The notes beneath the pieces are model-generated. The model was not told the origin of the DNA, did not search any database, and saw only the letters and a program-made list of their open reading frames with translations. This document shows positions 1 through 64,000 of a DNA stretch of 64,000 nucleotides, in pieces (positions within the stretch are counted from its first letter, which is position 1; each line of letters opens with the position of its first letter). Position numbers and translations under genes: made by a program. Origin of the DNA: a virus; IMG/VR virus record IMGVR_UViG_3300044984_000411, positions 1 to 64,000 of that record. One strand, 5' to 3'.

Positions 1-47
1 CGCCACCTACTTGGAAGGAAGGAGCACTACCATTATGCAATATTCGC
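1..47 (-). tRNA. tRNA-Gly (anticodon TCC), cut by the window edge
   Basis: The minus strand from 47 leftward gives an acceptor 5' half (GCGAATA), a D arm (GCAT...GTGC) and an anticodon arm whose loop is CTTCCAA, anticodon TCC. The T arm and 3' acceptor lie outside the window. It is 4 nt upstream of the tRNA-Asn 3' end, so the two form a small phage tRNA cluster. One mismatch in the anticodon stem lowers confidence slightly. Confidence 0.75.
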
Positions 48-51
48 AATG

Positions 52-123
52 CTGACCATCCTGGATTCGAACCAGGAACCTTAGAGTTAACAGCTCTCTG
101 CTCTGCCGTTGAGCTAATGGTCA
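52..123 (-). tRNA. tRNA-Asn (anticodon GTT)
   Basis: A complete cloverleaf reads on the minus strand: acceptor TGACCAT/ATGGTCA, D stem GCTC/GAGC, anticodon loop CTGTTAA (GTT, Asn), T stem CCTGG/CCAGG with loop TTCGAAT, discriminator G. CCA is not encoded. Phage tRNAs usually supplement host decoding. Confidence 0.92.
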
Positions 124-132
124 ATATATCTA

Positions 133-468
133 TTATACTATACGACCGTAATCATCGTCAAGCCTGACGATATCATCTTCTCCAAGATACGGACCTACCT
201 GAATTTCTACAATCTTTAAATTAGTTTTGGCAGTGATTCTATGCTCTGCTTTTTTGGGTACTTGTACTACAACTCCTGCGAATAATGGTAGATTTGCTCC
301 ACGAACTTGTGCAGTACCTTTGCCAGATACAACATACCAAGTCTCACTACGATGCTTGTGTGTTTGTAGACTGATTCTTTTGCCAGCGTATATGTTTAAT
401 ACTTTAACTTGGTAGCCTTCATCTGTTTTGACAACTTCATAGTTGCCCCATGGTCTGATGTTGTCCAT
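133..468 (-). CDS. Cupin-fold protein, mannose-6-phosphate isomerase type II C-terminal-like
   Basis: 111 residues, one cupin domain. The start RPWGNYEVV, then GYQVKVLNI, the metal-binding segment SLQTHKHRSETWYVVSGKG (two His and a Glu) and the later EHRI His match the cupin at the C end of type II mannose-6-phosphate isomerase/GDP-mannose pyrophosphorylase. That domain normally isomerises fructose-6-phosphate to mannose-6-phosphate; alone it may act on sugar phosphates or only bind metal. Its ATG follows directly on the TAA of the upstream gene, so the two are probably translationally coupled. A role in sugar supply for virion or host glycan modification is inference. Confidence 0.8.
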   Translation of the reverse strand: MDNIRPWGNYEVVKTDEGYQVKVLNIYAGKRISLQTHKHRSETWYVVSGKGTAQVRGANLPLFAGVVVQVPKKAEHRITAKTNLKIVEIQVGPYLGEDDIVRLDDDYGRIV

Positions 469-669
469 TTATACCAGCCATTTGACTACAGGGCAACAGG
501 GGTCTCCGCCCTCTTCCCAATCAGCCTCTTCTTCGGCTGTCATAAAGTTATCGCCATCGTGGGTCATACAGAATCCTTCTGTAATCCATCCTTTTTCAAT
601 ACCAGTTTGTAGCCAAGCAACGGCTTCTTCTGTTTGTTCATCTGTGAACACCTGACGTTCTATAGTCAT
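469..669 (-). CDS. Small acidic protein of unknown function
   Basis: 66 residues, not recognised. The ATG at 669 (MTIERQVF) was chosen over the upstream in-frame start at 726 because AGAGGG lies a suitable distance before it and a -10 box lies inside the longer version. The middle is acidic (EEEADWEEGGD) and there is a CC pair near the C end. Its stop abuts the cupin start. A CCTCTT block upstream could pair with the ribosome-binding site, so translation may be structure controlled. Confidence 0.6.
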   Translation of the reverse strand: MTIERQVFTDEQTEEAVAWLQTGIEKGWITEGFCMTHDGDNFMTAEEEADWEEGGDPCCPVVKWLV

Positions 670-673
670 AGTA

Positions 674-718
674 AAACCCTCTCTAGGTAGTATATACATT
701 ATACACCAACTAAAGAGG
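674..718 (-). promoter_or_regulatory. -10 box and possible RBS-sequestering stem before the 66-residue gene
   Basis: Minus-strand TATAAT at 698-703 preceded by GTG. CCCTCT near 712-717 is complementary to AGAGGG at 678-683, which is the Shine-Dalgarno of the gene starting at 669. The stem could alternatively be a weak terminator. Confidence 0.35.
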
Positions 719-726
719 GCTGTCAA

Positions 727-999
727 CTACTTACCGTCGTTTTTGTCTACCTTGGCAAACGCTGCATTGATTTCATCCATGTCTAGTTTACCATCGTCAA
801 GGAATGCTCGTGCAAGTCTTTCAACCACAGTAGCAACACCGATGATACCTGCCATAGCAACTGCTGCGAGTAGGTCTACGCCAACTACAGCACCAGCACC
901 AAGTACACTTAGACCTGATGCAGCAAATACTGCAAGGATTCTCCAAAGAACGTTTTTAAGGGTGGACCATCCACCTGTTACGCCATAATCTTCTTCCAT
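727..999 (-). CDS. Small membrane protein, candidate holin
   Basis: 90 residues. The start at 999 is set by AAGGAGGAGG 6-7 nt upstream, encoded within the end of the preceding gene. Residues about 15-60 hold two hydrophobic stretches (NVLWRILAVFAASGLSVLGAG and GVDLLAAVAMAGIIGVATVV), then an acidic tail (DDGKLDMDEINAAFAKVDKND). A short protein with two membrane segments, charged ends and a second small membrane protein next door fits a phage holin pair. No catalytic motif. The holin call rests on topology and context. Confidence 0.6.
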   Translation of the reverse strand: MEEDYGVTGGWSTLKNVLWRILAVFAASGLSVLGAGAVVGVDLLAAVAMAGIIGVATVVERLARAFLDDGKLDMDEINAAFAKVDKNDGK

Positions 1000-1000
1000 A

Positions 1001-1180
1001 TTATTCCTCCTCCTTATCTGCTGAATTTCTGAGTGGGTAGGATAGAACCCAGACACCCATTGTGCCAAGGATTGCCCATCCTACAATTTCTTTTGCCGAG
1101 CCTTCAAGGACAAGCCAGGCAACAAACATACCAAGGAGTGTCCAAGCTTGACCAAGCATATCGTTTAAAAATTTCTTCAT
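1001..1180 (-). CDS. Small two-helix membrane protein, candidate holin/antiholin
   Basis: 59 residues, start ATG at 1180 with AAGGAGG upstream; that Shine-Dalgarno is encoded by the last codons of the PA14 protein, so translation is coupled. Two hydrophobic segments (WTLLGMFVAWLVLEG and IVGWAILGTMGVWVLSYPL) are joined by a short charged turn; the N end is basic and the C end acidic (DKEEE). With the next gene it looks like a holin/antiholin pair. The only peptidoglycan hydrolase candidate in the window lies far away at 52.6 kb. Confidence 0.6.
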   Translation of the reverse strand: MKKFLNDMLGQAWTLLGMFVAWLVLEGSAKEIVGWAILGTMGVWVLSYPLRNSADKEEE

Positions 1181-1181
1181 A

Positions 1182-3623
1182 TTATATCCTCCTTCTTGTT
1201 GTTCCGCCTGAGCCACCTGATGGTGCTCCTGCTCCAGCTGCAGGGGCTGCTGCTGCTGTTAAAGCTGCTCCTGTTGCTGCGTTTACTGCTGCTCCAACTG
1301 CAACAACTGCTGTAACAACTATCTTCTTAGATTCTTCACGCACCTGTGGTGACATATCTGAACCTACGTTACCCATAAAGTTAAGGGCTTCTGTAAGTGC
1401 TACAACTGTTGCTCCAAGTACTGGAACAGCAGCCAATTCTTCATCTACTACGATGTCGTCAGCTTGGGCTACTAGGAATAAGGCATCAAGAGCCTGTTCA
1501 TATTCTGGTGAGCCTTGTGTTGCTGTCTCAAATGTTTCCATTGCTGCTTCTGTTAGTTGCTCTACCTGAGTTTCTGTTAGTTCTTCTGGTTTAACTGCCT
1601 CAAGATTTACGTCTGTAAGGTCTTCGATTACTTCTGGAATGTTTGGGTCTCCAATAGGTTCAGGGGTTGGTTCTGGCTCTGGTGTTGGAGTTGGTTCTGG
1701 GGTTGGGGTAGGCTTTGGCGGTTCTGTTGGTTCTGGGGTTGGTTCAATTACTGGCTCTTCATAAACTGGAATCTTCTTTAATTCCTCTTTTACTTTTTGT
1801 AGTAATTCATATTTTTCTGTCACTGCTTGTTGCTTTACGAAAACTCTTTGCTCAACTGCCTGTAGTTCCAGCCTAATAGTATTTGTTAACTGTGTGTTGT
1901 TTGATACTGCTATCTCTTGCTCTTCGACGGTAAGCTGTGTTTGCTCTTTAACTACCGCCTCTGCATCCAAAGTATCTTGAAGTTGATTTATAATCGTTGT
2001 ACTATCTTCAATTATAGCAACCATATTATCTAAACTATCTTTTAGTTCATTTAATTCCGATTGTTGTGTAGTTAATTGTAATTGTTTTTGTGCAACTTCC
2101 AGCTGTTTTTGTGCGTATTCTGTTTGTAAAGTTTCTAGAACTGACTGGGCTACCACAAGAAGTGAATCCAGTGTTAGCACTGTTCCATTCTTATCTATTT
2201 TATTTTGTTCCTTTTGTTCAAGAATGTCTTGCTTGCTTTGCCAATCTTCAATTGCAGCATCGTATTCGTCAATAGCGTCAACGTAATTGTCATTAGCTAC
2301 TGTCGAAGCTGTCATGGCAACGTCATACTCTTGCTGTGCATTTAAAAGTAGTGCTTGCTTTTGCTGCAAGATTGATAGTAGTGCTGGGTCATATTCATAA
2401 GTTGGCTGTGTAGGCTGATTCTGTGAAAGCCAGGCTGCAGGAACTACACCCCACCCTCTATCGGTATAGTAGTAAAGAATATTACAAGCTCCTCCACCCC
2501 ACTCAAACATCCATGCATCAATAGCGTATGATTGTCCTGCCTGTAGTGGCATAGGATTGCTCCAGTTACCGCCACACCCTTTTAGTGTCCAGTTATCATT
2601 TACGACCGTTCCACCAATTGTCATGTGCCAGCCATCGTCAACCATAGCAAGAAATTCGTAGTTGTCTGTAGTTGGGACCGTGAGGTATCCTCTGTAGTGA
2701 ATCATAACGTAGTCAGCACCACAACCCTCAATGTCTCCGCCACCCCAATCTTTGTTGATTTGAGTAACTGTTATTGTTTTACAAAACGTGTAGGCTGTAT
2801 CTGAGCGAATTGGATTTGGTGATGAAATTTGTTTATAAATATCTGCTTTTAACCCAGCAATGGTTGGCTGGGCGTTAGATGGATAAACTGCAATAAGGTT
2901 GTTGTTGTAGTTGTATTGTGCAGTATCTACAGCAGACTGTGCCTGTGTAAGATTGTTTAACTTAACTTGCAAGCTTGCTAGTGATTGATTGTATGCCACA
3001 GATGTGCTATCAACATTTGCACCCTTCTCGTGTACCGTTCCTACTGATAGGTTGTAGTTTAGCAATGCTACGTTATATTCGTTTACTGCTACGCTATAGT
3101 CTTGTTCTGACTGTTGTTTTTGGAGAGTTAAATCATTTAAAGATTCTTCAGAGTTTATCATGTCGGTAAATGCTTTGTCCATGTCTTGTGTGGCTTCATC
3201 TAGTTCTTGGGATGCTACAGTTACCTGCGAAGATTTTGCTAGGATGTCTTGAGAGATTTCTTCAAGTGCAGATTGCTTTTGTTCTACCAGGGCTTGTGCA
3301 TTGGCAAGGCTTTGCTGTGCTTCTGCGACTCTCTGAGACTGTGTATTATTAGCCTCAATTGCTACGTTAAGTGACGCTTGAGCATCCTCTAAAGCCTTCT
3401 GAGCGTCTCCTAGTGACGTTTCTGTGGCTGTCTTTGAGTTATTTAGGGCTACTAAGTCTTGCTGCTGTTGCTCTAGTTCTGCTTGTGCTGCATCAACTTT
3501 TTGCTGTGCTTCAGCAAGCAGTGTCTCGTACTCTGCTTTGGTTATACCAAATGCAGGACTAGACATCATCAGTGGGGTTAAAGCTAGCATTATTACTAGC
3601 ACTGTGTGTATAAGTTTTTTTAT
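1182..3623 (-). CDS. Large exported protein with coiled coils and a PA14-like domain; probable AUA start
   Basis: About 812 residues from AUA at 3623, or 806 from GTG at 3602. The AUA start gives the signal peptide MKKLIHTVLVIMLALTPLM..SSPAFG and lies 9 nt after AGGAG; the GTG start loses the positive N end and the spacing. Order: signal peptide; coiled coil rich in A, Q and E (about 25-230); a PA14-like beta domain (about 275-400, with GYLTVPTTDNYEFLAMVDDG and paired Cys); second coiled coil (about 410-630); a Pro/Thr/Glu spacer; an acidic helical part; a hydrophobic Ala/Gly C-terminal stretch ending in Arg. PA14 domains often bind carbohydrate. It may be a surface or periplasm-spanning protein made late; function unknown. 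Confidence 0.7.
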   Translation of the reverse strand: MKKLIHTVLVIMLALTPLMMSSPAFGITKAEYETLLAEAQQKVDAAQAELEQQQQDLVALNNSKTATETSLGDAQKALEDAQASLNVAIEANNTQSQRVAEAQQSLANAQALVEQKQSALEEISQDILAKSSQVTVASQELDEATQDMDKAFTDMINSEESLNDLTLQKQQSEQDYSVAVNEYNVALLNYNLSVGTVHEKGANVDSTSVAYNQSLASLQVKLNNLTQAQSAVDTAQYNYNNNLIAVYPSNAQPTIAGLKADIYKQISSPNPIRSDTAYTFCKTITVTQINKDWGGGDIEGCGADYVMIHYRGYLTVPTTDNYEFLAMVDDGWHMTIGGTVVNDNWTLKGCGGNWSNPMPLQAGQSYAIDAWMFEWGGGACNILYYYTDRGWGVVPAAWLSQNQPTQPTYEYDPALLSILQQKQALLLNAQQEYDVAMTASTVANDNYVDAIDEYDAAIEDWQSKQDILEQKEQNKIDKNGTVLTLDSLLVVAQSVLETLQTEYAQKQLEVAQKQLQLTTQQSELNELKDSLDNMVAIIEDSTTIINQLQDTLDAEAVVKEQTQLTVEEQEIAVSNNTQLTNTIRLELQAVEQRVFVKQQAVTEKYELLQKVKEELKKIPVYEEPVIEPTPEPTEPPKPTPTPEPTPTPEPEPTPEPIGDPNIPEVIEDLTDVNLEAVKPEELTETQVEQLTEAAMETFETATQGSPEYEQALDALFLVAQADDIVVDEELAAVPVLGATVVALTEALNFMGNVGSDMSPQVREESKKIVVTAVVAVGAAVNAATGAALTAAAAPAAGAGAPSGGSGGTTRRRI

Positions 3624-3640
3624 TTTTCCGTTCTCCTAGT

Positions 3641-3653
3641 GGGGAAGTTCCCC
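3641..3653. repeat. Perfect GC palindrome in the leader of the PA14 gene
   Basis: GGGGAA-C-TTCCCC lies between the promoter at 3663 and the AGGAG of the PA14 gene. It can fold as a 4-5 bp hairpin with loop AACTT just upstream of the ribosome-binding site. It may insulate the site or stabilise the mRNA 5' end. Confidence 0.4.
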
Positions 3654-3662
3654 AACAGTACC

Positions 3663-3671
3663 ATTATACCA
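3663..3671 (-). promoter_or_regulatory. Extended -10 promoter (TGGTATAAT)
   Basis: Minus-strand TGG-TATAAT with no recognisable -35 hexamer. It sits about 40 nt upstream of the proposed AUA start of the PA14 gene and likely drives the PA14, holin-like and cupin genes. Confidence 0.55.
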
Positions 3672-3839
3672 TCATTGGTAGGATAGATTTTGATTTTGAT
3701 TGGTTGGAGGCATCTTACTTTGCCTATCGTATCTTGTAGGACTTATCTTTTGTTGGCTTTTGAGCAGGTTTCTAGGTCTTCTTAGGTGTAAATGTTGGCT
3801 TTCACGCATATGAAATGGTTGCCAGTTACGGTTGACCAT
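3672..3839 (-). CDS. Small basic Gln/Asn-rich protein
   Basis: 55 codons from ATG at 3839 to TGA at 3672, in the gap after the terminase. It is rich in Arg, Lys, Gln and Asn, starting MVNRNWQPFHMRE and ending PTNQNQNLSYQ. GAGGA precedes the ATG and an extended -10 (TGCTATAAT, 3856-3864) lies 16 nt upstream; a second promoter overlaps its stop. No known family recognised. The expression signals make it a plausible gene, but a chance ORF of this size is possible. Confidence 0.45.
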   Translation of the reverse strand: MVNRNWQPFHMRESQHLHLRRPRNLLKSQQKISPTRYDRQSKMPPTNQNQNLSYQ

Positions 3840-3855
3840 AGTTCCTCATGCTAAT

Positions 3856-3864
3856 ATTATAGCA
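3856..3864 (-). promoter_or_regulatory. Extended -10 promoter (TGCTATAAT)
   Basis: Minus-strand TGC-TATAAT overlapping the last codon of the terminase gene, 16 nt before the ATG at 3839. Confidence 0.5.
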
Positions 3865-5644
3865 CGTTGAATTGAGATAAATACTCTTTAGCCTCTTCTT
3901 GAAGCTTTGGTTCAAAGACAATTGTGTTTTCTGGCAATGTGTTTTTGTCTACCTTCGGTCTATCCCTAAATGTATGAATATCTACCTGTTGATTAACGTT
4001 TCTAGGGGTATGGGAGATAGCCCCAAACACTGCTCCACACACAGCATCCGCCAAGTCCTTAGAAGATTTGCGAGGGTGGTCTACACGATTGTTCTTAACA
4101 ATCTTTAGCTCAGTTAACTCTTCAAACAGAAGTTCAATATTTGGCATAACTAAACGTTCTTCGTAAACTAGCATAGCCATATCTTCATAATGCTTCTTTG
4201 CAACAGAAACAGTATCAGTTCTAATTCCAACAGACTTAAGTTCATTTTGGATATCGAAGGAGTTCCATCGGTCAAAAGATACTAAGCCAATGTTAAATCC
4301 CAGTCTCCGTAGGTTTTGAATCCACTGTTTAACCTCTGATAGGTTTACAGGACCCTCTCTACGAGGCTCCCACCATGCTACAGCGTCTACTACAACTACT
4401 GGGACTACTTGCTCATAATCTTTAATTACCTGAACAGACACCCACTTTTCTACGTGAGCAATAGCAACAGCACATTTGTCGTGTCGCTGTGCAAGGTCAG
4501 CATGAACAAAGTAGGTCTTGTCTGGGTCTGGCACAAACGTTTCATCAAAGCGTCTGATGCTATCTAGTGGATTTCTAGTGGTCATACAGGCTCTAACCTT
4601 TTCCTGCTGCTTAAAGAATGCATCTGAAGCATAGGTTGGAATACAGGCAAAGCGTTGCATGGCATCGCCAAGGTCTGTATAGAATGCAAGCTTGAAGTCG
4701 TCAATCTTACGAGTAGGGTTTACAACCCAGGTTGGTCGCTTAAGTGCAAATACCCCTGGATACTTGTATGAAACAATCGTGTCTTCATCCCACTCAATAT
4801 CTAGCGAGTTTCCTTCTGCATCTTCTGGCAAGTCTGGATTCATAATAAACTTGTGAGTCTTTGTTATAACATCTTTCTCAGCAATTACAGCATCGTATCT
4901 TTGAGAAATAAAGTCTCCTGGGTAACGAGGGAATGATAGCAGGGCTACTTTACCTAGGTCTGGAAAACGAGAGTCTACCGAAGCACGGAAGGCTTTGTAG
5001 ATGTTGTCAGCAGTTTTACCTTGGTCATTTCCAGTATTTACTTCCTGAGCAAAACCAGAAATCTCGTCAAGCACTGCTAGAAGCAAGTTAAGACCCTCGT
5101 GAGATTCACGCTCTGAGTGACCAGAATAAACCGTAATGGAATGGTCAAACTCAATGCTGTCTGCCTTGGCATAAAACTTTCCAGCAAACCAAGGTGAGCG
5201 TTCAATCTTAGATTTAAATCCCTTAAAGAAAACGTTCTTTGCCTGTTGTGCGTTAATAGCAACGTTGATGATGTCAATAGCGTCACCAGATGGCTTTCCA
5301 AAATATCGTGCTGGGTCTTTAAGACAAAGTAGTTTGTAAACAATGTATGCACACGCTACTGTAGATGTAAAGTCTTTTCCAGAACCTTTACCAAGCTGTA
5401 GGATAACCTCATTCTTTGTGTATTTCTTGTAGTACCTGCGACCTTCTGTGTCGCCCATAATGTCAATCAAATCTTCTAGCTTATAGATTTGACTCATTGC
5501 TTCAACAATGTCATACTGAACTTCAGACAGCGGTGGCTGTCCTAGATAATCTGCACCCTCTACGAATGTGCGAGCATCTACTGGTGTTTCAGCAAAGTTA
5601 TTGTTCTTTAGAACTTCAAAGAACTCATTAAACATTGTTGACAA
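3857..5644 (-). CDS. terL: Terminase large subunit
   Basis: 595 residues, the packaging motor ATPase and headful nuclease. The Walker A-like loop is GKGSGKD (about 85-91) and the Walker B LLLAVLDEI (about 187-195). The RNase H-like nuclease domain follows, with acidic residues in YFVHADLAQRHDKC, GLVSFDRWNS and KDLADAVCG. Length is typical. The TTG at 5644 sits 9 nt after AAGAGG; the ATG at 5635 is an alternative. It overlaps the small subunit gene by 17 nt, the usual pairing. Confidence 0.95.
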   Translation of the reverse strand: MSTMFNEFFEVLKNNNFAETPVDARTFVEGADYLGQPPLSEVQYDIVEAMSQIYKLEDLIDIMGDTEGRRYYKKYTKNEVILQLGKGSGKDFTSTVACAYIVYKLLCLKDPARYFGKPSGDAIDIINVAINAQQAKNVFFKGFKSKIERSPWFAGKFYAKADSIEFDHSITVYSGHSERESHEGLNLLLAVLDEISGFAQEVNTGNDQGKTADNIYKAFRASVDSRFPDLGKVALLSFPRYPGDFISQRYDAVIAEKDVITKTHKFIMNPDLPEDAEGNSLDIEWDEDTIVSYKYPGVFALKRPTWVVNPTRKIDDFKLAFYTDLGDAMQRFACIPTYASDAFFKQQEKVRACMTTRNPLDSIRRFDETFVPDPDKTYFVHADLAQRHDKCAVAIAHVEKWVSVQVIKDYEQVVPVVVVDAVAWWEPRREGPVNLSEVKQWIQNLRRLGFNIGLVSFDRWNSFDIQNELKSVGIRTDTVSVAKKHYEDMAMLVYEERLVMPNIELLFEELTELKIVKNNRVDHPRKSSKDLADAVCGAVFGAISHTPRNVNQQVDIHTFRDRPKVDKNTLPENTIVFEPKLQEEAKEYLSQFNVL

Positions 5645-6161
5645 TAGTTATGACCTCTTGTTCTTTAGATACCTGCGACAGCCTACGCATAATCTCGTCA
5701 CGAATTTGTGGATATTCACTAGCAATATCACGAAGGATGTTTACTAGGATATCCTGCTTACGCTCAATCTCTAGCATCTCTTCTGCTAGCTCTTTGTTCT
5801 CAAGCAAACCAGCTTTCTGTAGCATATCAATACGAGTCTTCTCAAGGTCCATTACCAGCTTAATACCTGCAGTCTTAGCCCCTAGGTTTGCTGTGGTGGT
5901 TGCTTCGTCAATAACTTCGTACGCCTTGCTAATTAGCTTGCTGTAGTGTGTATCAGCACCTGCCAATGCCTCTTTAGCTCTAGCACGAATAGCAGCGTTG
6001 TCAGAAGCCAGGGTACGCCACTGAGTAATGTGTGCCATTACCTTTTGTCTTGGCAAGGCTAACGCTTTTGAAATTTGGGTAGGCTCTTCGCCCTGGAGAT
6101 ACTTCTCCACAACTTTGTTCATCTCATCTAGATGCTCAACTGTTAAGTCTTCAATCGACAC
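5628..6161 (-). CDS. Terminase small subunit (putative)
   Basis: 177 residues from GTG at 6161, chosen because AGAGGAG lies 5 nt upstream; the longer ORF would start inside the neighbour. The N half carries a helix-turn-helix-like segment (QGEEPTQISKALALPRQKVMAHITQW); the rest is alpha-helical and charged (KELAEEMLEIERKQDIL...). Position directly before terL plus the DNA-binding helix suggest the packaging-site recognition subunit. No enzymatic motif. Confidence 0.7.
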   Translation of the reverse strand: MSIEDLTVEHLDEMNKVVEKYLQGEEPTQISKALALPRQKVMAHITQWRTLASDNAAIRARAKEALAGADTHYSKLISKAYEVIDEATTTANLGAKTAGIKLVMDLEKTRIDMLQKAGLLENKELAEEMLEIERKQDILVNILRDIASEYPQIRDEIMRRLSQVSKEQEVITIVNNV

Positions 6162-6441
6162 GCTTACTCCTCTTGCCCTTTGTTGGTACACGCTTTACAC
6201 GCTCTACCTTAAAAGAACGGAACACGGATGGTACCTTGTTGATAATTTCAAAACAGTCTACCCACTGAGCACCAGTCTCAGTATTAGTCACAAAGTATTC
6301 AAACTTAAACTTGCCACCGTATTCATCCTTTACTTTAATTGTATCACCACGATTGATTTCAAATCCATTAATTACAACAGAGTTTTCTCTACTAAACTTA
6401 GTAGCAATAACTGGTGTGACATATTTTTTCCTGCGTCCCAT
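6151..6441 (-). CDS. Conserved-looking small basic phage protein, unknown function
   Basis: 96 residues with basic ends (MGRRKK..., PTKGKRSKRVD) and a beta-rich middle (GDTIKVKDEYGGKFKFEYFVTNTETGAQWVDCFEI). It resembles a small barrel protein; I cannot name the family. Start shares bases with the stop of the DUF3310 gene (TAATG), and its last codons encode the Shine-Dalgarno of the small terminase gene, so it belongs to this operon. Confidence 0.65.
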   Translation of the reverse strand: MGRRKKYVTPVIATKFSRENSVVINGFEINRGDTIKVKDEYGGKFKFEYFVTNTETGAQWVDCFEIINKVPSVFRSFKVERVKRVPTKGKRSKRVD

Positions 6442-6680
6442 TACTTACTCTCTCCCTGTAGTCGTTTAATCTCGTCTTGGATGTAAAAGATAGCTTTCTC
6501 TAAATCTTGAATAGTCTTTTTCTCGTCTTTGAGTCCTGCTCGCCAAAGATATTTGAATGCGTTACCAACATTAAAGTTGCGGTGTCTAGTAATTTGAATA
6601 CACTCAACACCGCTGGGGTCAGAGGTATAGTGTGGTGGGTGGTTTACTTGGTCTACTGTAATCTTTAGGTTGTCGCTCAT
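6441..6680 (-). CDS. DUF3310 family protein
   Basis: 79 residues. The DUF3310 signature is clear: VNHPPHYT near the N end, then GVECIQITRH, FKYLWRAGLKD and DLEKAIFYIQDEI. These proteins are common in phage nucleotide and DNA-metabolism regions and are often labelled nucleotide kinase-like without biochemical proof. ATG at 6680 overlaps the stop of the next upstream gene. Confidence 0.8.
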   Translation of the reverse strand: MSDNLKITVDQVNHPPHYTSDPSGVECIQITRHRNFNVGNAFKYLWRAGLKDEKKTIQDLEKAIFYIQDEIKRLQGESK

Positions 6681-6832
6681 CTTTTTGATTTCCTTAATCC
6701 GAACTTGGCTAGATAGACGTAGATTGTTTCCACGCTAGTACCGCATTCTTTTGCAATCTCTTGTGGTGTTTTTTTATCGGCATGGAAGCGTTTCTTTAAC
6801 CATGCTTCACTAGTATACAGTTTATTTGCCAT
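6677..6832 (-). CDS. Small helix-turn-helix protein
   Basis: 51 residues from ATG at 6832, which lies just after the stop of the RuvC-like gene; longer ORF versions would overlap that gene. The sequence AWLKKRFHADKKTPQEIAKECGTSVETIYVYLAKFGL is a trihelical HTH of the sigma-4/homeodomain-like type. Basic C end (RKSKR). It is probably a small transcriptional regulator or DNA-bending protein; target unknown. Confidence 0.65.
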   Translation of the reverse strand: MANKLYTSEAWLKKRFHADKKTPQEIAKECGTSVETIYVYLAKFGLRKSKR

Positions 6833-6836
6833 AATG

Positions 6837-7412
6837 TCAATACCCAAATGCCTTTTCCCAGTTTGATAGTGCCCAGTGTCCGATTGCACAAGCATCCGCA
6901 ACATCATCATCTGTTAGTTCTTTGTCATAGTTTATATTAACAAAGTTGATTGTTCTCTGCTTACGAATGGAGCGTTCTTCATTTTTAAACCAAGACACAG
7001 ACTTGCCAGGATTCTTCTTAGCAATCTCTGCCTTTTCTTCTTTGGTTAGTTTCTTGTTACCAATAAAGTTCTGCCATGTCATTGGAGATACGGAACCGAT
7101 TCTCTTTACCCCAGCCATTCCTGCAGCCCCTAGCAATGCTCCCTGCAGCGTAGCAAGCTGTGCTGCTGTCTTAGGGCTGTTCATAAATACCGTGTGCTCA
7201 ATAATAACTGCATCAAAATCAAACTTATCAAAGAAGGCTTTTGTCTTCTTGGCAGCATCCATTACCTTATCGAAGGTTGTAACGCCAGCAAAGTTAATCT
7301 TGCCACAAGCAATAATCTTTTTGCCATCAAATACAGCAAATGCCAGGCTATTTGTGCTAGCGTCAATAGCACAGAACTTCTTTGGTTTCTCTTTTAGCTT
7401 ACTTAGATTCAT
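6837..7412 (-). CDS. RuvC-like Holliday junction resolvase
   Basis: 191 residues with RNase H-fold resolvase signatures: CAIDASTNSLAFAVFD (first Asp), VIIEHTVFM (Glu), the SPMTWQNFIG segment, and DDDVADACAIGHWAL (C-terminal acidic pair). It is expected to cut branched DNA before packaging or during recombination. It overlaps the zinc-finger gene by 14 nt; AAGGA precedes the ATG. Somewhat longer than bacterial RuvC. Confidence 0.8.
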   Translation of the reverse strand: MNLSKLKEKPKKFCAIDASTNSLAFAVFDGKKIIACGKINFAGVTTFDKVMDAAKKTKAFFDKFDFDAVIIEHTVFMNSPKTAAQLATLQGALLGAAGMAGVKRIGSVSPMTWQNFIGNKKLTKEEKAEIAKKNPGKSVSWFKNEERSIRKQRTINFVNINYDKELTDDDVADACAIGHWALSNWEKAFGY

Positions 7413-7689
7413 CGTTGAGCATCCTTTTTATGTCTTTAAGTGCTTTAGAAACATCGCTTGGATTAACATCACAAAGCTCACACAACTGAGTATCATTATA
7501 CATTGACAAGAGGTTTCCACAAGACTTGCAGAACCTTTTTACCAATGCCCTCTTTTTTGTTCGCTCCTGTATGTAGCGTTGAGCAATCTTTTCTTTAGTT
7601 GCTAACGCCCTACAGTCTGCAGAACAGTAAATCTGATACTTTACTTTTTGTGTGAACTTGTTGTCGCACCAATCACAATGCTTTATCAT
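7399..7689 (-). CDS. Double zinc-finger protein
   Basis: 96 residues with two Cys clusters: CDWCDNKF...YCSADC near the N end and FCKSCGN...LCELC in the middle, each able to bind one zinc. A basic helical linker (RYIQERTKKRALVKR) joins them. Likely DNA or RNA binding; exact role unknown. It overlaps both neighbours, inside the recombination cluster. Confidence 0.65.
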   Translation of the reverse strand: MIKHCDWCDNKFTQKVKYQIYCSADCRALATKEKIAQRYIQERTKKRALVKRFCKSCGNLLSMYNDTQLCELCDVNPSDVSKALKDIKRMLNDESK

Positions 7690-8473
7690 CCAATGGCTCC
7701 AGAGATTTGATTTTAATCACTCCAGAACCAGCATTGTTACACGCATCCTTGATAGGACAGGTCTTACAAATCTTAGAATTTGAGCGATAGTTTTTCTCTG
7801 GCAGGGTCTTGTCTTCCCAAGCCTTTCGAACATTTCTCATCCACTCAAAAGCGTTCTCTACCCACTTAAAATAGTATTCATTCAACTCAACAGGGAAGAT
7901 TAGCAACTCGTGATTGTTTTTGTTTTCATAAATCAGAATTGCTTTGCTTCTGTTAAGAATCTTCATATAGATAAGCAACTGGATAAGGTGTCCAGTCTTT
8001 GGCTTACCTGCAATCTTGCGATACTCAAAGCCTTCGTTAGGCATGGTCTTGATTTCACCAAGCAGGTCCATACCTTCCCAGTCAAGAATAACGTCACCAT
8101 ATCCAAAGATTGGTGGGTCGTCATAGGTGACTTTGAACTCTGAGTCTTTTAGGATACCTGCGTTGCCCATAGCTTCCTGGATACGTTCGTGTGACTTTGT
8201 ACCAGCAGTCATGTTTGCTCCGCCATAGGCATCTGCATTGTCAGTAAACACAGCACCCTCAAAGGCTAGATACCAGTAACGAGGACATTCTCCATGAGAG
8301 AACGCAATTGTACTTGGTGCAAATGTTTTTTTAGTTTGAAACTTATCAACACGGTTTACAATATATCCGCTTTGAATCTTTTCAATTAGTCCCTGTTTGT
8401 CAAGGAACGAAGGCTGTGAAGAAATCTTGTCTTCTACCTTAAGCATTACCTGTTGCAATAAACTTTTTGCCAT
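7673..8473 (-). CDS. Cas4-like / RecB-family PD-(D/E)xK exonuclease with Fe-S cysteines
   Basis: 266 residues. An early Cys in GECPRYWY, then GYGDVILDWEG, LLGEIKTMP (the D...ExK core), GHLIQLLIYM (QxxxY-like), and C-terminal KICKTCPIKDAC. One Cys plus a three-Cys group is the Cas4/AddB pattern for a 4Fe-4S cluster. Phage Cas4-like enzymes typically process DNA ends for recombination. There is no CRISPR array or cas1/cas2 in the window, so a recombination role next to the RecA-like gene is the simplest reading. Confidence 0.85.
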   Translation of the reverse strand: MAKSLLQQVMLKVEDKISSQPSFLDKQGLIEKIQSGYIVNRVDKFQTKKTFAPSTIAFSHGECPRYWYLAFEGAVFTDNADAYGGANMTAGTKSHERIQEAMGNAGILKDSEFKVTYDDPPIFGYGDVILDWEGMDLLGEIKTMPNEGFEYRKIAGKPKTGHLIQLLIYMKILNRSKAILIYENKNNHELLIFPVELNEYYFKWVENAFEWMRNVRKAWEDKTLPEKNYRSNSKICKTCPIKDACNNAGSGVIKIKSLEPLDDKAL

Positions 8474-8480
8474 ATCAACA

Positions 8481-8789
8481 CTAGCGAGTGATATATTTAA
8501 GAGCCGATACGAGGTTGTTGATAGCCTCAGCAGCGGTGTAATAAATATTCTTTTTCGCTCTGTCTCCTTTTTCTACGTTAGTTAGCCATGTGGCTTTGAA
8601 GGACATTTTAGCTGCAATTGCTTGCAAGCGTACAATCTCCACGGTTGCAACATTTAGTGGAATATCTGGCTTGAGAATAAGCTTTGCAATGAAGGTAAGT
8701 GCTGTTGCAAGCTCTTCGTCTTCCATGTAATCAGCAATCTCTGACAAGCCATTGATTTGTTCAATCGTTGTTTTTGTTTCTGTTTCCAA
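8481..8789 (-). CDS. Helical protein of unknown function
   Basis: 102 residues, TTG start at 8789 with AAGGA 7 nt upstream. Entirely helical in appearance (ADYMEDEELATALTFIAKLIL, ATVEIVRLQAIAAKMSFKATWL, AAEAINNLVSALKYI). No recognised motif. It has its own -10 box at 8816-8821 and lies between two nuclease-like genes, so a recombination or DNA-repair role is possible. Confidence 0.6.
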   Translation of the reverse strand: METETKTTIEQINGLSEIADYMEDEELATALTFIAKLILKPDIPLNVATVEIVRLQAIAAKMSFKATWLTNVEKGDRAKKNIYYTAAEAINNLVSALKYITR

Positions 8790-8815
8790 GTTAATTCCTT
8801 AATCGTTGTAGTTCT

Positions 8816-8821
8816 ATTATA
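8816..8821 (-). promoter_or_regulatory. -10 box (TATAAT)
   Basis: Minus-strand GTG-TATAAT 26 nt before the TTG at 8789. No clear -35. Confidence 0.4.
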
Positions 8822-9104
8822 CACCATCAGATAGGATTTGTTCAAGTAGGGAAAGTTCTATTACTGCCAGTCTTGTTTTAATACCTGAGTCTCCAAGTAC
8901 CACCACAATAGCAGGGTCATTGCCATTACGGATAGCATCCGTAACAGCCTTAGCCCATACCTCTTTGTTTAGTGTAAAAGACTTGCCAACCTCTTTGAAA
9001 TCAACTGTGAAGTTTTCCCAAGAAGCATCGCCCTTATGAGTTCCACGACCAGAGTTCTTGTGCTGTTTAGCACCAATACGCTTACTCTCGCTCTTCTCGC
9101 TCAA
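8817..9104 (-). CDS. Small PD-(D/E)xK-type nuclease-like protein (putative resolvase)
   Basis: 95 residues from TTG at 9104, 6 nt after AAGG; an upstream in-frame TTG at 9131 lacks a site. The order SKRIGAKQHKNSGRGTHKGDA, then FTVDFKEVGKSFTLNKEVW, then PAIVVVLG resembles small Hjc-type or phage junction nucleases, with D...DxK as the candidate core. No search was made, so this is a moderate call. Confidence 0.5.
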   Translation of the reverse strand: MSEKSESKRIGAKQHKNSGRGTHKGDASWENFTVDFKEVGKSFTLNKEVWAKAVTDAIRNGNDPAIVVVLGDSGIKTRLAVIELSLLEQILSDGV

Positions 9105-9267
9105 AGTCTCCCTTTCTCTTTTTCTTTGCAAAGCTTACAACGCTAACGTGCTTTTCAGGACACATCCAGGTTAGCTCCTTAGTGCTTGGATAAGAGCGTA
9201 GGCTCTTCACCTCAGCCTTGCAGGTGTGACAAACAAACTTACCTTGGTAGATGTTATACTTCGCCAT
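9082..9267 (-). CDS. Small zinc-ribbon-like protein
   Basis: 61 residues. CHTC near residue 13 and one later Cys (MCPEKH, with His) form a possible zinc site. The tail is very charged (KKKRKGDFEREERE). It overlaps the recA-like gene by 14 nt at its start and the nuclease-like gene by 23 nt at its end, so it is embedded in the operon. Function unknown. Confidence 0.6.
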   Translation of the reverse strand: MAKYNIYQGKFVCHTCKAEVKSLRSYPSTKELTWMCPEKHVSVVSFAKKKRKGDFEREERE

Positions 9268-10264
9268 TGACCTGTGCCTTAATAGAATCTTGCAAGTCTA
9301 GGTCCTCACGAACACGATTTACAAATGCTTCTCTACCCTGCAGCTTAGAGCCATCTGGTAGGATGTACCAGGCTCCTGTGCGACTTACAATACCCATCAT
9401 TTCTGCAGTATCCACGAGGTCACCAATGCTATCAACACCAACGTCCCCACGGAAATAAAAATCGTACTCCCCAGACTGGAAGGCTGGCGATGTCTTGGAG
9501 AATTGGACTTCCCAACGAACTTTGCGTCCAACTTTTTCCTCAATGAGTTTATCTCCAACAGCAATCTTTCCTTTAATAGCCTGATTGTCTGATTCGGAAC
9601 TGAATAGTTTGATAACCGTCGATGAATAAAACTTAGTAGCTTGACCACCGCTAGGCTGCTGAGAAGTATACATAGCACTAATATTATTCCTAGACTGAGA
9701 AATAAGAACAAGCATAGTAGGCTTAACTTTGTTATTAGCATAGTTGAGCATCTTCCAAGCGTTGCTAAAGTCTCTTGACTCAGCACCGATTTGCTTAGTG
9801 TTTTCAAGTTCCTTAAGTTCATCTGTTCCCTTTTCAAAGTAGATTGCTGGTAGCAATGATGTGATTGAGTCAATTACAATCATGTCTACACCTGCATTCA
9901 TTAGAGCAGTGCCAACGTCCACCATCTCATTGATAGTACGAGCTTGTGACACAATTAGGTTGTCTGTGTCTACCCCAAGTTTCTTAGCCCACTCTTCTGA
10001 GTAAGACATCTCGGCATCAATCCAGGCACATAGCTTTCCCTCTTCTTGAGCCAAAGCAATCATCTGGAGGCAGAGAGACGACTTTGCAGACGACTTGCTG
10101 CCCCAGATAAGTACCTGGCGACCATAAGGGAGTCCACCATTAAGAGCACGATTAAGACCATAGCTAGGTGTCTTCTGAAATGTTGTGGTAAACCCTACGC
10201 CATTGCTAAGACGCTTTCTAATCTTTGGGTCTAGCAAAGCTAGAGCCTCTTCCATAGTTGTCAT
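9254..10264 (-). CDS. RecA/UvsX-type recombinase
   Basis: 336 residues, strand-exchange ATPase for recombination-dependent replication. The P-loop is GSKSSAKSS (about 55-63), with Ala where RecA has Gly before the Lys; UvsX of T4 also departs here (GPSKSFKS). Walker B-like VDMIVIDSITSLLPA follows, then the LISQSRNN and PSGGQATKFYSSTVIKL segments typical of RecA loop regions. The N-terminal RecA helix is short and there is no long acidic tail. Start overlaps the stop of the MazG-like gene (TAATG). Confidence 0.9.
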   Translation of the reverse strand: MTTMEEALALLDPKIRKRLSNGVGFTTTFQKTPSYGLNRALNGGLPYGRQVLIWGSKSSAKSSLCLQMIALAQEEGKLCAWIDAEMSYSEEWAKKLGVDTDNLIVSQARTINEMVDVGTALMNAGVDMIVIDSITSLLPAIYFEKGTDELKELENTKQIGAESRDFSNAWKMLNYANNKVKPTMLVLISQSRNNISAMYTSQQPSGGQATKFYSSTVIKLFSSESDNQAIKGKIAVGDKLIEEKVGRKVRWEVQFSKTSPAFQSGEYDFYFRGDVGVDSIGDLVDTAEMMGIVSRTGAWYILPDGSKLQGREAFVNRVREDLDLQDSIKAQVNGEV

Positions 10265-10599
10265 TAAAACTTTACCCCATGCTTCTGTGGTCGTGACTTA
10301 TTAAAAGCAGTCTTCTTTTCAAATGCTTCATCAAGTGATACGTTTGTATATTCGTGTTCAAGCAATCCTGCATAGAGGTCAAGTGTGCGGATAAGAATAT
10401 CTGCCACTTCGTCTGCTACTGCTTCTGGACCGTGTGACTTACGGATAGCCTCCATGACCTCTGTAGCTTCTGATACAATCATCATTAGCTGCTTGGTCAT
10501 AAAGATGTCTACCTGCTCTTGCGGAGCATCCTTAATCACATCCCAGAAACCTTTTTCTACTGCAACCTCGTGCAGGTGTTGCGATACTTCATCAAACAT
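10264..10599 (-). CDS. MazG-like nucleotide pyrophosphohydrolase
   Basis: 111 residues from ATG at 10599, with GGAGG 9 nt upstream; longer ORF starts run into the polymerase gene. The helical core MIVSEATEVMEAIRKSHG...VADEVADILIRTLDL carries the E-E...D pattern that holds Mg in all-alpha NTP pyrophosphatases. Such enzymes hydrolyse dNTPs or ppGpp-like nucleotides. Overlaps the polymerase stop by 8 nt. Confidence 0.75.
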   Translation of the reverse strand: MFDEVSQHLHEVAVEKGFWDVIKDAPQEQVDIFMTKQLMMIVSEATEVMEAIRKSHGPEAVADEVADILIRTLDLYAGLLEHEYTNVSLDEAFEKKTAFNKSRPQKHGVKF

Positions 10600-13500
10600 T
10601 AAATACATCCTCCATAATTGTTGTTCCGTCTTTAGTTTTACCCAAAGAGAATTTGTATACGTTTCCCTCGTCAATCTTCATGTAAGCCTTGGAGAAAGCC
10701 GTAGGGAATACTGTAACGCTGTGTAGCGTCCGTGTAGCGTCTGCTAGCACTAGGGAAGCCATCTTCTTACCTGTCTTGGTAATTCGTGGCTTGAATGATA
10801 CCACAAAAAGTTCGTCCTCTTTGTATGGCAGCATACGGAAGTTAAGAATCTTAATCAATCCTGTTTGGTTTGCCTTGATTTCGTCTGCTGGAATTGCTGT
10901 AACAATCCTGTTATCGCTTGCCAGCAAGATGTAAGTACGACCTGCCTCGATAGTTGACTGCTCTTCATCGAAGATACCAACACTACCAGTCTTATCTAGA
11001 ATCTCAACTCGTGACCAACCTTTGCCACGCTTGATACCCTTGACCATGCCCATTAGAATAAACGAACCTTTTTCCTCATACTCTTCTACGTCATTGATAA
11101 ATGCGTGATAGTGCTGTGGAATTGATACGTTAAACTCTGGTAGGTTTAGGTATTCGTAAAGATTCTCTTTAACTTCTTCATCATTCCTAGGATTATCATC
11201 AAAAGTTGCAGCACCAATAAGACGAAGAGCTTGCAGGGCACGGCTATTAACACCATTGCCCTTGCCAAAACTAAACTCCTCAAGTTGTTTGTAGGAGCTA
11301 AAAGGGCGAGCAGCAATATACTTAGAAGCAATGTTGTCAGAAATGTATTTGATTGCTGAAAGTCCAAAGCGGATTCCCTTTCCTTCGATTGTAAAGTCAA
11401 TGTCTGAGTCGTTGATGTGTGGTAGGCGGATAGGAATACCCATACGCTTTGCTTCGATTAGGTACTCTGTGCGAGCATCCTTATCACTTTCGTTCTTAAG
11501 CAATGAATACATAAACTCAATTGGATAGTGATACTTCAACCATGCTGTCCAGTATGATAGCGTTGAGTATGCTACAGCGTGAGACTTGTTGAATGAGTAC
11601 CCTGCGTGAGCCTCAAAGTCGTGCCACAAGTCTTCTGCAACGTTTGGAGATAGGAAGCGTGAAGCACCCTCAACAAACTTGTCTTGGAACTGCTTGAACT
11701 CTTTAGCATCCTTCTTCTTACCAATAATCTTGCGAACCTTGTCAGCCTCAGCCATTGTCATACCGCCAAGTTCAGTACAGGCAAGCATAACCTGTTCCTG
11801 ATACAGAATGCATCCGTAGGTCTCTTCGGTAAACTTCTTCATGTTAACGTGCTTGTAGTCTAGGTTCTGCTTACCGTGCTTACGAGCAATGTAATCTTTA
11901 CCAATGGTGTTCATAGCACCTGGGCGAACTAGAGCGTTGGATGCAGCAAGTTCGTTGAAGTTTTTGACACCCATTTTAACTAGCAAGTTGGTATATGGTG
12001 TAGCTTCACACTGGAACACGCCCTTAGTAAAACCGTCAGACAGCATAGCATAAACATTCTTGTCTTCCATATCAATCTTGTGTAAGTCAATCTTATCGTT
12101 GGTACGCTCCTCAACAATCTTGAGGGTGTCTTGAATAACAGATAGGGTCTTTAGACCTAGAGCATCAATCTTGATTAGACCAATACGCTCTGCTTCTTCC
12201 ATGTCTACCGCCACCACAGGGATACGCTCCTTATTGCCAGGACTAGTGCGTGTTTCTAGTGGTGCGAACTTAAAGATAGGCTCCTTGGACGTTACAACAC
12301 CTGCAGCGTGGATACCAGTACCACGAATACGACCACGCAACTGCTCGCCATACTCTTCAATCTCTGGATATTTGTCACGGAACTCTGCAGTTGACTTAGA
12401 TGTCAGATACTCGTCCCAGTCGTCTACAAGTTTAAGTACCTTGTTAACGTCAGGTAGTGGAATGTTTAGAACACGAGCCACGTCACGAACGATACCCTTG
12501 CCCTTGAATTCAAGGAATGTTGCGATGGACGCAACGTGACGGTATTGACGAACTAGGTAGTCCTTAACTTCTTCACGGCGTGAGTCTTGGATATCTGTAT
12601 CAATATCTGGGAAGTCATTACGCTCTGGGTTAATGAAACGGAAAAACAGAAGACCATGCTGGATAGGGTCAACGTCTGTGATACCAAGAGAGTAGCAAAG
12701 CAGCGAACCTGCAGCAGAACCACGTCCTGGTCCCACCATGATATCTTCTTTCTTAGCCCAGTTAATCATATTACGAACAACTAGAAAGTAAGGTCCAAAC
12801 TTCTTGTCTTTGATAACAGAAAGCTCTTCATTAAGTCTGTCCAGATATTCTTTGTTGGTGTGTAGCCCACGCTTAGTAAGACCCTCAATGGCTAGTTCAT
12901 ATAGCTCTTGGTCTGGGTTAACATACTGTGCTGGAAGCAAATCTAGATTATCTTGAATCTCATAGTCTTCAATCTGGTCTGCAATGTCCTTGCTGTTCTG
13001 GTACATATCCTCACGGTCAATACCCTGAGCAAGCATAGCGTTACGCATCTCTTCGTCAGACAGTAGGTGAATTTCGAAGTCCTTAAACGACATCTGACGG
13101 TCTGCACCATACAGGTAGTCTAGCTTATCCATAAGGTTGTCGTACTTCTGAGTGCCAGCGAAAGTTACTTCTTTCTCAGTTTTATTAGAGTATGAGTTTA
13201 GAATAAGCTTAAGTTCTTGGATATCACGCTGTGACTTGTCTGCGTGGTGGCAGTCTGGAGTTACGACAGGCTTAATTCCAAATTCATCTGCAAGGTCAAG
13301 CAGCATCTTATTTACTTCTGCAGGGTTGTGTGGCATTACTTCGATGTAGTAGTCGTCACCAAAAGTATCCTTAGCCCACTTGATGTGCTCCTTAGCTACC
13401 GCCAGGTTGTCTGCTTCGATAGCCTTGCACAAGAATCCTGAAAGACATCCAGAAGTAATGACTAGACCTTCTTTGTACTGCTCTAGAATGTTCCAGTCCA

Positions 13501-13867
13501 TACGAGGCTTCTTAAAGAAACCCTCTGTCCAAGCAAGCTCATTAAGCTTGTTAAGGTTCTCTAGACCTACTTTGTTCTTAGCAAGAATAACAAGGTGGTT
13601 GTAGTTTAGGTTTAGTAGGTCTGTCTTGTCCTTTTCTTCGTGGTCGAAGCGGTCTTTACAGATGTACCCTTCGACTCCAAGGATTGGCTTGATACCTGCT
13701 GCTTTGGCAGCACGATACATCTCACGGTGACCAGATAGAGAACCGTGGTCTGTGATTGAGATAGAAGTCATACCCACAGATACAGCACGGTCAACGTACT
13801 CTTGTGGTGTAGCAATGCCATCAAATAGGCTGTAGTGTGTGTGAACGTGAAGTGGAGCGTAGCTCAT
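10592..13867 (-). CDS. DNA polymerase III alpha subunit (DnaE-type, C-family)
   Basis: 1091 residues. An apparently intact N-terminal PHP domain (HVHTHYSLFDG, SITDHGS, GVEGY, PDCHHAD), suggesting built-in metal-dependent proofreading. The polymerase core has GPGRGSAAGS (about 379-388) and the catalytic PDIDTD (about 420-425). HAGYSFNKSHAVAYS is the fingers-region signature. The C end has an OB-like segment. No epsilon or clamp loader is seen nearby. AAGGA precedes the ATG. Confidence 0.95.
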   Translation of the reverse strand: MSYAPLHVHTHYSLFDGIATPQEYVDRAVSVGMTSISITDHGSLSGHREMYRAAKAAGIKPILGVEGYICKDRFDHEEKDKTDLLNLNYNHLVILAKNKVGLENLNKLNELAWTEGFFKKPRMDWNILEQYKEGLVITSGCLSGFLCKAIEADNLAVAKEHIKWAKDTFGDDYYIEVMPHNPAEVNKMLLDLADEFGIKPVVTPDCHHADKSQRDIQELKLILNSYSNKTEKEVTFAGTQKYDNLMDKLDYLYGADRQMSFKDFEIHLLSDEEMRNAMLAQGIDREDMYQNSKDIADQIEDYEIQDNLDLLPAQYVNPDQELYELAIEGLTKRGLHTNKEYLDRLNEELSVIKDKKFGPYFLVVRNMINWAKKEDIMVGPGRGSAAGSLLCYSLGITDVDPIQHGLLFFRFINPERNDFPDIDTDIQDSRREEVKDYLVRQYRHVASIATFLEFKGKGIVRDVARVLNIPLPDVNKVLKLVDDWDEYLTSKSTAEFRDKYPEIEEYGEQLRGRIRGTGIHAAGVVTSKEPIFKFAPLETRTSPGNKERIPVVAVDMEEAERIGLIKIDALGLKTLSVIQDTLKIVEERTNDKIDLHKIDMEDKNVYAMLSDGFTKGVFQCEATPYTNLLVKMGVKNFNELAASNALVRPGAMNTIGKDYIARKHGKQNLDYKHVNMKKFTEETYGCILYQEQVMLACTELGGMTMAEADKVRKIIGKKKDAKEFKQFQDKFVEGASRFLSPNVAEDLWHDFEAHAGYSFNKSHAVAYSTLSYWTAWLKYHYPIEFMYSLLKNESDKDARTEYLIEAKRMGIPIRLPHINDSDIDFTIEGKGIRFGLSAIKYISDNIASKYIAARPFSSYKQLEEFSFGKGNGVNSRALQALRLIGAATFDDNPRNDEEVKENLYEYLNLPEFNVSIPQHYHAFINDVEEYEEKGSFILMGMVKGIKRGKGWSRVEILDKTGSVGIFDEEQSTIEAGRTYILLASDNRIVTAIPADEIKANQTGLIKILNFRMLPYKEDELFVVSFKPRITKTGKKMASLVLADATRTLHSVTVFPTAFSKAYMKIDEGNVYKFSLGKTKDGTTIMEDVFNV

Positions 13868-13931
13868 TATTTCCTTCGTTAGTAATAAAAGTTTGTGTGG
13901 GGCAGTTTGTAGAGATGCCCAGCTCTATGTT

Positions 13932-14597
13932 TTACCAGTCGGTGTTGCTTGAAGTTACCGAAGCGGTCTGACCAAAGCCGAAGTAGAAATTCTCCTGCTC
14001 TGCGTAAGGAATTTCACGGACAACCTTCTCAAGGTCGAATGCTTCAACCTCTCCCCAGGTGTATGGCTCTGAGTCTGGCTTGGTTGGAAGCAAGGTGTAA
14101 CTGGTCTCAGTTCCCTGACCATTACGCTTAATTTTCCACTCAAGGTTTGAAATAGAACCAGTCTCTAGAGCATACTCACGAATGGTGTTAAATGCTGACT
14201 GCTTGCTGATACCCTGTGACCAAACAGCCACATAAGGTGCTTCTGTGCTGTCGTCAATAATAACGTTGCAATAGAAGCGGAGGCGTGAACGCCAACCTGA
14301 CTTTGGCTCCTTGCGAGCCATCTCACAACCGTAGCAACGACCCTCTGAGTCAATGGTACAGGCTGCCTTAAGCTTGTAATCCTTTGGATTAGTGTGTTCT
14401 GCGATTACTACTGAAAGTCCACGACCCTCGTTGTAGTTCGCTGATTCGCTGTCTAGCTCTTCAACAAAACGAATCTTGGCAGACTGTCCATCGGCTAGTT
14501 TTACCCAGCGAATCTTCTGTCCACCGTTTGCAGTGCTGTCATATTTTGGCTTGTCAACTAGTGCGTTGATGTCTTTTAGCCCTCTAATTACGCTCAT
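13932..14597 (-). CDS. Single-stranded DNA-binding protein (putative)
   Basis: 221 residues. Beta-rich, with a Cys/His cluster (AACTIDSEGRCYGCEMARK) reminiscent of the zinc site in gp32-like binding proteins, then aromatic and basic strands (GWRSRLRFYCNVIID, EWKIKRNGQG). It lies between primase and polymerase, the usual place for a phage SSB. The tail (TSSNTDW) is only weakly acidic, unlike classical SSBs, so the call is by context and motif. Confidence 0.65.
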   Translation of the reverse strand: MSVIRGLKDINALVDKPKYDSTANGGQKIRWVKLADGQSAKIRFVEELDSESANYNEGRGLSVVIAEHTNPKDYKLKAACTIDSEGRCYGCEMARKEPKSGWRSRLRFYCNVIIDDSTEAPYVAVWSQGISKQSAFNTIREYALETGSISNLEWKIKRNGQGTETSYTLLPTKPDSEPYTWGEVEAFDLEKVVREIPYAEQENFYFGFGQTASVTSSNTDW

Positions 14598-14626
14598 AAT
14601 ATTCTCCTTATGTTTTTAGCGGATTA

Positions 14627-15568
14627 CTAGTTTAGCATACCAGCGATAGTATTGTCAAATGATTCTTCAAGATTCTTGATTGCTTCATCTGACATATCGC
14701 CAATATCCTTATATTGTTTATCTAATTTGATAACGCTAACACGACTGCCAAGTCTTTCAATAAGCTTGTCTTTCATGTTACCGCCAGCTTCATCGTTATC
14801 TGCAATGACATATATTTCATTGAAATACTTTTGAAGTAGGTCTGTTTGTATCTTGGATACATTTGCTCCAAGAGTTGCTACAGCAGGAAAGCCACACTGG
14901 TCAAGTCGAATAGCATCAAATGATGATTCAACTACATAGACTTTGCTAGATGCTTTTACTCTGTGTAGATTAAATAGGACTTTACTCTTTGGTAGTCCTG
15001 GTGTATTCTTAAAGTCTTTACCCTCTACGGACCTGCCCACAAACCCCACTGAAACGCCTTCAGGGGACGCTACAGGGATTGTAACCATGTCTTGCTTCTC
15101 ACTATACCCCAAGTCGAATTTGCGGATTGAAGCCTCGTTTATGAGCCTTCCAGAGTAGTATCGCAATGCTCTAGGAGAGTCTAGTGCTTGCTGGTTTAGT
15201 CTCTTAATCTGCAATTCATCGTATGGTGTATAGTCTGGTTTTACTACTAATGCTTGATTAATCTGATAAGAAAGGTCAGTCTCTGTTTCTTTGGACTTAA
15301 TAAAACGTACCGCCTCAAAGTAGGTACGGCTAGAAGTATGCATAACAAAAGCAGTTAGGTCACAAACGTGCTGACAGGAGAAGCAAAAGAAAAAGCCAGA
15401 ACGCTTGTCAATTTCTCCAGCAGGTGAGCGATGGTTATTGTGGAAAGGGCAGAATATAATGTAGTCTGAATCTACTTCTGATTCGACGTTGATTCCTGAC
15501 CCTGCAAGGATTCGCCTAATTTGTTCTGGCGTGTATACGCTACTGTTCCGTCTATTCCTGTAATCCAT
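14627..15568 (-). CDS. DnaG-like primase
   Basis: 313 residues. CHC2-type zinc domain at the N end (IIFCPFHNNHRSPAGEI...FFFCFSCQHVCDL), then a TOPRIM core with VYVVESSFDAIRL (catalytic Glu) and YVIADNDEAGG (DxD). It makes RNA primers for the DnaE-type polymerase. There is no fused helicase; the DnaB gene is separate just upstream. Short compared with bacterial DnaG (about 600), lacking the helicase-binding C domain. Confidence 0.9.
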   Translation of the reverse strand: MDYRNRRNSSVYTPEQIRRILAGSGINVESEVDSDYIIFCPFHNNHRSPAGEIDKRSGFFFCFSCQHVCDLTAFVMHTSSRTYFEAVRFIKSKETETDLSYQINQALVVKPDYTPYDELQIKRLNQQALDSPRALRYYSGRLINEASIRKFDLGYSEKQDMVTIPVASPEGVSVGFVGRSVEGKDFKNTPGLPKSKVLFNLHRVKASSKVYVVESSFDAIRLDQCGFPAVATLGANVSKIQTDLLQKYFNEIYVIADNDEAGGNMKDKLIERLGSRVSVIKLDKQYKDIGDMSDEAIKNLEESFDNTIAGMLN

Positions 15569-15813
15569 TCGCTCTTTCTTCTTCCTACATATGTTCCGTA
15601 CATTGATAATTGAAATGTAAAATATTCTGTTTTGCTATTAAATTCTATCGTAAAATCTGGGTCAATGTCAAGCCTTGGCACATATCCAGATAGACGCATT
15701 TCTGCGGTGACTAACCTAATATATTCAGTTTTAAGTCTACCGATAGTTGCTTCATCGTGGATTTGACCATCCAAGAAAAAATGTCTAATTGGTTTATGGT
15801 GTATGTTGCCCAT
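15472..15813 (-). CDS. Hypothetical protein overlapping the primase gene; probably leaderless
   Basis: 113 residues, not recognised. It fills the gap between helicase and primase and overlaps the primase start by 97 nt in another frame, which is unusual here. A TATAAT lies 5 nt before its ATG, so its mRNA would be leaderless. Beta-rich middle (DFTIEFNSKTEYFTFQLSMYGTYV). Confidence 0.55.
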   Translation of the reverse strand: MGNIHHKPIRHFFLDGQIHDEATIGRLKTEYIRLVTAEMRLSGYVPRLDIDPDFTIEFNSKTEYFTFQLSMYGTYVGRRKSEWITGIDGTVAYTRQNKLGESLQGQESTSNQK

Positions 15814-15818
15814 ACTCC

Positions 15819-15824
15819 ATTATA
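15819..15824 (-). promoter_or_regulatory. -10 box giving a leaderless start at 15813
   Basis: Minus-strand TATAAT ends 5 nt before the ATG at 15813, so transcription would begin at or near the start codon. Confidence 0.45.
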
Positions 15825-15825
15825 A

Positions 15826-17046
15826 CTAGTTTTCTTCAAAGTCCTTGTATCGGTAGTAGCCCTTGTCAAAATCGGCTTGAACAATGAATTCACCCATAAA
15901 ACCGTTACGGTTCTTACGGAATACACACTCAATGATGTCAGAGTTGGTGGCACGACCTAGAGCAAGTACCCAGTCAGCATCGTATGCAATCTGACGTGAC
16001 CATGCAGTCTGTCCAAGTGTAGGAACAGTATCAAGCTTATTAACGTCGTCAGGTGTTGCAGACGAAATAGCAATGATAGGCATCTCTTCGCTAATAGCCA
16101 TGAGCTTTAGTTCACGAGATAAGTTCTTCATGCGTACCGTTTCGTTATCCGACTTCTGGTTAGGTGACATAAGTTGTAGGTAGTCTACGATAACTAGGTC
16201 TGGCTTATATTGGTCAATCTTACCACGAATAACAGATGGTGTAACTTCACCACCAGAATCATTAGAGATAATGTGAAACTCTGGCTTCCCAGCAAGCTCC
16301 TTCTTGTGCCAACGCTTTAGGTCTTCAATCTCAACCTGACCATTGGACATCTTTCTGTGTGACCACAGACCCTCACCCATGATTGTAAATACACGGTTAC
16401 GAACTTCTGTCTCCGACATTTCTAGAGAGATGATTAGTGGCGACTTGCCTTGTTTCCATGCTTGTACTGCAAAGTACAGAGCCATCCACGACTTACCGAT
16501 ACCTGGGTAGGCTAGGAACACTCCTAGCTGACCTGGAGTAATGCCAGCAGGTAGATAGTTGTCAAAGCCAGCCAAGCCAGTCTTGATGCCAATAGAGCCT
16601 AGTGCCTGTTGCTTTGCTAGATTCTCAAAGTATAGAACTGCTGAGTCAAGGTCTGTTGCGTCAATGTCACGAATGACCGCTGTGTTCTTCTTTAGCTCAG
16701 AGGTCTTTGTGATTAGGTCTTCTAATGCCTTGGTTCCCTGACCAGCCTGTACTTCTGCAGCAGTTGAGCGTAGGACATCTTTAAGGCTGTCGTTTAGAAA
16801 CTCTGCCTGTAGTTCTTCTAGGTGATATTTGGTAGCACCAATGCCATCAACAGGAATAAAGTCACGAAACTTTTCTATGACCAATGAAGTTGGTGGGACA
16901 GTTCCATTTGCTTCAGAGTAGTTGCGAATAAATGTCCAGATATCAGTATGAGTTCTAAGAATGTTCTCTACGTTTGCCTGTAGTAGTACGTGTACTTGCT
17001 TGTCTTGTAGTACCGCTGAAATTAGCTTTGATTCTGTATTAGTCAT
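15826..17046 (-). CDS. Replicative DNA helicase, DnaB-like
   Basis: 406 residues. A helical N domain is followed by the RecA-fold motor: Walker A AYPGIGKSW (about 193-201), LIISLEMSE, Walker B DLVIVDYLQLMSP, and a late arginine-finger region. It unwinds DNA at the fork, with the primase and polymerase encoded beside it. Start overlaps the end of the next upstream gene by 8 nt. Confidence 0.92.
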   Translation of the reverse strand: MTNTESKLISAVLQDKQVHVLLQANVENILRTHTDIWTFIRNYSEANGTVPPTSLVIEKFRDFIPVDGIGATKYHLEELQAEFLNDSLKDVLRSTAAEVQAGQGTKALEDLITKTSELKKNTAVIRDIDATDLDSAVLYFENLAKQQALGSIGIKTGLAGFDNYLPAGITPGQLGVFLAYPGIGKSWMALYFAVQAWKQGKSPLIISLEMSETEVRNRVFTIMGEGLWSHRKMSNGQVEIEDLKRWHKKELAGKPEFHIISNDSGGEVTPSVIRGKIDQYKPDLVIVDYLQLMSPNQKSDNETVRMKNLSRELKLMAISEEMPIIAISSATPDDVNKLDTVPTLGQTAWSRQIAYDADWVLALGRATNSDIIECVFRKNRNGFMGEFIVQADFDKGYYRYKDFEEN

Positions 17047-17347
17047 TTAACCACTCCTTGGCTTTCGCCCTACGTTCTGCTCTTTCTTTCATGTCTTGCT
17101 GTAGTTGCTGTCTTGCATCTATAATTTTGTCTGCATAGTTAGCAAAGTATTTCCAGGTTGGAGTCTGGCTAACTGAAAAGTAATACTCTAACAGGTCATA
17201 GCACTCTGGTAGACCATAGGATTCAATCAGAGCGTCTGCAGCCCACTGCTCAACGTTAAGGTTGAGTGTTACTCGTTCTTCATAGTGTTTATTGTGAAGC
17301 TTTGCGTAACGAGAAAGCAAAGCCATTCGGTCTTTGCGTTCAGCCAT
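17039..17347 (-). CDS. Small helical protein upstream of DnaB; possible helicase loader
   Basis: 102 residues, all helical: AERKDRMALLSRYAKLHNKHYEE, then QWAADALIESYGLPECYDLLEYYF, PTWKYFANYADKIIDARQQL and a basic tail. No ATPase motif. Overlap with the helicase gene and the helical, basic make-up suggest a small helicase loader of a non-AAA type, an inference from position only. Confidence 0.55.
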   Translation of the reverse strand: MAERKDRMALLSRYAKLHNKHYEERVTLNLNVEQWAADALIESYGLPECYDLLEYYFSVSQTPTWKYFANYADKIIDARQQLQQDMKERAERRAKAKEWLND

Positions 17348-17556
17348 TATTTACCGTCAGTCTCTGACTGTGCTTCTGCTACCTTTTCTGTGAGCTTCTT
17401 CTCTACAAATCCGTAGACACGCTCAAATGCGTCATTAGTGTTTTCACCATCACGCTTGTTATCAGTTACGCTAATGTCAATGCGTAGCGACTGGAAGTTG
17501 CCCAGGTTAAGCGTATAGCCTAGACCTACTGTTACTTTAGTTTCTTCGTTGTTCAT
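17347..17556 (-). CDS. Small conserved-looking protein, unknown function
   Basis: 69 residues: a beta hairpin part (TKVTVGLGYTLNLGNFQSLRIDISVTD) followed by an acidic helix (DAFERVYGFVEKKLTEKVAEAQ). I recognise the general pattern from phage replication regions but cannot name it. Its stop overlaps the start of the 102-residue gene, so it is in the helicase operon. Confidence 0.6.
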   Translation of the reverse strand: MNNEETKVTVGLGYTLNLGNFQSLRIDISVTDNKRDGENTNDAFERVYGFVEKKLTEKVAEAQSETDGK

Positions 17557-17573
17557 ACCCTACTGCTCTCTCG

Positions 17574-18095
17574 TTAAATTTCTTCGTTCCAAACAGGAAT
17601 GAAGCGACCATCTTCGGTCCTTGTATAAGTAAGTATACCATCACCCATACGCCTTGTCAACTCCTGTTTAGTGGGAGTTATATCATTGGTAATCAGCTTA
17701 TCTTTGCGTGGTTGTCCAATGTGGTAGGTAGCTAGTATATCACGAATTTCGTGAACCTGCAACTCAGAGTAATAGCTTCTGACTTGCCATCCAGTTGCCC
17801 CACCTTTTTGGCTTCCTGTTGGATGTGGAATAATACCACGTTTCATTAGACTTGGCATATACTTCTTATGTCGGTTTACTAGTATTGCTGTTTCCCCAAC
17901 TGTATAGGCTTTCTTTCGATTGCGTTTAAAGTCTGTAACCAGACAGCTTTCAAGCCTATCTTTATTTATGTTATAAACTGACATAATTCCATTAGAACGG
18001 TTTAGATGATGTATTCTCACTAGGTCTCCGTTTAAAAACCAAACCTTTTTGCTACCTGGAATTACTGGAGCATTGTTATATGCCTCTCTGTCCAT
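17574..18095 (-). CDS. HTH-like protein, unknown function
   Basis: 173 residues. A small basic beta domain (KKVWFLNGDLVRIHHLNRSNGIMSVYN) is followed by a MerR/excisionase-like winged helix: AYTVGETAILVNRHKKYMPSLMKRGIIPHPTGS...GWQVRSYYSE. It lies at the head of the replication genes, just after the tail genes, and could regulate them. Probable DNA binding; target unknown. Confidence 0.6.
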   Translation of the reverse strand: MDREAYNNAPVIPGSKKVWFLNGDLVRIHHLNRSNGIMSVYNINKDRLESCLVTDFKRNRKKAYTVGETAILVNRHKKYMPSLMKRGIIPHPTGSQKGGATGWQVRSYYSELQVHEIRDILATYHIGQPRKDKLITNDITPTKQELTRRMGDGILTYTRTEDGRFIPVWNEEI

Positions 18096-18105
18096 TTTGG
18101 CAGCC

Positions 18106-18573
18106 TTAGTTTACACCAGCAGGAGCACCAACAGCAATAATGTTAATATACACACCAGTGTTTTTTGCTTCTGAATTAAACACTAGTACGCCAGTAACTT
18201 GCGATGTAGTTACATTTTGAATAATAACAGATACTGCAAGTGTTTTTCCCTTAATTCCAGCACCAATAACTTGTGGGGTGGCAGTAACAATTGGAACATA
18301 TCTAAAGGTTCTTCCAAACTCAAAGATAAAAGGCTTAACATCTGTAGTTTTGCTACTGTTATCTGTTGTTACCAGTGTTCTTCCAGTCACAATGGATAGG
18401 TTTGACGTAAGAAATGACTGTGTTGGCTTGTTTGTATTGTCACCTTTTGGAATTCTAGACTGTGTTAGTTTTGTTCCAAGGGTTCCGTTAAGGCTGTTAA
18501 GCTCTTTAACAATTTGGCTAATGTAGTTTACGTCTATAGCTTGACCAATTGACGGCTCGTTAATGATTCCCAT
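18106..18573 (-). CDS. Virion-associated protein (putative minor tail protein)
   Basis: 155 residues. A helical N end (SIGQAIDVNYISQIVKELNSL) and a beta-rich C part (FIFEFGRTFRYVPIVTATPQVIG...LAVSVIIQNVTTSQVTGVLVFN), the shape of a small trimeric fibre or tip knob. Last gene of the tail module. It has an extended -10 (TGGTATAAT) 6 nt before its ATG and so may also be transcribed alone as a leaderless mRNA. Confidence 0.55.
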   Translation of the reverse strand: MGIINEPSIGQAIDVNYISQIVKELNSLNGTLGTKLTQSRIPKGDNTNKPTQSFLTSNLSIVTGRTLVTTDNSSKTTDVKPFIFEFGRTFRYVPIVTATPQVIGAGIKGKTLAVSVIIQNVTTSQVTGVLVFNSEAKNTGVYINIIAVGAPAGVN

Positions 18574-18579
18574 TGTTTA

Positions 18580-18588
18580 ATTATACCA
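18580..18588 (-). promoter_or_regulatory. Extended -10 promoter, leaderless start at 18573
   Basis: Minus-strand TGG-TATAAT followed by six bases and the ATG at 18573. Confidence 0.6.
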
Positions 18589-18592
18589 TACC

Positions 18593-19120
18593 CTAGATTT
18601 CTCCGCCATCAATATTTGGTGAAGAATATGTTGTGTCTATTACAGATACATTTGCCACTTCCATAAAAGAATTTACCTCTTTTTCTTGTGTTGCAAGTTG
18701 AATAGAAAAATATCCAGATGTTGCTTTTTGACCAGTACCACCTTCATATGGAATTGTTACAAAATAATTAGTTGCAGAAACTGTTGCAACATAAAAATAA
18801 TCTGCATCATTAAACAATGGGTCTGGATACTCCCATTTAACAAAAATGTCAAATTTTGAGTTTTTCAAAACGTCTCCACCAAGAGCATCCCACTCTAAGT
18901 TAATTGAAAGACTGTCTACCGAGACCGTTGCTTTAGCTGTAGCTGCCCCAGAGTAGTACTCAAAGTTTGACGCTGTGTTTCCATCTAAATCTTTAATGTC
19001 TGACCAGGCAGAAACAGCAGCTCCATCTGGAGACTTTATTCTATATCTAAAATAAAATTTACCATCTTTTTTTGGAAGTGGTAAAAACTCTGGTGGGATA
19101 ACGACTTTTTGGATAGCCAC
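18593..19120 (-). CDS. Minor tail protein with a fibronectin-like beta domain
   Basis: 175 residues, beta-rich. RYRIKSPDGAAVSAWSDIKDL and LSINLEWDALGG resemble strands of a fibronectin type III fold; DIFVKWEYPDPLFNDADYFYVATV continues it. Such domains decorate tail tips. Start overlaps the stop of the 369-residue tail gene. Confidence 0.6.
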   Translation of the reverse strand: MAIQKVVIPPEFLPLPKKDGKFYFRYRIKSPDGAAVSAWSDIKDLDGNTASNFEYYSGAATAKATVSVDSLSINLEWDALGGDVLKNSKFDIFVKWEYPDPLFNDADYFYVATVSATNYFVTIPYEGGTGQKATSGYFSIQLATQEKEVNSFMEVANVSVIDTTYSSPNIDGGEI

Positions 19121-20229
19121 TATACCAGCCCTATTTTAAACTTAAACTCTATATATGAAGTTGTATTTTCAACCTTAACTACTGGTCTTTCATTCAAGCC
19201 GTTGGAGTCAGAGCTGACAATTACTGTGTAGCCAACAAGACCAAACTGATTATCTATGTCAGATAGATTTTCAAACCTAATGCCGTCTAAAACAATATAG
19301 TTATCTGTTGCATCATCGATATTTGCATAAACTTTAATGTGGGTTACATTTGACCACTTAAATGCAGAAGATGATTTTGTTAAATCTTTTAGCAATGATT
19401 CTTCAACAATGTATCTATTTTCATTATCTACATTTGGGGTCATTTGAAACCTTGCGTATTCTCCACCAGTATCTGCAGTAGCAAACTCAATGGTAATAAA
19501 TGTGTAAGTTGGCGTTACTGGTGAATCTACATCTGTTGGAACTATTGAAAAAGCAACTTTAATTTTGTCTAATACTTCATTAGCTTGGTCAAGTGCTGAT
19601 AGGTCAATGCCAGAATTTAACTCAATGTGATTTGCAGTATAGCTAAGTTCATAGTTTGGTGCTGACCCAGTTCTTGTAGTATAATCGCCTTTCATAGCCA
19701 ATGCATAATTTAAAAACCTTGGCTGCTCTTGCCTATTTAAGCGATAGTTGCTTCCAAAAATAGAATTGTCTGAGGCTAGCTTAAATGCTGTATCTGCAAT
19801 GTCTATGTTGCCATCTGTATCAGTTAGGTCATGTTTTATCTCTACTGCGGAAAATGTGGCTCCTGCAGTGTCGTGTTCTTGCCAATCTTCTGCATCCGAA
19901 AATGAAAATAAAATTTGGCTTGGGGTTGAGCCAGCAACATTATTTTCTTCTGCTGGGTAAATGCCAATTTCGGTAATTCCGTATCTATTTAAAGAAGGCA
20001 GCTCTGCTGTAAAAATAGCATAGGTTGTTCCATCATTTACAATAGTTCTAGATGTTACTGGAACTCTTGCCATCTCAAAAGTTAGTGAATTTCTTGATGA
20101 ATAATCGTCTAGTTCTTCTGCTGTAAGAAGCGTTTGTTCTCCACAGCCAATAGCAATATGCGAAGCAAACGCTGGTATCTGACCAACAATGTATCTACCT
20201 AGTAGTTCAATCCCTTTATCTGTAATCAT
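19120..20229 (-). CDS. Minor tail protein
   Basis: 369 residues, beta-rich, starting MITDKGIELLGRYIVGQIPAFASHIAIGCG, a start often seen in tail-tip and baseplate-like proteins of actinobacterial phages. The middle could hold a carbohydrate-binding module-like fold (YEFDL-type strands are absent, but ITEIGIYPAEE and TFITIEFATADTGGEYARF fit). Specific role unknown. Confidence 0.6.
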   Translation of the reverse strand: MITDKGIELLGRYIVGQIPAFASHIAIGCGEQTLLTAEELDDYSSRNSLTFEMARVPVTSRTIVNDGTTYAIFTAELPSLNRYGITEIGIYPAEENNVAGSTPSQILFSFSDAEDWQEHDTAGATFSAVEIKHDLTDTDGNIDIADTAFKLASDNSIFGSNYRLNRQEQPRFLNYALAMKGDYTTRTGSAPNYELSYTANHIELNSGIDLSALDQANEVLDKIKVAFSIVPTDVDSPVTPTYTFITIEFATADTGGEYARFQMTPNVDNENRYIVEESLLKDLTKSSSAFKWSNVTHIKVYANIDDATDNYIVLDGIRFENLSDIDNQFGLVGYTVIVSSDSNGLNERPVVKVENTTSYIEFKFKIGLV

Positions 20230-20241
20230 AGTTTTAACCTC

Positions 20242-20757
20242 TTAGTATATTGTATCATCTTTGACTTCACCAAATGATAGAAATTCAATTTCAACTTGCT
20301 CTCCATTAAATGCATTTGCAACGTGAATTGTTATTGAGTTTGTCGTATTGTCAAAATAAACAGCCTTCCACTTAGAGTCGTCATTTGGGTAAAGCTGTTC
20401 TAGCTCTTCTATTGAAGGAATGTATTCATTAAAATTATAATAGAACAAGTCCAGAAAGTTATCAATTGAGTTTGGATTTTTTGATATTTCTGTTGGACTA
20501 TAGTCTAACGCTAGTTCAGACATATTTTTGATTGGAGAGTAATCCTGAACAATACCGTTAATTTGGTCATTTCTAGTCAATGTAATAAGCTCTGTGCCAC
20601 CAACATCTTGAAGCAGGAGGCTTTGAACCTCTACCTCTGATATTTGATATCTGACATAATCTGCTTCCATATCGGTATTAATGCTTGGCACATTTACAGC
20701 TGGTTTAGCTTTGAATGGAACATAGCCTTCATCTGGAGTTGCGTTTATTTTAGCCAT
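20242..20757 (-). CDS. Minor tail protein, small
   Basis: 171 residues, acidic, no known motif. TAA/ATG overlap with the 1579-residue tail gene shows operon membership. The C part (WKAVYFDNTTNSITIHVANAFNGEQVEIEFLSFGEV) is beta-rich. Likely a tail-tip component by position. Confidence 0.55.
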   Translation of the reverse strand: MAKINATPDEGYVPFKAKPAVNVPSINTDMEADYVRYQISEVEVQSLLLQDVGGTELITLTRNDQINGIVQDYSPIKNMSELALDYSPTEISKNPNSIDNFLDLFYYNFNEYIPSIEELEQLYPNDDSKWKAVYFDNTTNSITIHVANAFNGEQVEIEFLSFGEVKDDTIY

Positions 20758-23700
20758 TACTGAACCTCACTTAAGTATAACGTAGTCTCTGGTCCTTCTG
20801 TCTTGTAGGAGTAGTCAATAGAGTATACGACATACCTTGAGTCTGTTAGGGATACTTGGTCAACAGAATCTTGTATGTAATCAACTTTAACAATGTCTCC
20901 TAGTTGTGCATATGGAACACCAAATGCTTCGATACCGACTGCATTTCTTGGTTTAGATATTTTTGATATTAGCCAACCCATAAGCTCATTAGCAGAATCT
21001 TGACTTTGAATAAATGTTGGACTAATCTCAAATGATTTTATTCCATAGGTAGTTCTGCTATTTTTAATATCTAAATACTCTTCATAAAGATTTTGAGTTA
21101 TAAGACTGTTTCCAGAAAATGTAGGATTTGAAAAGTCTGCTCGTTTATTATAGTAATCATCTACCGTCAATGTTTTATTTGATTCATCTGTCAGCGTGAT
21201 TCCAGAAATCCTTAGCATATTTCCAACGCTTTGGTCAATCATAAGGACGTTATCTGTACAGTTAAATACTAAAAATTCTGCTCCATATGCATTTGAGTTA
21301 AATCCAGAAACAGCGTATCCCTTTTCTTTTGAGAATGTTGGCACTAGTTTAGCAAACAGTGCTGGATATGCCTTATCATACTTAATATCGAAGTATGCTG
21401 CTTCTCTCATAATAGTTCCAAATTCGTCATAATAAATCTTAAACTTAGACCCATCTGTTCCAATATTTGTAAGATATGTTTGTTGAATAATGCCGCTAAT
21501 GGCATACTTATGTAATGCTTCAGAAACAGAGATAGAGTTGTCGTCAAATATTGTTCTAGACTGCCCTGGTGCAACTTCAATTGATGCGTTACCTTCATCT
21601 TCATAGCTGTTTCTCATTGCATAAACATTTTCAAAAATTGCTTTTGTGCTAGCACGAACAAACATTGCAACATTTTTCTTTACTGGCAAAGCATCTTTAT
21701 CGTCAACAACAGCCAAAAGACTTCCATTTAGGTACAAATAAAATCTTAGCCACTTGCTTGATTTTTTCTCATACTCCACAGCAAGGTCATAAACTGTTGG
21801 CACTTCTTCTGTAGTAAGTCTTCCCTGTGTGGCAAAAGAACCAGAGTCTACAACAACCTGGGCTGTGCTTTTAAACAGGGTTACTGGAATTGCAGAATCC
21901 GTTTCTGCGTCACCAGACTCTTTTTGTATTTTATAGAAGAAAACGTTGTCTGCTTTGCCGAAGTCTTTTACGTTTTCAAACCCCAAGGCTGCAATTTCAA
22001 AATAATATCCATTGTTCTTGCTTGAGGTGGTATCTAGCATAAATGCTATACCAGCTGAACCACCAGCAATTTTATTAGCATTATAGTATGTGGTTGCATT
22101 TTCTACTTCTTGAGTATAAAATTTATTGTTATTTTTAATTGAGCCAACTATTCTTAGTCTAGTTCCAAAGTGAACAAACTTGTTGTCTAGCTGTTTGTGA
22201 ACATAAGTAATAAAGTTTTTGCCAGCAATACCCTTATCCGACAAGGCTTTTTTAGATGGTCCAGTTAAAACCATTGCCGATGCCTGTACAGAACCACCAA
22301 GAGATGATTTAGTTTTTGAAATCCAATCGCTTTCGTCTGGAAACATTAGTAGGCTATTTTTTAATGAGTTAGACACTTTTGATGTTTTTACAATTGAAGC
22401 TGCAGACGATGGGTTACCAATTGCTCCACCTGTTAGATTTGCTGGCAAGGTTTTTTCGTCAAAAATGTATTCTGAACTCATAACAAAGCCCTTTTTGTTT
22501 GATGCATTTGTCCAGTGTGACGAAATGCCAGCAGTATGTGCGACAACCTCTGTTCCAAATTGACCACGACCATGACGAATTATACTTGGTGTAGAATCTA
22601 GTTTTGAGTAAATCCTTACTTTACCACTAGGAAAAATCTTTTTTCCAAAAGCTAGCTTTGAGAAATAGTTTTCATACTCTAGCTTGTTGGTTATCCAAAC
22701 ATTACCAATGCCCTGAACAACATACTCTACTGCATCGTATTTAATTACTTCTCCATTGGCATAAAGGTATCCATTATATCTTGGTAGCCAGTATACTGCA
22801 TCGCCAAAATCAATTATGTTATTTTTTACAATTGCGTTGGTGCTAAATGTAATAGAGCCATTAGTCTGGTGTGGAACTGTTGTCTTAAAAACTGTTCCAG
22901 AAACAATTTCTGCAACCTTTGCTCCAGATGCAAAAGCACCTGTGCCACTGGTTTTTATAAGCAACTGTCCAATAACTAGATTTGATGTTGACCCAGTTGT
23001 TAGGGTTACTGTCGTGCTACCAGAAGATAGTGTTGCGATAAGCCCAGTTGTTCCAGCAACATATTGCGGAACAGAACTTGATAGAGAAGAGTTTAGTGGT
23101 ATTGCAGTTAGGGCATATCCTTCTGACATATTGCTAGCACCATTTGTAGATTTTGTGGTGTCTTCTCCAGTTGCCTCCCAAAGCAAAACTGGTTTATATG
23201 TCCAGGTTTTATCTGCATCAACCGCATAGGCTTGCCTTATTTCTGACGGAGACTTTTGAATATATCTAGCACTATAGTTTATCCTTCCATCATTATAAAC
23301 GTCATGTACTTTTGATGCTATTTGAATTATGTTTGAAAGCTTTTTGCTATTGGTTTTTACCCCAAGCTCTCCAGCAACAGATGATTCTGTATAGTCTTGT
23401 GAGCCATAAAGAACATAGTCAGTACTTCTTTGACTTTCTGTGGGCATTGCGTATTCTTTTGACATAACAACAAAGTTATTAAATTCATCAAAGAACATCA
23501 TGCTCTGTGTTGATACAGCAATTTCTTGCAAGATTTCAGCAACACTTGTGTTTGGACCTACAAAGAAAAATGGAATTACTGGCTCTGCTATGCCATCAAT
23601 TCTTTTAAAAACATAGTTAGAGAATCCAACTGAGTCAAGAATAACCGATACTGCATAGCTTAATGAGGCATTTGGAACAAATAGTTGTGGTGCCATCATT

Positions 23701-25496
23701 GACTCAAGCATAATGTATTGGTCTCTAAGCTCTAGCAATACACTTCTTGAGGCAGCGTCGTATTGTGGAAACCCCATGCAGTTCATAGTTTTAATCGGAA
23801 TGTAGTAATCGCTATTGTTTACTCCACGAATAATTTCATACATCTTTACTTGAAGATTTTTAGAAATAAAACTGCTAATAATACTACCAGTATTTGACGC
23901 ATAACTCCAAACATTGTTTGGATTAAATGCTTGGTCATAGTCAAACAGGTTCAAGGTTCCGCTGCCAGCTAACAATTTTCCTACTGGCATACCGCTAGAG
24001 CCAAGGTCAGAGCCATGTTTTTTAATTGAAAAGTTTTCAGTCTTTCCTGATAGGTCAACTGCTAGTCTTGGCGACAGCTCAATCAAGTCTAGTGTTGCAT
24101 TTGGATTTGTCATTTTTGAAACAACTATTCTCAATCCTTTAACAAATTGCAACTCTCTAAAAACTTTTATTGAAGATGATGTGTAGTAGCTTGGGCTAGT
24201 TAGGTCTGTTACAAATGGTGTAAATCTATCTATAGACTCATTGTGTATTTTCCAGCCATATACCGCTGGAAAGTCGTCATAGTTGTCTGTATTTGTGGTG
24301 CTAGTGCCACCATTATAAATATAATATGTTCCAGCGTTAGATGTATCTGCACCAACAAGATATGCATATCCAGTGGCTGGGGATAAAACTGGCAAGTCAG
24401 CTGCCGTTGAGTACTCACCTGCATAAAAAAATGTTTGTTCGTATCCTGTAAAGGAATCTGTATTTAGTCCATACTCTAGCTCAACATAGCCGTCTTCTGG
24501 AATGTCGGTGTCGGACAGGGCTATGTCCGAGCCATCACTATCTTTGAGAGTTTCCCAGGTGTTAGACAGGTTTAATCTTTGAATCTTCCAGTCACTTGGT
24601 GTAAGTTTGTTTGAGTCTCCATAAAATGGGTCTGTGGCATATGCTTGATACGTTCCAACGTGAGTTTGCATTTTAACTACTACTCTGTTTGCTGGAACTT
24701 CTGTTTCATAAACTACAAATGGTGCAGCATCATCAATATAGTTACCATTTTTATCATTTTTAGAGATGCCCCTGTCTTTTGCAACATCAGAGACGACTTC
24801 ACTTCTATATGAACACCAATATTTAAAGCTGTCATCTCTGCTTGCTACGTAATACCTTGGTCTAAGTGCCATATTTTCATTAGAAAAGTTTAAATTTCTG
24901 TCAGGAAAATTAATTAGCTTATTAATTCCTGAGCGTGGTCTGTTTTTTCCAAAGCAATCTTCAAGTGAGAATAGCAGTCTTTGCTTTTGGTTTTCTGATG
25001 TTGTAAAGTATGGTGTCCCATCGTCTTCTAGTCCACCATCAATTAGCACGTCTGCAAATGTAGCATTAGTATAATCATTATTTGTGTCAGATGAGTCATA
25101 AGTTGATGCTATTGTGTAGTAGGCACTGCCAGAATCATCTGGTCTATATCTATAGTTTCCCACTTTTGCAATATTGTCTGCTGAGTTTAGATTCCATTCT
25201 GCAATTACTGCCGTGTTTGTTCTAATAACAGAAGATGTTGCTGTATGATTTTTTAGTTCGTCATAGACTGCTATACCGCCAGAAACATACGTTCCAGTTT
25301 CTGTATTAGCAATAGTAAAATTTGTTGAACTTCTTGCAGTAACTACTGCATCTGGAATGTTAAAGTTTGATGGACTAATTCCAGAAATATGAACAATATC
25401 TCCTACCGCAAAAGTGTTAGCAGCAGTGTAAACAATATTTGTTCCGTTAGCCGATAGACCAGTAATTGTTGCAGACTCTGTTGCTGTTGTAAACAT
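20757..25496 (-). CDS. Large minor tail protein (tail tip / central fibre type)
   Basis: 1579 residues. The C-terminal part (NAVGIEAFGVPYAQLGDIVKVDYI...DSRYVVYSIDYSY) and the central FDYDQAFNPNN, VSTQSMMFFDEFNNFVVMS segments resemble hub-type tail proteins that bind the tape measure end. Between them are several beta sandwiches, including a LamG-like region (about 1030-1250, YYFEIAALGFEN, WLRFYLYLNGSLLAVVDD). Gene order tape measure, distal-tail-like protein, this protein is standard for siphophages. The LamG-like part suggests glycan binding. Confidence 0.7.
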   Translation of the reverse strand: MFTTATESATITGLSANGTNIVYTAANTFAVGDIVHISGISPSNFNIPDAVVTARSSTNFTIANTETGTYVSGGIAVYDELKNHTATSSVIRTNTAVIAEWNLNSADNIAKVGNYRYRPDDSGSAYYTIASTYDSSDTNNDYTNATFADVLIDGGLEDDGTPYFTTSENQKQRLLFSLEDCFGKNRPRSGINKLINFPDRNLNFSNENMALRPRYYVASRDDSFKYWCSYRSEVVSDVAKDRGISKNDKNGNYIDDAAPFVVYETEVPANRVVVKMQTHVGTYQAYATDPFYGDSNKLTPSDWKIQRLNLSNTWETLKDSDGSDIALSDTDIPEDGYVELEYGLNTDSFTGYEQTFFYAGEYSTAADLPVLSPATGYAYLVGADTSNAGTYYIYNGGTSTTNTDNYDDFPAVYGWKIHNESIDRFTPFVTDLTSPSYYTSSSIKVFRELQFVKGLRIVVSKMTNPNATLDLIELSPRLAVDLSGKTENFSIKKHGSDLGSSGMPVGKLLAGSGTLNLFDYDQAFNPNNVWSYASNTGSIISSFISKNLQVKMYEIIRGVNNSDYYIPIKTMNCMGFPQYDAASRSVLLELRDQYIMLESMMAPQLFVPNASLSYAVSVILDSVGFSNYVFKRIDGIAEPVIPFFFVGPNTSVAEILQEIAVSTQSMMFFDEFNNFVVMSKEYAMPTESQRSTDYVLYGSQDYTESSVAGELGVKTNSKKLSNIIQIASKVHDVYNDGRINYSARYIQKSPSEIRQAYAVDADKTWTYKPVLLWEATGEDTTKSTNGASNMSEGYALTAIPLNSSLSSSVPQYVAGTTGLIATLSSGSTTVTLTTGSTSNLVIGQLLIKTSGTGAFASGAKVAEIVSGTVFKTTVPHQTNGSITFSTNAIVKNNIIDFGDAVYWLPRYNGYLYANGEVIKYDAVEYVVQGIGNVWITNKLEYENYFSKLAFGKKIFPSGKVRIYSKLDSTPSIIRHGRGQFGTEVVAHTAGISSHWTNASNKKGFVMSSEYIFDEKTLPANLTGGAIGNPSSAASIVKTSKVSNSLKNSLLMFPDESDWISKTKSSLGGSVQASAMVLTGPSKKALSDKGIAGKNFITYVHKQLDNKFVHFGTRLRIVGSIKNNNKFYTQEVENATTYYNANKIAGGSAGIAFMLDTTSSKNNGYYFEIAALGFENVKDFGKADNVFFYKIQKESGDAETDSAIPVTLFKSTAQVVVDSGSFATQGRLTTEEVPTVYDLAVEYEKKSSKWLRFYLYLNGSLLAVVDDKDALPVKKNVAMFVRASTKAIFENVYAMRNSYEDEGNASIEVAPGQSRTIFDDNSISVSEALHKYAISGIIQQTYLTNIGTDGSKFKIYYDEFGTIMREAAYFDIKYDKAYPALFAKLVPTFSKEKGYAVSGFNSNAYGAEFLVFNCTDNVLMIDQSVGNMLRISGITLTDESNKTLTVDDYYNKRADFSNPTFSGNSLITQNLYEEYLDIKNSRTTYGIKSFEISPTFIQSQDSANELMGWLISKISKPRNAVGIEAFGVPYAQLGDIVKVDYIQDSVDQVSLTDSRYVVYSIDYSYKTEGPETTLYLSEVQ

Positions 25497-26167
25497 TATG
25501 CCTCTTCCAAGGTAACACTAATGTTCCAAAAGTCAAAATTAGTGCCTCCACGCTTTACAACAGAATAACTAAAGTCAGAAATAAACATCTCTACAACTTG
25601 GCTATATTTTCCAAGGTTTGCATACTTGCCTTGTGCTACTCCTTCAAAATTTGGATATTTGTCGTAAGAAAGATATACCCAAAAAGAACCTTTATTGTTC
25701 TCATACCAATCTAAAATTTCTGCACCGCCAGCACCGCCATCGGTTGTATATTGATAAAGGTAGTTTCCTGGTAGACTAGTTTTTTCTACACCAGAATATC
25801 CAGTAGTTGTTGGTTTTCCAGTTGTAGTATTAAAGTTTGGGTCATTAGAAAAAGAGCGTGACGGAAGCATGTCCCAAGAAACGGATATTTGTAGTTTGTC
25901 CGCAATGTGGTATGAACGCATACGACCGTTAACAGTTCTTCTTCTGTTTTCAATTCTCTGTTGCGTAAAGTCAATTGGACCTCTGTTATCGTCTGATAAA
26001 ACTAAAAAGTCTCCTGAGCCAGATGCTGCATTTACCTCATTACCTGTTGGGACATAATAGTTTTGTCCGTCATAGGCAGCTAGCGTACCTTTGTTGTCTG
26101 CCCAAAGCATAGCCTGTGGACGAGAATACCTTTTTCTACCTACTAGATAGTCTGCGTTATTTGGCAT
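25496..26167 (-). CDS. Distal tail-like minor tail protein
   Basis: 223 residues immediately after the tape measure, sharing an A with its stop (TAATG). The text DFTQQRIENRRRTVNGRMRSYHIADKLQISVSWDMLPSRSF and the C-terminal SDFSYSVVKRGGTNFDFWNISVTLEEA fit the Dit-type ring protein at the tail end. Beta-rich throughout. Called by position and fold impression. Confidence 0.6.
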   Translation of the reverse strand: MPNNADYLVGRKRYSRPQAMLWADNKGTLAAYDGQNYYVPTGNEVNAASGSGDFLVLSDDNRGPIDFTQQRIENRRRTVNGRMRSYHIADKLQISVSWDMLPSRSFSNDPNFNTTTGKPTTTGYSGVEKTSLPGNYLYQYTTDGGAGGAEILDWYENNKGSFWVYLSYDKYPNFEGVAQGKYANLGKYSQVVEMFISDFSYSVVKRGGTNFDFWNISVTLEEA

Positions 26168-29100
26168 TAAACTTTTGTACTCCTAATATTTTGTGAGTCT
26201 AGTCGCTTGATTTCTTTAATTACTGTTCTTGCAATATCATTTGCACTAGTATTAGAGCCATCAACGCTAATATTTACTCCATAACTATTATACACTGAAC
26301 CACTGTTGTATGTACCGTTATTCATGGCTTTAAGCTTGTCAACGCCATATTCTTTAACTGCCCCAGGGTTCATAACAAATTCTTTATCGTGAAGCATAGC
26401 AAGACCGCCATTGGCGTATGGTGTGCGGAACATTCCACCAGATTTGTATTGAGGAATAAACATGGGTAATCCAGTAGGTCCGTGAACCTTATTCTTATAG
26501 AACATTTCATTTAGCTTTCCTAGAGGACTGAGCTTTGTTTGCCCTACAGGAATCTTTAGTCCAGCTTCTGCAAGTTTTTGCTGTAACAATGGAATCATTT
26601 CTGGATTTTTGACAATAATCTTTTTAATGTCGGAGAATGGAAGTCCACCAAAAATTTGTGCTTCAACAAACTGCAAATCTGGTCTGCTCATGCCTGTTGC
26701 TGCACCAAGGATTTTTGATTGACTCATTGTCCCAAATGGTGCTGCAACTGTTTTCTTTGGTCCACCTGGAATATAAGAGTCTCTTTCTCTTGCACCAAAA
26801 CTATCTCCAAGAGTAAAGGTAGAACGCTTCTTTACTCTATTCTTTAGCAGTAGCGAAATATCTCCGTATCGGTCAAAGTATTTTGAATTAATATTTGAAG
26901 CGTTACTTCTTAAAGCCCAGCGTTCAAAAGCATTGTCATTTCTTGATGCTTTTCCTCTAATGCTCCATGGAGTATATGGGCTAACTCCTGCTCCATAGAT
27001 TGGTCTAGAAGAAGGGTCAGCATCTTTTCCTAAACCAAAAAGAATCTTTTCAGCTTCTAGTCTAGGGTCTAGGTCGTCAACAACCATGCCTTCTTCAAAT
27101 GCATTCCTATAGGCAAAATCTTTTTTAGCAAGTTTGTCGATAAGCTGCTCGCTTCTCATTCTTACAGAAATTGCTGGATTAGTTCTCATAAAGTTTAGAT
27201 ATGCTTGAGAGACTCTTGGGGTATCTATATAGTTAGCAAGCGTTACACGTGGTCCAGTATTTTTTGATGCAGAAAGACCCTTTAGTTTTGAAACACCCTT
27301 ACCAGCCATACCAAGAGCCTTAATACCCATAGATGGTGCAAACATTGATGCATAGAACATTGGGTCTGTTGGGTCTACCCCCATGTTCTTGGCACCCTGG
27401 GTATATGACTGAGCAAGCAATGACTTAGTGGCATCATTCTGCATAGCAGCAGATGGGTTGCCACCACCTAGAAGGTTTTGGATAAAGCTATTGAACCAGT
27501 CAAGACCTGAATCGGAAGACTTCTTTGGTCCCTTGCCAACAAGTCCACCAGTTGCAAGACGTGAAATAAATGGGCTTTTATCTATTACTCCTCGCTCACC
27601 AAGTGGTGGTTTTTGAGCAGGTGGTCGAACGTTAAACCAATTTTCCATTTTAGGAAGTTTGTTTATAAGGCTTGGAACAAAGTTAACCATATCGTCTACG
27701 ATTTTTGCAAACGACTTTGACATATTTGTTTTGCCAGAAATTCCTTGAACGTCTTTTAGCAACATACTCGTTAGCCATTTTTCTAGAGCTCGGTCTCCCA
27801 TAGAAGCATCTTTGACAAAAGCTTCTAGTGGGTCTCCAGATTTATACAAACCTGACAGTCCTTTTAAGAAGTTATCTGGATTCATTGTTATTTTTCCAGC
27901 ACCTATGTTATCCATTATTTGTGGCAGTTCTGGTATTGTTCTGCTAGCGTCTAAAAGGAAACTCTGCAACCCTTGCTCTAACTTTAAAACATCAAAGCCT
28001 AGGTCGCCTGGGGTTGGATTTTCTAAAGGATTTTTGCTATAAAAATCATCAAGGTATGAGAACTTTGTGGGCAACTTAGAAAACTGACCACTAAGAAGGT
28101 CTGTAAAAAGCCCAGCGTGACCAAAGTCTAGCTGTGTAATTGCTTTTGAAGCAGTATCATACATAACATTCATGCCATGGATGTCAGTATTACTAAACAG
28201 TGTATTTAGTAGCGAGGTGCTGTCTGCATATTTTTGAATTGATGCTAGGTATTCCTGAATTGCTTTTTGCAGTGCTTCTGGACCACCTTGCTTGTATGCA
28301 TCTAAAAATATTTTTTCCATTCGTGGAGAAGACATTAGTCCGCTAGTCCCTACCATTCCAGGTACTAGGTTTTTATTTATTTTTGATGCAACTAGTGTCG
28401 CACTATCTTTTACCATTCCAAATGGACCAATAGTGTCTCCAGCACCCTTACCAAACTTTAGGAATTCGTATGGAACTACGTCAGAGCCAAGTTGTTGTGA
28501 AAGCCAATAAGCAAGTGGTTCGTTAATTCCCTTATATGGCATTTGAACCGCTGTATCGCTCTTGTATGCTTTTAGGTAGTAGTCTGATTGTGTTGGAGTG
28601 TATTTAGCCATTTCGCCAATTTCTACACCCTGCCTTGTTAGTGGGCTAGAAAGACTAAAGCTATCTAGGGCTTTTAGCTTTGCTCCAGACTGAGCAGCCT
28701 TTGCCCCAGCAACTGTTCCAGTTTGCATAAAGCCCTTTGCTCCTGCACCAGCAATTTTAAGACTTTTCATTCCTGGAATAGGAACTATGTTCATTGCCAT
28801 GGTTCCAGCATCTTCTAGGTCTGGTGCAGTTGGAGTTCCTTGCTTAGTCTTTACCGCCCATTTTCCAAACAGGCTTTCGTAAATACTGTTCATCACAAAG
28901 TTTAGACCTGCACTTACTGCAGACATTGGATTATTTGGGTCAATCTCTACAGACTTATCATCAGAGTAAATGCTTGCTGTGCTTCCAGTCTTTGGCTTAT
29001 TTACAATTCCACCCTTAGCAAATTTCTCTGCATGGTTCATTTTGTCAAGGACATCTGTGCCTAGAGCGTCTACTGCCTTTGCTCTAATAACATATTCACC

Positions 29101-32100
29101 GTTTGAAAGTCTTGCAGGGATTGAATCACTTGTACCGCTACCTGGACCAGAAATATATCCACCAGCAGCCTTTTCTGTAACTGGGGTAACATATGCTCTA
29201 TCTGGAATGCCATCAGTGCCGAGGTCTTTTGCACTGGTTACCTTCCACTTTTTGCCATTCATGTCTGGGAATACAAAGCCCTTTTTTGTAGTAACGTTAT
29301 ATGGATAATTTAAGAACTGGTCCATAAGATTTACTGGAAAATATTGTTTTCCCTTTTCATCTTTAAGAACTTTAAGACCCTGACCTTTTGGAACACCTGG
29401 TCTTACTTCTGCTTCTGTAATTTCAGGAAGTGTGTAGTCAGCTTTATAGTCTTCTGGAGCTAAGTATGTGTCAATGGTAATATTTGCATTTTGAATCTGC
29501 AGAATTTGAGAATCAATGTTTTGAATTTGTTTTTGAATTCCACCAATTTTATCCTGTACAGCACCTGTCTCTTTTACTCTAGCATCTTCTAGAGCTTGCT
29601 TTTGCTGCTCTACTGCATACTGAGCGTCCTTGGCTCTGATATCTTGAACTGCTCTTGCAGCACCAAAAACATCTCCTCTTGAAAGTGCGTCTGCTAGGTC
29701 AAGTTGTGACTTCTGCTTTTCTGCAATTTGCTTTTGTAGGTCGTTGATTCTTTCAAGTGCTGTAATTCTTTCATCGTACTTGTCATTTATGTCGCCTTCC
29801 TTTTTTTCTAGCTGTTCTTGTGCATTTGTAAGTTCTTTTTGTTTTGCACTTAGGGAGGCAAGCTGTTTGTCTTTTGCTTTGAATGCTTTGTCAGCAGCTT
29901 CATTAAAAGCTTTTACATCTTTAGGGTCGTTGACTCTTAGGATATTTGCAGCTTCTTTGCTTATGCCAATTCCAGCAAGGGTAAGTTTTACAAGAAGTGC
30001 TGCACTGTCTAGATTATATAATCCCTGAGTTAGTGCAGCAATCTCTGGAGAAAGAAGTTTTAGCGACTCGTTAAGGAATTTAATCTTATCTTCTTTTGAT
30101 GAAAGCGTATTTACTTTTTGAATAAACAGGTCATACTGCCTATTAAAGTCCTTTGAGCTAACTGCTGTTGATTGATATGCTGTACCCAAACCATTTAAGA
30201 AGTTTGTAACTTCTTGTAGCGATAGTTTTAGAGAATTAGCATTAAAGCCAAATGGGTCAAATTCGCTTACCTTGCTCTTGTAGTCACTAATTGCTGAAGC
30301 AATACCCTTTCTTAGTTGTTCTAGACCACCCTTTGTGTCAAGAGACAGGCTGTTTACATCAATTACCAGGTCTGTTCTTTTTGCCTCTTGCTTGATAGCG
30401 TCAATAATAATTTGAACAACTTCTTTGTCTAGACCGCTTGCCATTAGCTCAACAGCTAGTGAGTTTAGTGCTAGAGTTATGTCTGAGCCACTACCCTCAA
30501 TAATTTTTTCAACAAAGGGTTTATAGGTTTTTTGGAATTCTTCGCTAGCTCTAAACTGTTCTGCAAGAGATGCACCACCCTGAGTTTCGCCAATTCCAAC
30601 TGGACCTGCCTCTCTAATGCTTGATAGTTTTGCTTCAGTTCCAAAGAAGTTATTGACAGCTTCTAGCTTGTCTTTTGTAACTAGTACTGTATCTAGCAAT
30701 GCACCAGCAATTTCAGATTGCTTTCTTGCTTTTTCTGTAAGGATGTCAAATGCAATGGTTCCTCCAGTTACAACAAGACCAACTGGTCCAAGAACTCTTA
30801 GGATGCCTGGGGCAGCAACTTTAAGTGCTTTTGCAAGGTCATCTAGGTATGGTGTTATTTTTTTAGCAATAGTGCTGCCTTTAATTGCTGTTCCAATACG
30901 ACCAGGAACCTTTTTCCCATCTGGACCAAGCGGTCTTTCTGGAAGCATTGACTTAGCAAATAGGGCTGTGCTTACTAGGTCCAATACATTTGCAACTTGG
31001 TTTGCTTCATCTCCACCAACCGAGCGAGCAATCATAGAGCCAATCATGCTGCCACCAAGAACTTTTCCAGAAGTTCCAGTTAAGAATTTCTTTACTCTTC
31101 CTCCAGGACTTGCAGTAGCACCAGAGCTATTGGCAATTATTGCTTTAGCTGCAGTTGCTGACAAGGCACCCCTACGACCTTGCTGGTAATAAGTTTCCTT
31201 TTGTTTTCCATTTGCATCAGTTGAAACAACTCTTCTAACTCCATTACCAAGGTCTTCGGTTGTGGTTACCTTTGGCACTGGAGTTACTTTTGACTGAGGC
31301 TCTTTAGGCTTTGCTTTAGGTTTTGCTTTAGGTTTTGCGTTTGTTGCCGCTTTTCTTGTTCTACGTTTAGTATTTTTAGTTTCAGTAACTGCTTCTTTAG
31401 ACTGTGCTGCAGCTAGTGCTTCCTGGTCATTACGTGCTTGAATTTCTGCTACTGTGGCTCTTTTTGTAGCAGCCTCTAGTTTTTTTTCTTGGGTTCTATC
31501 GAAGGCTTCGTTCTTTTTCTTGTCATCTTTATATTCTCCTCTGCCAAGAAAAAATCCTCTTGGGTCGTTAGCCATAGATACTCTACGTGCAGCAACCTGT
31601 GCAACAGCTTGAGTTCTTGCAATTTCAGCGTTTGCTTTTCTACGTGCAGACTTACCCATCTTGTCTGTAACTTGAACACTGTCTTTGTGTGTTTCTGCAA
31701 TTTTGCCAAGAACTGCAGTTTCTTGTGGACTTAGTGCTTCATTTCCAGCAAACAAATGTTTTGCGTGTCTTCTTACTTCTGCAACTGGAAGTTTTAGAGC
31801 TTTTGCAACTCTTTTTATATTGTCTTCTCGCAAGAAGTCTCTATAGAGAGCAACCTTTTTTCCTTTTTGCTTAGGGTCGGCTGCTTTTGTTTCCATATCT
31901 GGGTCAGAGATGTCTTGCATATACTTGTTCATAACGCCTAGTTGTGGAGTAATAAATTTAGCTGCCCAGTTTTTAAGCCATCTTGCAAATTTTCCGCCCT
32001 TTGTGTCTATCGTTACTGCACGGCTTGAGCCTTCTCCACCAATGTGTGCTGCATGAGGCTGCATATATCCGCTATAGCTTTTTCGGTCATCTTCATTTCC

Positions 32101-34437
32101 TATAATGTCAAATCCTTGTGCTGCAAAAGCTTGTCTAACAATTTCTTGCTCGTTAGGAAAGTCTGGATGCATCAGAGCTGCAGTTTGGTTTGTAAGATGT
32201 GTTGGTTGGTCTGAACTCATCTTGCTAATTGCAGCTCCAAGTGTTACCACCTTTTTAGGGTTTTTAGGCTTTACTTCTTCTGTGCCATCGTTAAATCCTG
32301 GAATCTTTCCAGAAATCATGCCTTTTATAAAACCACGATATTTTTGTGCTGGTCCTGCAGGAATAACTGCTTCACCTGGAGAAAGCATTGCTGGAACAAT
32401 GTCTCCAGCACCCTTTGGACCTGGAACGCTAAAGACACCAGCTGCATATTTCTTTGGTGCTCTAGCTTTTCCTGCTGGTGCTGGACCAGTAAAAGCTACT
32501 TGTGCAGCAATGGCTTTTTGATAAGCAGAAGCAAGCTTTCCAACAGCGGTAGCCTCTACTGTAAATGCTTGGGTTAGCTTATTGTGTACTTGCTCAAGAG
32601 ATGCTGCTACTGATGCTGCCTCTAGCTGCTGCTGAGTCATGTAGTCGGTTGTCTCACCAAGAACGGTAGATGCTGAAGCAGCCTTATTAAACACATTTTT
32701 TACAAAAGTAAATCCCTTAATAATATTTGCTACACCGTTAGCAAGCAAACCAAATGTCATTAGGAATACTGGACCAATACCAGCAATTAGACCAGTAGCG
32801 TTTACAATAAATTGCTTTACGCCACCATCAAGATTGTTGAATGCTTTTAGTACATCTGTTGCAAAATTAATGATAGGAGTTACTGCCTTGAGGAATTCTT
32901 CACCAACTGGTGCAAGCTCTTTCTTAAAGTCAGCAACTGCTTTTTCAAATTTGTACATTGGTGATGCTGCAATTTTATTAAGCTCTCGCTGGGCAAGAAT
33001 ACCTAGCTCTGCAGATGATTGTCTGGTTAACTCTAGAACTCTTGCTGCCTGGCTACCGTCCTTAATTACGTTTTGAAACAGTGTAGATAGACGTGAAAAC
33101 TGGAACTTACCAAACAACTGCTCAATTGCACGAGCACGGTTTAGTGGGTCAAGGGTGTCAAGTGCTTTAGCAAAATCTGTTACAAGACCTTTTACATCGC
33201 CTTTATTTCCTTCTACGATTCCATTGAGGTTGATGCCAAAACTTGCCATAAAGTCAGAGGCTTTTTTAGTTGGGTTAATAAGTGATGCAAGACCAGACTT
33301 TAGGGCGTTAGCACTTTCTGAAGCGTTAATGCCACCTTCACGCATAGCGGTGAGAAAGAACGTAAGGTCTTCTACATCTCCGCCAAGCTGCTGAATGACT
33401 GGTGCTGCTTTTGGAATGGCAATGGTCAAGTCTTCAATAGATGTTACAGTTTGGTTTTCAACTGCGTTTAGGAAGTTAATCTTTTTGCGTAGTTGGTCGC
33501 TAGCAGTTCCGAAAGCATTTGTAAGTGAGATTGTTGTTTCAAGTGCTTGTGCTTGTTCTACGTTACCCAATACAGATAGTCTTGTTGCTTCTGATACCTG
33601 GGCTAGTAGGTCTGCACCCATCTTGCCTGTAGCAGCAGCCTTGGCTGCTTGCTCCATTGTTTTTTCAACTGCTATGCCATATTTAGTGAATTCAGAAGCG
33701 AGCTGCTGAACTTGTTTGAGCATAGCGTCTGTTTCTTTTGTTGCTGTAAAAGTATCTCCATAAACACGCTTAAAAGCAATTGCTTGCTTTTCCATATCCA
33801 TAAATGTTTTGGCAGCAGTGGTTCCCAAAATACCTAGTGGAATGGTAAAACCAACCATAAGCTGACGACCAGCCCACTGGGTGTTCTTACCAAAGTTTAG
33901 AAGGTTTGTAGAGCCTTGCTTTAGAAGCTGGTTTAGAAGCTGCTGTTTTTGTGCAGCAATTTGTGTTTTTGTTGACAGGTTTTCCATGTCAAGTGCCAGT
34001 GGTCGTATAGCAATAGTTTTGATTGCTCCATTAGCATCACGCCCCATTTTGACGTACTGTGTTTGTAGGTCTTTAACTCTTTCAATGGCTACCTTCTGGA
34101 TAGTGTCCATTTCTGTTCTAAAGAATTTTCCAAAGCTCTTAGATGCTCCACCAGCATATTTGAAGTACTGTCCCATTGACAGTTTGTTCTTTTCAAGTGC
34201 TGTAGTAAAAGTTTGTGTTGATGATGCAACAGTTTTCATTGATGCTGAATATTGACCAGTTGCATTAATTGTGTCAATTAGCGATTGCTGCATTTGTAGT
34301 GATTTTATATTGGCTGTTGCACTACCTTTAGCCAAGGAGGTATGAAAGTCTGAAATCTGTCTTTGAAGTGTCTTAATTGCTGCTAGTGCTTGACCAGCAT
34401 CAATATTGATATCAATTTTAGACTCGAAATCAGACAT
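26167..34437 (-). CDS. Tape measure protein with embedded kinase-like and ADP-ribosyltransferase-like domains
   Basis: 2756 residues, implying a tail of several hundred nm. N part: coiled coil, then the Phage-tail tape measure core (TFMDMEKQAIAFKRVYGD... to about 560) and a membrane-like stretch (FIVNATGLIAGIGPVFLMTFGLLANG). Three related loops with G..G...PA.LS.GE.VI recur at about 665, 1760 and 2665. Between the second and third lie a protein-kinase-like region (about 1930-2200: YYLKAY Lys, NEPLAYWLSQQLG Glu, NTDIHGMN, QLDFGHA) and an ART-like region resembling DUF3626 (about 2400-2600: RPIYGAG, RSTFTLGDS, FVEAQIFGG). Both would enter the cell with the tape measure; that they are effectors is inference. 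Residues about 740-960 hold a further segment I cannot assign. Confidence 0.9.
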   Translation of the reverse strand: MSDFESKIDINIDAGQALAAIKTLQRQISDFHTSLAKGSATANIKSLQMQQSLIDTINATGQYSASMKTVASSTQTFTTALEKNKLSMGQYFKYAGGASKSFGKFFRTEMDTIQKVAIERVKDLQTQYVKMGRDANGAIKTIAIRPLALDMENLSTKTQIAAQKQQLLNQLLKQGSTNLLNFGKNTQWAGRQLMVGFTIPLGILGTTAAKTFMDMEKQAIAFKRVYGDTFTATKETDAMLKQVQQLASEFTKYGIAVEKTMEQAAKAAATGKMGADLLAQVSEATRLSVLGNVEQAQALETTISLTNAFGTASDQLRKKINFLNAVENQTVTSIEDLTIAIPKAAPVIQQLGGDVEDLTFFLTAMREGGINASESANALKSGLASLINPTKKASDFMASFGINLNGIVEGNKGDVKGLVTDFAKALDTLDPLNRARAIEQLFGKFQFSRLSTLFQNVIKDGSQAARVLELTRQSSAELGILAQRELNKIAASPMYKFEKAVADFKKELAPVGEEFLKAVTPIINFATDVLKAFNNLDGGVKQFIVNATGLIAGIGPVFLMTFGLLANGVANIIKGFTFVKNVFNKAASASTVLGETTDYMTQQQLEAASVAASLEQVHNKLTQAFTVEATAVGKLASAYQKAIAAQVAFTGPAPAGKARAPKKYAAGVFSVPGPKGAGDIVPAMLSPGEAVIPAGPAQKYRGFIKGMISGKIPGFNDGTEEVKPKNPKKVVTLGAAISKMSSDQPTHLTNQTAALMHPDFPNEQEIVRQAFAAQGFDIIGNEDDRKSYSGYMQPHAAHIGGEGSSRAVTIDTKGGKFARWLKNWAAKFITPQLGVMNKYMQDISDPDMETKAADPKQKGKKVALYRDFLREDNIKRVAKALKLPVAEVRRHAKHLFAGNEALSPQETAVLGKIAETHKDSVQVTDKMGKSARRKANAEIARTQAVAQVAARRVSMANDPRGFFLGRGEYKDDKKKNEAFDRTQEKKLEAATKRATVAEIQARNDQEALAAAQSKEAVTETKNTKRRTRKAATNAKPKAKPKAKPKEPQSKVTPVPKVTTTEDLGNGVRRVVSTDANGKQKETYYQQGRRGALSATAAKAIIANSSGATASPGGRVKKFLTGTSGKVLGGSMIGSMIARSVGGDEANQVANVLDLVSTALFAKSMLPERPLGPDGKKVPGRIGTAIKGSTIAKKITPYLDDLAKALKVAAPGILRVLGPVGLVVTGGTIAFDILTEKARKQSEIAGALLDTVLVTKDKLEAVNNFFGTEAKLSSIREAGPVGIGETQGGASLAEQFRASEEFQKTYKPFVEKIIEGSGSDITLALNSLAVELMASGLDKEVVQIIIDAIKQEAKRTDLVIDVNSLSLDTKGGLEQLRKGIASAISDYKSKVSEFDPFGFNANSLKLSLQEVTNFLNGLGTAYQSTAVSSKDFNRQYDLFIQKVNTLSSKEDKIKFLNESLKLLSPEIAALTQGLYNLDSAALLVKLTLAGIGISKEAANILRVNDPKDVKAFNEAADKAFKAKDKQLASLSAKQKELTNAQEQLEKKEGDINDKYDERITALERINDLQKQIAEKQKSQLDLADALSRGDVFGAARAVQDIRAKDAQYAVEQQKQALEDARVKETGAVQDKIGGIQKQIQNIDSQILQIQNANITIDTYLAPEDYKADYTLPEITEAEVRPGVPKGQGLKVLKDEKGKQYFPVNLMDQFLNYPYNVTTKKGFVFPDMNGKKWKVTSAKDLGTDGIPDRAYVTPVTEKAAGGYISGPGSGTSDSIPARLSNGEYVIRAKAVDALGTDVLDKMNHAEKFAKGGIVNKPKTGSTASIYSDDKSVEIDPNNPMSAVSAGLNFVMNSIYESLFGKWAVKTKQGTPTAPDLEDAGTMAMNIVPIPGMKSLKIAGAGAKGFMQTGTVAGAKAAQSGAKLKALDSFSLSSPLTRQGVEIGEMAKYTPTQSDYYLKAYKSDTAVQMPYKGINEPLAYWLSQQLGSDVVPYEFLKFGKGAGDTIGPFGMVKDSATLVASKINKNLVPGMVGTSGLMSSPRMEKIFLDAYKQGGPEALQKAIQEYLASIQKYADSTSLLNTLFSNTDIHGMNVMYDTASKAITQLDFGHAGLFTDLLSGQFSKLPTKFSYLDDFYSKNPLENPTPGDLGFDVLKLEQGLQSFLLDASRTIPELPQIMDNIGAGKITMNPDNFLKGLSGLYKSGDPLEAFVKDASMGDRALEKWLTSMLLKDVQGISGKTNMSKSFAKIVDDMVNFVPSLINKLPKMENWFNVRPPAQKPPLGERGVIDKSPFISRLATGGLVGKGPKKSSDSGLDWFNSFIQNLLGGGNPSAAMQNDATKSLLAQSYTQGAKNMGVDPTDPMFYASMFAPSMGIKALGMAGKGVSKLKGLSASKNTGPRVTLANYIDTPRVSQAYLNFMRTNPAISVRMRSEQLIDKLAKKDFAYRNAFEEGMVVDDLDPRLEAEKILFGLGKDADPSSRPIYGAGVSPYTPWSIRGKASRNDNAFERWALRSNASNINSKYFDRYGDISLLLKNRVKKRSTFTLGDSFGARERDSYIPGGPKKTVAAPFGTMSQSKILGAATGMSRPDLQFVEAQIFGGLPFSDIKKIIVKNPEMIPLLQQKLAEAGLKIPVGQTKLSPLGKLNEMFYKNKVHGPTGLPMFIPQYKSGGMFRTPYANGGLAMLHDKEFVMNPGAVKEYGVDKLKAMNNGTYNSGSVYNSYGVNISVDGSNTSANDIARTVIKEIKRLDSQNIRSTKV

Positions 34438-34461
34438 TCATCATTACCTCTTTTTTAGTTA

Positions 34462-34779
34462 TTAGCCTCTACCGCCAAGAAACTGGTTGCCCATGGCAGT
34501 TCCAGATGCCTCTTCAATAATGCGGTATACGGTTGGCAAGTCTAGAAGGTCTTCTAGCTTTGCTGCGTCTTCTGCAAGCTCTGGCTTGTACTGACGCATG
34601 GCGATTCTAACACATTCGATTAGAAGGTCCATTGATTTATCGTTGTCTTCTGCAACTTCTTCGATGCTTGCAAAGGTCTTCATAAACTCACGAAGAATTG
34701 AGATTTTTAGTGGTCGTACTGCAAGAACGGTTCCGTCTGGCAGAGTGATTTCATTTGGTTCGTTAATGGTTGTTGCCAT
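34462..34779 (-). CDS. Tail assembly chaperone, short form (paralogue of the next upstream gene)
   Basis: 105 residues, directly before the tape measure, where phages place the chaperone that coats it. ITLPDGTVLAVRPLKISILREFMKTF and CVRIAMRQYKP align along its length with the first half of the upstream 230-residue gene (IELTDGTRLHITPLKILYLRDLMDVF, CGAIAMKQYYP). It stands for the G-type short protein that other phages make without frameshifting. Only 24 nt separate it from the tape measure. Confidence 0.75.
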   Translation of the reverse strand: MATTINEPNEITLPDGTVLAVRPLKISILREFMKTFASIEEVAEDNDKSMDLLIECVRIAMRQYKPELAEDAAKLEDLLDLPTVYRIIEEASGTAMGNQFLGGRG

Positions 34780-34827
34780 TGTTCCTCCTATAGGTTGATA
34801 AATAAATTATAACACAAAAGAGGTTTA

Positions 34828-35520
34828 TTAATCCCACTTTTCATAGCCAAGACCCATGCCAATACCAAAGCCAGCCTTTTGTGCATTTTGTCCTTGTAAA
34901 GATAGAACATCGTCTGGATTATCTGTTGCTCCACCGCTAAACACCTTAGCCTTAATTTTTTCCCATGGGTCTTGTTCTTTTTTACCAGATTGTGCGTCAA
35001 GGTCTACTCCTTGAATTGCAGCAAAAAACTTTTTTTCATTATAGTCTGCATCTCTTTTTGCATTCAGTGTGCTCATTAGTTCTGGTAGTGATAGAGAACG
35101 CTCTAGTTCTTCGTAGTCTTTCCAAATGCCCAGCAAGAATGCCTCTGACTCTAGTGTAGCCAGGTCCATAGAATCCCATCCAGGTGGATTGTCGGATACC
35201 TGTTTTTGTGGTGTATCTTCAGTTTGCTCTTTGTTTTTTAGCTTAATCCCTGCAGACAGGTCAAGAAGTTCGTACAGGGTGTCCATGTCTAAGCTATCTG
35301 CTAGTTCTTCTGCACTTGTAATTGACGGATAGTATTGCTTCATAGCAATTGCCCCACACTCAAGTAGCATATTTACAGTATCGTCTTCTGAGACAGCATC
35401 TTTAAAGTCGCTAAACACATCCATTAAATCTCTAAGATAAAGTATCTTTAATGGTGTTATGTGTAGTCTTGTTCCGTCTGTGAGTTCTATATACCCAGAT
35501 TCATATATTTTAGTAGCCAT
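34828..35520 (-). CDS. Tail assembly chaperone, long form
   Basis: 230 residues. N domain (about 1-95) is paralogous to the 105-residue gene; the C domain (about 105-230: WDSMDLATLESEAFLLGIWKDYEELERSLSLPELMSTLNAKRDADY) is like the T extension that recruits tube protein in lambda-type GT fusions. Two genes thus replace one frameshifted gene. The ATG is 6 nt after an extended -10 (TGGTATACT), giving a leaderless mRNA right after the tube-gene terminator. Confidence 0.75.
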   Translation of the reverse strand: MATKIYESGYIELTDGTRLHITPLKILYLRDLMDVFSDFKDAVSEDDTVNMLLECGAIAMKQYYPSITSAEELADSLDMDTLYELLDLSAGIKLKNKEQTEDTPQKQVSDNPPGWDSMDLATLESEAFLLGIWKDYEELERSLSLPELMSTLNAKRDADYNEKKFFAAIQGVDLDAQSGKKEQDPWEKIKAKVFSGGATDNPDDVLSLQGQNAQKAGFGIGMGLGYEKWD

Positions 35521-35526
35521 CTATAT

Positions 35527-35535
35527 AGTATACCA
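35527..35535 (-). promoter_or_regulatory. Extended -10 promoter, leaderless start at 35520
   Basis: Minus-strand TGG-TATACT followed by six bases then ATG. It overlaps the T tract of the terminator at 35543-35568. Confidence 0.6.
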
Positions 35536-35568
35536 AAAAGAAACTCCCCCTACCGAAGTAAGGGGAGT
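35533..35568 (-). terminator. Intrinsic terminator after the tail tube gene, UUCG loop
   Basis: ACTCCCC/GGGGAGT stem, one A-C mismatch, TAC/GTA, loop CGAA on plus (TTCG on minus), then TTTCTTTTT on the minus strand. It separates tube from chaperone transcription. The terminator at 39358-39390 has the same architecture. Confidence 0.8.
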
Positions 35569-35591
35569 CTCATCTATTAAGTTATATTTTG

Positions 35592-36278
35592 TTAGAACGA
35601 TTCGCTCACTGCTGTTGTGTTTGGAGACGATGTTTTGTTTCCATCTGCTAGTGTGCGGTCAACGATTCTACCGTACGATGCTGTGTTGTTTGGAAGTAGA
35701 CGGAATGAAACGTCAAACATTGTCGCTTCATCACGCTTTGCCGATACTGTAACGCTATCGATAGAGATAGCACGGTATGCAACATAGATACGCTCAATTG
35801 AGCTACCTACTGCACAGTCACCAGTACCTGGACCAACTGCCACCAAGCCTCGTTCGATTGGACATTCTCCAAGCTCTCCTGCGGAAAGCTGTAGTGTGTC
35901 TTCTCCACCGAGTCTAGTTGTGCCAGACGATACAAAAGCATCGGTTGATGGACGAGCTAGAGCTAGAACTAGGTTTTCTAGTGTAGCCTCTGCAAAGCTG
36001 GTATTCATGTTAACTGTCATACCCTGCTTGTAAAGTTTTGCTACGTCAAGAACCTGGTCTACCGACACCTCACCAAAATCTGGAGCAAATGTTAGCTCTA
36101 GACCGTTGCTGGTGTAACCAACGTTACGGAAGTCCGCATCGTTTGACAGAGTTTCCTTGTAAGAAAGTGCTCCTTGTGCGTTAGGTAGGTCGTCGTAACC
36201 CATTTCGCCACCTTCGAATGCGAAGAGAGCTGCTGCACCAACGATAATGTTAGTGCTTGAACCACGTGTATATGCCAT
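35592..36278 (-). CDS. Major tail tube protein
   Basis: 228 residues, beta-rich, between the connector genes and the chaperones. Segments such as GYTSNGLELTFAPDFGEVSVDQVLDVAKLYKQGMTVNMNTSFAEATLENLVLAL-type alternation (read in pieces) and AISIDSVTVSAKRDEATMFDVSFRLLP fit the tube fold that hexamerises around the tape measure. AGAGGTG precedes the ATG and a terminator follows, as expected for a highly expressed gene. Confidence 0.75.
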   Translation of the reverse strand: MAYTRGSSTNIIVGAAALFAFEGGEMGYDDLPNAQGALSYKETLSNDADFRNVGYTSNGLELTFAPDFGEVSVDQVLDVAKLYKQGMTVNMNTSFAEATLENLVLALARPSTDAFVSSGTTRLGGEDTLQLSAGELGECPIERGLVAVGPGTGDCAVGSSIERIYVAYRAISIDSVTVSAKRDEATMFDVSFRLLPNNTASYGRIVDRTLADGNKTSSPNTTAVSESF

Positions 36279-36351
36279 AATTTTTTCACCTCTTATTCTT
36301 ATGGAATTATGGGGGGTGTTTCCTCAGTATAAGTATACATACCGTTTATGA

Positions 36352-36882
36352 TTAAATTGATTCTTGGTCAACCATATGGTAGTCATACTCAATAATAATC
36401 TTGTTACCGCCATATGTTCTAGCAGTACCAAAGTCAATGATGTCTCGCACTTCTTCAAGCTGATATACCTTAAAATTGTGGAAGTAGAAATTTGGCTCAA
36501 TGGTGATACCCTCTACGTTAATTGAGCCTTTTGCTTTTTGCCATTTATTTATTTCTTCTGCTGTTTCATCTTCACGGTCCATAAGTCTAAGAATCTTTTC
36601 AGTAATCTTGACCATGTTTACAACTGAGTTTTCTGCTGTAGCATAAAAGTAATAAACTGCTTGCTCGCACTTAATGTGTGGAAATGGCTTTCTACGCATA
36701 CGAATAAGCCTATCGTATGTACACATAACCCCACCTTCTGGAAAACTTGATGTTAGGTTGTCGATGGTTGATGGTGTGCTTGGAAAGAATGGCACTGTGT
36801 CAAACCCTAGAGTCTCTAGCTTTTCTTTTAGGTAGTGGTTAACCCATAGCATTGGCGTGTTTAAGATTGATGTTGTTGTCAT
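36352..36882 (-). CDS. Tail terminator protein (putative)
   Basis: 176 residues, the last connector gene before the tube. NTPMLWVNHYLKEKLETLGF and the C-terminal GGNKIIIEYDYHMV match the alpha/beta plan of tail terminators that cap the tube. No sequence motif is diagnostic; called by gene order. ATGA overlap with the preceding gene. Confidence 0.6.
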   Translation of the reverse strand: MTTTSILNTPMLWVNHYLKEKLETLGFDTVPFFPSTPSTIDNLTSSFPEGGVMCTYDRLIRMRRKPFPHIKCEQAVYYFYATAENSVVNMVKITEKILRLMDREDETAEEINKWQKAKGSINVEGITIEPNFYFHNFKVYQLEEVRDIIDFGTARTYGGNKIIIEYDYHMVDQESI

Positions 36883-37541
36883 TTAACTGCTCCTACTATC
36901 CAATTATACCCTGCTTTGATTCCTTCTGCACGACCACTACGTTTTTTAAGGTTTCTGTGGAATTCTGCTGGATTTTCTAGGTTAAAGGCAATTCCAGATG
37001 AACGCAAAAATGCTTGAGTAAAGTATTGGTTAAAAAATATGTCTAGAACTTTATTAAACTGACCTTGTACTTGACCGCCAGGATTGTCTACCTTGATTGG
37101 TCCTGGTCTAAAGTATGTTTCTCCATCAACATCAAATACCAAAACATTCGCAGACTTTGGTTTAATTGTAACAGGAACACCACTTTCCATTACTTCTGCC
37201 TTGTTGTAGAATGGTACTGTAGAGCCTCTGCTGACAGACTGAGACTGTTTGAATGAATATGTAAATGCAACCATGCCACCAGCTACGGTATAGTCAATAT
37301 CGTACAATCTTGCGTCTGGACTTCCTGTTCTGTACCACTCGTAAACGTGGTGAAGTCTTTGTGGGTCAAGTCTGGCATTTGTGTCGATAAATTCTTTTGC
37401 CATTTCAACAGTAACTACGCCTAGCTCTTGTAAAAACTTTGGTTTGCCCTTTTTAGCACCTTCAATAAATCCGTCTGAGTACTTTACAACATTTAGTATG
37501 TCGTTTAAAAAATCTTTGTCGTTAAACTTTACAGCTATCAT
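36879..37541 (-). CDS. Head-tail connector / tail completion protein (HK97 gp10-like position)
   Basis: 220 residues. LGVVTVEMAKEFIDTNARLDPQRLHHVYEWYRTGSPDARLYDIDY has the helix followed by beta strands seen in tail-completion (minor tail Z-like) proteins. The C end is basic (FHRNLKKRSGRAEGIKAGYN). Overlaps its neighbours by 4 nt on each side. Confidence 0.6.
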   Translation of the reverse strand: MIAVKFNDKDFLNDILNVVKYSDGFIEGAKKGKPKFLQELGVVTVEMAKEFIDTNARLDPQRLHHVYEWYRTGSPDARLYDIDYTVAGGMVAFTYSFKQSQSVSRGSTVPFYNKAEVMESGVPVTIKPKSANVLVFDVDGETYFRPGPIKVDNPGGQVQGQFNKVLDIFFNQYFTQAFLRSSGIAFNLENPAEFHRNLKKRSGRAEGIKAGYNWIVGAVK

Positions 37542-37987
37542 AGGTCTACCGCCTGGTTCTCTGAACGCTTTAAAATTAGTTTATAAAATTCTATGTTTCC
37601 AAATGGACCAAGGAATGGGTCAAATGTAGCTACTTCAAAAAGTGTTGACTGTCCTGCACGAGTTCCAGATGTTTCTAGATAAATAAGATTACCATTCTTA
37701 TCTGTAATATTTGTAACAAGGATATTAGTTAGACCGTTTCTTTGATTCTCACTAGAAAAACGAATATCACTTTTGACTCTACCTATAAGTGCTGAGTCTT
37801 GCAAAAGCTTTATTTCTGGTCTAATCTCTTCTTTGTTTGCTGTTCCTGCTGTGTTTAGTTGACAGGCAATTGTTTTGTCTAGTACCCAGTTTTTCTTAAC
37901 GTCTCCATAAGCACCCTGCTCAACAATTGGATAGTAGATGTCTGCAAGCATTGGAAAAACAAAGTCTGTAGTTTCGCATATGACCAC
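37538..37987 (-). CDS. Head closure / stopper protein (putative)
   Basis: 149 residues, beta-rich. FPMLADIYYPIVEQGAYGDVKKNWVLDKTIACQL resembles the small barrels that close the portal channel after packaging. Called by position between adaptor and tail completion genes. Confidence 0.6.
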   Translation of the reverse strand: MVICETTDFVFPMLADIYYPIVEQGAYGDVKKNWVLDKTIACQLNTAGTANKEEIRPEIKLLQDSALIGRVKSDIRFSSENQRNGLTNILVTNITDKNGNLIYLETSGTRAGQSTLFEVATFDPFLGPFGNIEFYKLILKRSENQAVDL

Positions 37988-37988
37988 G

Positions 37989-38912
37989 TTACAGCACTCC
38001 TGGGCGTGTCACTGGCTTCTTGTATTTTTCTAGAATTTTATCTACTAGAATATTTCCAGTTCCCTCAAACACTGCTTTATCAAATTGAATTCTAAACTGG
38101 TCTGTATTATATGAACCAACATAACGTTTGTAGTAGTCTAGTTTTCCACAGCTAATATCGTCAATGAGCAATTCGGTTGCTTTCTTTATGTCTGCTGGAA
38201 CATTTAGGTATCCAACTTCAGCAATAATTTTGTAGTCATATTCTCTTGGGAAACCAGTATATCCATAAATTAGTTCGGTATAGTCTGAGCTAGATGCTGG
38301 TAGCAATACTGGTGCTGACTCACTTCTATTTAGTTCTCCTGTATATGTTTGTGTAATTGCAGAACCATCTACCGTAAGCTCAAATGTTCTTGTTGTCATA
38401 AGAACGTTATTCTCATAAACAGAAATAATATTCTTTACGTTATCCCATACTGGAATAAAGTCGCTACCGTTTCCAATTGCAAGAATAGCTTTTTTGCTAT
38501 AGTAAAATCCATCTACAACAATTGAGTCAATGATTGCTCTGGCTAGTTGTTCGTTAGCTGCGTAAGTTGCAATGTCTGTAGCAGTGGTAGCCTTGGTGTT
38601 TGGGTCTACATAAGGTCTACGGACCTCATAAAAGTCTTCGTAGATTAGGTTGGCTGCTGCAGGTGTTGCACTAGTATTATAGACTTGAATTTTGTAATCA
38701 GCGTCGTACTTGAGTGGTACTGAGATGGTTAGTTTTGATGCAGAAGTAGTGGTAGCCTGTACAGCATCCATAACAAGAGTAGAGTCTGAAAGGTCTGTAA
38801 CGTTTACTCTTACTACTGTACTAACATATCCATCAACAACAATTGAAAACTCAAACTTTTGGGTTCCAAGTTGAAATGGTGTTGTTGTTGTGTCTACTCT
38901 AAGAATCTCCAC
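37989..38912 (-). CDS. Head-tail adaptor protein with an N-terminal beta domain
   Basis: 307 residues. Residues about 1-100 are beta-rich (RVDTTTTPFQLGTQKFEFSIVVDG), like an Ig-type or decoration domain. The rest (ATYAANEQLARAIIDSIVVDGFYYSKKAI...PADIKKATELLIDDISCGKLDYYKRYV) is the helical adaptor type that docks on the portal. Longer than usual gp6-type adaptors because of the N domain. Confidence 0.6.
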   Translation of the reverse strand: MEILRVDTTTTPFQLGTQKFEFSIVVDGYVSTVVRVNVTDLSDSTLVMDAVQATTTSASKLTISVPLKYDADYKIQVYNTSATPAAANLIYEDFYEVRRPYVDPNTKATTATDIATYAANEQLARAIIDSIVVDGFYYSKKAILAIGNGSDFIPVWDNVKNIISVYENNVLMTTRTFELTVDGSAITQTYTGELNRSESAPVLLPASSSDYTELIYGYTGFPREYDYKIIAEVGYLNVPADIKKATELLIDDISCGKLDYYKRYVGSYNTDQFRIQFDKAVFEGTGNILVDKILEKYKKPVTRPGVL

Positions 38913-39322
38913 TAATTATCAAACGCCTCTTTAATTTCTGCTGGTGTTGCTAGTCTAGTGTGAACTCTTGTCAACCACTTCTCTGCTTGCACTGGTGTCA
39001 GGAAGTTGTAGCCACGCTTTACTTCTCCAACGCCTTCCCACATAACATTTCTAGTTGAGTATACTGCAACTGTTTCTTTTTTCTTTGGCTCTGCCACAAT
39101 CTTTGGCTTGTCTTGTCTTTCTGCTCCTGGCGAACCAATAGCTCCGTTAACTACCATAACTGATGGGGCTGGTTTGCCACGCTTCTTTGCTGGTGTTGTA
39201 ATTACACCATTTTCGTTTGTTTCAATTCCTGCCTTTGTACCCGACGAGGTTACTTCTAGGCTTACTTGTACATCATCTACAACAATATCGGTTGTAGTTT
39301 CATTTAGTGTTTCATCTGACAT
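38912..39322 (-). CDS. Head-region protein of unknown function
   Basis: 136 residues between capsid and adaptor. A low-complexity, Val/Thr/Lys-rich N half (TPAKKRGKPAPSVMVVNG) leads to a small C domain (RNVMWEGVGEVKRGYNFLTPVQAEKWLTRVHTRLATPAEI). No known motif; possibly a head decoration or internal protein. AGGA-type site before the ATG. Confidence 0.55.
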   Translation of the reverse strand: MSDETLNETTTDIVVDDVQVSLEVTSSGTKAGIETNENGVITTPAKKRGKPAPSVMVVNGAIGSPGAERQDKPKIVAEPKKKETVAVYSTRNVMWEGVGEVKRGYNFLTPVQAEKWLTRVHTRLATPAEIKEAFDN

Positions 39323-39357
39323 GATTTCCTCCAGTTTACATTATAGCAGATAATAAA

Positions 39358-39390
39358 GTAGAAAGGGGTAGAAGCCGAAGCTCCTACCCC
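39358..39390 (-). terminator. Intrinsic terminator after the capsid gene, UUCG loop
   Basis: GGGGTAG/CTACCCC stem, A-C mismatch, AGC/GCT, loop CGAA on plus (TTCG on minus), then TTTCTACTTTATT on the minus strand. Confidence 0.75.
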
Positions 39391-39412
39391 CTCCAAGTTG
39401 GGCAACTCAAGA

Positions 39413-40507
39413 TTATAGGCTTGAGTCAACAGAATCGCTGTCAACGTATGCGATAGCGTCCTGCTCTTCCCACTGAATACCGAAACGTACGAATACGGTG
39501 TACTCAATGGTGTCCTTCTTGGCAACGTACTCACGGTTTACAGTGATGTCTCGCTGGAAACCCCAAATGCGGTTGCTTGGGAAGGTTAGGTCTACGAAGC
39601 CTTCTGGGTAGTAAGGTACTTCCATAACAGGAATACCTAGTACACGTGTAGCACGAGCCTGACCGATAACCTGGTCAGTACCTGCAAGGTAAGCGTTACG
39701 GTAGTCTTCAGTCCAGATGTTTCCAGAAAGAGTTCCGTGGTTTCTTACGATGCCCTGGAATGCTGAGGTTCCTGCGTAGAACTTCAGACCATTCTTTAGA
39801 GCACGGTACTTACGAGGTAGACGGTCTACAACTTGCTGTAGAACCTCTGGTGTAAATGCGTTGTTAGCGATAGTAGCAACGTATTCGTGTGCATAGCCAT
39901 CGGTCTTGGTACGGCTTACGAAACCTTCCATAATGTTAAGGAAGTTGTTCACCCCTGTACCAGTACCGTTGATTGCTAGGTCCTCAATGTCATTCGCAAA
40001 TGCGTTTGTCATTAGACGGACTAGGTGGTCTTCAAGAGCCGCACCTTCAACGTTGTCTTCTAGAGCTTCAGCTGATACTTCCCAGTCAAGACGAATCTTC
40101 TTTGTAGTAAGTTCGACCTTTGAGAATGTAGCACCAGCGTTAGTGTATGTTGCATCACCCTGGTTAGCAGCACGGATAACACGCTCACCAACGTTAACTT
40201 TTTCAAGTTCCATTGTATTAGCTCGCATTGTTACACGGCGACCGTCCTTGGCTAGGACTGTACCATCCCAGACATAATCGATAAATCTACGTGCCTGTTC
40301 AGGACGTAGGATACCGCTTGCAGCAGAACCACTAGGGGTTACAGCGTTAGGACCAGTTAGTACACCAAATTCAGCAGTTGGGACGTTTCCGAGAGTTGAA
40401 GCTCCTGGGTTAGTAACGCCACCAATGCCACCTGAAGCGAAAGCACCTTCTGAGTTTGTCTCATTGGCACCAGCTCCTGGATAGTTTTTAATAATTTCTT
40501 CCGACAT
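39413..40507 (-). CDS. Major capsid protein (HK97 fold)
   Basis: 364 residues from ATG at 40507, which has AGGAGGT 7-8 nt upstream; the ORF-longest GTG overlaps that site. SGILRPEQARRFIDYVWDGTVLAKDGRRVTMRANTMELEK-like N arm (in pieces), GATFSKVELTTKKIRLDWEVSAEAL for the E-loop region, and AFANDIEDLAINGTG for the spine helix fit the HK97 capsid plan. A Gly-rich N end may be trimmed by the protease. Strong site plus strong terminator suggest high expression. Confidence 0.9.
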   Translation of the reverse strand: MSEEIIKNYPGAGANETNSEGAFASGGIGGVTNPGASTLGNVPTAEFGVLTGPNAVTPSGSAASGILRPEQARRFIDYVWDGTVLAKDGRRVTMRANTMELEKVNVGERVIRAANQGDATYTNAGATFSKVELTTKKIRLDWEVSAEALEDNVEGAALEDHLVRLMTNAFANDIEDLAINGTGTGVNNFLNIMEGFVSRTKTDGYAHEYVATIANNAFTPEVLQQVVDRLPRKYRALKNGLKFYAGTSAFQGIVRNHGTLSGNIWTEDYRNAYLAGTDQVIGQARATRVLGIPVMEVPYYPEGFVDLTFPSNRIWGFQRDITVNREYVAKKDTIEYTVFVRFGIQWEEQDAIAYVDSDSVDSSL

Positions 40508-40529
40508 AATTGTCACCTCCTAGTGATTT

Positions 40530-41039
40530 TTATTTGAATAAATCGGTTGTTTTGAGGAAACGACCGTCCCATAGGGATTTCTGAACCTGTTCTGGTTCAA
40601 ACTGTACGACATCACCGATGTCGCCAGACTTGCGGAAAGCGGTGTCAGCTTCAACAGCGTCTACTCTCTTTCCAAATTCGTTAAATACATCCTTTGATTC
40701 CTTTACCTCAGTTTTTACGGAATCAATTGATTTGTTGAGTTCATCAACCTGAGCCTGTAGGCTCTTTACGATTGATGCAAGGTCGCTAAAGGCTGATGTT
40801 AGAGTATCCTTGATTTCTGAAACTGCATTAACAACTAGTGTCTTTTCAGTTTCGTCGTCTGCTGGAGATACCTCTTCAGCTTCTTCTGCAGGAGCTTCTT
40901 CTGTTACTTCTTCGACTACTGGAGCCTCTTCTGTAACCTCTTCTGATACTGCTTCTTCAACTACGGCATCTGCCTCTGGAGCAACCTCTACTGTCTCAAC
41001 TGTGGTCTCTTCGACCACTTCATTTGTTGCGTCAGTCAT
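40530..41039 (-). CDS. Nested scaffold protein from an internal start in the protease gene
   Basis: 169 residues in the same frame as the protease, starting MTDATNEVVEETTVE. AAAGGAGG lies 8 nt before the ATG at 41039, as strong as any site in the window, inside a coding region where no such match is needed. Acidic N part, coiled coil, and a small basic C end (SLWDGRFLKTTDLFK) that could bind capsid. Comparable to lambda Nu3 nested in gene C. Confidence 0.7.
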   Translation of the reverse strand: MTDATNEVVEETTVETVEVAPEADAVVEEAVSEEVTEEAPVVEEVTEEAPAEEAEEVSPADDETEKTLVVNAVSEIKDTLTSAFSDLASIVKSLQAQVDELNKSIDSVKTEVKESKDVFNEFGKRVDAVEADTAFRKSGDIGDVVQFEPEQVQKSLWDGRFLKTTDLFK

Positions 41040-41792
41040 AGGACTTTCCTCCTTTGTTATCTTAGAAGTTTTAATGCCTTTAGCACTATCAACTAAGAAC
41101 TTTAGCATTTCTGTTTTTTCGTTATCTGATTTTTCAACGAAACCAATGTTTTGCATAGGTACTCCTGAAGTTGGGCTAACCTCTGTTTCATTTTCAGAAA
41201 GCAGAACTAGTCCAGACTCAGAGTCCCAGAACACATTTTCGATAACAGTGTCCATGCCTTTAACAACATCAACACCATCAACTTTTTCAACAGAAAGAAT
41301 ATTTGCAAATTGGTTGGCTGGGGTGTCTACAAGAGAAAGCTCAACAAGGTCATAGTCTTTAATAATTCTAACCTTGGAGTCCATGCTCTCATCGTAGCCA
41401 TCATCCCACTTGTTCATCTTACCACCAATTGAGAAACCCGAAAGGGTTCCATCCAAAACCTTTTCCCAAGTGTCTTGAGCACCCTTGGATACGTAGGCTG
41501 AAACGTAAATGCCAGAGTACATCTTTTTTGTCTCTGGGTCGAAGAACTTGTCTTCTTTAAAGGAAACCATTTTGCCAACAGCAAGAGGCTGGTGCATTTC
41601 ACGAATGTTTCCACGGAACTTTTGGAAAGCCTGTAGAGAGGCTTCTGGAGTGACAATATCATTTTGCTTATCTAGGTTATCAAGTGTAGCAAAGCCAGAG
41701 ACGATGCGTCTCTCTTTATCTACCTTGTTGAATGGCATCGACAGACGAACGTTGTCGCCATCGGTATTCCAATGAGCCTTTTGAATAGTCAT
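40530..41792 (-). CDS. Prohead protease fused to a scaffold-like domain
   Basis: 420 residues. The N part (about 1-180) is an HK97/herpes-type serine protease: NDIVTPEASLQAF, REMHQPLAVGK (His), TLSGFSIGGK (Ser), YDLVELSLVDTPANQFA. The C part is acidic, Glu/Val-rich and then a coiled coil (IKDTLTSAFSDLASIVKSLQAQVDELNKSI in pieces), typical of scaffolding proteins. An internal ATG at 41039 with a perfect site probably yields the scaffold alone. Confidence 0.88.
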   Translation of the reverse strand: MTIQKAHWNTDGDNVRLSMPFNKVDKERRIVSGFATLDNLDKQNDIVTPEASLQAFQKFRGNIREMHQPLAVGKMVSFKEDKFFDPETKKMYSGIYVSAYVSKGAQDTWEKVLDGTLSGFSIGGKMNKWDDGYDESMDSKVRIIKDYDLVELSLVDTPANQFANILSVEKVDGVDVVKGMDTVIENVFWDSESGLVLLSENETEVSPTSGVPMQNIGFVEKSDNEKTEMLKFLVDSAKGIKTSKITKEESPMTDATNEVVEETTVETVEVAPEADAVVEEAVSEEVTEEAPVVEEVTEEAPAEEAEEVSPADDETEKTLVVNAVSEIKDTLTSAFSDLASIVKSLQAQVDELNKSIDSVKTEVKESKDVFNEFGKRVDAVEADTAFRKSGDIGDVVQFEPEQVQKSLWDGRFLKTTDLFK

Positions 41793-41801
41793 ATTACCTT
41801 A

Positions 41802-41807
41802 ATTATA
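41802..41807 (-). promoter_or_regulatory. -10 box before the protease gene
   Basis: Minus-strand TATAAT 9 nt before the ATG at 41792, with AAGG in between as a short ribosome site. No good -35. Confidence 0.45.
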
Positions 41808-41821
41808 TACCCTTTTTATAA

Positions 41822-41848
41822 GTATTGTTACTATATTGTAACATACTT
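41822..41848. repeat. Inverted repeat AGTAT-GTTAC...GTAAC-ATACT
   Basis: Two 5-bp arms on each side of TATATT between portal stop and protease promoter. It could be an operator, or a weak terminator after the portal. The GTTAC/GTAAC arms match the iteron word of the right arm. Confidence 0.4.
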
Positions 41849-41849
41849 T

Positions 41850-43448
41850 TTATTGTACTGCTCTACCCTCACCCTGGGCGTTTCGTCCAGTGGTGGTTGC
41901 AGTGCTGTCAGACGCATTGTTTGCTCGCTCTGCGTCACGCTGTCTGTTGCCAGCGAGGTTAGCACGAGCATCTGTAGCCTGTCTAGATGTCATTTGAAAA
42001 GGCTCATCTGCATCTGGTCTTTGTGGTAGACCAAGAATTTCACGAGCTTCGTTTGGAACCATAATCTGGGTCTTCACGTAACGCTCAAGAATCTGAGACT
42101 GTGCAATTTCATCTGTAAGAGTCAGCTCGTTAAACTTGAGTTCAAGAATGTCTGTCTTTTCTTTTACAAGTCTGTTAATAAGCTTTTCAATGTTACGTTG
42201 TGCTGGTCTTGCTACCTGCTCCTTAAACGTACGGTCTTGTGCTAGGGCAGCTGCAATAGATGCTGCATCACCGCCACCAATCTTGGAGAGTGGAACTTGG
42301 TGAGCAACTAAGATATCGTCACGGTTACGGACTCTGTATTCATTAAATGATGCCTCCTGTACGCCATTTTCAATCGGTTCCATTTTAAACTCAACCTTAT
42401 TAGTGTCTGAGTCTCCTGGAAGTGGGATGTAAAGAGTTCTGTGCGACTGCCCCTTTAGGCTAGTCTGCAAGAACCTAAACATCTTGTCTTCTGCATCTGA
42501 CGATAGCTTTGCACCTTTTAGCGTTACAACATAGCGTGGCACAGCCTTGTTGCCAAAGTAGTCGATGTTATATTGCGATGCTAGCTGGTCTCCCTGCAAT
42601 GCTGTAATTGCTGAGATAATGTCTGGCACACCATAGTAAGTGTTTAGTGGTGAGTATTCTTTAAAGTGAATAATCTCGTTTGGTCTCTGGTCAGAGGTGA
42701 TTGGATTTGGATTCTTTGCACCAAAGTTGCGGAAGTAAACAACCTTTTCTCCAATAATCTGAACGTATCCATCCTTTAGTCTGCGTACACGCATTGTGGT
42801 TGTAGGGATGTGACCAACATAACCAATCTCTCCAGTAACAGTTCTACCAATTTCCATGTAGCCATTACCAGTTGCCTGAAGGTCTGTGTAAATTTTCATC
42901 ATTGTGTGTGTAAACGAGTCTTCGTCGTTCATACTTTCTAGCCAGTCTTTTAGCTCTACCTTGGCACGTTCTACTCTGCTACGTGCTCTTTTAACTGCTG
43001 CCTGGTCTTCCATACCTTCTAGACGCATTGCAGTTCTATCTGTAACGTGGAAGTCATAGCCAAGACCAACAATGTTTTCTACCTTAGCATCGATGGCAGC
43101 GTGGTTAGCAAATGAGGTGTCATAGTAATTGGCAAGTTCATATAGATTCCATGGTGGAGTAATTACATCAAACAGACCATAACCATTCTTAAACACCTTG
43201 CCAGGATTTAGCTCTTTTGACTTTGCCCCACCAATACCTGCACTAACAGCCATAGCACTGTCAAGATATGCCTCGCTGTTTACATCTGCCTTAGATAGCT
43301 GACGTGTAGAACGTCTCTTAAAGTTTAGGTCAAGACCGTTTAGACCTTTTAGGTCGTCCCACGATTTTACAAATGGGTCTTGCTTTTTAAACAGGTCTTC
43401 TTCTGCATCAAATTCTGGCAGAGAAGCACCAATAATATATTCTTCCAT
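41850..43448 (-). CDS. Portal protein
   Basis: 532 residues. FDVITPPWNLYELANYYDTSFANHAAIDAKVENIVGLGYDF-type text (read in pieces), EIIHFKEYSP, ISAITALQGDQLASQYNIDYFGN and VPLSKIGGGDAAS are standard portal signatures of the PBSX/SPP1-like group. Forms the dodecameric DNA gate. Disordered Arg/Asn/Thr tail. ATG overlaps the stop of the preceding gene (TAATG). Confidence 0.9.
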   Translation of the reverse strand: MEEYIIGASLPEFDAEEDLFKKQDPFVKSWDDLKGLNGLDLNFKRRSTRQLSKADVNSEAYLDSAMAVSAGIGGAKSKELNPGKVFKNGYGLFDVITPPWNLYELANYYDTSFANHAAIDAKVENIVGLGYDFHVTDRTAMRLEGMEDQAAVKRARSRVERAKVELKDWLESMNDEDSFTHTMMKIYTDLQATGNGYMEIGRTVTGEIGYVGHIPTTTMRVRRLKDGYVQIIGEKVVYFRNFGAKNPNPITSDQRPNEIIHFKEYSPLNTYYGVPDIISAITALQGDQLASQYNIDYFGNKAVPRYVVTLKGAKLSSDAEDKMFRFLQTSLKGQSHRTLYIPLPGDSDTNKVEFKMEPIENGVQEASFNEYRVRNRDDILVAHQVPLSKIGGGDAASIAAALAQDRTFKEQVARPAQRNIEKLINRLVKEKTDILELKFNELTLTDEIAQSQILERYVKTQIMVPNEAREILGLPQRPDADEPFQMTSRQATDARANLAGNRQRDAERANNASDSTATTTGRNAQGEGRAVQ

Positions 43449-43828
43449 TACTCTTCATCTCCATAAAGTGCGATTGTCTGCTTGGCAGCGTGAACAGCAC
43501 CCAGGTCGTTAAGGTTAGGAATAAGACCTTGCTTCATTCTGTCAATTTGCTCGCTGTGTTCCTCGTCTGTGATTCTTCCAAGACCAGGGTAAAAAATTGG
43601 GTGACCGTTAGGTTCTCCGTAATATGTTGCAGCATCTTTAAGTTTTGCAATCTGAGATTCGTCATTTTTCTTCGATGGAATATTTAAAATGTTGCCGTCG
43701 TCGTCAGTAAATGGCTTTCCATTTTCACGAATCCAAACATAAAGTCCCCAATCGTAATGCTTTTCAATTACTTGAATACGAGCTTTGCTCAGGGCTTGCT
43801 CAACTGGGTCTAGTTTTTCTTGTTTCAT
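43448..43828 (-). CDS. Small protein before the portal, unknown function; leaderless
   Basis: 126 residues from ATG at 43828. Acidic with HYDWGLYVWIRENGKPFTDDDGNILNIPSKK and a C-terminal helix (GAVHAAKQTIALYGDEE). No family recognised. TGGTATACT lies 7 nt upstream of the ATG and there is no Shine-Dalgarno, so it starts a leaderless mRNA that also carries the portal. Confidence 0.6.
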   Translation of the reverse strand: MKQEKLDPVEQALSKARIQVIEKHYDWGLYVWIRENGKPFTDDDGNILNIPSKKNDESQIAKLKDAATYYGEPNGHPIFYPGLGRITDEEHSEQIDRMKQGLIPNLNDLGAVHAAKQTIALYGDEE

Positions 43829-43835
43829 AACCACT

Positions 43836-43844
43836 AGTATACCA
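43836..43844 (-). promoter_or_regulatory. Extended -10 promoter, leaderless start at 43828
   Basis: Minus-strand TGG-TATACT followed by seven bases then ATG. Same word as at 35527-35535. Confidence 0.6.
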
Positions 43845-43846
43845 CA

Positions 43847-46800
43847 TTATGCAGGTTCAATGGTTATTTGTGACGACTTTACGTCTGTATAGATTGTATA
43901 GTTAAAGCTATCGACACCAACATATGACTCTGACGCATATCCACCAGCTGAATTTCTTGATGTTCCAGTAAATGTCTTGTAGATTTCTTCTGACGATAGT
44001 CCACGAATCTCTGTACCAGATGATTGAGATATAATATCCGACCAAACACCTGTTGTGTAGTCGTTCCATGTTTGAAGCGAGTTTGTGTCATAAAGAACAT
44101 TAATCCAAATATTTTCTACCAACACAAGACCATGTTCGTCTCCAGACTTTAGCTGTGCATAAACAAAGTTATTCATGAGCATTGGTCCAGAAATATTTAT
44201 TGTCCCAGCTTCACTTGTAAAGGCGTAAACTGTTTTAAACTTTATTCCAAGAGTAAACCATTCGTCTAAAGATACTACTGGATACTCTGTCTTTATTCCA
44301 TTGATATAATATTCAACGTCAGTATAATCAGTACCGCTTTCATTCTTGGCAAAGATTCTTGCTCTTGTATTTGCTGTATTTACTGAGTCTATATAGAATC
44401 TTATTTTTGTATCTGGATTATCTGTTATGTTTACTGTTTCAAAAATAAGAACGTCGCTTGTAGAAAATTGTTCAAGATTAAACTTTGCAACCATCTGCAA
44501 GAATCCTATTTCAAAAGTGTCGGAGAGTTCAGTGTTTATATTAATATAGTATCCGTTTGAGGCTGACGGTGTTCCTGTTATTTGCATACCAGAGTTTGAC
44601 GATAGATAATAATATGGCAAAGTAAATTTAGGCAATACTGCTGCAGATACGTTTCCATAAGGAATTAAGTTTGTTACAGTAGACGTTCCAAATTCTGTTG
44701 GATTGGAAGAGTCTGTATTTAGCCCCTGTCCAGTAATTTGCAAATGCCTAATACCAATTGGCTTCATGACTAGGCTATCTGCATTAACTTCAATATGTGC
44801 AACTACAGCTAGCGTTTCTAGGTCAGCAGTAGTGGGTATATAAATAGCTGTTCCGTCTACCATCTCATATTTTGTATTTGCATATCCAGATGATGATGAG
44901 ATTACATTTGAGCTTGTTACTCTTGAAGATGTGTTGTAAGTCAGTACGTCTGCTTCTGCACCAGATGCAAGTGTTTGGAATGTTAGATAAGTTCTTGCTA
45001 AAGATGATGATGTGTTGTATTCATTCGAAGAAAATGATATTGGCTTTGGATAATCTACATTAAACTGTAGATAGTCTAGGGCGTATTTTGTTCCAGTTGG
45101 GGCTTCAACATACTTTGCAAAAAATGACAATGGAATAGATTCTTGCCAATACATATTAGTAGCAATGTCCAAAAATATTTTAGAGTCAAACTTGTTTAAA
45201 AATAACGTGTAGCTTGCTGTGTGAGAATCTAGAGTTGCTGCTGTTCCAGTAAAAAATCCATCGGAATCAAATTCTGCTGACACTTTAGACAAGTTTCTTT
45301 TATCCATAAATCCAAACTTATAGATTTTTCCAGTAAATGTCGTGTCTGTTGTAAACGCTTCATCACCACCAATATACAAAATTAGATTTTTGTGGTTACC
45401 AAAAAACTCAGAGAAGTTTGGGTCTACATTATCGATTAGGTCTTGAAATACAACACCTGCTGCAAACTTTGTTCCAATCACATTTCCAGTCGCTGTATAC
45501 AATGCACTACTTACTGTGCCATTGTAGCTAAACTTATAAATAATTTTATCTGTAGTAGACTCCCTTATTGTGTATGCTTCTAGATAGTCTCCATTAATCT
45601 TATTAAATATTTTAAACAAAATTTGCTTAGTTGTATTGTTTTCTGAACGTGTAGCAACAATATAAATACCCTGAGTTTTATTAATTGTTGGATTTATATT
45701 GTCAAAAAGAATATGGCTTTCTGTGGAATTCCATCCTGCTGTTGGTTGTAGGTCAATATGGTCATATGGTGAATTTTGAGCCAATAGCAAGTCTTCATCT
45801 GTAAACGTTGCTGATGGAGCCAGAACAATTGTTGGGACAGTATATTTAGGTGACTTTAGAATGTTTGTTTCTGAAATACAGTTGCTTAAAATTCCTTCAG
45901 TCCACTGGTATTTTTGATTGTTTCCGTATGCTCTGTTACTTCCATAGTTTGCAAAAGAATAGTCTGGAAAAATAGAGTCACCGTCATATCCAGATACGAG
46001 TTCATCTTGAAAATGTTTTGTTCCCTGACCATAAACAAATCTTTTTTGTGCCAAAACTTTATCGATAGCATAGGCATAAATTGCAACACAGCTAACTTCT
46101 ATTCTTGGAATATCTGTGTAACAGTAAAACCCTATCCAGTCTTGAATATCGCTACTTCCGTCAAAGTATTCTTCTAAGGCAACGTCTTCAATGTCGTAGT
46201 TTATTGCTCCAATAAAATCTCCGTTAATAAACATTTGTGCTCCAGATATTGAAGTAACTACCTGTAGCAACATTGGTCTATCCCACTCTCCAACATAGTG
46301 CGACAATGTATTTCCAGCAATATTTAAAATTAGATGTGGTCCGTCAGCATAGATTCCATCGTTGCCAACAATTGGTCCAATGATTTTCTTTGCTTCTGAT
46401 GTACCAGCTTTTATTCTTAACCATGTTTCAAATGTTCTTGTTTTTGTCTTTTGCGATTCATTTAAAAATCCATTTCCTGGAACTATTAGGGATGGCAGTC
46501 CATCGTTATAAGAAAGAACTGTTGAATTTGAGGAACCATAAACAAGTGGAAAAGAAGAACTTCTTGCTCCAGCAACTGCATCGCTAATAACGTAATATCC
46601 AGCATTTGTTGTAGAAGAATAGGCTGGAGCTTCAACAGCTGTTACGTTAGTTCCTGTTAGTGGAATTGTTGCTGGAATAGTCGAAGAAACTGAACCAAGA
46701 CTTTCCATATTTGCATCTTCTGCCCACTTGCCAACAGATAGTCCATTTATTAAAATAGAAACTGAATCTGAAACTGTTGGAAGATTGTAGGTAAATCTAA

Positions 46801-47272
46801 TTACTATGTTTGCTCCAGTTGGTTGTGCATTAAATGTTGCCGAAGCAAACTCCCAAGAATAAAAATCTGATGTTAAAATTTCGTCTGACCACTGAACTGC
46901 TCCAGCTCCAATCTTATATCCAATTTCAAGTTTTGATATATATGGAGTTGTTTTAAAATAATAAAATCCAATTGTAAAGGTATCTTCACTTGAAGAAAAT
47001 GTAAAGTTGCTTGTTGCTGTAAAGCTGCTACTACCAGTACCAACAACTCCAGTCTTAGACACTTCTGTTACAGTTGTTCCAAGTTTATAGTATGGTGGCG
47101 TTGTTTGGTCAAACGGTGCTCCTGCTGCACTGCTTGTGTATGTCCAAGAAACTAGGCTTCTGTTTGTATCTGAAATTAACGACAGATATTTTAGGTCATT
47201 GTCTAGTGTCCATAGAGCGATTGGGTGCTCTGCAAAAATTTTTTCTGCATAAAGATTAGAAGGATTAGCCAT
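43847..47272 (-). CDS. Large lectin-like (LamG/concanavalin-type) virion protein
   Basis: 1141 residues, starting NLYAEKIFAEHPIALWTLDND, a start typical of phage structural proteins carrying LamG-type jelly rolls. Regions TRTFETWLRIKAGTSE...LLQVVTSISGAQMFINGDFIGAI and FEIGFLQMVAKFNLEQF...WFTLGIKFKTVYAF read as at least two concanavalin-like sandwiches. It probably decorates head or tail and binds glycans. TGGTAGAAT seven bases before the ATG gives a leaderless mRNA. Confidence 0.65.
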   Translation of the reverse strand: MANPSNLYAEKIFAEHPIALWTLDNDLKYLSLISDTNRSLVSWTYTSSAAGAPFDQTTPPYYKLGTTVTEVSKTGVVGTGSSSFTATSNFTFSSSEDTFTIGFYYFKTTPYISKLEIGYKIGAGAVQWSDEILTSDFYSWEFASATFNAQPTGANIVIRFTYNLPTVSDSVSILINGLSVGKWAEDANMESLGSVSSTIPATIPLTGTNVTAVEAPAYSSTTNAGYYVISDAVAGARSSSFPLVYGSSNSTVLSYNDGLPSLIVPGNGFLNESQKTKTRTFETWLRIKAGTSEAKKIIGPIVGNDGIYADGPHLILNIAGNTLSHYVGEWDRPMLLQVVTSISGAQMFINGDFIGAINYDIEDVALEEYFDGSSDIQDWIGFYCYTDIPRIEVSCVAIYAYAIDKVLAQKRFVYGQGTKHFQDELVSGYDGDSIFPDYSFANYGSNRAYGNNQKYQWTEGILSNCISETNILKSPKYTVPTIVLAPSATFTDEDLLLAQNSPYDHIDLQPTAGWNSTESHILFDNINPTINKTQGIYIVATRSENNTTKQILFKIFNKINGDYLEAYTIRESTTDKIIYKFSYNGTVSSALYTATGNVIGTKFAAGVVFQDLIDNVDPNFSEFFGNHKNLILYIGGDEAFTTDTTFTGKIYKFGFMDKRNLSKVSAEFDSDGFFTGTAATLDSHTASYTLFLNKFDSKIFLDIATNMYWQESIPLSFFAKYVEAPTGTKYALDYLQFNVDYPKPISFSSNEYNTSSSLARTYLTFQTLASGAEADVLTYNTSSRVTSSNVISSSSGYANTKYEMVDGTAIYIPTTADLETLAVVAHIEVNADSLVMKPIGIRHLQITGQGLNTDSSNPTEFGTSTVTNLIPYGNVSAAVLPKFTLPYYYLSSNSGMQITGTPSASNGYYININTELSDTFEIGFLQMVAKFNLEQFSTSDVLIFETVNITDNPDTKIRFYIDSVNTANTRARIFAKNESGTDYTDVEYYINGIKTEYPVVSLDEWFTLGIKFKTVYAFTSEAGTINISGPMLMNNFVYAQLKSGDEHGLVLVENIWINVLYDTNSLQTWNDYTTGVWSDIISQSSGTEIRGLSSEEIYKTFTGTSRNSAGGYASESYVGVDSFNYTIYTDVKSSQITIEPA

Positions 47273-47279
47273 GATATTA

Positions 47280-47288
47280 ATTCTACCA
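47280..47288 (-). promoter_or_regulatory. Extended -10 promoter, leaderless start at 47272
   Basis: Minus-strand TGG-TAGAAT followed by seven bases then ATG, just after the ribonucleotide reductase terminator. Confidence 0.55.
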
Positions 47289-47290
47289 CA

Positions 47291-47325
47291 TAAAGAAATG
47301 CCCTGCCGAATTAACGACAGGGCAT
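47291..47325 (-). terminator. Intrinsic terminator after the ribonucleotide reductase gene
   Basis: Minus strand: ATGCCCTGTCG / CGGCAGGGCAT stem (11 bp, one wobble), loop TTAATT, then TTCTTTA. Confidence 0.8.
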
Positions 47326-47338
47326 AACTCTATTTTGA

Positions 47339-49357
47339 CTAGTTCTTGTCTGGAATCTTAATCTCACAGTAGTCGGTGGTGCAATATGCCTCACCCTGTG
47401 CCTCAAGATTATCCACACCGTCATAGATTGCAGAGAAGTCAATCTTAGCAATTCTACCAATGTAGTAGTCGTACTCTTCTTCTGTGATTTCTGTATATGG
47501 CTGTTGCTCATAAACATCGTTTCCCATTGGAAGGAATGACACAGCCTTTAGCTGACCCTCGTACATATTTAGTACTGAGGCAACGTGCTGCTTTTCAGTC
47601 TCCTTGTCAAATGACAGGGTTACTGATACACCATTGTCTGACCAGTACTTCTGAGCAGTAGCAGCAAGTGCCATCTTCTCAAAGATAGTCACATCTTTCT
47701 CTGAACGCTTAATCCCTGAAGAGATTGGGAAGTATACTACCGAAGTGCTGTCTGAGTATAGTGCTGGCTCTACCTTGTACCCTGCTGCCTTGAAAAGGTG
47801 AAGCATTGGGTCCGTGTTTCCGAAACGGATAGAACGTAGGTAGAACTTGCCTCCTGGCATCCAGTGGACACCTGGAGTTGCTCCAGACAAGATTGATACT
47901 GAGCCAGATGGCTTAACTGTGGTTACACGAATTGATTCACGAACACATAGCCACTCTGAGTATTTTCTGTCATAGAAGCGAATCTTGTTGTAGCCTTCAT
48001 CCATCCATTCACGAGTTGCAGGTAGACCATGTGCGTCAGCGAATGATGCGATGCCAGTTAGCGAAGTTCCGATACGACGGTTACGCTGCATGATACCGTT
48101 AGTCTGTTGCCAGTGAGTTGGAAGAAGAGTTACAGTCTTTCCATAGAGGTAAGCAAACTTTAGAGTGCGTAGGAAGTCTTCCTTGCTCTCGTGACGGTTT
48201 AGGTGAACCTCAACTAGAGTACATAGTTCGTATGATTCTAGTGGCTGTTCTGCACATGGGTTAAATCCCATAACACGGTAGTCTTTGCCATCTGCAGGGT
48301 CTGCTAGGCGACCATAGTTACGAGCAACATCTAGCCAGATAAAGCCTGGCTCTCCGTTGTCTGCAATGCGGTCAACATACTGTGTGTAGTCCATACCAAC
48401 CTTAGCAGAAATAGAGTTGTTCGACATCCATGCCCAAGGAGCACGTTCTGGGAACTTGTCATAATTCTTTAGATTGATAAACTCTTCGTCTTCTGCACCA
48501 CCCAAAGCAAGGGTAGCAGAACGACGAACGTTACCTGCAACAACACAAGTACCAATAAGGTTAATAATGTCTACGATTGCACGAGAATCTAGTTTCTCTC
48601 CTGCACGTCCACCAATGACCTCACGAAGCTGTTCGTGTAGTTTGATAAGAGGAGCTGGTCCAGATGCTGTTCCACCAAAACCCTTAATTGGAGCACCTTC
48701 TGGTCTAACTAGCGAATAGTCAAACTTCTGGATGTTCTGGTTTGGTCTTAGCAAAGAGTTCAGGAGCAGTCTGATTGACTCTACCCAGCCCTCACGAGTA
48801 TCTGGGATTTCGTAAGTTACTTCTGGCTCTACTGGTGCATAGATTGGGAAGTTCTTTTCTGCACCAAGAGTGTCAAAACCTACACCAATACCTAGCATTA
48901 GGGCATCCATTACCCAAGCAAATAGAGCACCTGGGTCATTCTTATCTAGGTCCTTGGTTGATACCATTGCACAGTTCTGGAGTGCTGCTGAGTTACGCTT
49001 CTCCATAGTAAGAGGTGTTCCAAATGTCCACATACCACGACCTGGTGGAGTCCACTTTAGAGTAAACATTCTATCGAATGCTTCCTGTGCTGACTTCTGT
49101 GCCTTATAGTCATTCCATGGGAGACGGTTCTCCTTTGCATGGTTTTTCTGGACAGAGTACATACCTTCGATAACTCTGCGTACTACTTCGTACCAGCGTT
49201 CTTTGGTTCCGTCTTCTTTGACTCGTGAGTAGGTTCTGACGAAGGTGATTTCACCTAGCGAGTTACCTCCTGCATCCACGAATCCAAAGGGTGATTCCGC
49301 TGTTTTGTACTTTTCGACAAAATCATTGGGAAGGGTAAATGAGAAAAATTCCGACAT
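47339..49357 (-). CDS. nrdJ: Adenosylcobalamin-dependent (class II) ribonucleoside-triphosphate reductase
   Basis: 672 residues, converts NTPs to dNTPs using B12. SAALQNCAMVST (Cys129) and FNPCAEQPLESYELCTL (Cys368, Cys379, 11 apart) match the active-site cysteines of the monomeric Lactobacillus-type enzyme. CTTDYC at the C end is the redox pair. About 10 percent shorter than the Lactobacillus protein. It sits alone among virion genes with its own promoter and terminator. The host must supply cobalamin. Confidence 0.92.
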   Translation of the reverse strand: MSEFFSFTLPNDFVEKYKTAESPFGFVDAGGNSLGEITFVRTYSRVKEDGTKERWYEVVRRVIEGMYSVQKNHAKENRLPWNDYKAQKSAQEAFDRMFTLKWTPPGRGMWTFGTPLTMEKRNSAALQNCAMVSTKDLDKNDPGALFAWVMDALMLGIGVGFDTLGAEKNFPIYAPVEPEVTYEIPDTREGWVESIRLLLNSLLRPNQNIQKFDYSLVRPEGAPIKGFGGTASGPAPLIKLHEQLREVIGGRAGEKLDSRAIVDIINLIGTCVVAGNVRRSATLALGGAEDEEFINLKNYDKFPERAPWAWMSNNSISAKVGMDYTQYVDRIADNGEPGFIWLDVARNYGRLADPADGKDYRVMGFNPCAEQPLESYELCTLVEVHLNRHESKEDFLRTLKFAYLYGKTVTLLPTHWQQTNGIMQRNRRIGTSLTGIASFADAHGLPATREWMDEGYNKIRFYDRKYSEWLCVRESIRVTTVKPSGSVSILSGATPGVHWMPGGKFYLRSIRFGNTDPMLHLFKAAGYKVEPALYSDSTSVVYFPISSGIKRSEKDVTIFEKMALAATAQKYWSDNGVSVTLSFDKETEKQHVASVLNMYEGQLKAVSFLPMGNDVYEQQPYTEITEEEYDYYIGRIAKIDFSAIYDGVDNLEAQGEAYCTTDYCEIKIPDKN

Positions 49358-49391
49358 AGTGTTTCCACCTTTCTATAACTGTAATGTATTT

Positions 49392-49400
49392 ATTATAGCA
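49392..49400 (-). promoter_or_regulatory. Extended -10 promoter for the ribonucleotide reductase gene
   Basis: Minus-strand TGC-TATAAT 35 nt before the ATG at 49357; AAAGGTGG is the ribosome site. Confidence 0.55.
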
Positions 49401-49422
49401 CAGTTTTAGAAAAAGTAAAACA

Positions 49423-52383
49423 CTATGCCCAAGTGCCAATATCTGTAATGTCTTCTGTTCCTAGTTCTGTTATCTTTAGATAAGAGCCAGCAAGGACTGT
49501 TGCAACCATAGAGCCACCAGCACCTGGAGTATATGCAAGTCTAATTGTAAAGTTACCTGCAACATCAACGTCAACGATACCCTTCATAAATGCTCTGAAG
49601 TAGTTGGTCGTTCCAGTTGCTACAGTAATTGTATTTAGTGCTGGGAAGGTTGTTGTTCCAGTTCTTCGTACTCCAGAAAGTGCAGCAGCGTTAGTCATTA
49701 CGGTAGTGCTTGACGAATAGTCGTAGTATAGTTCTGTTGAAGATGGTGTTGCAGGACTAGACGGTGAGCCAGGAGTAATGATTAGTGTGCAAGAGTTGCT
49801 GCTTGCTACGCTTTCAATAAACAATACCATTTCTACTTCATAGGCTGTTCCAGCTTTTAGAGCAACACCATTTGTTCCAAAAGCACTAACGGTTCCAGCA
49901 GTACCGCCAGCAAGGTTTGCAACCTGTGTGCTACTTTGGATAAGTTTCATGTACATTGGTGGTCTAATGTTTGTTGATGCTGAACCACCGCCTTCAGTTA
50001 TATCCAGATAGTATCCTCTTGCTGAACCACCCTGTTCGAAGAAACGCAATCTATTCTGATAAACATCTACCGTTACTCCATTAGTAATTGTAGTATTTGT
50101 TGCTGGACTAGCAAGGAATACTTCTCCACCCTCATCGCCAGATGATGCAGTTACGCTAATTTTTCCAGGGAATGAAACAGTGCTTCCTGTTGCTCCAATA
50201 GCCATTGTTGTTGCTGCTCCACCAATGTTTAGTGTAGTTGCAGTGGTATTAATGAGATTAAAGGTTGTTTGGTTTGTGAGAAGGTCTCCACCATTAACGC
50301 TAATATCTCCACCAGTAGAAAGTTGATTTGTAGAGGGGTTATAAATTAGACCAGCGTCTGTGTATAGTGCTTCTGCTGTTGCAGTTCCATTATTAGCATC
50401 CACAAATACTGGGTAGAACGATGCATTTGTTGCCGTAGATACTGTTTTTGCTGTATCTGCAGATGTGGCGTTTGCAGCAGTTCCACCTACCGCCAAATAA
50501 GTTCCAGAAAGGTCTGGAATATCTGCAGAAACTAGAGCACGAAACGAAGGTGCAGCACTTGGACCACCTGCTGGACCAGCAAGAACATAGTTAGTTGTTT
50601 TTGAGCCATATGGATTTGTTGTGTCACCATACCCAACAGACGCTGCAGAAATTGCTGTTCCATTACCAGAAAGAAGTCCTGTAACGCTTGTAGATATTGT
50701 AATTGCTGGAGTAGTTGTTGCGTTTGCTACTGTTCCAGCAAAACCATTAGCAGATACCACAGATGCAGTAGTTACTGTTCCACTACCAGTACCTGCTCCA
50801 ATAGCAGTTCTAAAGTTTGTATCTGATAATGCAGATACCGTATTATCTGCATTAATTCTTATAAATCTAATTGCAGATGGATTTGTTAGCTCTAAAAGAT
50901 TTTCTCCAACAGTTGTAGCTCCTAGTGATGCCAAGTGCGTAGAAGCATTTTCTGTTGTAATACTATTATCTGTATTTACTTTTAGGAATGTTGTTGCTGA
51001 TGGATTTGTAAGGGTAAAAAGATTTGAGCCAACAGTAGTAGCTCCAAGAGTTGTTCTTGCGGTTCCTGCAGTTGTGTCGTCAAGGATTGTTCTAGCAAAT
51101 GAAGTTAGAGTAGTTGTGCTTGCGGTTCCAGAACCAGTAAAATATGGAAGAGCGTCTGCTGCTGAAGTTACTCCAGCAAGTGCTGTCAGCTCTGTATCTA
51201 ATGGCTGTGCGTCTGTAATTCCATATCCAGAAAGCGTTGTTGGTTCACCAGAAATCTTTGACCAAGCCAATTCAGTAATCCAAGATGGATTTGCATAACT
51301 ACCATTTGTATAAACACCATTTGTAACAGTTCCAGCATTTCCTGTTACGTTGCCATCAAAGGTTCCTGTACTGCCAGAAATAACTTCTGATGTAATTGTT
51401 GCATCTGGAACAAAAGTAAAGTATTGTGTTGAATCATCAAATCCAAAAAAGCCAATTTTTGCTGTAGAGCCATTGTGCCATCTAAATGCAATACCACGGT
51501 CTTTGTTGTCGTCGCTACCTGGAGCAGTGTCTCCACCAAGGGTAAATATTGGGTCGTCAACTGTAACAATTGTAGAATTAATTGTTGTAGTTGTTCCATT
51601 TACAGTTAAATCTTTTACTGTCAGGTCTCCAGTTACAATAACGTTACCGCCAACATTTAGATTTTCCTGAATACCTACGCCACCAGTTACTTTCAAAGCA
51701 CCAGTAGTTGTAGATGTTGATGTTGTTGAGTTTGTAATAGAAATAGCGGTATTTGTTGTGGCTCCACGTCCAGTTACATCAGATAGGGTGCTTGTTTCAG
51801 TATAAGATGTTAGATATCCAGCGGACGCATGGTTACCCCAGCCATAAGCCGTATTCCAGTTAGAAGAGTTGTCCGTAACTGTTGAATATACTCCAGAACC
51901 ATTTGTTTTTAAAAATCCTGCACTAGACAATGTAGCAGATGCAATACCTGCTAGGTCAGCATCGTATGCCTGAACATTTGTTCCGATAACCAAACCTAAA
52001 GATGTTCTAGCTGTTGCTGAATCTAGACCAGTTGAGCCACCATCCCACTTAAGTCTGTCTGTATAGGCAGTGTCCCACTCAGTCTGCTTTGCTGTTGTTG
52101 GAATTGCGTATCCTGCTGAAAGACTAATTGCAAGAGTTCCAGATGTAGTTACTGGGTTTCCAGATACACTAAGTCCTGTTGGAACAGAAAGGTCTACAGA
52201 AGTTACAGTTCCAGAGCCACCAGCTGAAGTTGAAAAGTATGGCAAAGCTGACCAAGCAGAAGCTCCATCCCCAATTTTAAACTTACCTGTGTTTGTCTCG
52301 TAGCCAATTTCTCCAACTGCTAGAGTTGGGTTTGATGATGTCCAGTTAGTAGATATGCCTCTTTTGTGCTGAATTATGGTCAT
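49423..52383 (-). CDS. Tail fibre protein with tropism-determinant-like N end
   Basis: 986 residues. [39 protein letters not shown] is the N-terminal pattern of many fibre proteins (read in pieces), which attaches to the tail. A long repetitive shaft follows with recurring ATTVGxNLxxLTNPSA units, then a C-terminal beta domain (about 850-986) ending TDIGTWA that resembles the end of the 339-residue gene (IVTGAWT). Likely receptor binding. Confidence 0.7.
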
Positions 52384-52393
52384 GGTAATAAAT

Positions 52394-52402
52394 ATTATAT
52401 CA
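52394..52402 (-). promoter_or_regulatory. Extended -10 promoter before the fibre gene
   Basis: Minus-strand TGA-TATAAT ten bases before the ATG at 52383; no Shine-Dalgarno fits in between. Confidence 0.5.
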
Positions 52403-52441
52403 TAATAAGGCTGTGAACTTATTGTTAAAAATCTTAAGATT

Positions 52442-52471
52442 TTGGATTTTGGGTCTAAATCATGGTATAAT
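52442..52471 (+). promoter_or_regulatory. Rightward promoter of the NlpC/P60 gene
   Basis: TTGGAT, an 18-bp spacer and TGG-TATAAT (extended -10). It faces opposite to all surrounding genes. Confidence 0.65.
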
Positions 52472-52477
52472 TTACTA

Positions 52478-52584
52478 AAGCTTCCCCTTAAAAGGAAGTT
52501 TTTGCTTTATCGGATTCTACTTCATAAAGAATAGTGTCTGCCAGAATACCGTGCAGTATGGCGGTAGAGTAACAACATAAAAAA
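52478..52584 (+). promoter_or_regulatory. Structured 5' leader of the NlpC/P60 gene
   Basis: An 8-bp hairpin (CTTCC...GGAAG core, 52478-52501) followed by TTTTTGCTTT lies at the predicted transcript start and looks like an attenuator. A second bulged stem (CTGCC, ATAC, loop CGTGCA, GTAT, GGCGG; 52538-52564) precedes the ribosome site. It is not a riboswitch class I recognise. Confidence 0.5.
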
Positions 52585-52599
52585 TAAGGAGGTAGCAAA

Positions 52600-53157
52600 A
52601 TGATTAAAAAATTTGCTGCAGTAGGCGTGATGGTTTTATCGCTTACAATGTGTTCGACTTCTGTTTCAGCAGTTGAACAAAAACCAATTGTTTCAAATGT
52701 AATACAAAATAATAACTTTGCTATTGAGACTGCACTTAGTTTTCAAGAACAAATGCTTATTGACCGCAATACCCAAATAGTAAAAAATGCAATTGCTAAA
52801 TTAAAGCAATATGTAGGAAAAACCTGGTATGTATTCTCAGGTAGCACTCCCAGTGGATGGGACTGCTCAGGTCTAACAATGTGGACCTACCAGCAAGTTG
52901 GAATTGAACTAAAACACAGTGCAAGCATCCAAAAAAATGCTGGTAAAAAATATAAAACCCCAAAAATTGGTGACGTGGTTGCTTTCGGATGGAAAAACTA
53001 TTCTGGAGCACAGCACGTTGGAATCTATATTGGTAATGGAAAAATGATTCATGCTCCTGCTCCTGGACAAAGGACTGCAATTATTTCTGTAAAGAAATGG
53101 GCTAAAATGAATTGGAATACCAAAGTTACTTATACGAGGTTTATAGAAACTAACTAA
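52600..53157 (+). CDS. Exported NlpC/P60 cysteine peptidase, candidate endolysin
   Basis: 185 residues. Signal peptide (MIKKFAAVGVMVLSL...SAVE), a linker helix, then the NlpC/P60 domain: WDCSGLTMW (Cys), GAQHVGIYIGNG (His), MIHAPAPG (third polar residue). Cleaves peptide stems of peptidoglycan. It is the only clear cell-wall hydrolase in the window and the only rightward gene in the left 58 kb. AAGGAGGT precedes the ATG; a bidirectional terminator follows. Could be a secreted lysin or a moron that remodels the host wall. Confidence 0.85.
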   Translation: MIKKFAAVGVMVLSLTMCSTSVSAVEQKPIVSNVIQNNNFAIETALSFQEQMLIDRNTQIVKNAIAKLKQYVGKTWYVFSGSTPSGWDCSGLTMWTYQQVGIELKHSASIQKNAGKKYKTPKIGDVVAFGWKNYSGAQHVGIYIGNGKMIHAPAPGQRTAIISVKKWAKMNWNTKVTYTRFIETN

Positions 53158-53159
53158 AA

Positions 53160-53190
53160 AAATACCCTGGCTCAAAAGGTCAGGGTATTT
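53160..53190. terminator. Bidirectional intrinsic terminator
   Basis: AAATACCCTG/CAGGGTATTT stem (10 bp) with an 11-nt loop, A run before and T run after, so it works for the NlpC/P60 gene (+) and the converging fibre gene (-). Confidence 0.85.
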
Positions 53191-54210
53191 TTATGTCCAG
53201 GCTCCAGTTACAATGTTTGCGTTAGCAGCACCAACCTTGTTTACGGTCACATATGCTCCTGCAGATAGCGTTAGTGACGATAAGGCATTTGAAGCGTTAG
53301 CAATCACAATGTTTGGAGTAAATGCTCCGCTAGAGGACGTTCTAATGATTCCCTTAACGTGATACTGTCCAGTTGCCGTAGAAGATGTTCCAGAATAAGT
53401 AACAGTTCCAGATGTAAGTGGTGTTCCAGTAATGCTTGCGAAAGTTGTTGTTGGTGAAGCTGAAGTTGTGCTAGAAGAGTAGCTTGCTTCATAGCTTCCA
53501 GTTGAGCTTGTTGGCAAAGCAATTGATGTTAGGATGGTTGTATTTGAACCAGAACCAGATGTTTGCGATGTAAGTGCAAACCAAAGGTCAAACTCATAAA
53601 CAGTGTTTGCTTCAAGTGCTAGAGACACACCAAATAGTGACTGGCTTCCTGCTGTAGTTGTTAAGCTTCTTGTTGACGTAAGCGAGTATACGTGTTTTGG
53701 TGAAACTAGTCCACGTTTTGTAGTTGTATTATTTGTCATAAAGAATAGACCATTGTATTCGACTACACCAGCTAAAGGTGTGTCTAGAACTGTTCCAGAT
53801 GAAAATGTTACTGGTGCCAAAGTATTTGTTCCAGTTCTTACTCGCAGTTCTGATAAAAGTGGAACCTCTGATACCCATCTATCATTTGTTCCGTCGTAGT
53901 AAAATTCTGAGCTAGACATTGCTGTTCCAGCAAGAATTGGTCTAAATCTAATTGGAAAACCAGTAGCGTCTGTAGCAATAATCGACATACCATTTCTAGA
54001 TGCATTTACAGTAGAAATTTCTAAACTTCCACCTGATGCTGTTTTTAATGTTTGAGTTCTTCCAGATGCTCCGCCAAAAGTATTTGCCTTATTAAGAATT
54101 GCAACCCCTGCCTCAATATCTGTGTGGTAGTTGGTGAATGCTGTTACAATATTTGCACTGTCTCCAAGTGCTGGAATCGTTGCAACAAGGTCTGTTCCTA
54201 TTTCAGTCAT
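53191..54210 (-). CDS. Fibre-associated virion protein
   Basis: 339 residues. Begins TEIGTDLVATIPALGDSANIVTAFTNYHTDIEAGVAIL; a beta-rich middle (RFRPILAGTAMSSSEFYYDG) and a C domain (VYEFDLWFALTSQTSG...IVTGAWT) similar in layout to the end of the 986-residue fibre. Leaderless: TGATATAAT lies six bases before the ATG. Confidence 0.6.
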   Translation of the reverse strand: MTEIGTDLVATIPALGDSANIVTAFTNYHTDIEAGVAILNKANTFGGASGRTQTLKTASGGSLEISTVNASRNGMSIIATDATGFPIRFRPILAGTAMSSSEFYYDGTNDRWVSEVPLLSELRVRTGTNTLAPVTFSSGTVLDTPLAGVVEYNGLFFMTNNTTTKRGLVSPKHVYSLTSTRSLTTTAGSQSLFGVSLALEANTVYEFDLWFALTSQTSGSGSNTTILTSIALPTSSTGSYEASYSSSTTSASPTTTFASITGTPLTSGTVTYSGTSSTATGQYHVKGIIRTSSSGAFTPNIVIANASNALSSLTLSAGAYVTVNKVGAANANIVTGAWT

Positions 54211-54216
54211 ATGTAA

Positions 54217-54225
54217 ATTATATCA
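54217..54225 (-). promoter_or_regulatory. Extended -10 promoter, leaderless start at 54210
   Basis: Minus-strand TGA-TATAAT followed by six bases then ATG; overlaps the stop of the glycosyltransferase gene. Confidence 0.6.
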
Positions 54226-55273
54226 CAATCTTGCTTTTGAAGAATGCTAAGTTGTTTAAGAATCTTTCGTTATCTGGCTCAAACTCTAGTGCCTTAGTTA
54301 TGTGTTGAACTGCTTTGGAATACTTCTTTAGATGCCACGCAGAAATTGCTGCTAGGTCATGTGGCAATGCTCCCCAAGCAAAATCTTCACAAAGATATTC
54401 TAGTGGCTTCTCTTTTATCTTTAATGCTGTCAATGCATAGTTGTAGCAGTCACTCCACATTTCGTTATCGTAACACCACTTAGAAAAGTCTACATATGGC
54501 TCTCGTCTATCTCCTGCTTCTCTAATTGCCCCAACTAGATATGTATCTGCAATTTCTGGATTACACTTTGCAAGAAATCTATATGCTGCTGAACGCTCTG
54601 GTCCCCAAACCGCTTTTGGCAATTCTAAGTATCGTCTAAACTCTTTTGTTGCACTTGCGTAAGCATCGTGATAAAAAAGCTCTCTTGCATAATAAAAGGC
54701 ATTTCTATCATCTGTTGGGTCTTCCTTTATGGCAAGCTCAAGCAATGGAAAATATTGTCCACGAGATTTTGTGCTATCTGGATAGTGATGAATTTGTAGT
54801 TCTGTCCACTCCTGAATTTCATCAGTCCTGTCTGTTATTAGTACTTCGTGTACTGGATGCTTCCAGCGGTATCCATGACGAGCATGAATTTTATCTCCAC
54901 CATATTCTAATCCTGGAGTACCGTCCTGATTCCATGACCAAGTATATTTGTATCTTGGTCTAGTAGTTTCTGAATTAATTTTTTCAAGGTGCTCACGCCA
55001 ACCTGGGACAAGAACTTCATCCATGTCAAGGGAGATGCAGATGTCAATATCGTCAGGTATTAGGGCAAGAGATGCGTTGCGAGCATCGTCAAATCTCCAT
55101 GGTTTAATTGATGCAGAGAATACTTCTACGCCATTTTCATATGCCTTGTCTACCGTGCTATCTGTAGAGCCAGTATCAAGAATCAGGCGATAATCGGCAT
55201 CCTTGCAAGACTCTGCCCATCGTTCTACAAACTTTTCTTCATTAAGTGCAATTGTATAAACTGCTATCTTCAC
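54218..55273 (-). CDS. Family 2 glycosyltransferase with a helical repeat C end
   Basis: 351 residues, GTG start at 55273 with AGGAG upstream. TIALNEEKFVERWAESC, LILDTGSTDSTVDKA and ISLDMDEVL (DxD, binds metal and nucleotide sugar) define a GT-A fold. The C half (EFRRYLELPKAVWGPERSAAYRFLA, YSKAVQHITKALEFEPDN) looks like TPR helices. It lies between fibre genes, so the virion fibres are plausible acceptors, though a host surface target is possible. Confidence 0.82.
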   Translation of the reverse strand: MKIAVYTIALNEEKFVERWAESCKDADYRLILDTGSTDSTVDKAYENGVEVFSASIKPWRFDDARNASLALIPDDIDICISLDMDEVLVPGWREHLEKINSETTRPRYKYTWSWNQDGTPGLEYGGDKIHARHGYRWKHPVHEVLITDRTDEIQEWTELQIHHYPDSTKSRGQYFPLLELAIKEDPTDDRNAFYYARELFYHDAYASATKEFRRYLELPKAVWGPERSAAYRFLAKCNPEIADTYLVGAIREAGDRREPYVDFSKWCYDNEMWSDCYNYALTALKIKEKPLEYLCEDFAWGALPHDLAAISAWHLKKYSKAVQHITKALEFEPDNERFLNNLAFFKSKIVI

Positions 55274-55295
55274 ATCTCTCCTATGTTCAAATACT

Positions 55296-55301
55296 ATTAT
55301 A
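55296..55301 (-). promoter_or_regulatory. -10 box before the glycosyltransferase gene
   Basis: Minus-strand CTG-TATAAT overlapping the stop codon of the collagen-like gene, 22 nt before the GTG at 55273. Confidence 0.4.
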
Positions 55302-57717
55302 CAGTACCGCCATCGATTGATGGCAAAGAAATTGTTTTTGTAGTTGGGTCATATGATAATGGTGGACTAGCCACAAGAATTCCAGACGGTCCTGTTGGAC
55401 CAGTTGCTCCAGTAGGTCCTGTTACTGTGCTTGCTGCTCCTGTTGGTCCTGTGGGACCAGTATTACCATTTGGACCTGTGGGTCCAATTGCTCCTGTAGG
55501 TCCCAGCTGGGTGTACATAACCTGTACTGCGGTAAGAATAATTGAAGGTGTTGCTGGAGATGTTGGGGACGTTCTTGCTGGCAAAGACTCTACCCTAAGT
55601 TGTGTGCTTGAGCCAGACCAGTAAACTTGCACTTGCTGTCCTGCTGTTGCAGTTGCAACATAGTTAATTGTTACTATTTGTCGGTTAGGCTCATCTGATG
55701 ACTTACGTGGCTGCATATCTATTTCAGTAGCAGAATCGGGATAGTCGACGTTATTTGTTTTTAGCCAGAAAATTCCTTTTTCAACAGAGTTAGCATAGTT
55801 GGTAAGTTGGATAGAAAATGTAAGGCTATAGGTTCCAGCATAAGCAAAGGTAACTTCGTCACCGTTTTGAATACTCACACCGCTTGATTCGGATGTGGAC
55901 CCAATTGCAATAACTTGAGCTACAGAAGTAGATACGAGTGGTTGGTCGGTCATGTCGTAGAACGAACCGTAATAGCCTAGTGTTCCACCTGCCCCAGTAG
56001 TTCCTTGTGGACCTGTTGGTCCAGTTGCACCTGTAGGACCAGTAGGACCAGTAGGTCCTGTGACTGTAGAGGCAGCTCCTGTAGCACCTGTAGGTCCTGT
56101 TGCTCCAGTTGGACCAGTTGGTCCTTGTGAGCCAGTAGAACCTGTAGAGCCAGTAGGTCCAGTTGCACCAATTGAGCCTTGTGGACCTGTAGGTCCTGTT
56201 GCTCCAGTAGCTCCAATAGGTCCTGTGGGACCAGTGGCACCGTCTAATCCGTTAGTTCCATTTGTTCCTGCTGGACCTGTCGGTCCTGTAACAGTTGATG
56301 CAGAACCTTGTGGACCTGTTGGACCCAATGGACCTGTAGGTCCTGTGGGACCAGTAGGTCCTGTGGGACCAGTAGGACCTGTAACAGTTGACGCTGCTCC
56401 TGTGGGTCCTGTTGGACCTGTTGGACCTATAGAGCCTTGTGAGCCTGTGCTACCTGTAGGACCTGTTGGTCCTTGTGCTCCTGTAGTTCCTGTGCTACCA
56501 GTTGGTCCTGTCGCACCTTGAGACCCTGTAGGTCCAGTTATGGTTGAGGCAGCTCCTTGTGGTCCTGTAGCTCCTGTAGGACCTGTAGGTCCCTGAATTC
56601 CAGTAGGTCCAGTAACAGTTGACGCTGCTCCCTGTGGACCAGTTGGACCAGTTGGACCTAGCGGTCCTGTTGGACCAGTAACTGTAGATGCAGCACCTGT
56701 AGGACCAGTGAGACCGATGTCTCCAGTTCTAGCAAAGTCAAGAACGATGCCAGAGCCAGGGGTAAGTCCAGAAATACTTCCAGAAACATAGTTAACAGGA
56801 ATCTTATAATACCCACTATCGGCAATTACAGTTCCGCTAATTGCAAATACTAAAATCTGTCCAGAAGAACCAGAGGCTGATTGAAAAATTAAGTTTCCTT
56901 TGATTGCTGAAGAAGAATCATCAAATGTGTCGTACCATCCAGTCATAGATACGCTATTTGCATTTGTATTGTCAATAAAAATTTGAGAGATAGATGCTGG
57001 AACTGAATTGTTAAATCTTACATACCCTGTTCCTGGGTCAGCATCTACTGTGTTATTTGAATAAAAATATGGGACACCTGCACGTTTACCTTCTGGTCCA
57101 GTGCTTCCTGTTGGACCCTGAAATCCTTCTGGTCCTGTTGGTCCTTGTGGACCTGTACTGCCAGTAGGTCCTGTTACTGTGCTTGCTGCTCCTTGAGGTC
57201 CAGTAGAACCAGTTGGACCCAGACTTCCTGTAGGACCTAGCGGTCCTGTAGGACCTTGGATGCCTTGTGGACCTGTAGGTCCTGTAGGACCAGTAGGTCC
57301 TGTCACAGTAGAAGCAGGACCAGTTGAGCCTGTAGGTCCTGTAGGACCAGCCACACCTGTAGGACCAAGGTTTCCCTGTGGACCTGTTGAGCCTGTGGCT
57401 CCAGTTGGACCTATGGGTCCTTGGCTTCCTGTTGGTCCTGTGACTGTGGACGCAGGTCCTGTTGAACCAGTTGGTCCAGTTGGTCCTTGCGGTCCAGTTG
57501 GTCCACTAAGAACCATACCAGGTGCTGGAATGATTTTGATTGTGTCAGATGTTTGGGTTTGATTGATTATCTTAATGGTGGGGGCATCAGGAGCAATTGC
57601 TTTGACAACCACCTCTATATTATTTACAGGAACTATCTTAACAACCTCTGCAGGGTTTGTAGTTGCAATTACTTCTACAGTACCTGCTGGGCTACTGGTT
57701 ACTTTTACTGTTGACAT
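55297..57717 (-). CDS. Collagen-like fibre protein
   Basis: 806 residues. A beta N end (about 1-70) is followed by three runs of Gly-X-Y repeats, mostly GPT/GPQ/GST, at about 73-215, 336-580 and 735-780. The unit (A/S)STVTGPTG recurs about ten times. Two globular inserts separate the runs (about 216-335 and 580-735; the second, with [20 protein letters not shown], looks like a C1q/TNF-type jelly roll). It probably forms a trimeric fibre; Thr-rich Y positions could be glycosylated by the neighbour enzyme. Confidence 0.8.
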
Positions 57718-58106
57718 TAAGGATTATCGGTTACATCTGGCAAAACTGTTATTGTTCCAATTACTGGAGTCCAAATAACTCCACCAGATAGTGTAACCTG
57801 TAAGTCAAAAGCGAGTTCAGCAACAATGTTTGAATATCCTAATCCCCATGTTGCTGTAACTGCTGGTAGGGCGGTAATCTCAACATATCCAGCTCCAGCA
57901 GTAGTTTGCAATGTGTCTAGAGAGTCACCCTTGTAATCATATGCTGTAGAAGCATATGTCCAGCCAGTAGTGTTCTGTGCTGTTGTTTCATCATTCTCGT
58001 AGAACTCAATACGGAGTTTGGCGGTATCGCCACGAACAATTTTCCATTTAATGTTAGCTGGGTCAGCACCATAGGATGATGTGCTTGGAGGACATGATGA
58101 AGTCAT
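57717..58106 (-). CDS. Virion protein preceding the collagen-like fibre; leaderless
   Basis: 129 residues from ATG at 58106; an in-frame ATG at 58127 lies upstream of the -10 box and so would not be transcribed from it. [25 protein letters not shown]...[14 protein letters not shown] is a beta sandwich start like fibre-anchoring (BppU-type) N domains. TAA/ATG overlap with the collagen-like gene suggests a base for that fibre. Confidence 0.55.
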
Positions 58107-58115
58107 AGTAGTATT

Positions 58116-58121
58116 ATTATA
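58116..58121 (-). promoter_or_regulatory. -10 box giving a leaderless or near-leaderless start at 58106
   Basis: Minus-strand GTG-TATAAT, nine bases before the ATG at 58106. First promoter of the fibre group after the divergent region. Confidence 0.5.
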
Positions 58122-58133
58122 CACCATATAATC

Positions 58134-58192
58134 AAAGAAAAAGCTAGTATCCTCGGCGGTGGGTATGTGAGAGAGTCACCAAGAATACTAGC
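58134..58192 (-). terminator. Long-hairpin intrinsic terminator
   Basis: Minus strand: GCTAGTAT / ATACTAGC outer stem with an inner CTTGG/CCGAG and GGTG/CACC stem, then TTTTTCTTT. It would end transcripts from the 58.6-kb membrane-protein gene. Confidence 0.7.
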
Positions 58193-58199
58193 AAATATA

Positions 58200-58390
58200 T
58201 TATATCACAACCTGTGGATAACCCTGTGTATAAAATCGTTATCTAAAAGTTATCATAAAATATGCTAAAAAGGGCTTGACAAACGTTCGGCGTATGGTAC
58301 TATATATATTAATAGATAGATAGATGATATATATAATATATAAATATATTAAACTATAAGATATATATTAAATATATAATAATAATTAAT
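58200..58390. other. Candidate replication origin (DnaA boxes, promoter, AT-rich stretch)
   Basis: Two DnaA-box matches (TGTGGATAA 58213-58221, TGTGTATAA 58225-58233, 12 bp apart), a consensus promoter at 58276-58303 and almost pure A/T from about 58298 to 58390. It lies where gene direction diverges. These are usual origin parts; function is inferred. Within the 258 bp gap 58128-58385 I see no gene. Confidence 0.6.
58276..58303 (+). promoter_or_regulatory. Consensus sigma-70-type promoter without a sense gene
   Basis: TTGACA, 16-bp spacer, TACTAT. It is the best -35/-10 pair in the window, yet reads rightward into the 3' end of a leftward gene. It may make an antisense RNA or an origin primer. 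Confidence 0.65.
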
Positions 58391-58658
58391 CGTCGGATTT
58401 CTTAGTTCTTGATGAAATTGTTCTTACACCTTGCGTAATTAACAAATCATATAGTTTATCTAGCTTTTCTTCTACAGCTTCAGTTCTTGATTCTAATCTA
58501 GTTACTTGGTCTTTCATAGAAGAACCACTATTAGGTTTCATTTCTTTCTTGATTTCATCGAAGTAGTGTTTGACTAACCATTTAACTCCTAGTCCTAGAG
58601 TTGTTATGATTGTTGAAATACTTATGGTTAAAGCCAGGATTGATTCTATCATTGTCAT
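58386..58658 (-). CDS. Small membrane protein with a coiled coil, holin-like or unknown
   Basis: 90 residues (88 if ATG at 58652 is used, which has GAGAG 7 nt upstream; the ATG at 58658 would be leaderless, 7 nt after TATAAT). One membrane helix (ESILALTISISTIITTLGLGVKWLV), then a basic stretch and a coiled coil (VTRLESRTEAVEEKLDKLYDLL). The layout resembles DUF2746-type phage membrane proteins. It lies between origin-like elements and the divergent promoter. Confidence 0.65.
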   Translation of the reverse strand: MTMIESILALTISISTIITTLGLGVKWLVKHYFDEIKKEMKPNSGSSMKDQVTRLESRTEAVEEKLDKLYDLLITQGVRTISSRTKKSDD

Positions 58659-58665
58659 ACTCTCA

Positions 58666-58671
58666 ATTATA
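58666..58671 (-). promoter_or_regulatory. Leftward -10 box of the divergent region
   Basis: Minus-strand TATAAT seven bases before the ATG at 58658. Confidence 0.45.
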
Positions 58672-58701
58672 TATGATTATTTAGTTATCTGAATATAAAA
58701 A

Positions 58702-58735
58702 CGGCGGTAAAAAGCTCGGCGTAAGTTTTTCGGCG
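58702..58735. repeat. Triple CGGCG direct repeat in the divergent spacer
   Basis: CGGCG words start at 58702, 58717 and 58731 (15 and 14 bp apart), between the two divergent promoters. Related words occur at 58289 (TTCGGCGTA) and, as GGCGTGT, in the right arm. A regulator site is possible. Confidence 0.4.
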
Positions 58736-58782
58736 TGAAAATAGAGTAACCAAACACCACCAGGGCTTAACAGCCCCAAATG

Positions 58783-58791
58783 TGTTATAAT
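58783..58791 (+). promoter_or_regulatory. Extended -10 promoter, leaderless start at 58799
   Basis: TGT-TATAAT followed by seven bases and ATG. First rightward gene of the right arm; it lacks the AAATGTCYG box. Confidence 0.6.
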
Positions 58792-58798
58792 ATTAAGT

Positions 58799-59005
58799 AT
58801 GAAAGATAACGGCGATGTCGAATTTTTAGACCTTTTTGACCCTAACCAACAAAAAGCAGACAGAGAACTAGTAGAGTCTCGTTTAGCAATTTGTAATACG
58901 TGTCCCTGGTTTGCCAAAAATTTGAAAAGATGTCGCAAATGTGGTTGTTTTATGAGATTGAAGACTACCCTTGTTCAAGCTAAGTGTCCTGTAGGACATT
59001 GGTAA
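58799..59005 (+). CDS. Cys-rich zinc-binding protein
   Basis: 68 residues. An acidic N part (GDVEFLDLFDPNQQKADRE) and a Cys cluster CNTCPWF...RCRKCGCFM...KCPVGHW. The same pattern is widespread in phages, including cyanophages; its role is not known to me. Leaderless by the -10 position. Confidence 0.75.
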   Translation: MKDNGDVEFLDLFDPNQQKADRELVESRLAICNTCPWFAKNLKRCRKCGCFMRLKTTLVQAKCPVGHW

Positions 59006-59054
59006 ATCAAGACAGGCTGTGCCTGTTGTGTACCCCAAACATTTTAGGAAACAT

Positions 59055-59168
59055 ATGAAGAAAAAGATTGACTGGGCTGAAGTCTTTGCACTTATCGTAT
59101 CAGGAATAGGTTTTATTTGTCTATATGCAGCTATTGCTATATGGCTTGGAGCAGAAGTAGTTCTGTAA
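59055..59168 (+). CDS. 37-residue membrane peptide
   Basis: MKKKIDWAEVFALIVSGIG... continues as one hydrophobic helix (FICLYAAIAIWLG). AGGAA lies before the ATG. Basic N end, so N-in topology is expected. It shares the preceding transcript. No known family. Confidence 0.6.
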   Translation: MKKKIDWAEVFALIVSGIGFICLYAAIAIWLGAEVVL

Positions 59169-59299
59169 TACCCCCAAATCTGAAAATCTGAAAAATTTTA
59201 TATTTGGCAAAATCTGAATATTTTGTAGAGATGAATGATACGAACCTACACTCATACGTATCCCAATTTTAGTGAGCACACATCCCCCTACGTACCTTT

Positions 59300-59315
59300 A
59301 TAACGAATTGGTAAC
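59300..59315 (+). repeat. Phased TAAC repeats (cassette a)
   Basis: ATAAC (59300) and GTAAC (59311), start to start 11 bp, about 30 bp before promoter a. The rest of 59169-59394 holds AAATCTGA repeats but no gene. Confidence 0.5.
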
Positions 59316-59344
59316 ATTGCAAAAATGTTTGTTGAAATGAACCA

Positions 59345-59369
59345 AAATGTCTCCCCTATCGTATAGACT
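59345..59369 (+). promoter_or_regulatory. Right-arm promoter a
   Basis: AAA-TGTCTC, 10 bp, TAGACT. Drives the gene at 59395, which has GAAGGAG. Confidence 0.7.
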
Positions 59370-59394
59370 TTAGATAACAAAGAAGGAGCAACAA

Positions 59395-59619
59395 ATGACC
59401 AGCATCGAGATTCTAATCGCAAGTTACTCAGTAGTATTCGTAGGCTTCGCTCTACTGTATGCAATCGCTTTGCCTATCTCTCTAGCACTTGAGTCAGTCG
59501 GCAAGCGTATCGCTAACAAGCGTTCAGTTGCATACCGCCTAGCAAACCAGTGTAAAGGTATCACCAAAAAGGGTGAGCAATGCCTAAACTGGTTAGACTG
59601 CCCTCACCACAGCAACTAA
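59395..59619 (+). CDS. Membrane protein with a C-terminal zinc-like Cys/His motif
   Basis: 74 residues. A long membrane helix (SYSVVFVGFALLYAIALPISLAL), a basic stretch, then CKGITKKGEQCLNWLDCPHH. The Cys/His end resembles small phage and plant-type knuckles binding one zinc. Function unknown. GAAGGAG precedes the ATG. Confidence 0.65.
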   Translation: MTSIEILIASYSVVFVGFALLYAIALPISLALESVGKRIANKRSVAYRLANQCKGITKKGEQCLNWLDCPHHSN

Positions 59620-59620
59620 G

Positions 59621-59670
59621 CGACACGCCCAATGAATGGACTTGACAAATCCAGGATTTTGGGGGCACCC
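59621..59670 (+). repeat. GC-rich hairpin repeat, divergent copy 1
   Basis: CGACACGCCC at one end and GGGGGCACCC at the other, with TGGA-cttgacaaa-TCCA in the middle. Sits right after a stop codon. Confidence 0.55.
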
Positions 59671-59675
59671 ATTTT

Positions 59676-59691
59676 GTTACCAAACTGTTAC
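59676..59691 (+). repeat. Phased TAAC repeats (cassette b, inverted)
   Basis: GTTAC at 59676 and 59687, start to start 11 bp. Confidence 0.5.
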
Positions 59692-59716
59692 ATAAGATAT
59701 ACGTCAAAACTTCCCT

Positions 59717-59741
59717 AAATGTCTGTCCTATCCTGTAGACT
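59717..59741 (+). promoter_or_regulatory. Right-arm promoter b, leaderless
   Basis: AAA-TGTCTG, 10 bp, TAGACT; six bases later the ATG at 59748. Confidence 0.75.
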
Positions 59742-59747
59742 ATAGCC

Positions 59748-59816
59748 ATGAACGAAAACGAAGACTACTCAGCAGAAAACCCTTGTGACGACATCGATTG
59801 CCTATGGTGTAACTAA
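59748..59816 (+). CDS. 22-residue acidic Cys-containing peptide
   Basis: MNENEDYSAENPCDDIDCLW plus Cys-Asn. Very acidic with three Cys (CxxxxC, CxxC-like). Leaderless from promoter b. Its stop shares an A with the next start (TAATG), supporting both as genes. Confidence 0.5.
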   Translation: MNENEDYSAENPCDDIDCLWCN

Positions 59817-59926
59817 TGCGTAACCTAATGGATGACTTGACCATTGTGATAATGGTTACCCTCGCTAGTGTGCTAGTGCTAGGCAGCGTTAGCCTACTAC
59901 TATGGGCAGCAGGGCTTATCCCCTAG
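59816..59926 (+). CDS. 36-residue membrane peptide
   Basis: One membrane helix (TIVIMVTLASVLVLGSVSLLL) after MRNLMDDL. Translationally coupled to the 22-residue peptide. No family known. Confidence 0.55.
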   Translation: MRNLMDDLTIVIMVTLASVLVLGSVSLLLWAAGLIP

Positions 59927-59935
59927 GGCTACCAG

Positions 59936-59966
59936 GGCGACACGCCCGACAGCGTGGGGGTGCCCC
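59936..59966 (+). repeat. GC-rich hairpin repeat, copy 2
   Basis: GGGCGACACGCCCGACAGCG followed by TGGGGGTGCCCC. CACGC/GCGTG inner stem and GGGC/GCCC outer stem. A second GACACGCC is at 59990-59997 and an inverted GGCGTGT at 60042-60048. Confidence 0.7.
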
Positions 59967-60056
59967 AAAATCTGGGCTTTTGTCAATACGACACGCCGTT
60001 AAGTTTGATAACAATTTTCCCCCAAATCGTTACATTTATTTGGCGTGTTTGGTAAT

Positions 60057-60081
60057 AAATGTCTGTGCTATGGTATAGACT
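60057..60081 (+). promoter_or_regulatory. Right-arm promoter c
   Basis: AAA-TGTCTG, 10 bp, TAGACT; gene start at 60112. Confidence 0.7.
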
Positions 60082-60111
60082 GATAACAACAAGGAAGCAA
60101 AGGACAGAAAA

Positions 60112-60282
60112 ATGACAGTAGACCTAGAGTATGTAGCAAACCTAGTAGCACAGTTGAACGCAGACAAGATTGAGCGTGATAACATAGCACTTGCCGATGC
60201 AATGACTCCTGAGCAATACCCAGACTGCAACCAGTGTGGAGCGGTTATCGATGACTCATTCGGTTGCTACTTTTGTGACTAA
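60112..60282 (+). CDS. 56-residue zinc-ribbon protein
   Basis: Helical N part (TVDLEYVANLVAQLNADKIERD) and a C-terminal CNQCGAVID...CYFC ribbon. AAGGA lies upstream. Its TAA is part of the AAATGTCC box of promoter d. Confidence 0.65.
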   Translation: MTVDLEYVANLVAQLNADKIERDNIALADAMTPEQYPDCNQCGAVIDDSFGCYFCD

Positions 60283-60305
60283 ATGTCCGTGGCTAATGCT
60301 AAACT
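60281..60305 (+). promoter_or_regulatory. Right-arm promoter d
   Basis: AAA-TGTCCG, 10 bp, TGC-TAAACT. Overlaps the preceding stop codon. Confidence 0.75.
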
Positions 60306-60329
60306 AAAAACATCAAGAAAGGATAACTA

Positions 60330-60467
60330 ATGTTTGTTTGTGTATTTTGTGAGAGAACCTTCAACCTCGCTCCACACTCTTGCCCTAACTGCAATGACTA
60401 CAAAGGGCTAATGACTATTGCTGATGCGGTTGCTGAGTATGACTGGTTAGACTACTTAGTAGCCTAG
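60330..60467 (+). CDS. 45-residue zinc-ribbon protein
   Basis: Starts MFVCVFCERTFNLAPHSCPN and continues CNDYKGL: two CxxC knuckles, then an acidic helix (DAVAEYDWLDYLV). GAAAGGA precedes the ATG. Function unknown. Confidence 0.65.
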   Translation: MFVCVFCERTFNLAPHSCPNCNDYKGLMTIADAVAEYDWLDYLVA

Positions 60468-60482
60468 CCTATCCGCTACCCT

Positions 60483-60511
60483 GGCGACACGCCCGACAGC
60501 GTGGGGGCACC
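60483..60511 (+). repeat. GC-rich hairpin repeat, copy 3
   Basis: GGCGACACGCCCGACAGCG then TGGGGGCACC; the inverted word GGCGTGTCG is at 60574-60582, just before promoter e. Confidence 0.7.
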
Positions 60512-60514
60512 GCC

Positions 60515-60535
60515 TGTGGATAACTCTGTGGATAA
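60515..60535 (+). other. Pair of DnaA boxes
   Basis: TGTGGATAA at 60515-60523 and 60527-60535, both perfect, 12 bp apart as at 58213/58225. Confidence 0.65.
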
Positions 60536-60589
60536 CTGCGTTATGTAACTGTTATAAAAACCCCCAACTTTTTGGCGTGTCGTGTAGAT

Positions 60590-60614
60590 AAATGTCTGGC
60601 GTGTGTGATAGGTT
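60590..60614 (+). promoter_or_regulatory. Right-arm promoter e, leaderless
   Basis: AAA-TGTCTG, 10 bp, TAGGTT; six bases later the ATG at 60621. Confidence 0.7.
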
Positions 60615-60620
60615 ATAGGT

Positions 60621-60734
60621 ATGGAAAGAAAAGCAGAAATGGGTTGGGCAGGGCTAGCCCTTGCTCTATCTATCGTTATCGTAATCGCTACCGCTGTAGT
60701 CTCAGGCTTGGCTTGGGCTAGCGGTCTAATCTAA
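60621..60734 (+). CDS. 37-residue membrane peptide
   Basis: MERKAEMGWAGLALALSIVI continues as one hydrophobic helix ending SGLAWASGLI. Leaderless from promoter e; next gene follows at 9 nt in the same transcript. No family known. Confidence 0.6.
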   Translation: MERKAEMGWAGLALALSIVIVIATAVVSGLAWASGLI

Positions 60735-60743
60735 GGAAACAAA

Positions 60744-60887
60744 ATGAACGCTGTAATCAACGCAACCCTAACCCTTTCTCTAGCGAAAGAAAACCTAGAG
60801 AAACTAATCGCTATGGGTCTTGATACTGATGAAGACTATGACCAAGTGTATTGGGCAGAGCAAGAGCTAAAGCGTCTCTCTCGCTAA
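60744..60887 (+). CDS. 47-residue helical protein, paralogue of the gene at 62182
   Basis: LSLAKENLEKLIAMGLDTDE then DYDQVYWAEQELKRL. Aligns end to end, same length, with the 62182 product (LDLAIENLGKLIALGIDTPE). Two helices; function unknown. AAGGAAAC before the ATG. Confidence 0.7.
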   Translation: MNAVINATLTLSLAKENLEKLIAMGLDTDEDYDQVYWAEQELKRLSR

Positions 60888-60897
60888 TACCCCACCA

Positions 60898-60927
60898 GGG
60901 CGACACGCCCGACAGCGTGGGGTGCCC
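60898..60927 (+). repeat. GC-rich hairpin repeat, copy 4
   Basis: GGGCGACACGCCCGACAGCG then TGGGGTGCCC; inner CACGC/GCGTG and outer GGGC/GCCC stems. Confidence 0.7.
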
Positions 60928-60946
60928 TTCGAACAGAATTTCGAAT

Positions 60947-60962
60947 GTAACACTTACGTAAC
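60947..60962 (+). repeat. Phased TAAC repeats (cassette f)
   Basis: GTAAC at 60947 and 60958, start to start 11 bp. Confidence 0.55.
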
Positions 60963-60991
60963 GAATTAAATTTCTCCCAAATTTTTTGCCA

Positions 60992-61016
60992 AAATGTCTG
61001 TGCAAACTGATAGTCT
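60992..61016 (+). promoter_or_regulatory. Right-arm promoter f, leaderless
   Basis: AAA-TGTCTG, 10 bp, TAGTCT; six bases later the ATG at 61023. Confidence 0.75.
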
Positions 61017-61022
61017 ATACCT

Positions 61023-61379
61023 ATGAAAACCTGCAAAGAATGCCTAGCCACCAAGCCCCTCGCTGACTTCTCTAAGGCTAGTGGTGGCAACTACTACCGA
61101 ACCGAGTGCAAGGCTTGCTCTAACGCTATGACCAAAGAGCGTAATGCTCTACGCAAGCAGTATGGTATGCCTAACGCTGGCTACGCTTGCCCTATCTGCC
61201 AGAGAGTAGAGAACGAGATTGTTGGTGAGGGCGGTAACGCTGGTGCTTGGGTTCTTGACCACGACCACGCTTCTGGTGAGTTTCGTGGTTGGCTATGCCA
61301 CAAGTGCAATCGTGGTCTGGGAGCATTTGAAGACCAACTGCCACGCCTATTGCGAGCAATCGAATACTTATCAAAGTAG
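61023..61379 (+). CDS. Endonuclease VII-like HNH nuclease
   Basis: 118 residues, the longest right-arm gene. KTCKECLATKPLADF and CKACS give one Cys pair; ACPICQR...WVLDHDHASGEFRGWLCHKCN is the endonuclease VII/HNH core with the catalytic DHDH and zinc Cys. T4 endonuclease VII resolves branched DNA; some relatives are homing or host-attacking nucleases. Leaderless from promoter f. Confidence 0.88.
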   Translation: MKTCKECLATKPLADFSKASGGNYYRTECKACSNAMTKERNALRKQYGMPNAGYACPICQRVENEIVGEGGNAGAWVLDHDHASGEFRGWLCHKCNRGLGAFEDQLPRLLRAIEYLSK

Positions 61380-61429
61380 CGACACGCCGATGCCAGAGCT
61401 TGACAAACCTGGCAAAATCGGGGCACCCC
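61379..61429 (+). repeat. GC-rich hairpin repeat, divergent copy 5
   Basis: GCGACACGCC then TGCCAG-N12-CTGGCA, ending TCGGGGCACCCC. The loop keeps CTTGACAAA as in copy 1. Confidence 0.6.
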
Positions 61430-61433
61430 AAAA

Positions 61434-61461
61434 ATAACGAAATGGTAACGATTTACGTAAC
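61434..61461 (+). repeat. Phased TAAC repeats (cassette g)
   Basis: ATAAC 61434, GTAAC 61445, GTAAC 61457: spacings 11 and 12 bp. Confidence 0.65.
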
Positions 61462-61478
61462 ACGATTATTTTCTCCCA

Positions 61479-61503
61479 AAATGTCTGACCTGTCTGATAG
61501 ACT
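61479..61503 (+). promoter_or_regulatory. Right-arm promoter g, leaderless
   Basis: AAA-TGTCTG, 10 bp, TAGACT; six bases later the ATG at 61510. Confidence 0.75.
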
Positions 61504-61509
61504 GCAGGT

Positions 61510-61635
61510 ATGCAAATCGAAATCATCACCCCAGAGGGTCGCTCCGCTATCATCCCTAACACCGAAGCCAACTTGCGTTGGGCAAAGAAACTTTTTGCTC
61601 AGGGCTTTCTTCAGTCTTGGGAAATCCTAAAGTAA
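61510..61635 (+). CDS. 41-residue protein, unknown function
   Basis: MQIEIITPEGRSAIIPNTEA then NLRWAKKLFAQGFLQSWEIL: a short beta hairpin and a helix. Leaderless from promoter g. Its TAA contributes to the A run of promoter h. Confidence 0.55.
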   Translation: MQIEIITPEGRSAIIPNTEANLRWAKKLFAQGFLQSWEILK

Positions 61636-61659
61636 AATGTCCGCCCCCTATGCTAAACT
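61635..61659 (+). promoter_or_regulatory. Right-arm promoter h
   Basis: AAA-TGTCCG, 10 bp, TGC-TAAACT; gene start at 61683. Confidence 0.7.
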
Positions 61660-61682
61660 CAAACCAATCGAAAGGTAACAAA

Positions 61683-61841
61683 ATGGAAACAGCACTAGCA
61701 GACTTGACCCTAAAGCAAGCAAAACTAAAACTCAACTCACTCGTTCGTGAAGCCGAGAACCTTGACTACCTCTCACACGCAGAACTAGATTTTATGCTAG
61801 CCCTCGTTCGCCACATCCAGAAACTAGGGGGAACGGTCTAA
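61683..61841 (+). CDS. 52-residue helical protein
   Basis: METALADLTLKQAKLKLNSL then VREAENLDYLSHAELDFMLA and a third helix: a small all-alpha protein. GAAAGGTAAC before the ATG. An upstream in-frame extension is excluded because promoter h lies inside it. Function unknown. Confidence 0.65.
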   Translation: METALADLTLKQAKLKLNSLVREAENLDYLSHAELDFMLALVRHIQKLGGTV

Positions 61842-61864
61842 ATGTCTGTGGTCATTGGTAGCCT
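61840..61864 (+). promoter_or_regulatory. Right-arm promoter i
   Basis: AAA-TGTCTG, 10 bp, TGG-TAGCCT. Fused to the preceding stop; its ATG opens a 19-codon frame. Confidence 0.65.
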
Positions 61865-61901
61865 AATCCTAATCGCTCTTATCGCTCTCTTCAATCAGTA
61901 A
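61842..61901 (+). CDS. 19-residue hydrophobic peptide read through the promoter box
   Basis: MSVVIGSLILIALIALFNQ, a single membrane helix, opens at the ATG inside the AAATGTCTG box, one base after the preceding TAA. AGGGGG is about 10 nt upstream. Could be real (coupled to the previous gene) or chance. Confidence 0.35.
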   Translation: MSVVIGSLILIALIALFNQ

Positions 61902-61910
61902 AGGAAAAAA

Positions 61911-62033
61911 ATGTCACCTACACTTTCTTGGATTCTATTCCTCTCAATGGGCTGGGCTACTTATGCTTGGTATAAGTCAATGGTCATCAAGTCACTAGAG
62001 GAGGAGTTGGAACGGAATAAGCCACCGTTCTAG
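61911..62033 (+). CDS. 40-residue membrane peptide
   Basis: MSPTLSWILFLSMGWATYAW then a charged tail (KSLEEELERNKPPF). One membrane helix. AAGGAAAA before the ATG. Transcribed from promoter i. No family known. Confidence 0.6.
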   Translation: MSPTLSWILFLSMGWATYAWYKSMVIKSLEEELERNKPPF

Positions 62034-62042
62034 CTCTACCCT

Positions 62043-62072
62043 GGCGACACGCCCGACAGCGTGGGGTGCCCC
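62043..62072 (+). repeat. GC-rich hairpin repeat, copy 6
   Basis: GGCGACACGCCCGACAGCG then TGGGGTGCCCC, directly followed by TAAC repeats. Confidence 0.7.
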
Positions 62073-62074
62073 CG

Positions 62075-62102
62075 ATAACGTTTTGGTAACGGTTTAAGTA
62101 AC
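62075..62102 (+). repeat. Phased TAAC repeats (cassette j)
   Basis: ATAAC 62075, GTAAC 62086, GTAAC 62098: spacings 11 and 12 bp. Confidence 0.65.
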
Positions 62103-62131
62103 AAGCCAAAAAACCCCCTGTTTTGGTAAAT

Positions 62132-62156
62132 AAATGTCCGTGGTTCGTGTTACCTT
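62132..62156 (+). promoter_or_regulatory. Right-arm promoter j
   Basis: AAA-TGTCCG, 10 bp, TGT-TACCTT; gene start at 62182. Confidence 0.7.
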
Positions 62157-62181
62157 ATAGGTAGACAGAAAGAAGGAATAA

Positions 62182-62325
62182 ATGAAGAAAGCACTTGACG
62201 CAAAACTAGCCCTAGACCTAGCCATTGAGAACCTAGGCAAACTAATCGCCCTAGGCATTGACACGCCTGAAGACTATGACGAGGTTCACTGGCTTCAGTT
62301 TCAGTTTGACAAACTAAATAAATAA
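62182..62325 (+). CDS. 47-residue helical protein, paralogue of the gene at 60744
   Basis: MKKALDAKLALDLAIENLGK then LIALGIDTPEDYDEVHWLQF. Same length and order of helices as the 60744 product, with conserved ENLxKLIAxGxDTxEDYDxVxW. AGAAGGA before the ATG. The stop TAA overlaps promoter k. Confidence 0.7.
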   Translation: MKKALDAKLALDLAIENLGKLIALGIDTPEDYDEVHWLQFQFDKLNK

Positions 62326-62348
62326 ATGTCTGTGGCATCCGCTAAACT
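62324..62348 (+). promoter_or_regulatory. Right-arm promoter k
   Basis: AAA-TGTCTG, 10 bp, CGC-TAAACT; fused to the preceding stop. Confidence 0.7.
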
Positions 62349-62377
62349 GTAAGTAACCAAAAGAAATGAGAAATGAA

Positions 62378-62533
62378 ATGACCGAAACCCCAACTCTAAC
62401 CCAACTCGTTGAATACGCAATGGAACGCTATGGCTTCAACATCGATACCGCTTACATTTATGTTGCTGGTTCGTTGTTTGCCGTAGCGGACGATGAGGGT
62501 AAGCAGTTGGTTGCCAGAGCAATGGGCAAATAA
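62378..62533 (+). CDS. 51-residue protein, unknown function
   Basis: TPTLTQLVEYAMERYGFNID then TAYIYVAGSLFAVADDEGKQ: helix, strand pair, helix. Only a weak ribosome site (GAGAAATGA). No family recognised. Confidence 0.55.
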   Translation: MTETPTLTQLVEYAMERYGFNIDTAYIYVAGSLFAVADDEGKQLVARAMGK

Positions 62534-62549
62534 GTTTTAGGGGTAGCAA

Positions 62550-62590
62550 GAGCCTAGCAAATAATCCGTAATGGTGAGCCTAGCAAATAA
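62550..62590 (+). repeat. 15-bp direct repeat GAGCCTAGCAAATAA
   Basis: Copies at 62550-62564 and 62576-62590, 26 bp apart, the second running into promoter l. No GC-rich hairpin copy is found in this spacer. Confidence 0.6.
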
Positions 62591-62613
62591 ATGTCTGCCC
62601 CTAATGGTAACCT
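62589..62613 (+). promoter_or_regulatory. Right-arm promoter l
   Basis: AAA-TGTCTG, 10 bp, TGG-TAACCT; gene start at 62641. Confidence 0.7.
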
Positions 62614-62640
62614 GTAACTACAAACAAGAAAGGGCAACTA

Positions 62641-62808
62641 ATGCCAAAACCAAGAATGACCAAAAGCGAAAAGGTTTTTATGGATGAACTTCACCCTATA
62701 ATCTGGCACAAGGGAGCAACTACCCTTGCCGAAAGCGAAACCTATAAGCAACTGCCTGAAGCGGTTAGACAGGCTTACCTTCAGTTGCTAATCACCAAGA
62801 CACGATAG
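62641..62808 (+). CDS. 55-residue protein, unknown function
   Basis: MPKPRMTKSEKVFMDELHPI then IWHKGATTLAESETYKQLPE and a C helix. Basic N end. GAAAGGGCAA before the ATG. Its stop is followed at once by a DnaA box. Confidence 0.6.
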   Translation: MPKPRMTKSEKVFMDELHPIIWHKGATTLAESETYKQLPEAVRQAYLQLLITKTR

Positions 62809-62838
62809 TTATCCACAGGGTAGCGAAAGTTATCCACA
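62809..62838 (+). other. Pair of DnaA boxes
   Basis: TTATCCACA at 62809-62817 and 62830-62838, both perfect, 21 bp apart, opposite in orientation to the other two pairs. Confidence 0.65.
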
Positions 62839-62850
62839 GGGGGCACCCCA
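62837..62850 (+). repeat. GC-rich hairpin repeat, right half only (copy 8)
   Basis: GGGGGCACCCC remains; the GACACGCC half is replaced by the DnaA boxes. Confidence 0.5.
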
Positions 62851-62851
62851 G

Positions 62852-62879
62852 GTAACGATTTGGTAACAGTTTACGTTAC
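62852..62879 (+). repeat. Phased TAAC repeats (cassette m)
   Basis: GTAAC 62852, GTAAC 62863, GTTAC 62875: spacings 11 and 12 bp. Confidence 0.65.
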
Positions 62880-62886
62880 CGATTAA

Positions 62887-62943
62887 AAATGTCCCGAAAT
62901 GTCTCCCAAAATAATAATAAATGTCTGAGGTGGCTGTTAGACT
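62887..62943 (+). promoter_or_regulatory. Right-arm promoter m with two extra upstream boxes
   Basis: The promoter is AAA-TGTCTG (62919), 10 bp, TAGACT (62938-62943). Two more AAATGTC boxes have TGTC at 62890 and 62900 and no -10 of their own. Confidence 0.65.
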
Positions 62944-62974
62944 TACTTCGTAAGTTGATTGATTGGAGTTCCCC

Positions 62975-63208
62975 TTGACCCTTAGCCCAAACCTGCTCTT
63001 TGTGAGCCAGACCATCCAGACCTACCCCACCTTTGCCCAAGCCTACGCAGACGGCAAGAACATCAAAAACTTTGGCTTATGCGAACACTTTCAGGTTGCT
63101 CGCCGTTTTTCTAACTCTGGCATTGTCTATCGCCTGACCCTGCTGAACAAGAATGAAGCAACCTACAACACCCTTGACCTATCACCAAACTACCCAAACG
63201 CTAACTAA
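62975..63208 (+). CDS. 77-residue protein, unknown function
   Basis: TTG start at 62975 with GGAG 6 nt upstream; the TTG at 62963 overlaps that site. LSPNLLFVSQTIQTYPTFAQ, AYADGKNIKNFGLCEHFQVA, RFSNSGIVYRLTLLNKNEAT: a mixed alpha/beta protein, no family recognised. Confidence 0.6.
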   Translation: MTLSPNLLFVSQTIQTYPTFAQAYADGKNIKNFGLCEHFQVARRFSNSGIVYRLTLLNKNEATYNTLDLSPNYPNAN

Positions 63209-63217
63209 GGAGAACCT

Positions 63218-63355
63218 ATGCCAAGCATCAAACTAACCAAAGACGAGAGCCGTATTCACGAGTGCCAACTCTGTGGCGGTTCTGCCAAGTTTTATCTTGT
63301 TCGCAAGATTGCTCCCTCAATGTTTTTGTGTGGACTTTGCGTTCGCCCTGCCTAG
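63218..63355 (+). CDS. 45-residue zinc-ribbon protein
   Basis: CQLCGGSAKFYLVRKIAPSM then FLCGLCVRPA: two CxxC knuckles about 20 residues apart. AAGGAGA before the ATG; second gene after promoter m. Confidence 0.65.
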   Translation: MPSIKLTKDESRIHECQLCGGSAKFYLVRKIAPSMFLCGLCVRPA

Positions 63356-63361
63356 CAGGTA

Positions 63362-63385
63362 GCGACACGCCAGGGGGGGCACCCC
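63362..63385 (+). repeat. GC-rich hairpin repeat, shortened copy 7
   Basis: GCGACACGCC joined directly to GGGGGGGCACCCC; the central CGACAGCGTG is lost. Confidence 0.6.
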
Positions 63386-63390
63386 GATTC

Positions 63391-63406
63391 GTTACCAAAA
63401 CGTTAT
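63391..63406 (+). repeat. Phased TAAC repeats (cassette n, inverted)
   Basis: GTTAC 63391 and GTTAT 63402, 11 bp apart. Confidence 0.5.
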
Positions 63407-63431
63407 TAAATAGGTTTAAGACTATTCCCCA

Positions 63432-63456
63432 AAATGTCTGTGGGTCTTGTTATACT
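63432..63456 (+). promoter_or_regulatory. Right-arm promoter n
   Basis: AAA-TGTCTG, 10 bp, TGT-TATACT; gene start at 63483. Confidence 0.75.
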
Positions 63457-63482
63457 TGGGGTATTCACGAAAGGACATCTCT

Positions 63483-63641
63483 ATGGACACCTCTAACCTT
63501 TACTACGGCGACGACTTCGGCTACTTTGAGGAGGAAGAACTCACTCCAGAGGAACGCAAAGCCGAAGACAAGGCTTGGATGCAACAGCAGTTGCAAGAAG
63601 CCTACGCAGAGTTCCTAGACGCTCCTAACTGCTTCGACTGA
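63483..63641 (+). CDS. 52-residue very acidic protein
   Basis: MDTSNLYYGDDFGYFEEEEL then TPEERKAEDKAWMQQQLQEA. Strongly acidic N part and one helix, like small anti-restriction or DNA-mimic proteins in charge only. GAAAGGA before the ATG at 63483; a longer in-frame start lies inside promoter n. An overlapping 118-residue frame is a shadow. Confidence 0.65.
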   Translation: MDTSNLYYGDDFGYFEEEELTPEERKAEDKAWMQQQLQEAYAEFLDAPNCFD

Positions 63642-63650
63642 GGCAGGGAG

Positions 63651-63665
63651 CTGGGGGCACCCCGA
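63651..63665 (+). repeat. GC-rich hairpin repeat, right half only (copy 9)
   Basis: CTGGGGGCACCCCG before TAAC repeats; the GACACGCC half is missing. Confidence 0.45.
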
Positions 63666-63693
63666 ATAACGGTTTGATAACACTTTACGTAGT
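63666..63693 (+). repeat. Phased TAAC repeats (cassette o)
   Basis: ATAAC 63666, ATAAC 63677, degenerate GTAGT 63689: spacings 11 and 12 bp. Confidence 0.55.
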
Positions 63694-63713
63694 GTATTAA
63701 AAAGCACCCGAAT

Positions 63714-63738
63714 AAATGTCTGTGGCTAATGCTAAAAT
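63714..63738 (+). promoter_or_regulatory. Right-arm promoter o
   Basis: AAA-TGTCTG, 10 bp, TGC-TAAAAT; gene start at 63762. Confidence 0.75.
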
Positions 63739-63761
63739 GTAACTACAACGAAAGGATAACT

Positions 63762-63935
63762 ATGCGAAACACAATGAACATTTATGTAGTCGAAATGGAC
63801 AACGGCTCTACCCTTGAGATTGAGGCTCCACTAGAGAACGAGGTTCAACTAGATTGGCTCATTGACGCATACTACAAAGGTCGTATCGCTCGCTTTTGGG
63901 TAAATGGCGTTGAGTGGCAAGAGCCTACAGAATAA
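63762..63935 (+). CDS. 57-residue protein, unknown function
   Basis: MNIYVVEMDNGSTLEIEAPL then QLDWLIDAYYKGRIARFWVN: strands, helix, strand. ATG at 63762 has GAAAGGATAAC upstream; a longer in-frame start lies within promoter o. The stop TAA merges with promoter p. Confidence 0.65.
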   Translation: MRNTMNIYVVEMDNGSTLEIEAPLENEVQLDWLIDAYYKGRIARFWVNGVEWQEPTE

Positions 63936-63958
63936 ATGTCTGTAGGTATTGGTAAACT
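63934..63958 (+). promoter_or_regulatory. Right-arm promoter p
   Basis: AAA-TGTCTG, 10 bp, TGG-TAAACT; fused to the preceding stop. Confidence 0.75.
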
Positions 63959-63984
63959 GTAATCACGATGAAAGGTAAAAACTA

Positions 63985-64000
63985 ATGGAACCGCTATTTA
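63985..64000 (+). CDS. Start of another small gene, cut by the window edge
   Basis: ATG at 63985 after GAAAGGTAAAAACTA and promoter p; only MEPLF is visible. The array therefore continues beyond the window. Confidence 0.55.

Follow-up and report, generated by a model that had tools for sequence, protein, structure and literature searches.

The right arm of this phage raises the question of whether a short, regularly spaced sequence repeated before its array of tiny genes is a promoter and, if so, what reads it. We analysed a window of 64,000 nucleotides (positions 1 to 64,000 of IMG/VR record IMGVR_UViG_3300044984_000411), in which an earlier note had described 16 copies of AAATGTCYG or a close variant, followed after exactly 10 bp by TANNNT. 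We found this observation to be correct. All 16 sites match TGTC-N12-TANNNT on the + strand between 59348 and 63958, at every position that the note had listed; AAATGTC is invariant in 16/16 and AAATGTCYG is present in 15/16, the first site being AAATGTCTC. When the gap between AATGTC[CT][CG] and TANNNT was varied from 0 to 24 bp, 16 sites were found at 10 bp and none at 8, 9, 11 or 12 bp. TG at −15/−14 is present in 12 of 16 sites. The sites, which we call class-A promoters, are as follows, with transcription start sites (TSS) predicted from sequence alone:

59345..59369 (+), promoter 1 (AAATGTC box, N10, TAGACT); predicted TSS 59376; gene 59395-59619
59717..59741 (+), promoter 2; predicted TSS 59748, the A of an ATG (leaderless, 22 aa ORF)
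60057..60081 (+), promoter 3; predicted TSS 60088; gene 60112-60282
60281..60305 (+), promoter 4, overlapping the stop codon of the gene before; predicted TSS 60312; gene 60330-60467
60590..60614 (+), promoter 5; predicted TSS 60621, the A of an ATG (leaderless, 37 aa ORF)
60992..61016 (+), promoter 6; predicted TSS 61023, the A of an ATG (leaderless, 118 aa endonuclease VII-like gene)
61479..61503 (+), promoter 7; predicted TSS 61510, the A of an ATG (leaderless, 41 aa ORF)
61635..61659 (+), promoter 8; predicted TSS 61666; gene 61683-61841
61840..61864 (+), promoter 9; predicted TSS 61871; gene 61911-62033
62132..62156 (+), promoter 10; predicted TSS 62163; gene 62182-62325
62324..62348 (+), promoter 11; predicted TSS 62355; gene 62378-62533
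62589..62613 (+), promoter 12; predicted TSS 62620; gene 62641-62808
62919..62943 (+), promoter 13; predicted TSS 62950 (G); gene 62975-63208
63432..63456 (+), promoter 14; predicted TSS 63463; gene 63483-63641
63714..63738 (+), promoter 15; predicted TSS 63745; gene 63762-63935
63934..63958 (+), promoter 16; predicted TSS 63965; gene runs off the window

We then compared these counts to dinucleotide shuffles of the arm (n = 2000), a comparison which had been proposed beforehand as a way to refute the observation. The strict motif occurred at a mean of 0.0035 (maximum 1) in the shuffles against 16 observed, and even the loose TGTC-N12-TANNNT gave a mean of only 0.26 (maximum 4), so chance was rejected. 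It should be noted that the loose pattern over the whole window is only about twofold above shuffles (26 against 12), indicating that the arm is the signal. Outside the arm, AATGTC-N12-TANNNT occurs only 3 times in 59 kb, scattered over both strands. Recent duplication of one cassette was also rejected, as the 10-bp spacer and the flanks vary while the box and the −10 do not. The contig ends at 64306, probably inside the array, as the sister phage G010 continues for another ~11 kb.

The element was under-described in the earlier note, which had placed the box at around −31 to −23. The conserved sequence continues to −20 (GG or CC at −21/−20), there is a YA start signature and a second repeat lies upstream of 9 sites. 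Transcription is predicted to start 7 bp after the −10, with Y at −1 in 16/16 and A at +1 in 15/16 sites; four genes in the window have an ATG exactly there. In 183 unique sites from 15 related contigs, Y was found at −1 in 94% and A at +1 in 89%. Across 1200 unique related sites ATG peaked at +1 (n = 73) and +2 (n = 51), compared to 3 at each of −3 to 0 and 2 at +4. These data support the elements being promoters with a sigma-70-type −10.

The class is not private to this phage. We found 301 stretches of viral contigs carrying 1517 sites on one strand versus 25 on the other, in several deep lineages related to Streptomyces Stanwilliamsviridae; together these carriers are a large, mostly uncultured group of viruses that infect Actinobacteria. 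The consensus is wAATGTCnGWSS followed by TGnTAnaAT. TGTC is nearly invariant, while the two As tolerate T. The gap between box and −10 was 10 bp in 155 sites and 8, 9 or 11 bp in none; among boxes which were not used to find the contigs, 174 lay 10 bp from TATAAT and 0 at 9 or 11 bp. In a portal tree built to ask whether the array had one origin, the lineages with the array were deep and their base was unresolved, so one origin is not ruled out. Literature searches, which did not cover most subscription journals, found no report of the motif.

No −35 signal was found at −36 to −32, and a sigma-70 scan of the arm found no more matches than in shuffles. The TTGACA-like −35 at 16-18 bp from the −10 which characterises ordinary sigma-70/sigma-A promoters is therefore lacking, and only 12 composite TTGACAATGTC sites were found among 1694. 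However, ordinary TTGACA-N17-TANNNT promoters coexist in the same genomes, some of them conserved in place, indicating that normal −35s are used elsewhere in this phage:

17632..17660 (−), ordinary sigma-70-type promoter TTGACA-N17-TATACT, conserved in place in G010, G011 and G009
698..726 (−), ordinary TTGACA-N17-TATAAT promoter, conserved in G010, where it lies about 3.3 kb upstream of whiB on the same strand

Cultured Stanwilliamsviridae and Rhodococcus relatives have 0-1 class-A sites and 9-37 TTGACA sites. The small-gene arrays of the Streptomyces Stanwilliamsviridae Faust and Samisti12 are an orthologous gene block (DUF932 anchor) with many single-gene promoters, a −10 of the form TAGACT and the same gene order of the divergent structural operon, but their promoters have a −35-like element (TTGACA, TAGACA, both seen in the DUF932 array of Samisti12) 17-18 bp from the −10 and no TGTC box.

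Nine of the promoters in the window also carry an upstream repeat, RTAAC-N6-RTAAC, found in either orientation:

59300..59315 (+), upstream repeat (GlnR-box-like), 46 bp before the AATGTC of promoter 1
59676..59691 (−), same element reversed (GTTAY-N6-GTTAY), promoter 2
60540..60555 (−), reversed repeat, promoter 5
60947..60962 (+), repeat, promoter 6
61434..61449 (+), repeat, promoter 7
62075..62090 (+), repeat, promoter 10
62852..62867 (+), repeat, promoter 13
63391..63406 (−), reversed repeat, promoter 14
63666..63681 (+), repeat, promoter 15

This repeat fits the GlnR box consensus GTnAC-n6-GTnAC (PMC10704036). Spacing 6 was strongly preferred in the arrays, with 75 occurrences against about 3 at most other spacings and 17 at spacing 7. 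Binding by GlnR or a relative (MtrA, PhoP) would be an inference from this sequence only.

The earlier note had interpreted the box as a site for a phage activator or sigma-appropriating factor, comparable in logic to T4 MotA promoters or mycobacteriophage start-associated repeats but with a different sequence, and this interpretation is supported only in part. That it is a promoter class, that the box replaces the −35, that the logic is close to T4 middle promoters and that the sequence differs from the MotA box are all supported. Binding of the box by a phage activator or sigma-appropriating factor is instead inferred from the rigid spacing, the absence of a −35, the coexistence of ordinary −35/−10 promoters in the same genomes and the restriction to one phage group. 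As in T4 middle promoters, where MotA acts with AsiA, the host −10 is kept, TGn is present in many sites, a single asymmetric box near −30 starts with A/T and then TG, and ordinary promoters (early promoters in T4) are found in the same genome. In contrast to the MotA box, (a/t)3TGCTTtA at 12 ± 1 bp from the −10 (PMC2988021), the box reads AATGTCnGWSS, lies about 3 bp closer to the −10 at one fixed distance and has a strict TGTC core where MotA tolerates changes, in a phage of actinobacterial type. The MotA C-terminal domain (PF09158) was absent from 7 genomes or contigs at E ≤ 1, although a remote homologue could be missed. The comparison with the start-associated sequences of cluster K mycobacteriophages fails. 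These are also repeated, asymmetric, in one orientation and before many small non-structural genes, but they read GGGATAGGAGCCC, lie 3-7 bp before start codons and are proposed to act in translation (PMC3203893), whereas this box lies 20-31 bp upstream of the predicted transcript start.

We consider it likely, though not certain, that the 16 elements are one class of activator-dependent, MotA-like promoter. In this view, host RNA polymerase with its housekeeping sigma factor would contact the −10 (TGnTAnaAT) and start at a YA 7 bp downstream, while an additional, as yet unidentified protein would read AATGTCnGWSS at −30 to −20, held so rigidly against the polymerase that the distance to the −10 cannot change by even one base pair. 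The class would turn on a block of small genes separately from the structural and replication genes, which would use ordinary TTGACA/TATAAT promoters. Most likely the extra protein is encoded by the phage and works by sigma appropriation, as MotA with AsiA does in T4, with a phage WhiB bound to sigma-A region 4 as the best guess for the AsiA-like part. The element, its spacing, its start-site signature, its conservation and its distribution are shown by the sequences, while the extra factor, its phage origin, the timing and the role of WhiB are inferred.

Two candidate proteins were found. A phage WhiB is encoded in 16/16 family genomes over 100 kb, although it lies outside the contig of this window, and WhiB proteins bind sigma-A region 4 (PMC10245118, PMC3905903). 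WhiB is an analogue candidate only; known WhiB7-type sites of Actinobacteria lie at or upstream of the −35 and not in the spacer, and the tail of the phage WhiB shows no AT-hook. The second candidate is in the window:

6677..6832 (−), 51-aa helix-turn-helix protein, found in 15 of 16 array genomes over 100 kb and also as Faust gp77

This protein was reached through one of several sub-threshold hits in a search for a phage sigma factor, in which no sigma region 4 passed the cut-off. It should be noted that both WhiB and the helix-turn-helix protein also occur in Streptomyces relatives which lack the box, so neither explains it alone. An array-core protein of 143 aa (G010 6687-7115) was considered as the box reader, but its confident structural model, a long helix plus beta hairpin, had no PDB match at E ≤ 0.001.

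A more speculative reading, which we regard as tentative, is a sigma-appropriation system of its own kind, evolved in actinophages, in which a phage WhiB on sigma-A region 4 displaces −35 recognition and a separate phage protein reads the TGTC box in the −30 to −20 spacer, partly through the minor groove (TGG/ACC at −22 to −20). Such a system would be universal in an abundant uncultured phage group and combined with a host nitrogen- or phosphate-type regulator at the upstream repeat. Phage takeover of actinobacterial RNA polymerase is poorly known, and WhiB is the most abundant regulator in actinophages, yet its role in the phage cycle is called enigmatic (PMC8612146). While a box in place of the −35 is already known from T4, the class described here provides over a thousand natural promoter variants with predicted start sites, a strict consensus and two small candidate proteins, which makes the question open to testing in vitro without the uncultured host, as well as a simple DNA signature for recognising this phage group in metagenomes.

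The best surviving alternative, though we think it unlikely, is that the box is read by a host protein, either an alternative sigma factor or a host regulator, to which the phages simply adapted their array. The host being unknown leaves room for this, and the GlnR-like repeat suggests that host regulators may act at these promoters. However, a scan of 84,980 bacterial and archaeal species with one form of the box gave 28 matches, scattered over many phyla and with no actinobacterial cluster. The class is restricted, as far as seen, to one phage group: 41 of 50 sampled records carry its portal and most of the others are fragments. The −10 is also of the housekeeping type, and 12 bp between AATGTC and TANNNT is too short for a normal sigma −35/−10 pair.

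It is very unlikely that the box is a repressor operator which silences all array promoters together until the repressor is removed, the promoters being otherwise ordinary extended −10 promoters. TGn is common (12/16 here, and G at −14 in 71% of 1200 sites), extended −10 promoters can work without a −35, and the stoperators of L5-like phages are a known array of repeated regulatory sites (PMC3203893). However, an operator need not keep one exact distance to the −10, to which there were 0 exceptions among hundreds of sites, and a sizeable minority of sites lack TG and would then have neither a −35 nor an extended −10. No integrase or immunity repressor was noticed in a search that was not exhaustive. 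Direct reading of the box as a spacer element by host RNA polymerase, with no extra protein, is the weakest explanation, as although the WSS step at −22 to −20 tolerates base-pair flips (TGG or ACC), as expected of shape or minor-groove reading, the TGTC core is read strictly, no holoenzyme contact is known to read bases at −28 to −25 in this way and the ordinary promoters of the same phages lack the box.

We also examined smaller features of the arrays. Tandem boxes with helical spacing, considered near 62890-62922, were not seen across 190 sites. GC-rich hairpins before the promoters were considered as terminators but were not more stable than shuffles. A start codon inside the box (ATGTC) was rejected as its function because the box lies upstream of the predicted transcript start; one short frame beginning in the box at 61842 is open in G010 too, and remains only a curiosity.

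We read the 16 sites directly and found that each lies at the position recorded for it in the earlier note, whose observation of a promoter-like element with invariant spacing in the right arm therefore held. AAATGTC is invariant and the gap from AAATGTCYG to TANNNT is 10 bp in every case. When the gap was varied from 0 to 24 bp, 16 matches were found at 10 bp and at most 3 at any other distance, and in 2000 dinucleotide-preserving shuffles of the arm the strict motif was found 0.0035 times on average. The rest of the window contained three scattered matches. The contig ends at 64306 and the array very likely runs on, as the sister phage G010, whose 127-bp end overlap suggests a complete genome of about 92.8 kb, has about 27 sites over 15 kb on one strand.

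After aligning the 16 sites on TGTC we found, besides the box and the -10, an A in 15/16 sites at the base 7 bp after the last T of the -10 and a pyrimidine in 16/16 at the base before it, which is the usual YA start. Four genes in the window (59748, 60621, 61023 and 61510) have an ATG with the A exactly at that base, as expected of leaderless actinobacterial genes. In 1200 unique related sites ATG was found 73 times at +1 and 51 times at +2, but 3 times at each position from -3 to 0 and twice at +4, with a second broad peak at +19 to +28 for genes with a leader. It should be noted that these are sequence signatures and not measured transcripts; however, they are independent of the box and fix the geometry, with the box at -31 to -20 and the -10 at -12 to -7.

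The window is a virus record, and its portal, capsid and polymerase are 41-57% identical to those of Streptomyces Stanwilliamsviridae, with a divergent gene order beside the array similar to that in the Streptomyces phage Faust. We scanned IMG/VR with one form of the element and with three other forms and recovered at least 301 further stretches, containing 1517 sites on the major strand and 25 on the other. Of 50 sampled records, 41 have the family's portal at 49-74% identity. In a portal tree these form several deep lineages, as far apart as the Streptomyces ones, with an unresolved base. Whole records of 100 kb or more carry mostly 8-22 sites on one strand, compared with 0-2 for a reversed-pattern control.

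The consensus from the 1200 unique sites, 849 of which match none of the search patterns, was w A A T G T C n G W S S followed by T G n T A n a A T. In a scan anchored on TATAAT rather than on the box, the two As tolerated T but TGTC hardly varied. At -22 to -20 the sites most often read ACC or TGG, in about equal numbers; these differ by flipping each base pair, which is what minor-groove or shape reading would allow. No strong conservation was found at -36 to -32. The spacing is extreme: many of these contigs are related and counts are therefore not independent events, but among 1192 boxes which were not used for retrieval TATAAT follows at 10 bp 174 times and at 9 or 11 bp never.

Ordinary TTGACA-N17-TANNNT matches occur in the same genomes, including 3 in the window, 6 in G010, and 15 and 10 in the related G011 and G009 respectively, and some are conserved in place, for example that at window 17632-17660. 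Cultured relatives have 9-37 such matches and 0-1 matches to the box-containing class (class A). The orthologous leftward array of the Streptomyces phage Samisti12, anchored by the DUF932 gene, has TAGACA- or TTGACA-like -35s and TAGACT -10s. In 12 of 1694 array sites (position 8135 of the contig G025, position 83129 of G011 and ten others) the box is fused to a -35 as TTGACAATGTC with both distances right, giving composite promoters of the form TTGACAATGTC-N12-TANNNT, so both inputs can serve one start. A host polymerase which needs the box for every promoter is therefore unlikely, and an added factor for the array is the natural reading.

We also looked for the origin of such a factor. A scan of 84,980 bacterial and archaeal species with a single form of the box found 28 scattered matches and no clade, which, within that limit, speaks against a common host promoter. 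WhiB is encoded by 16 of 16 family records of 100 kb or more, by G007, G009, G010, G011 and G018 and by Faust; its position in G010 (77.5 kb) lies just beyond the part that this contig covers. WhiB proteins bind sigma-A region 4 (PMC10245118, PMC3905903), so a WhiB could free the polymerase from -35 recognition as AsiA does, but because Streptomyces relatives have WhiB without the box, a second, box-reading protein is probably needed. A 51-aa HTH protein (window 6677-6832, minus strand) is present in 15 of those 16 records, again with a Faust homologue, although nothing in our analysis links either protein to the box. An ordinary TTGACA-N17-TATACT promoter match (window 6812-6840, minus strand) overlaps the start codon of the HTH gene, and G011 keeps the 17-bp spacer although its N-terminus has one residue fewer. 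An array-core protein of unknown family (G010 6687-7115, minus strand), with relatives in 149 contigs, gave a confident model with a predicted long helix, beta hairpin and C-terminal helices, for which no PDB match was found.

These results indicate a real and widespread promoter class, unreported in the libraries searched, which works like T4 middle promoters but is not a member of them. The earlier note's interpretation, that the box is a site for a phage activator or sigma-appropriating factor comparable in logic to T4 MotA promoters, is partly supported. The element, its spacing and its start signature were read from sequence and make the promoter reading near certain, whereas a dedicated phage factor is inferred and likely, with its identity, any part played by WhiB and any minor-groove reading being inference only.

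A second repeat, RTAAC-N6-RTAAC in either orientation, lies 42-68 bp before the AATGTC box of 9 of the 16 window promoters (nine places within 59300-63681), these being the promoters which open a transcription unit after a non-coding gap. Spacing 6 was found 75 times in the arrays against about 3 for most other spacings (17 at spacing 7), and the distance to the box peaks at 40-50 bp in the wider set. The repeat is also above background outside the arrays. It matches the GlnR box GTnAC-n6-GTnAC (PMC10704036); however, the related regulator MtrA also binds direct repeats (PMC5650626), so the match alone does not identify a binder.

A further repeated sequence, GGCGACACGCCCGACAGCGTGGGG(T)GCCCC, was found in the gaps between genes at window 59923-59966, 60470-60513, 60886-60929 and 62030-62073, and was not more stable than shuffles as an RNA hairpin. 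Other features of the window were as follows:
58799-59005, a 68-aa cysteine-rich zinc-finger-like protein just before the array, without a class-A promoter
55297-57717 (minus strand), a collagen-repeat protein, probably a virion adhesion part
1182-3602 (minus strand), a PA14-domain protein, probably a virion adhesion part
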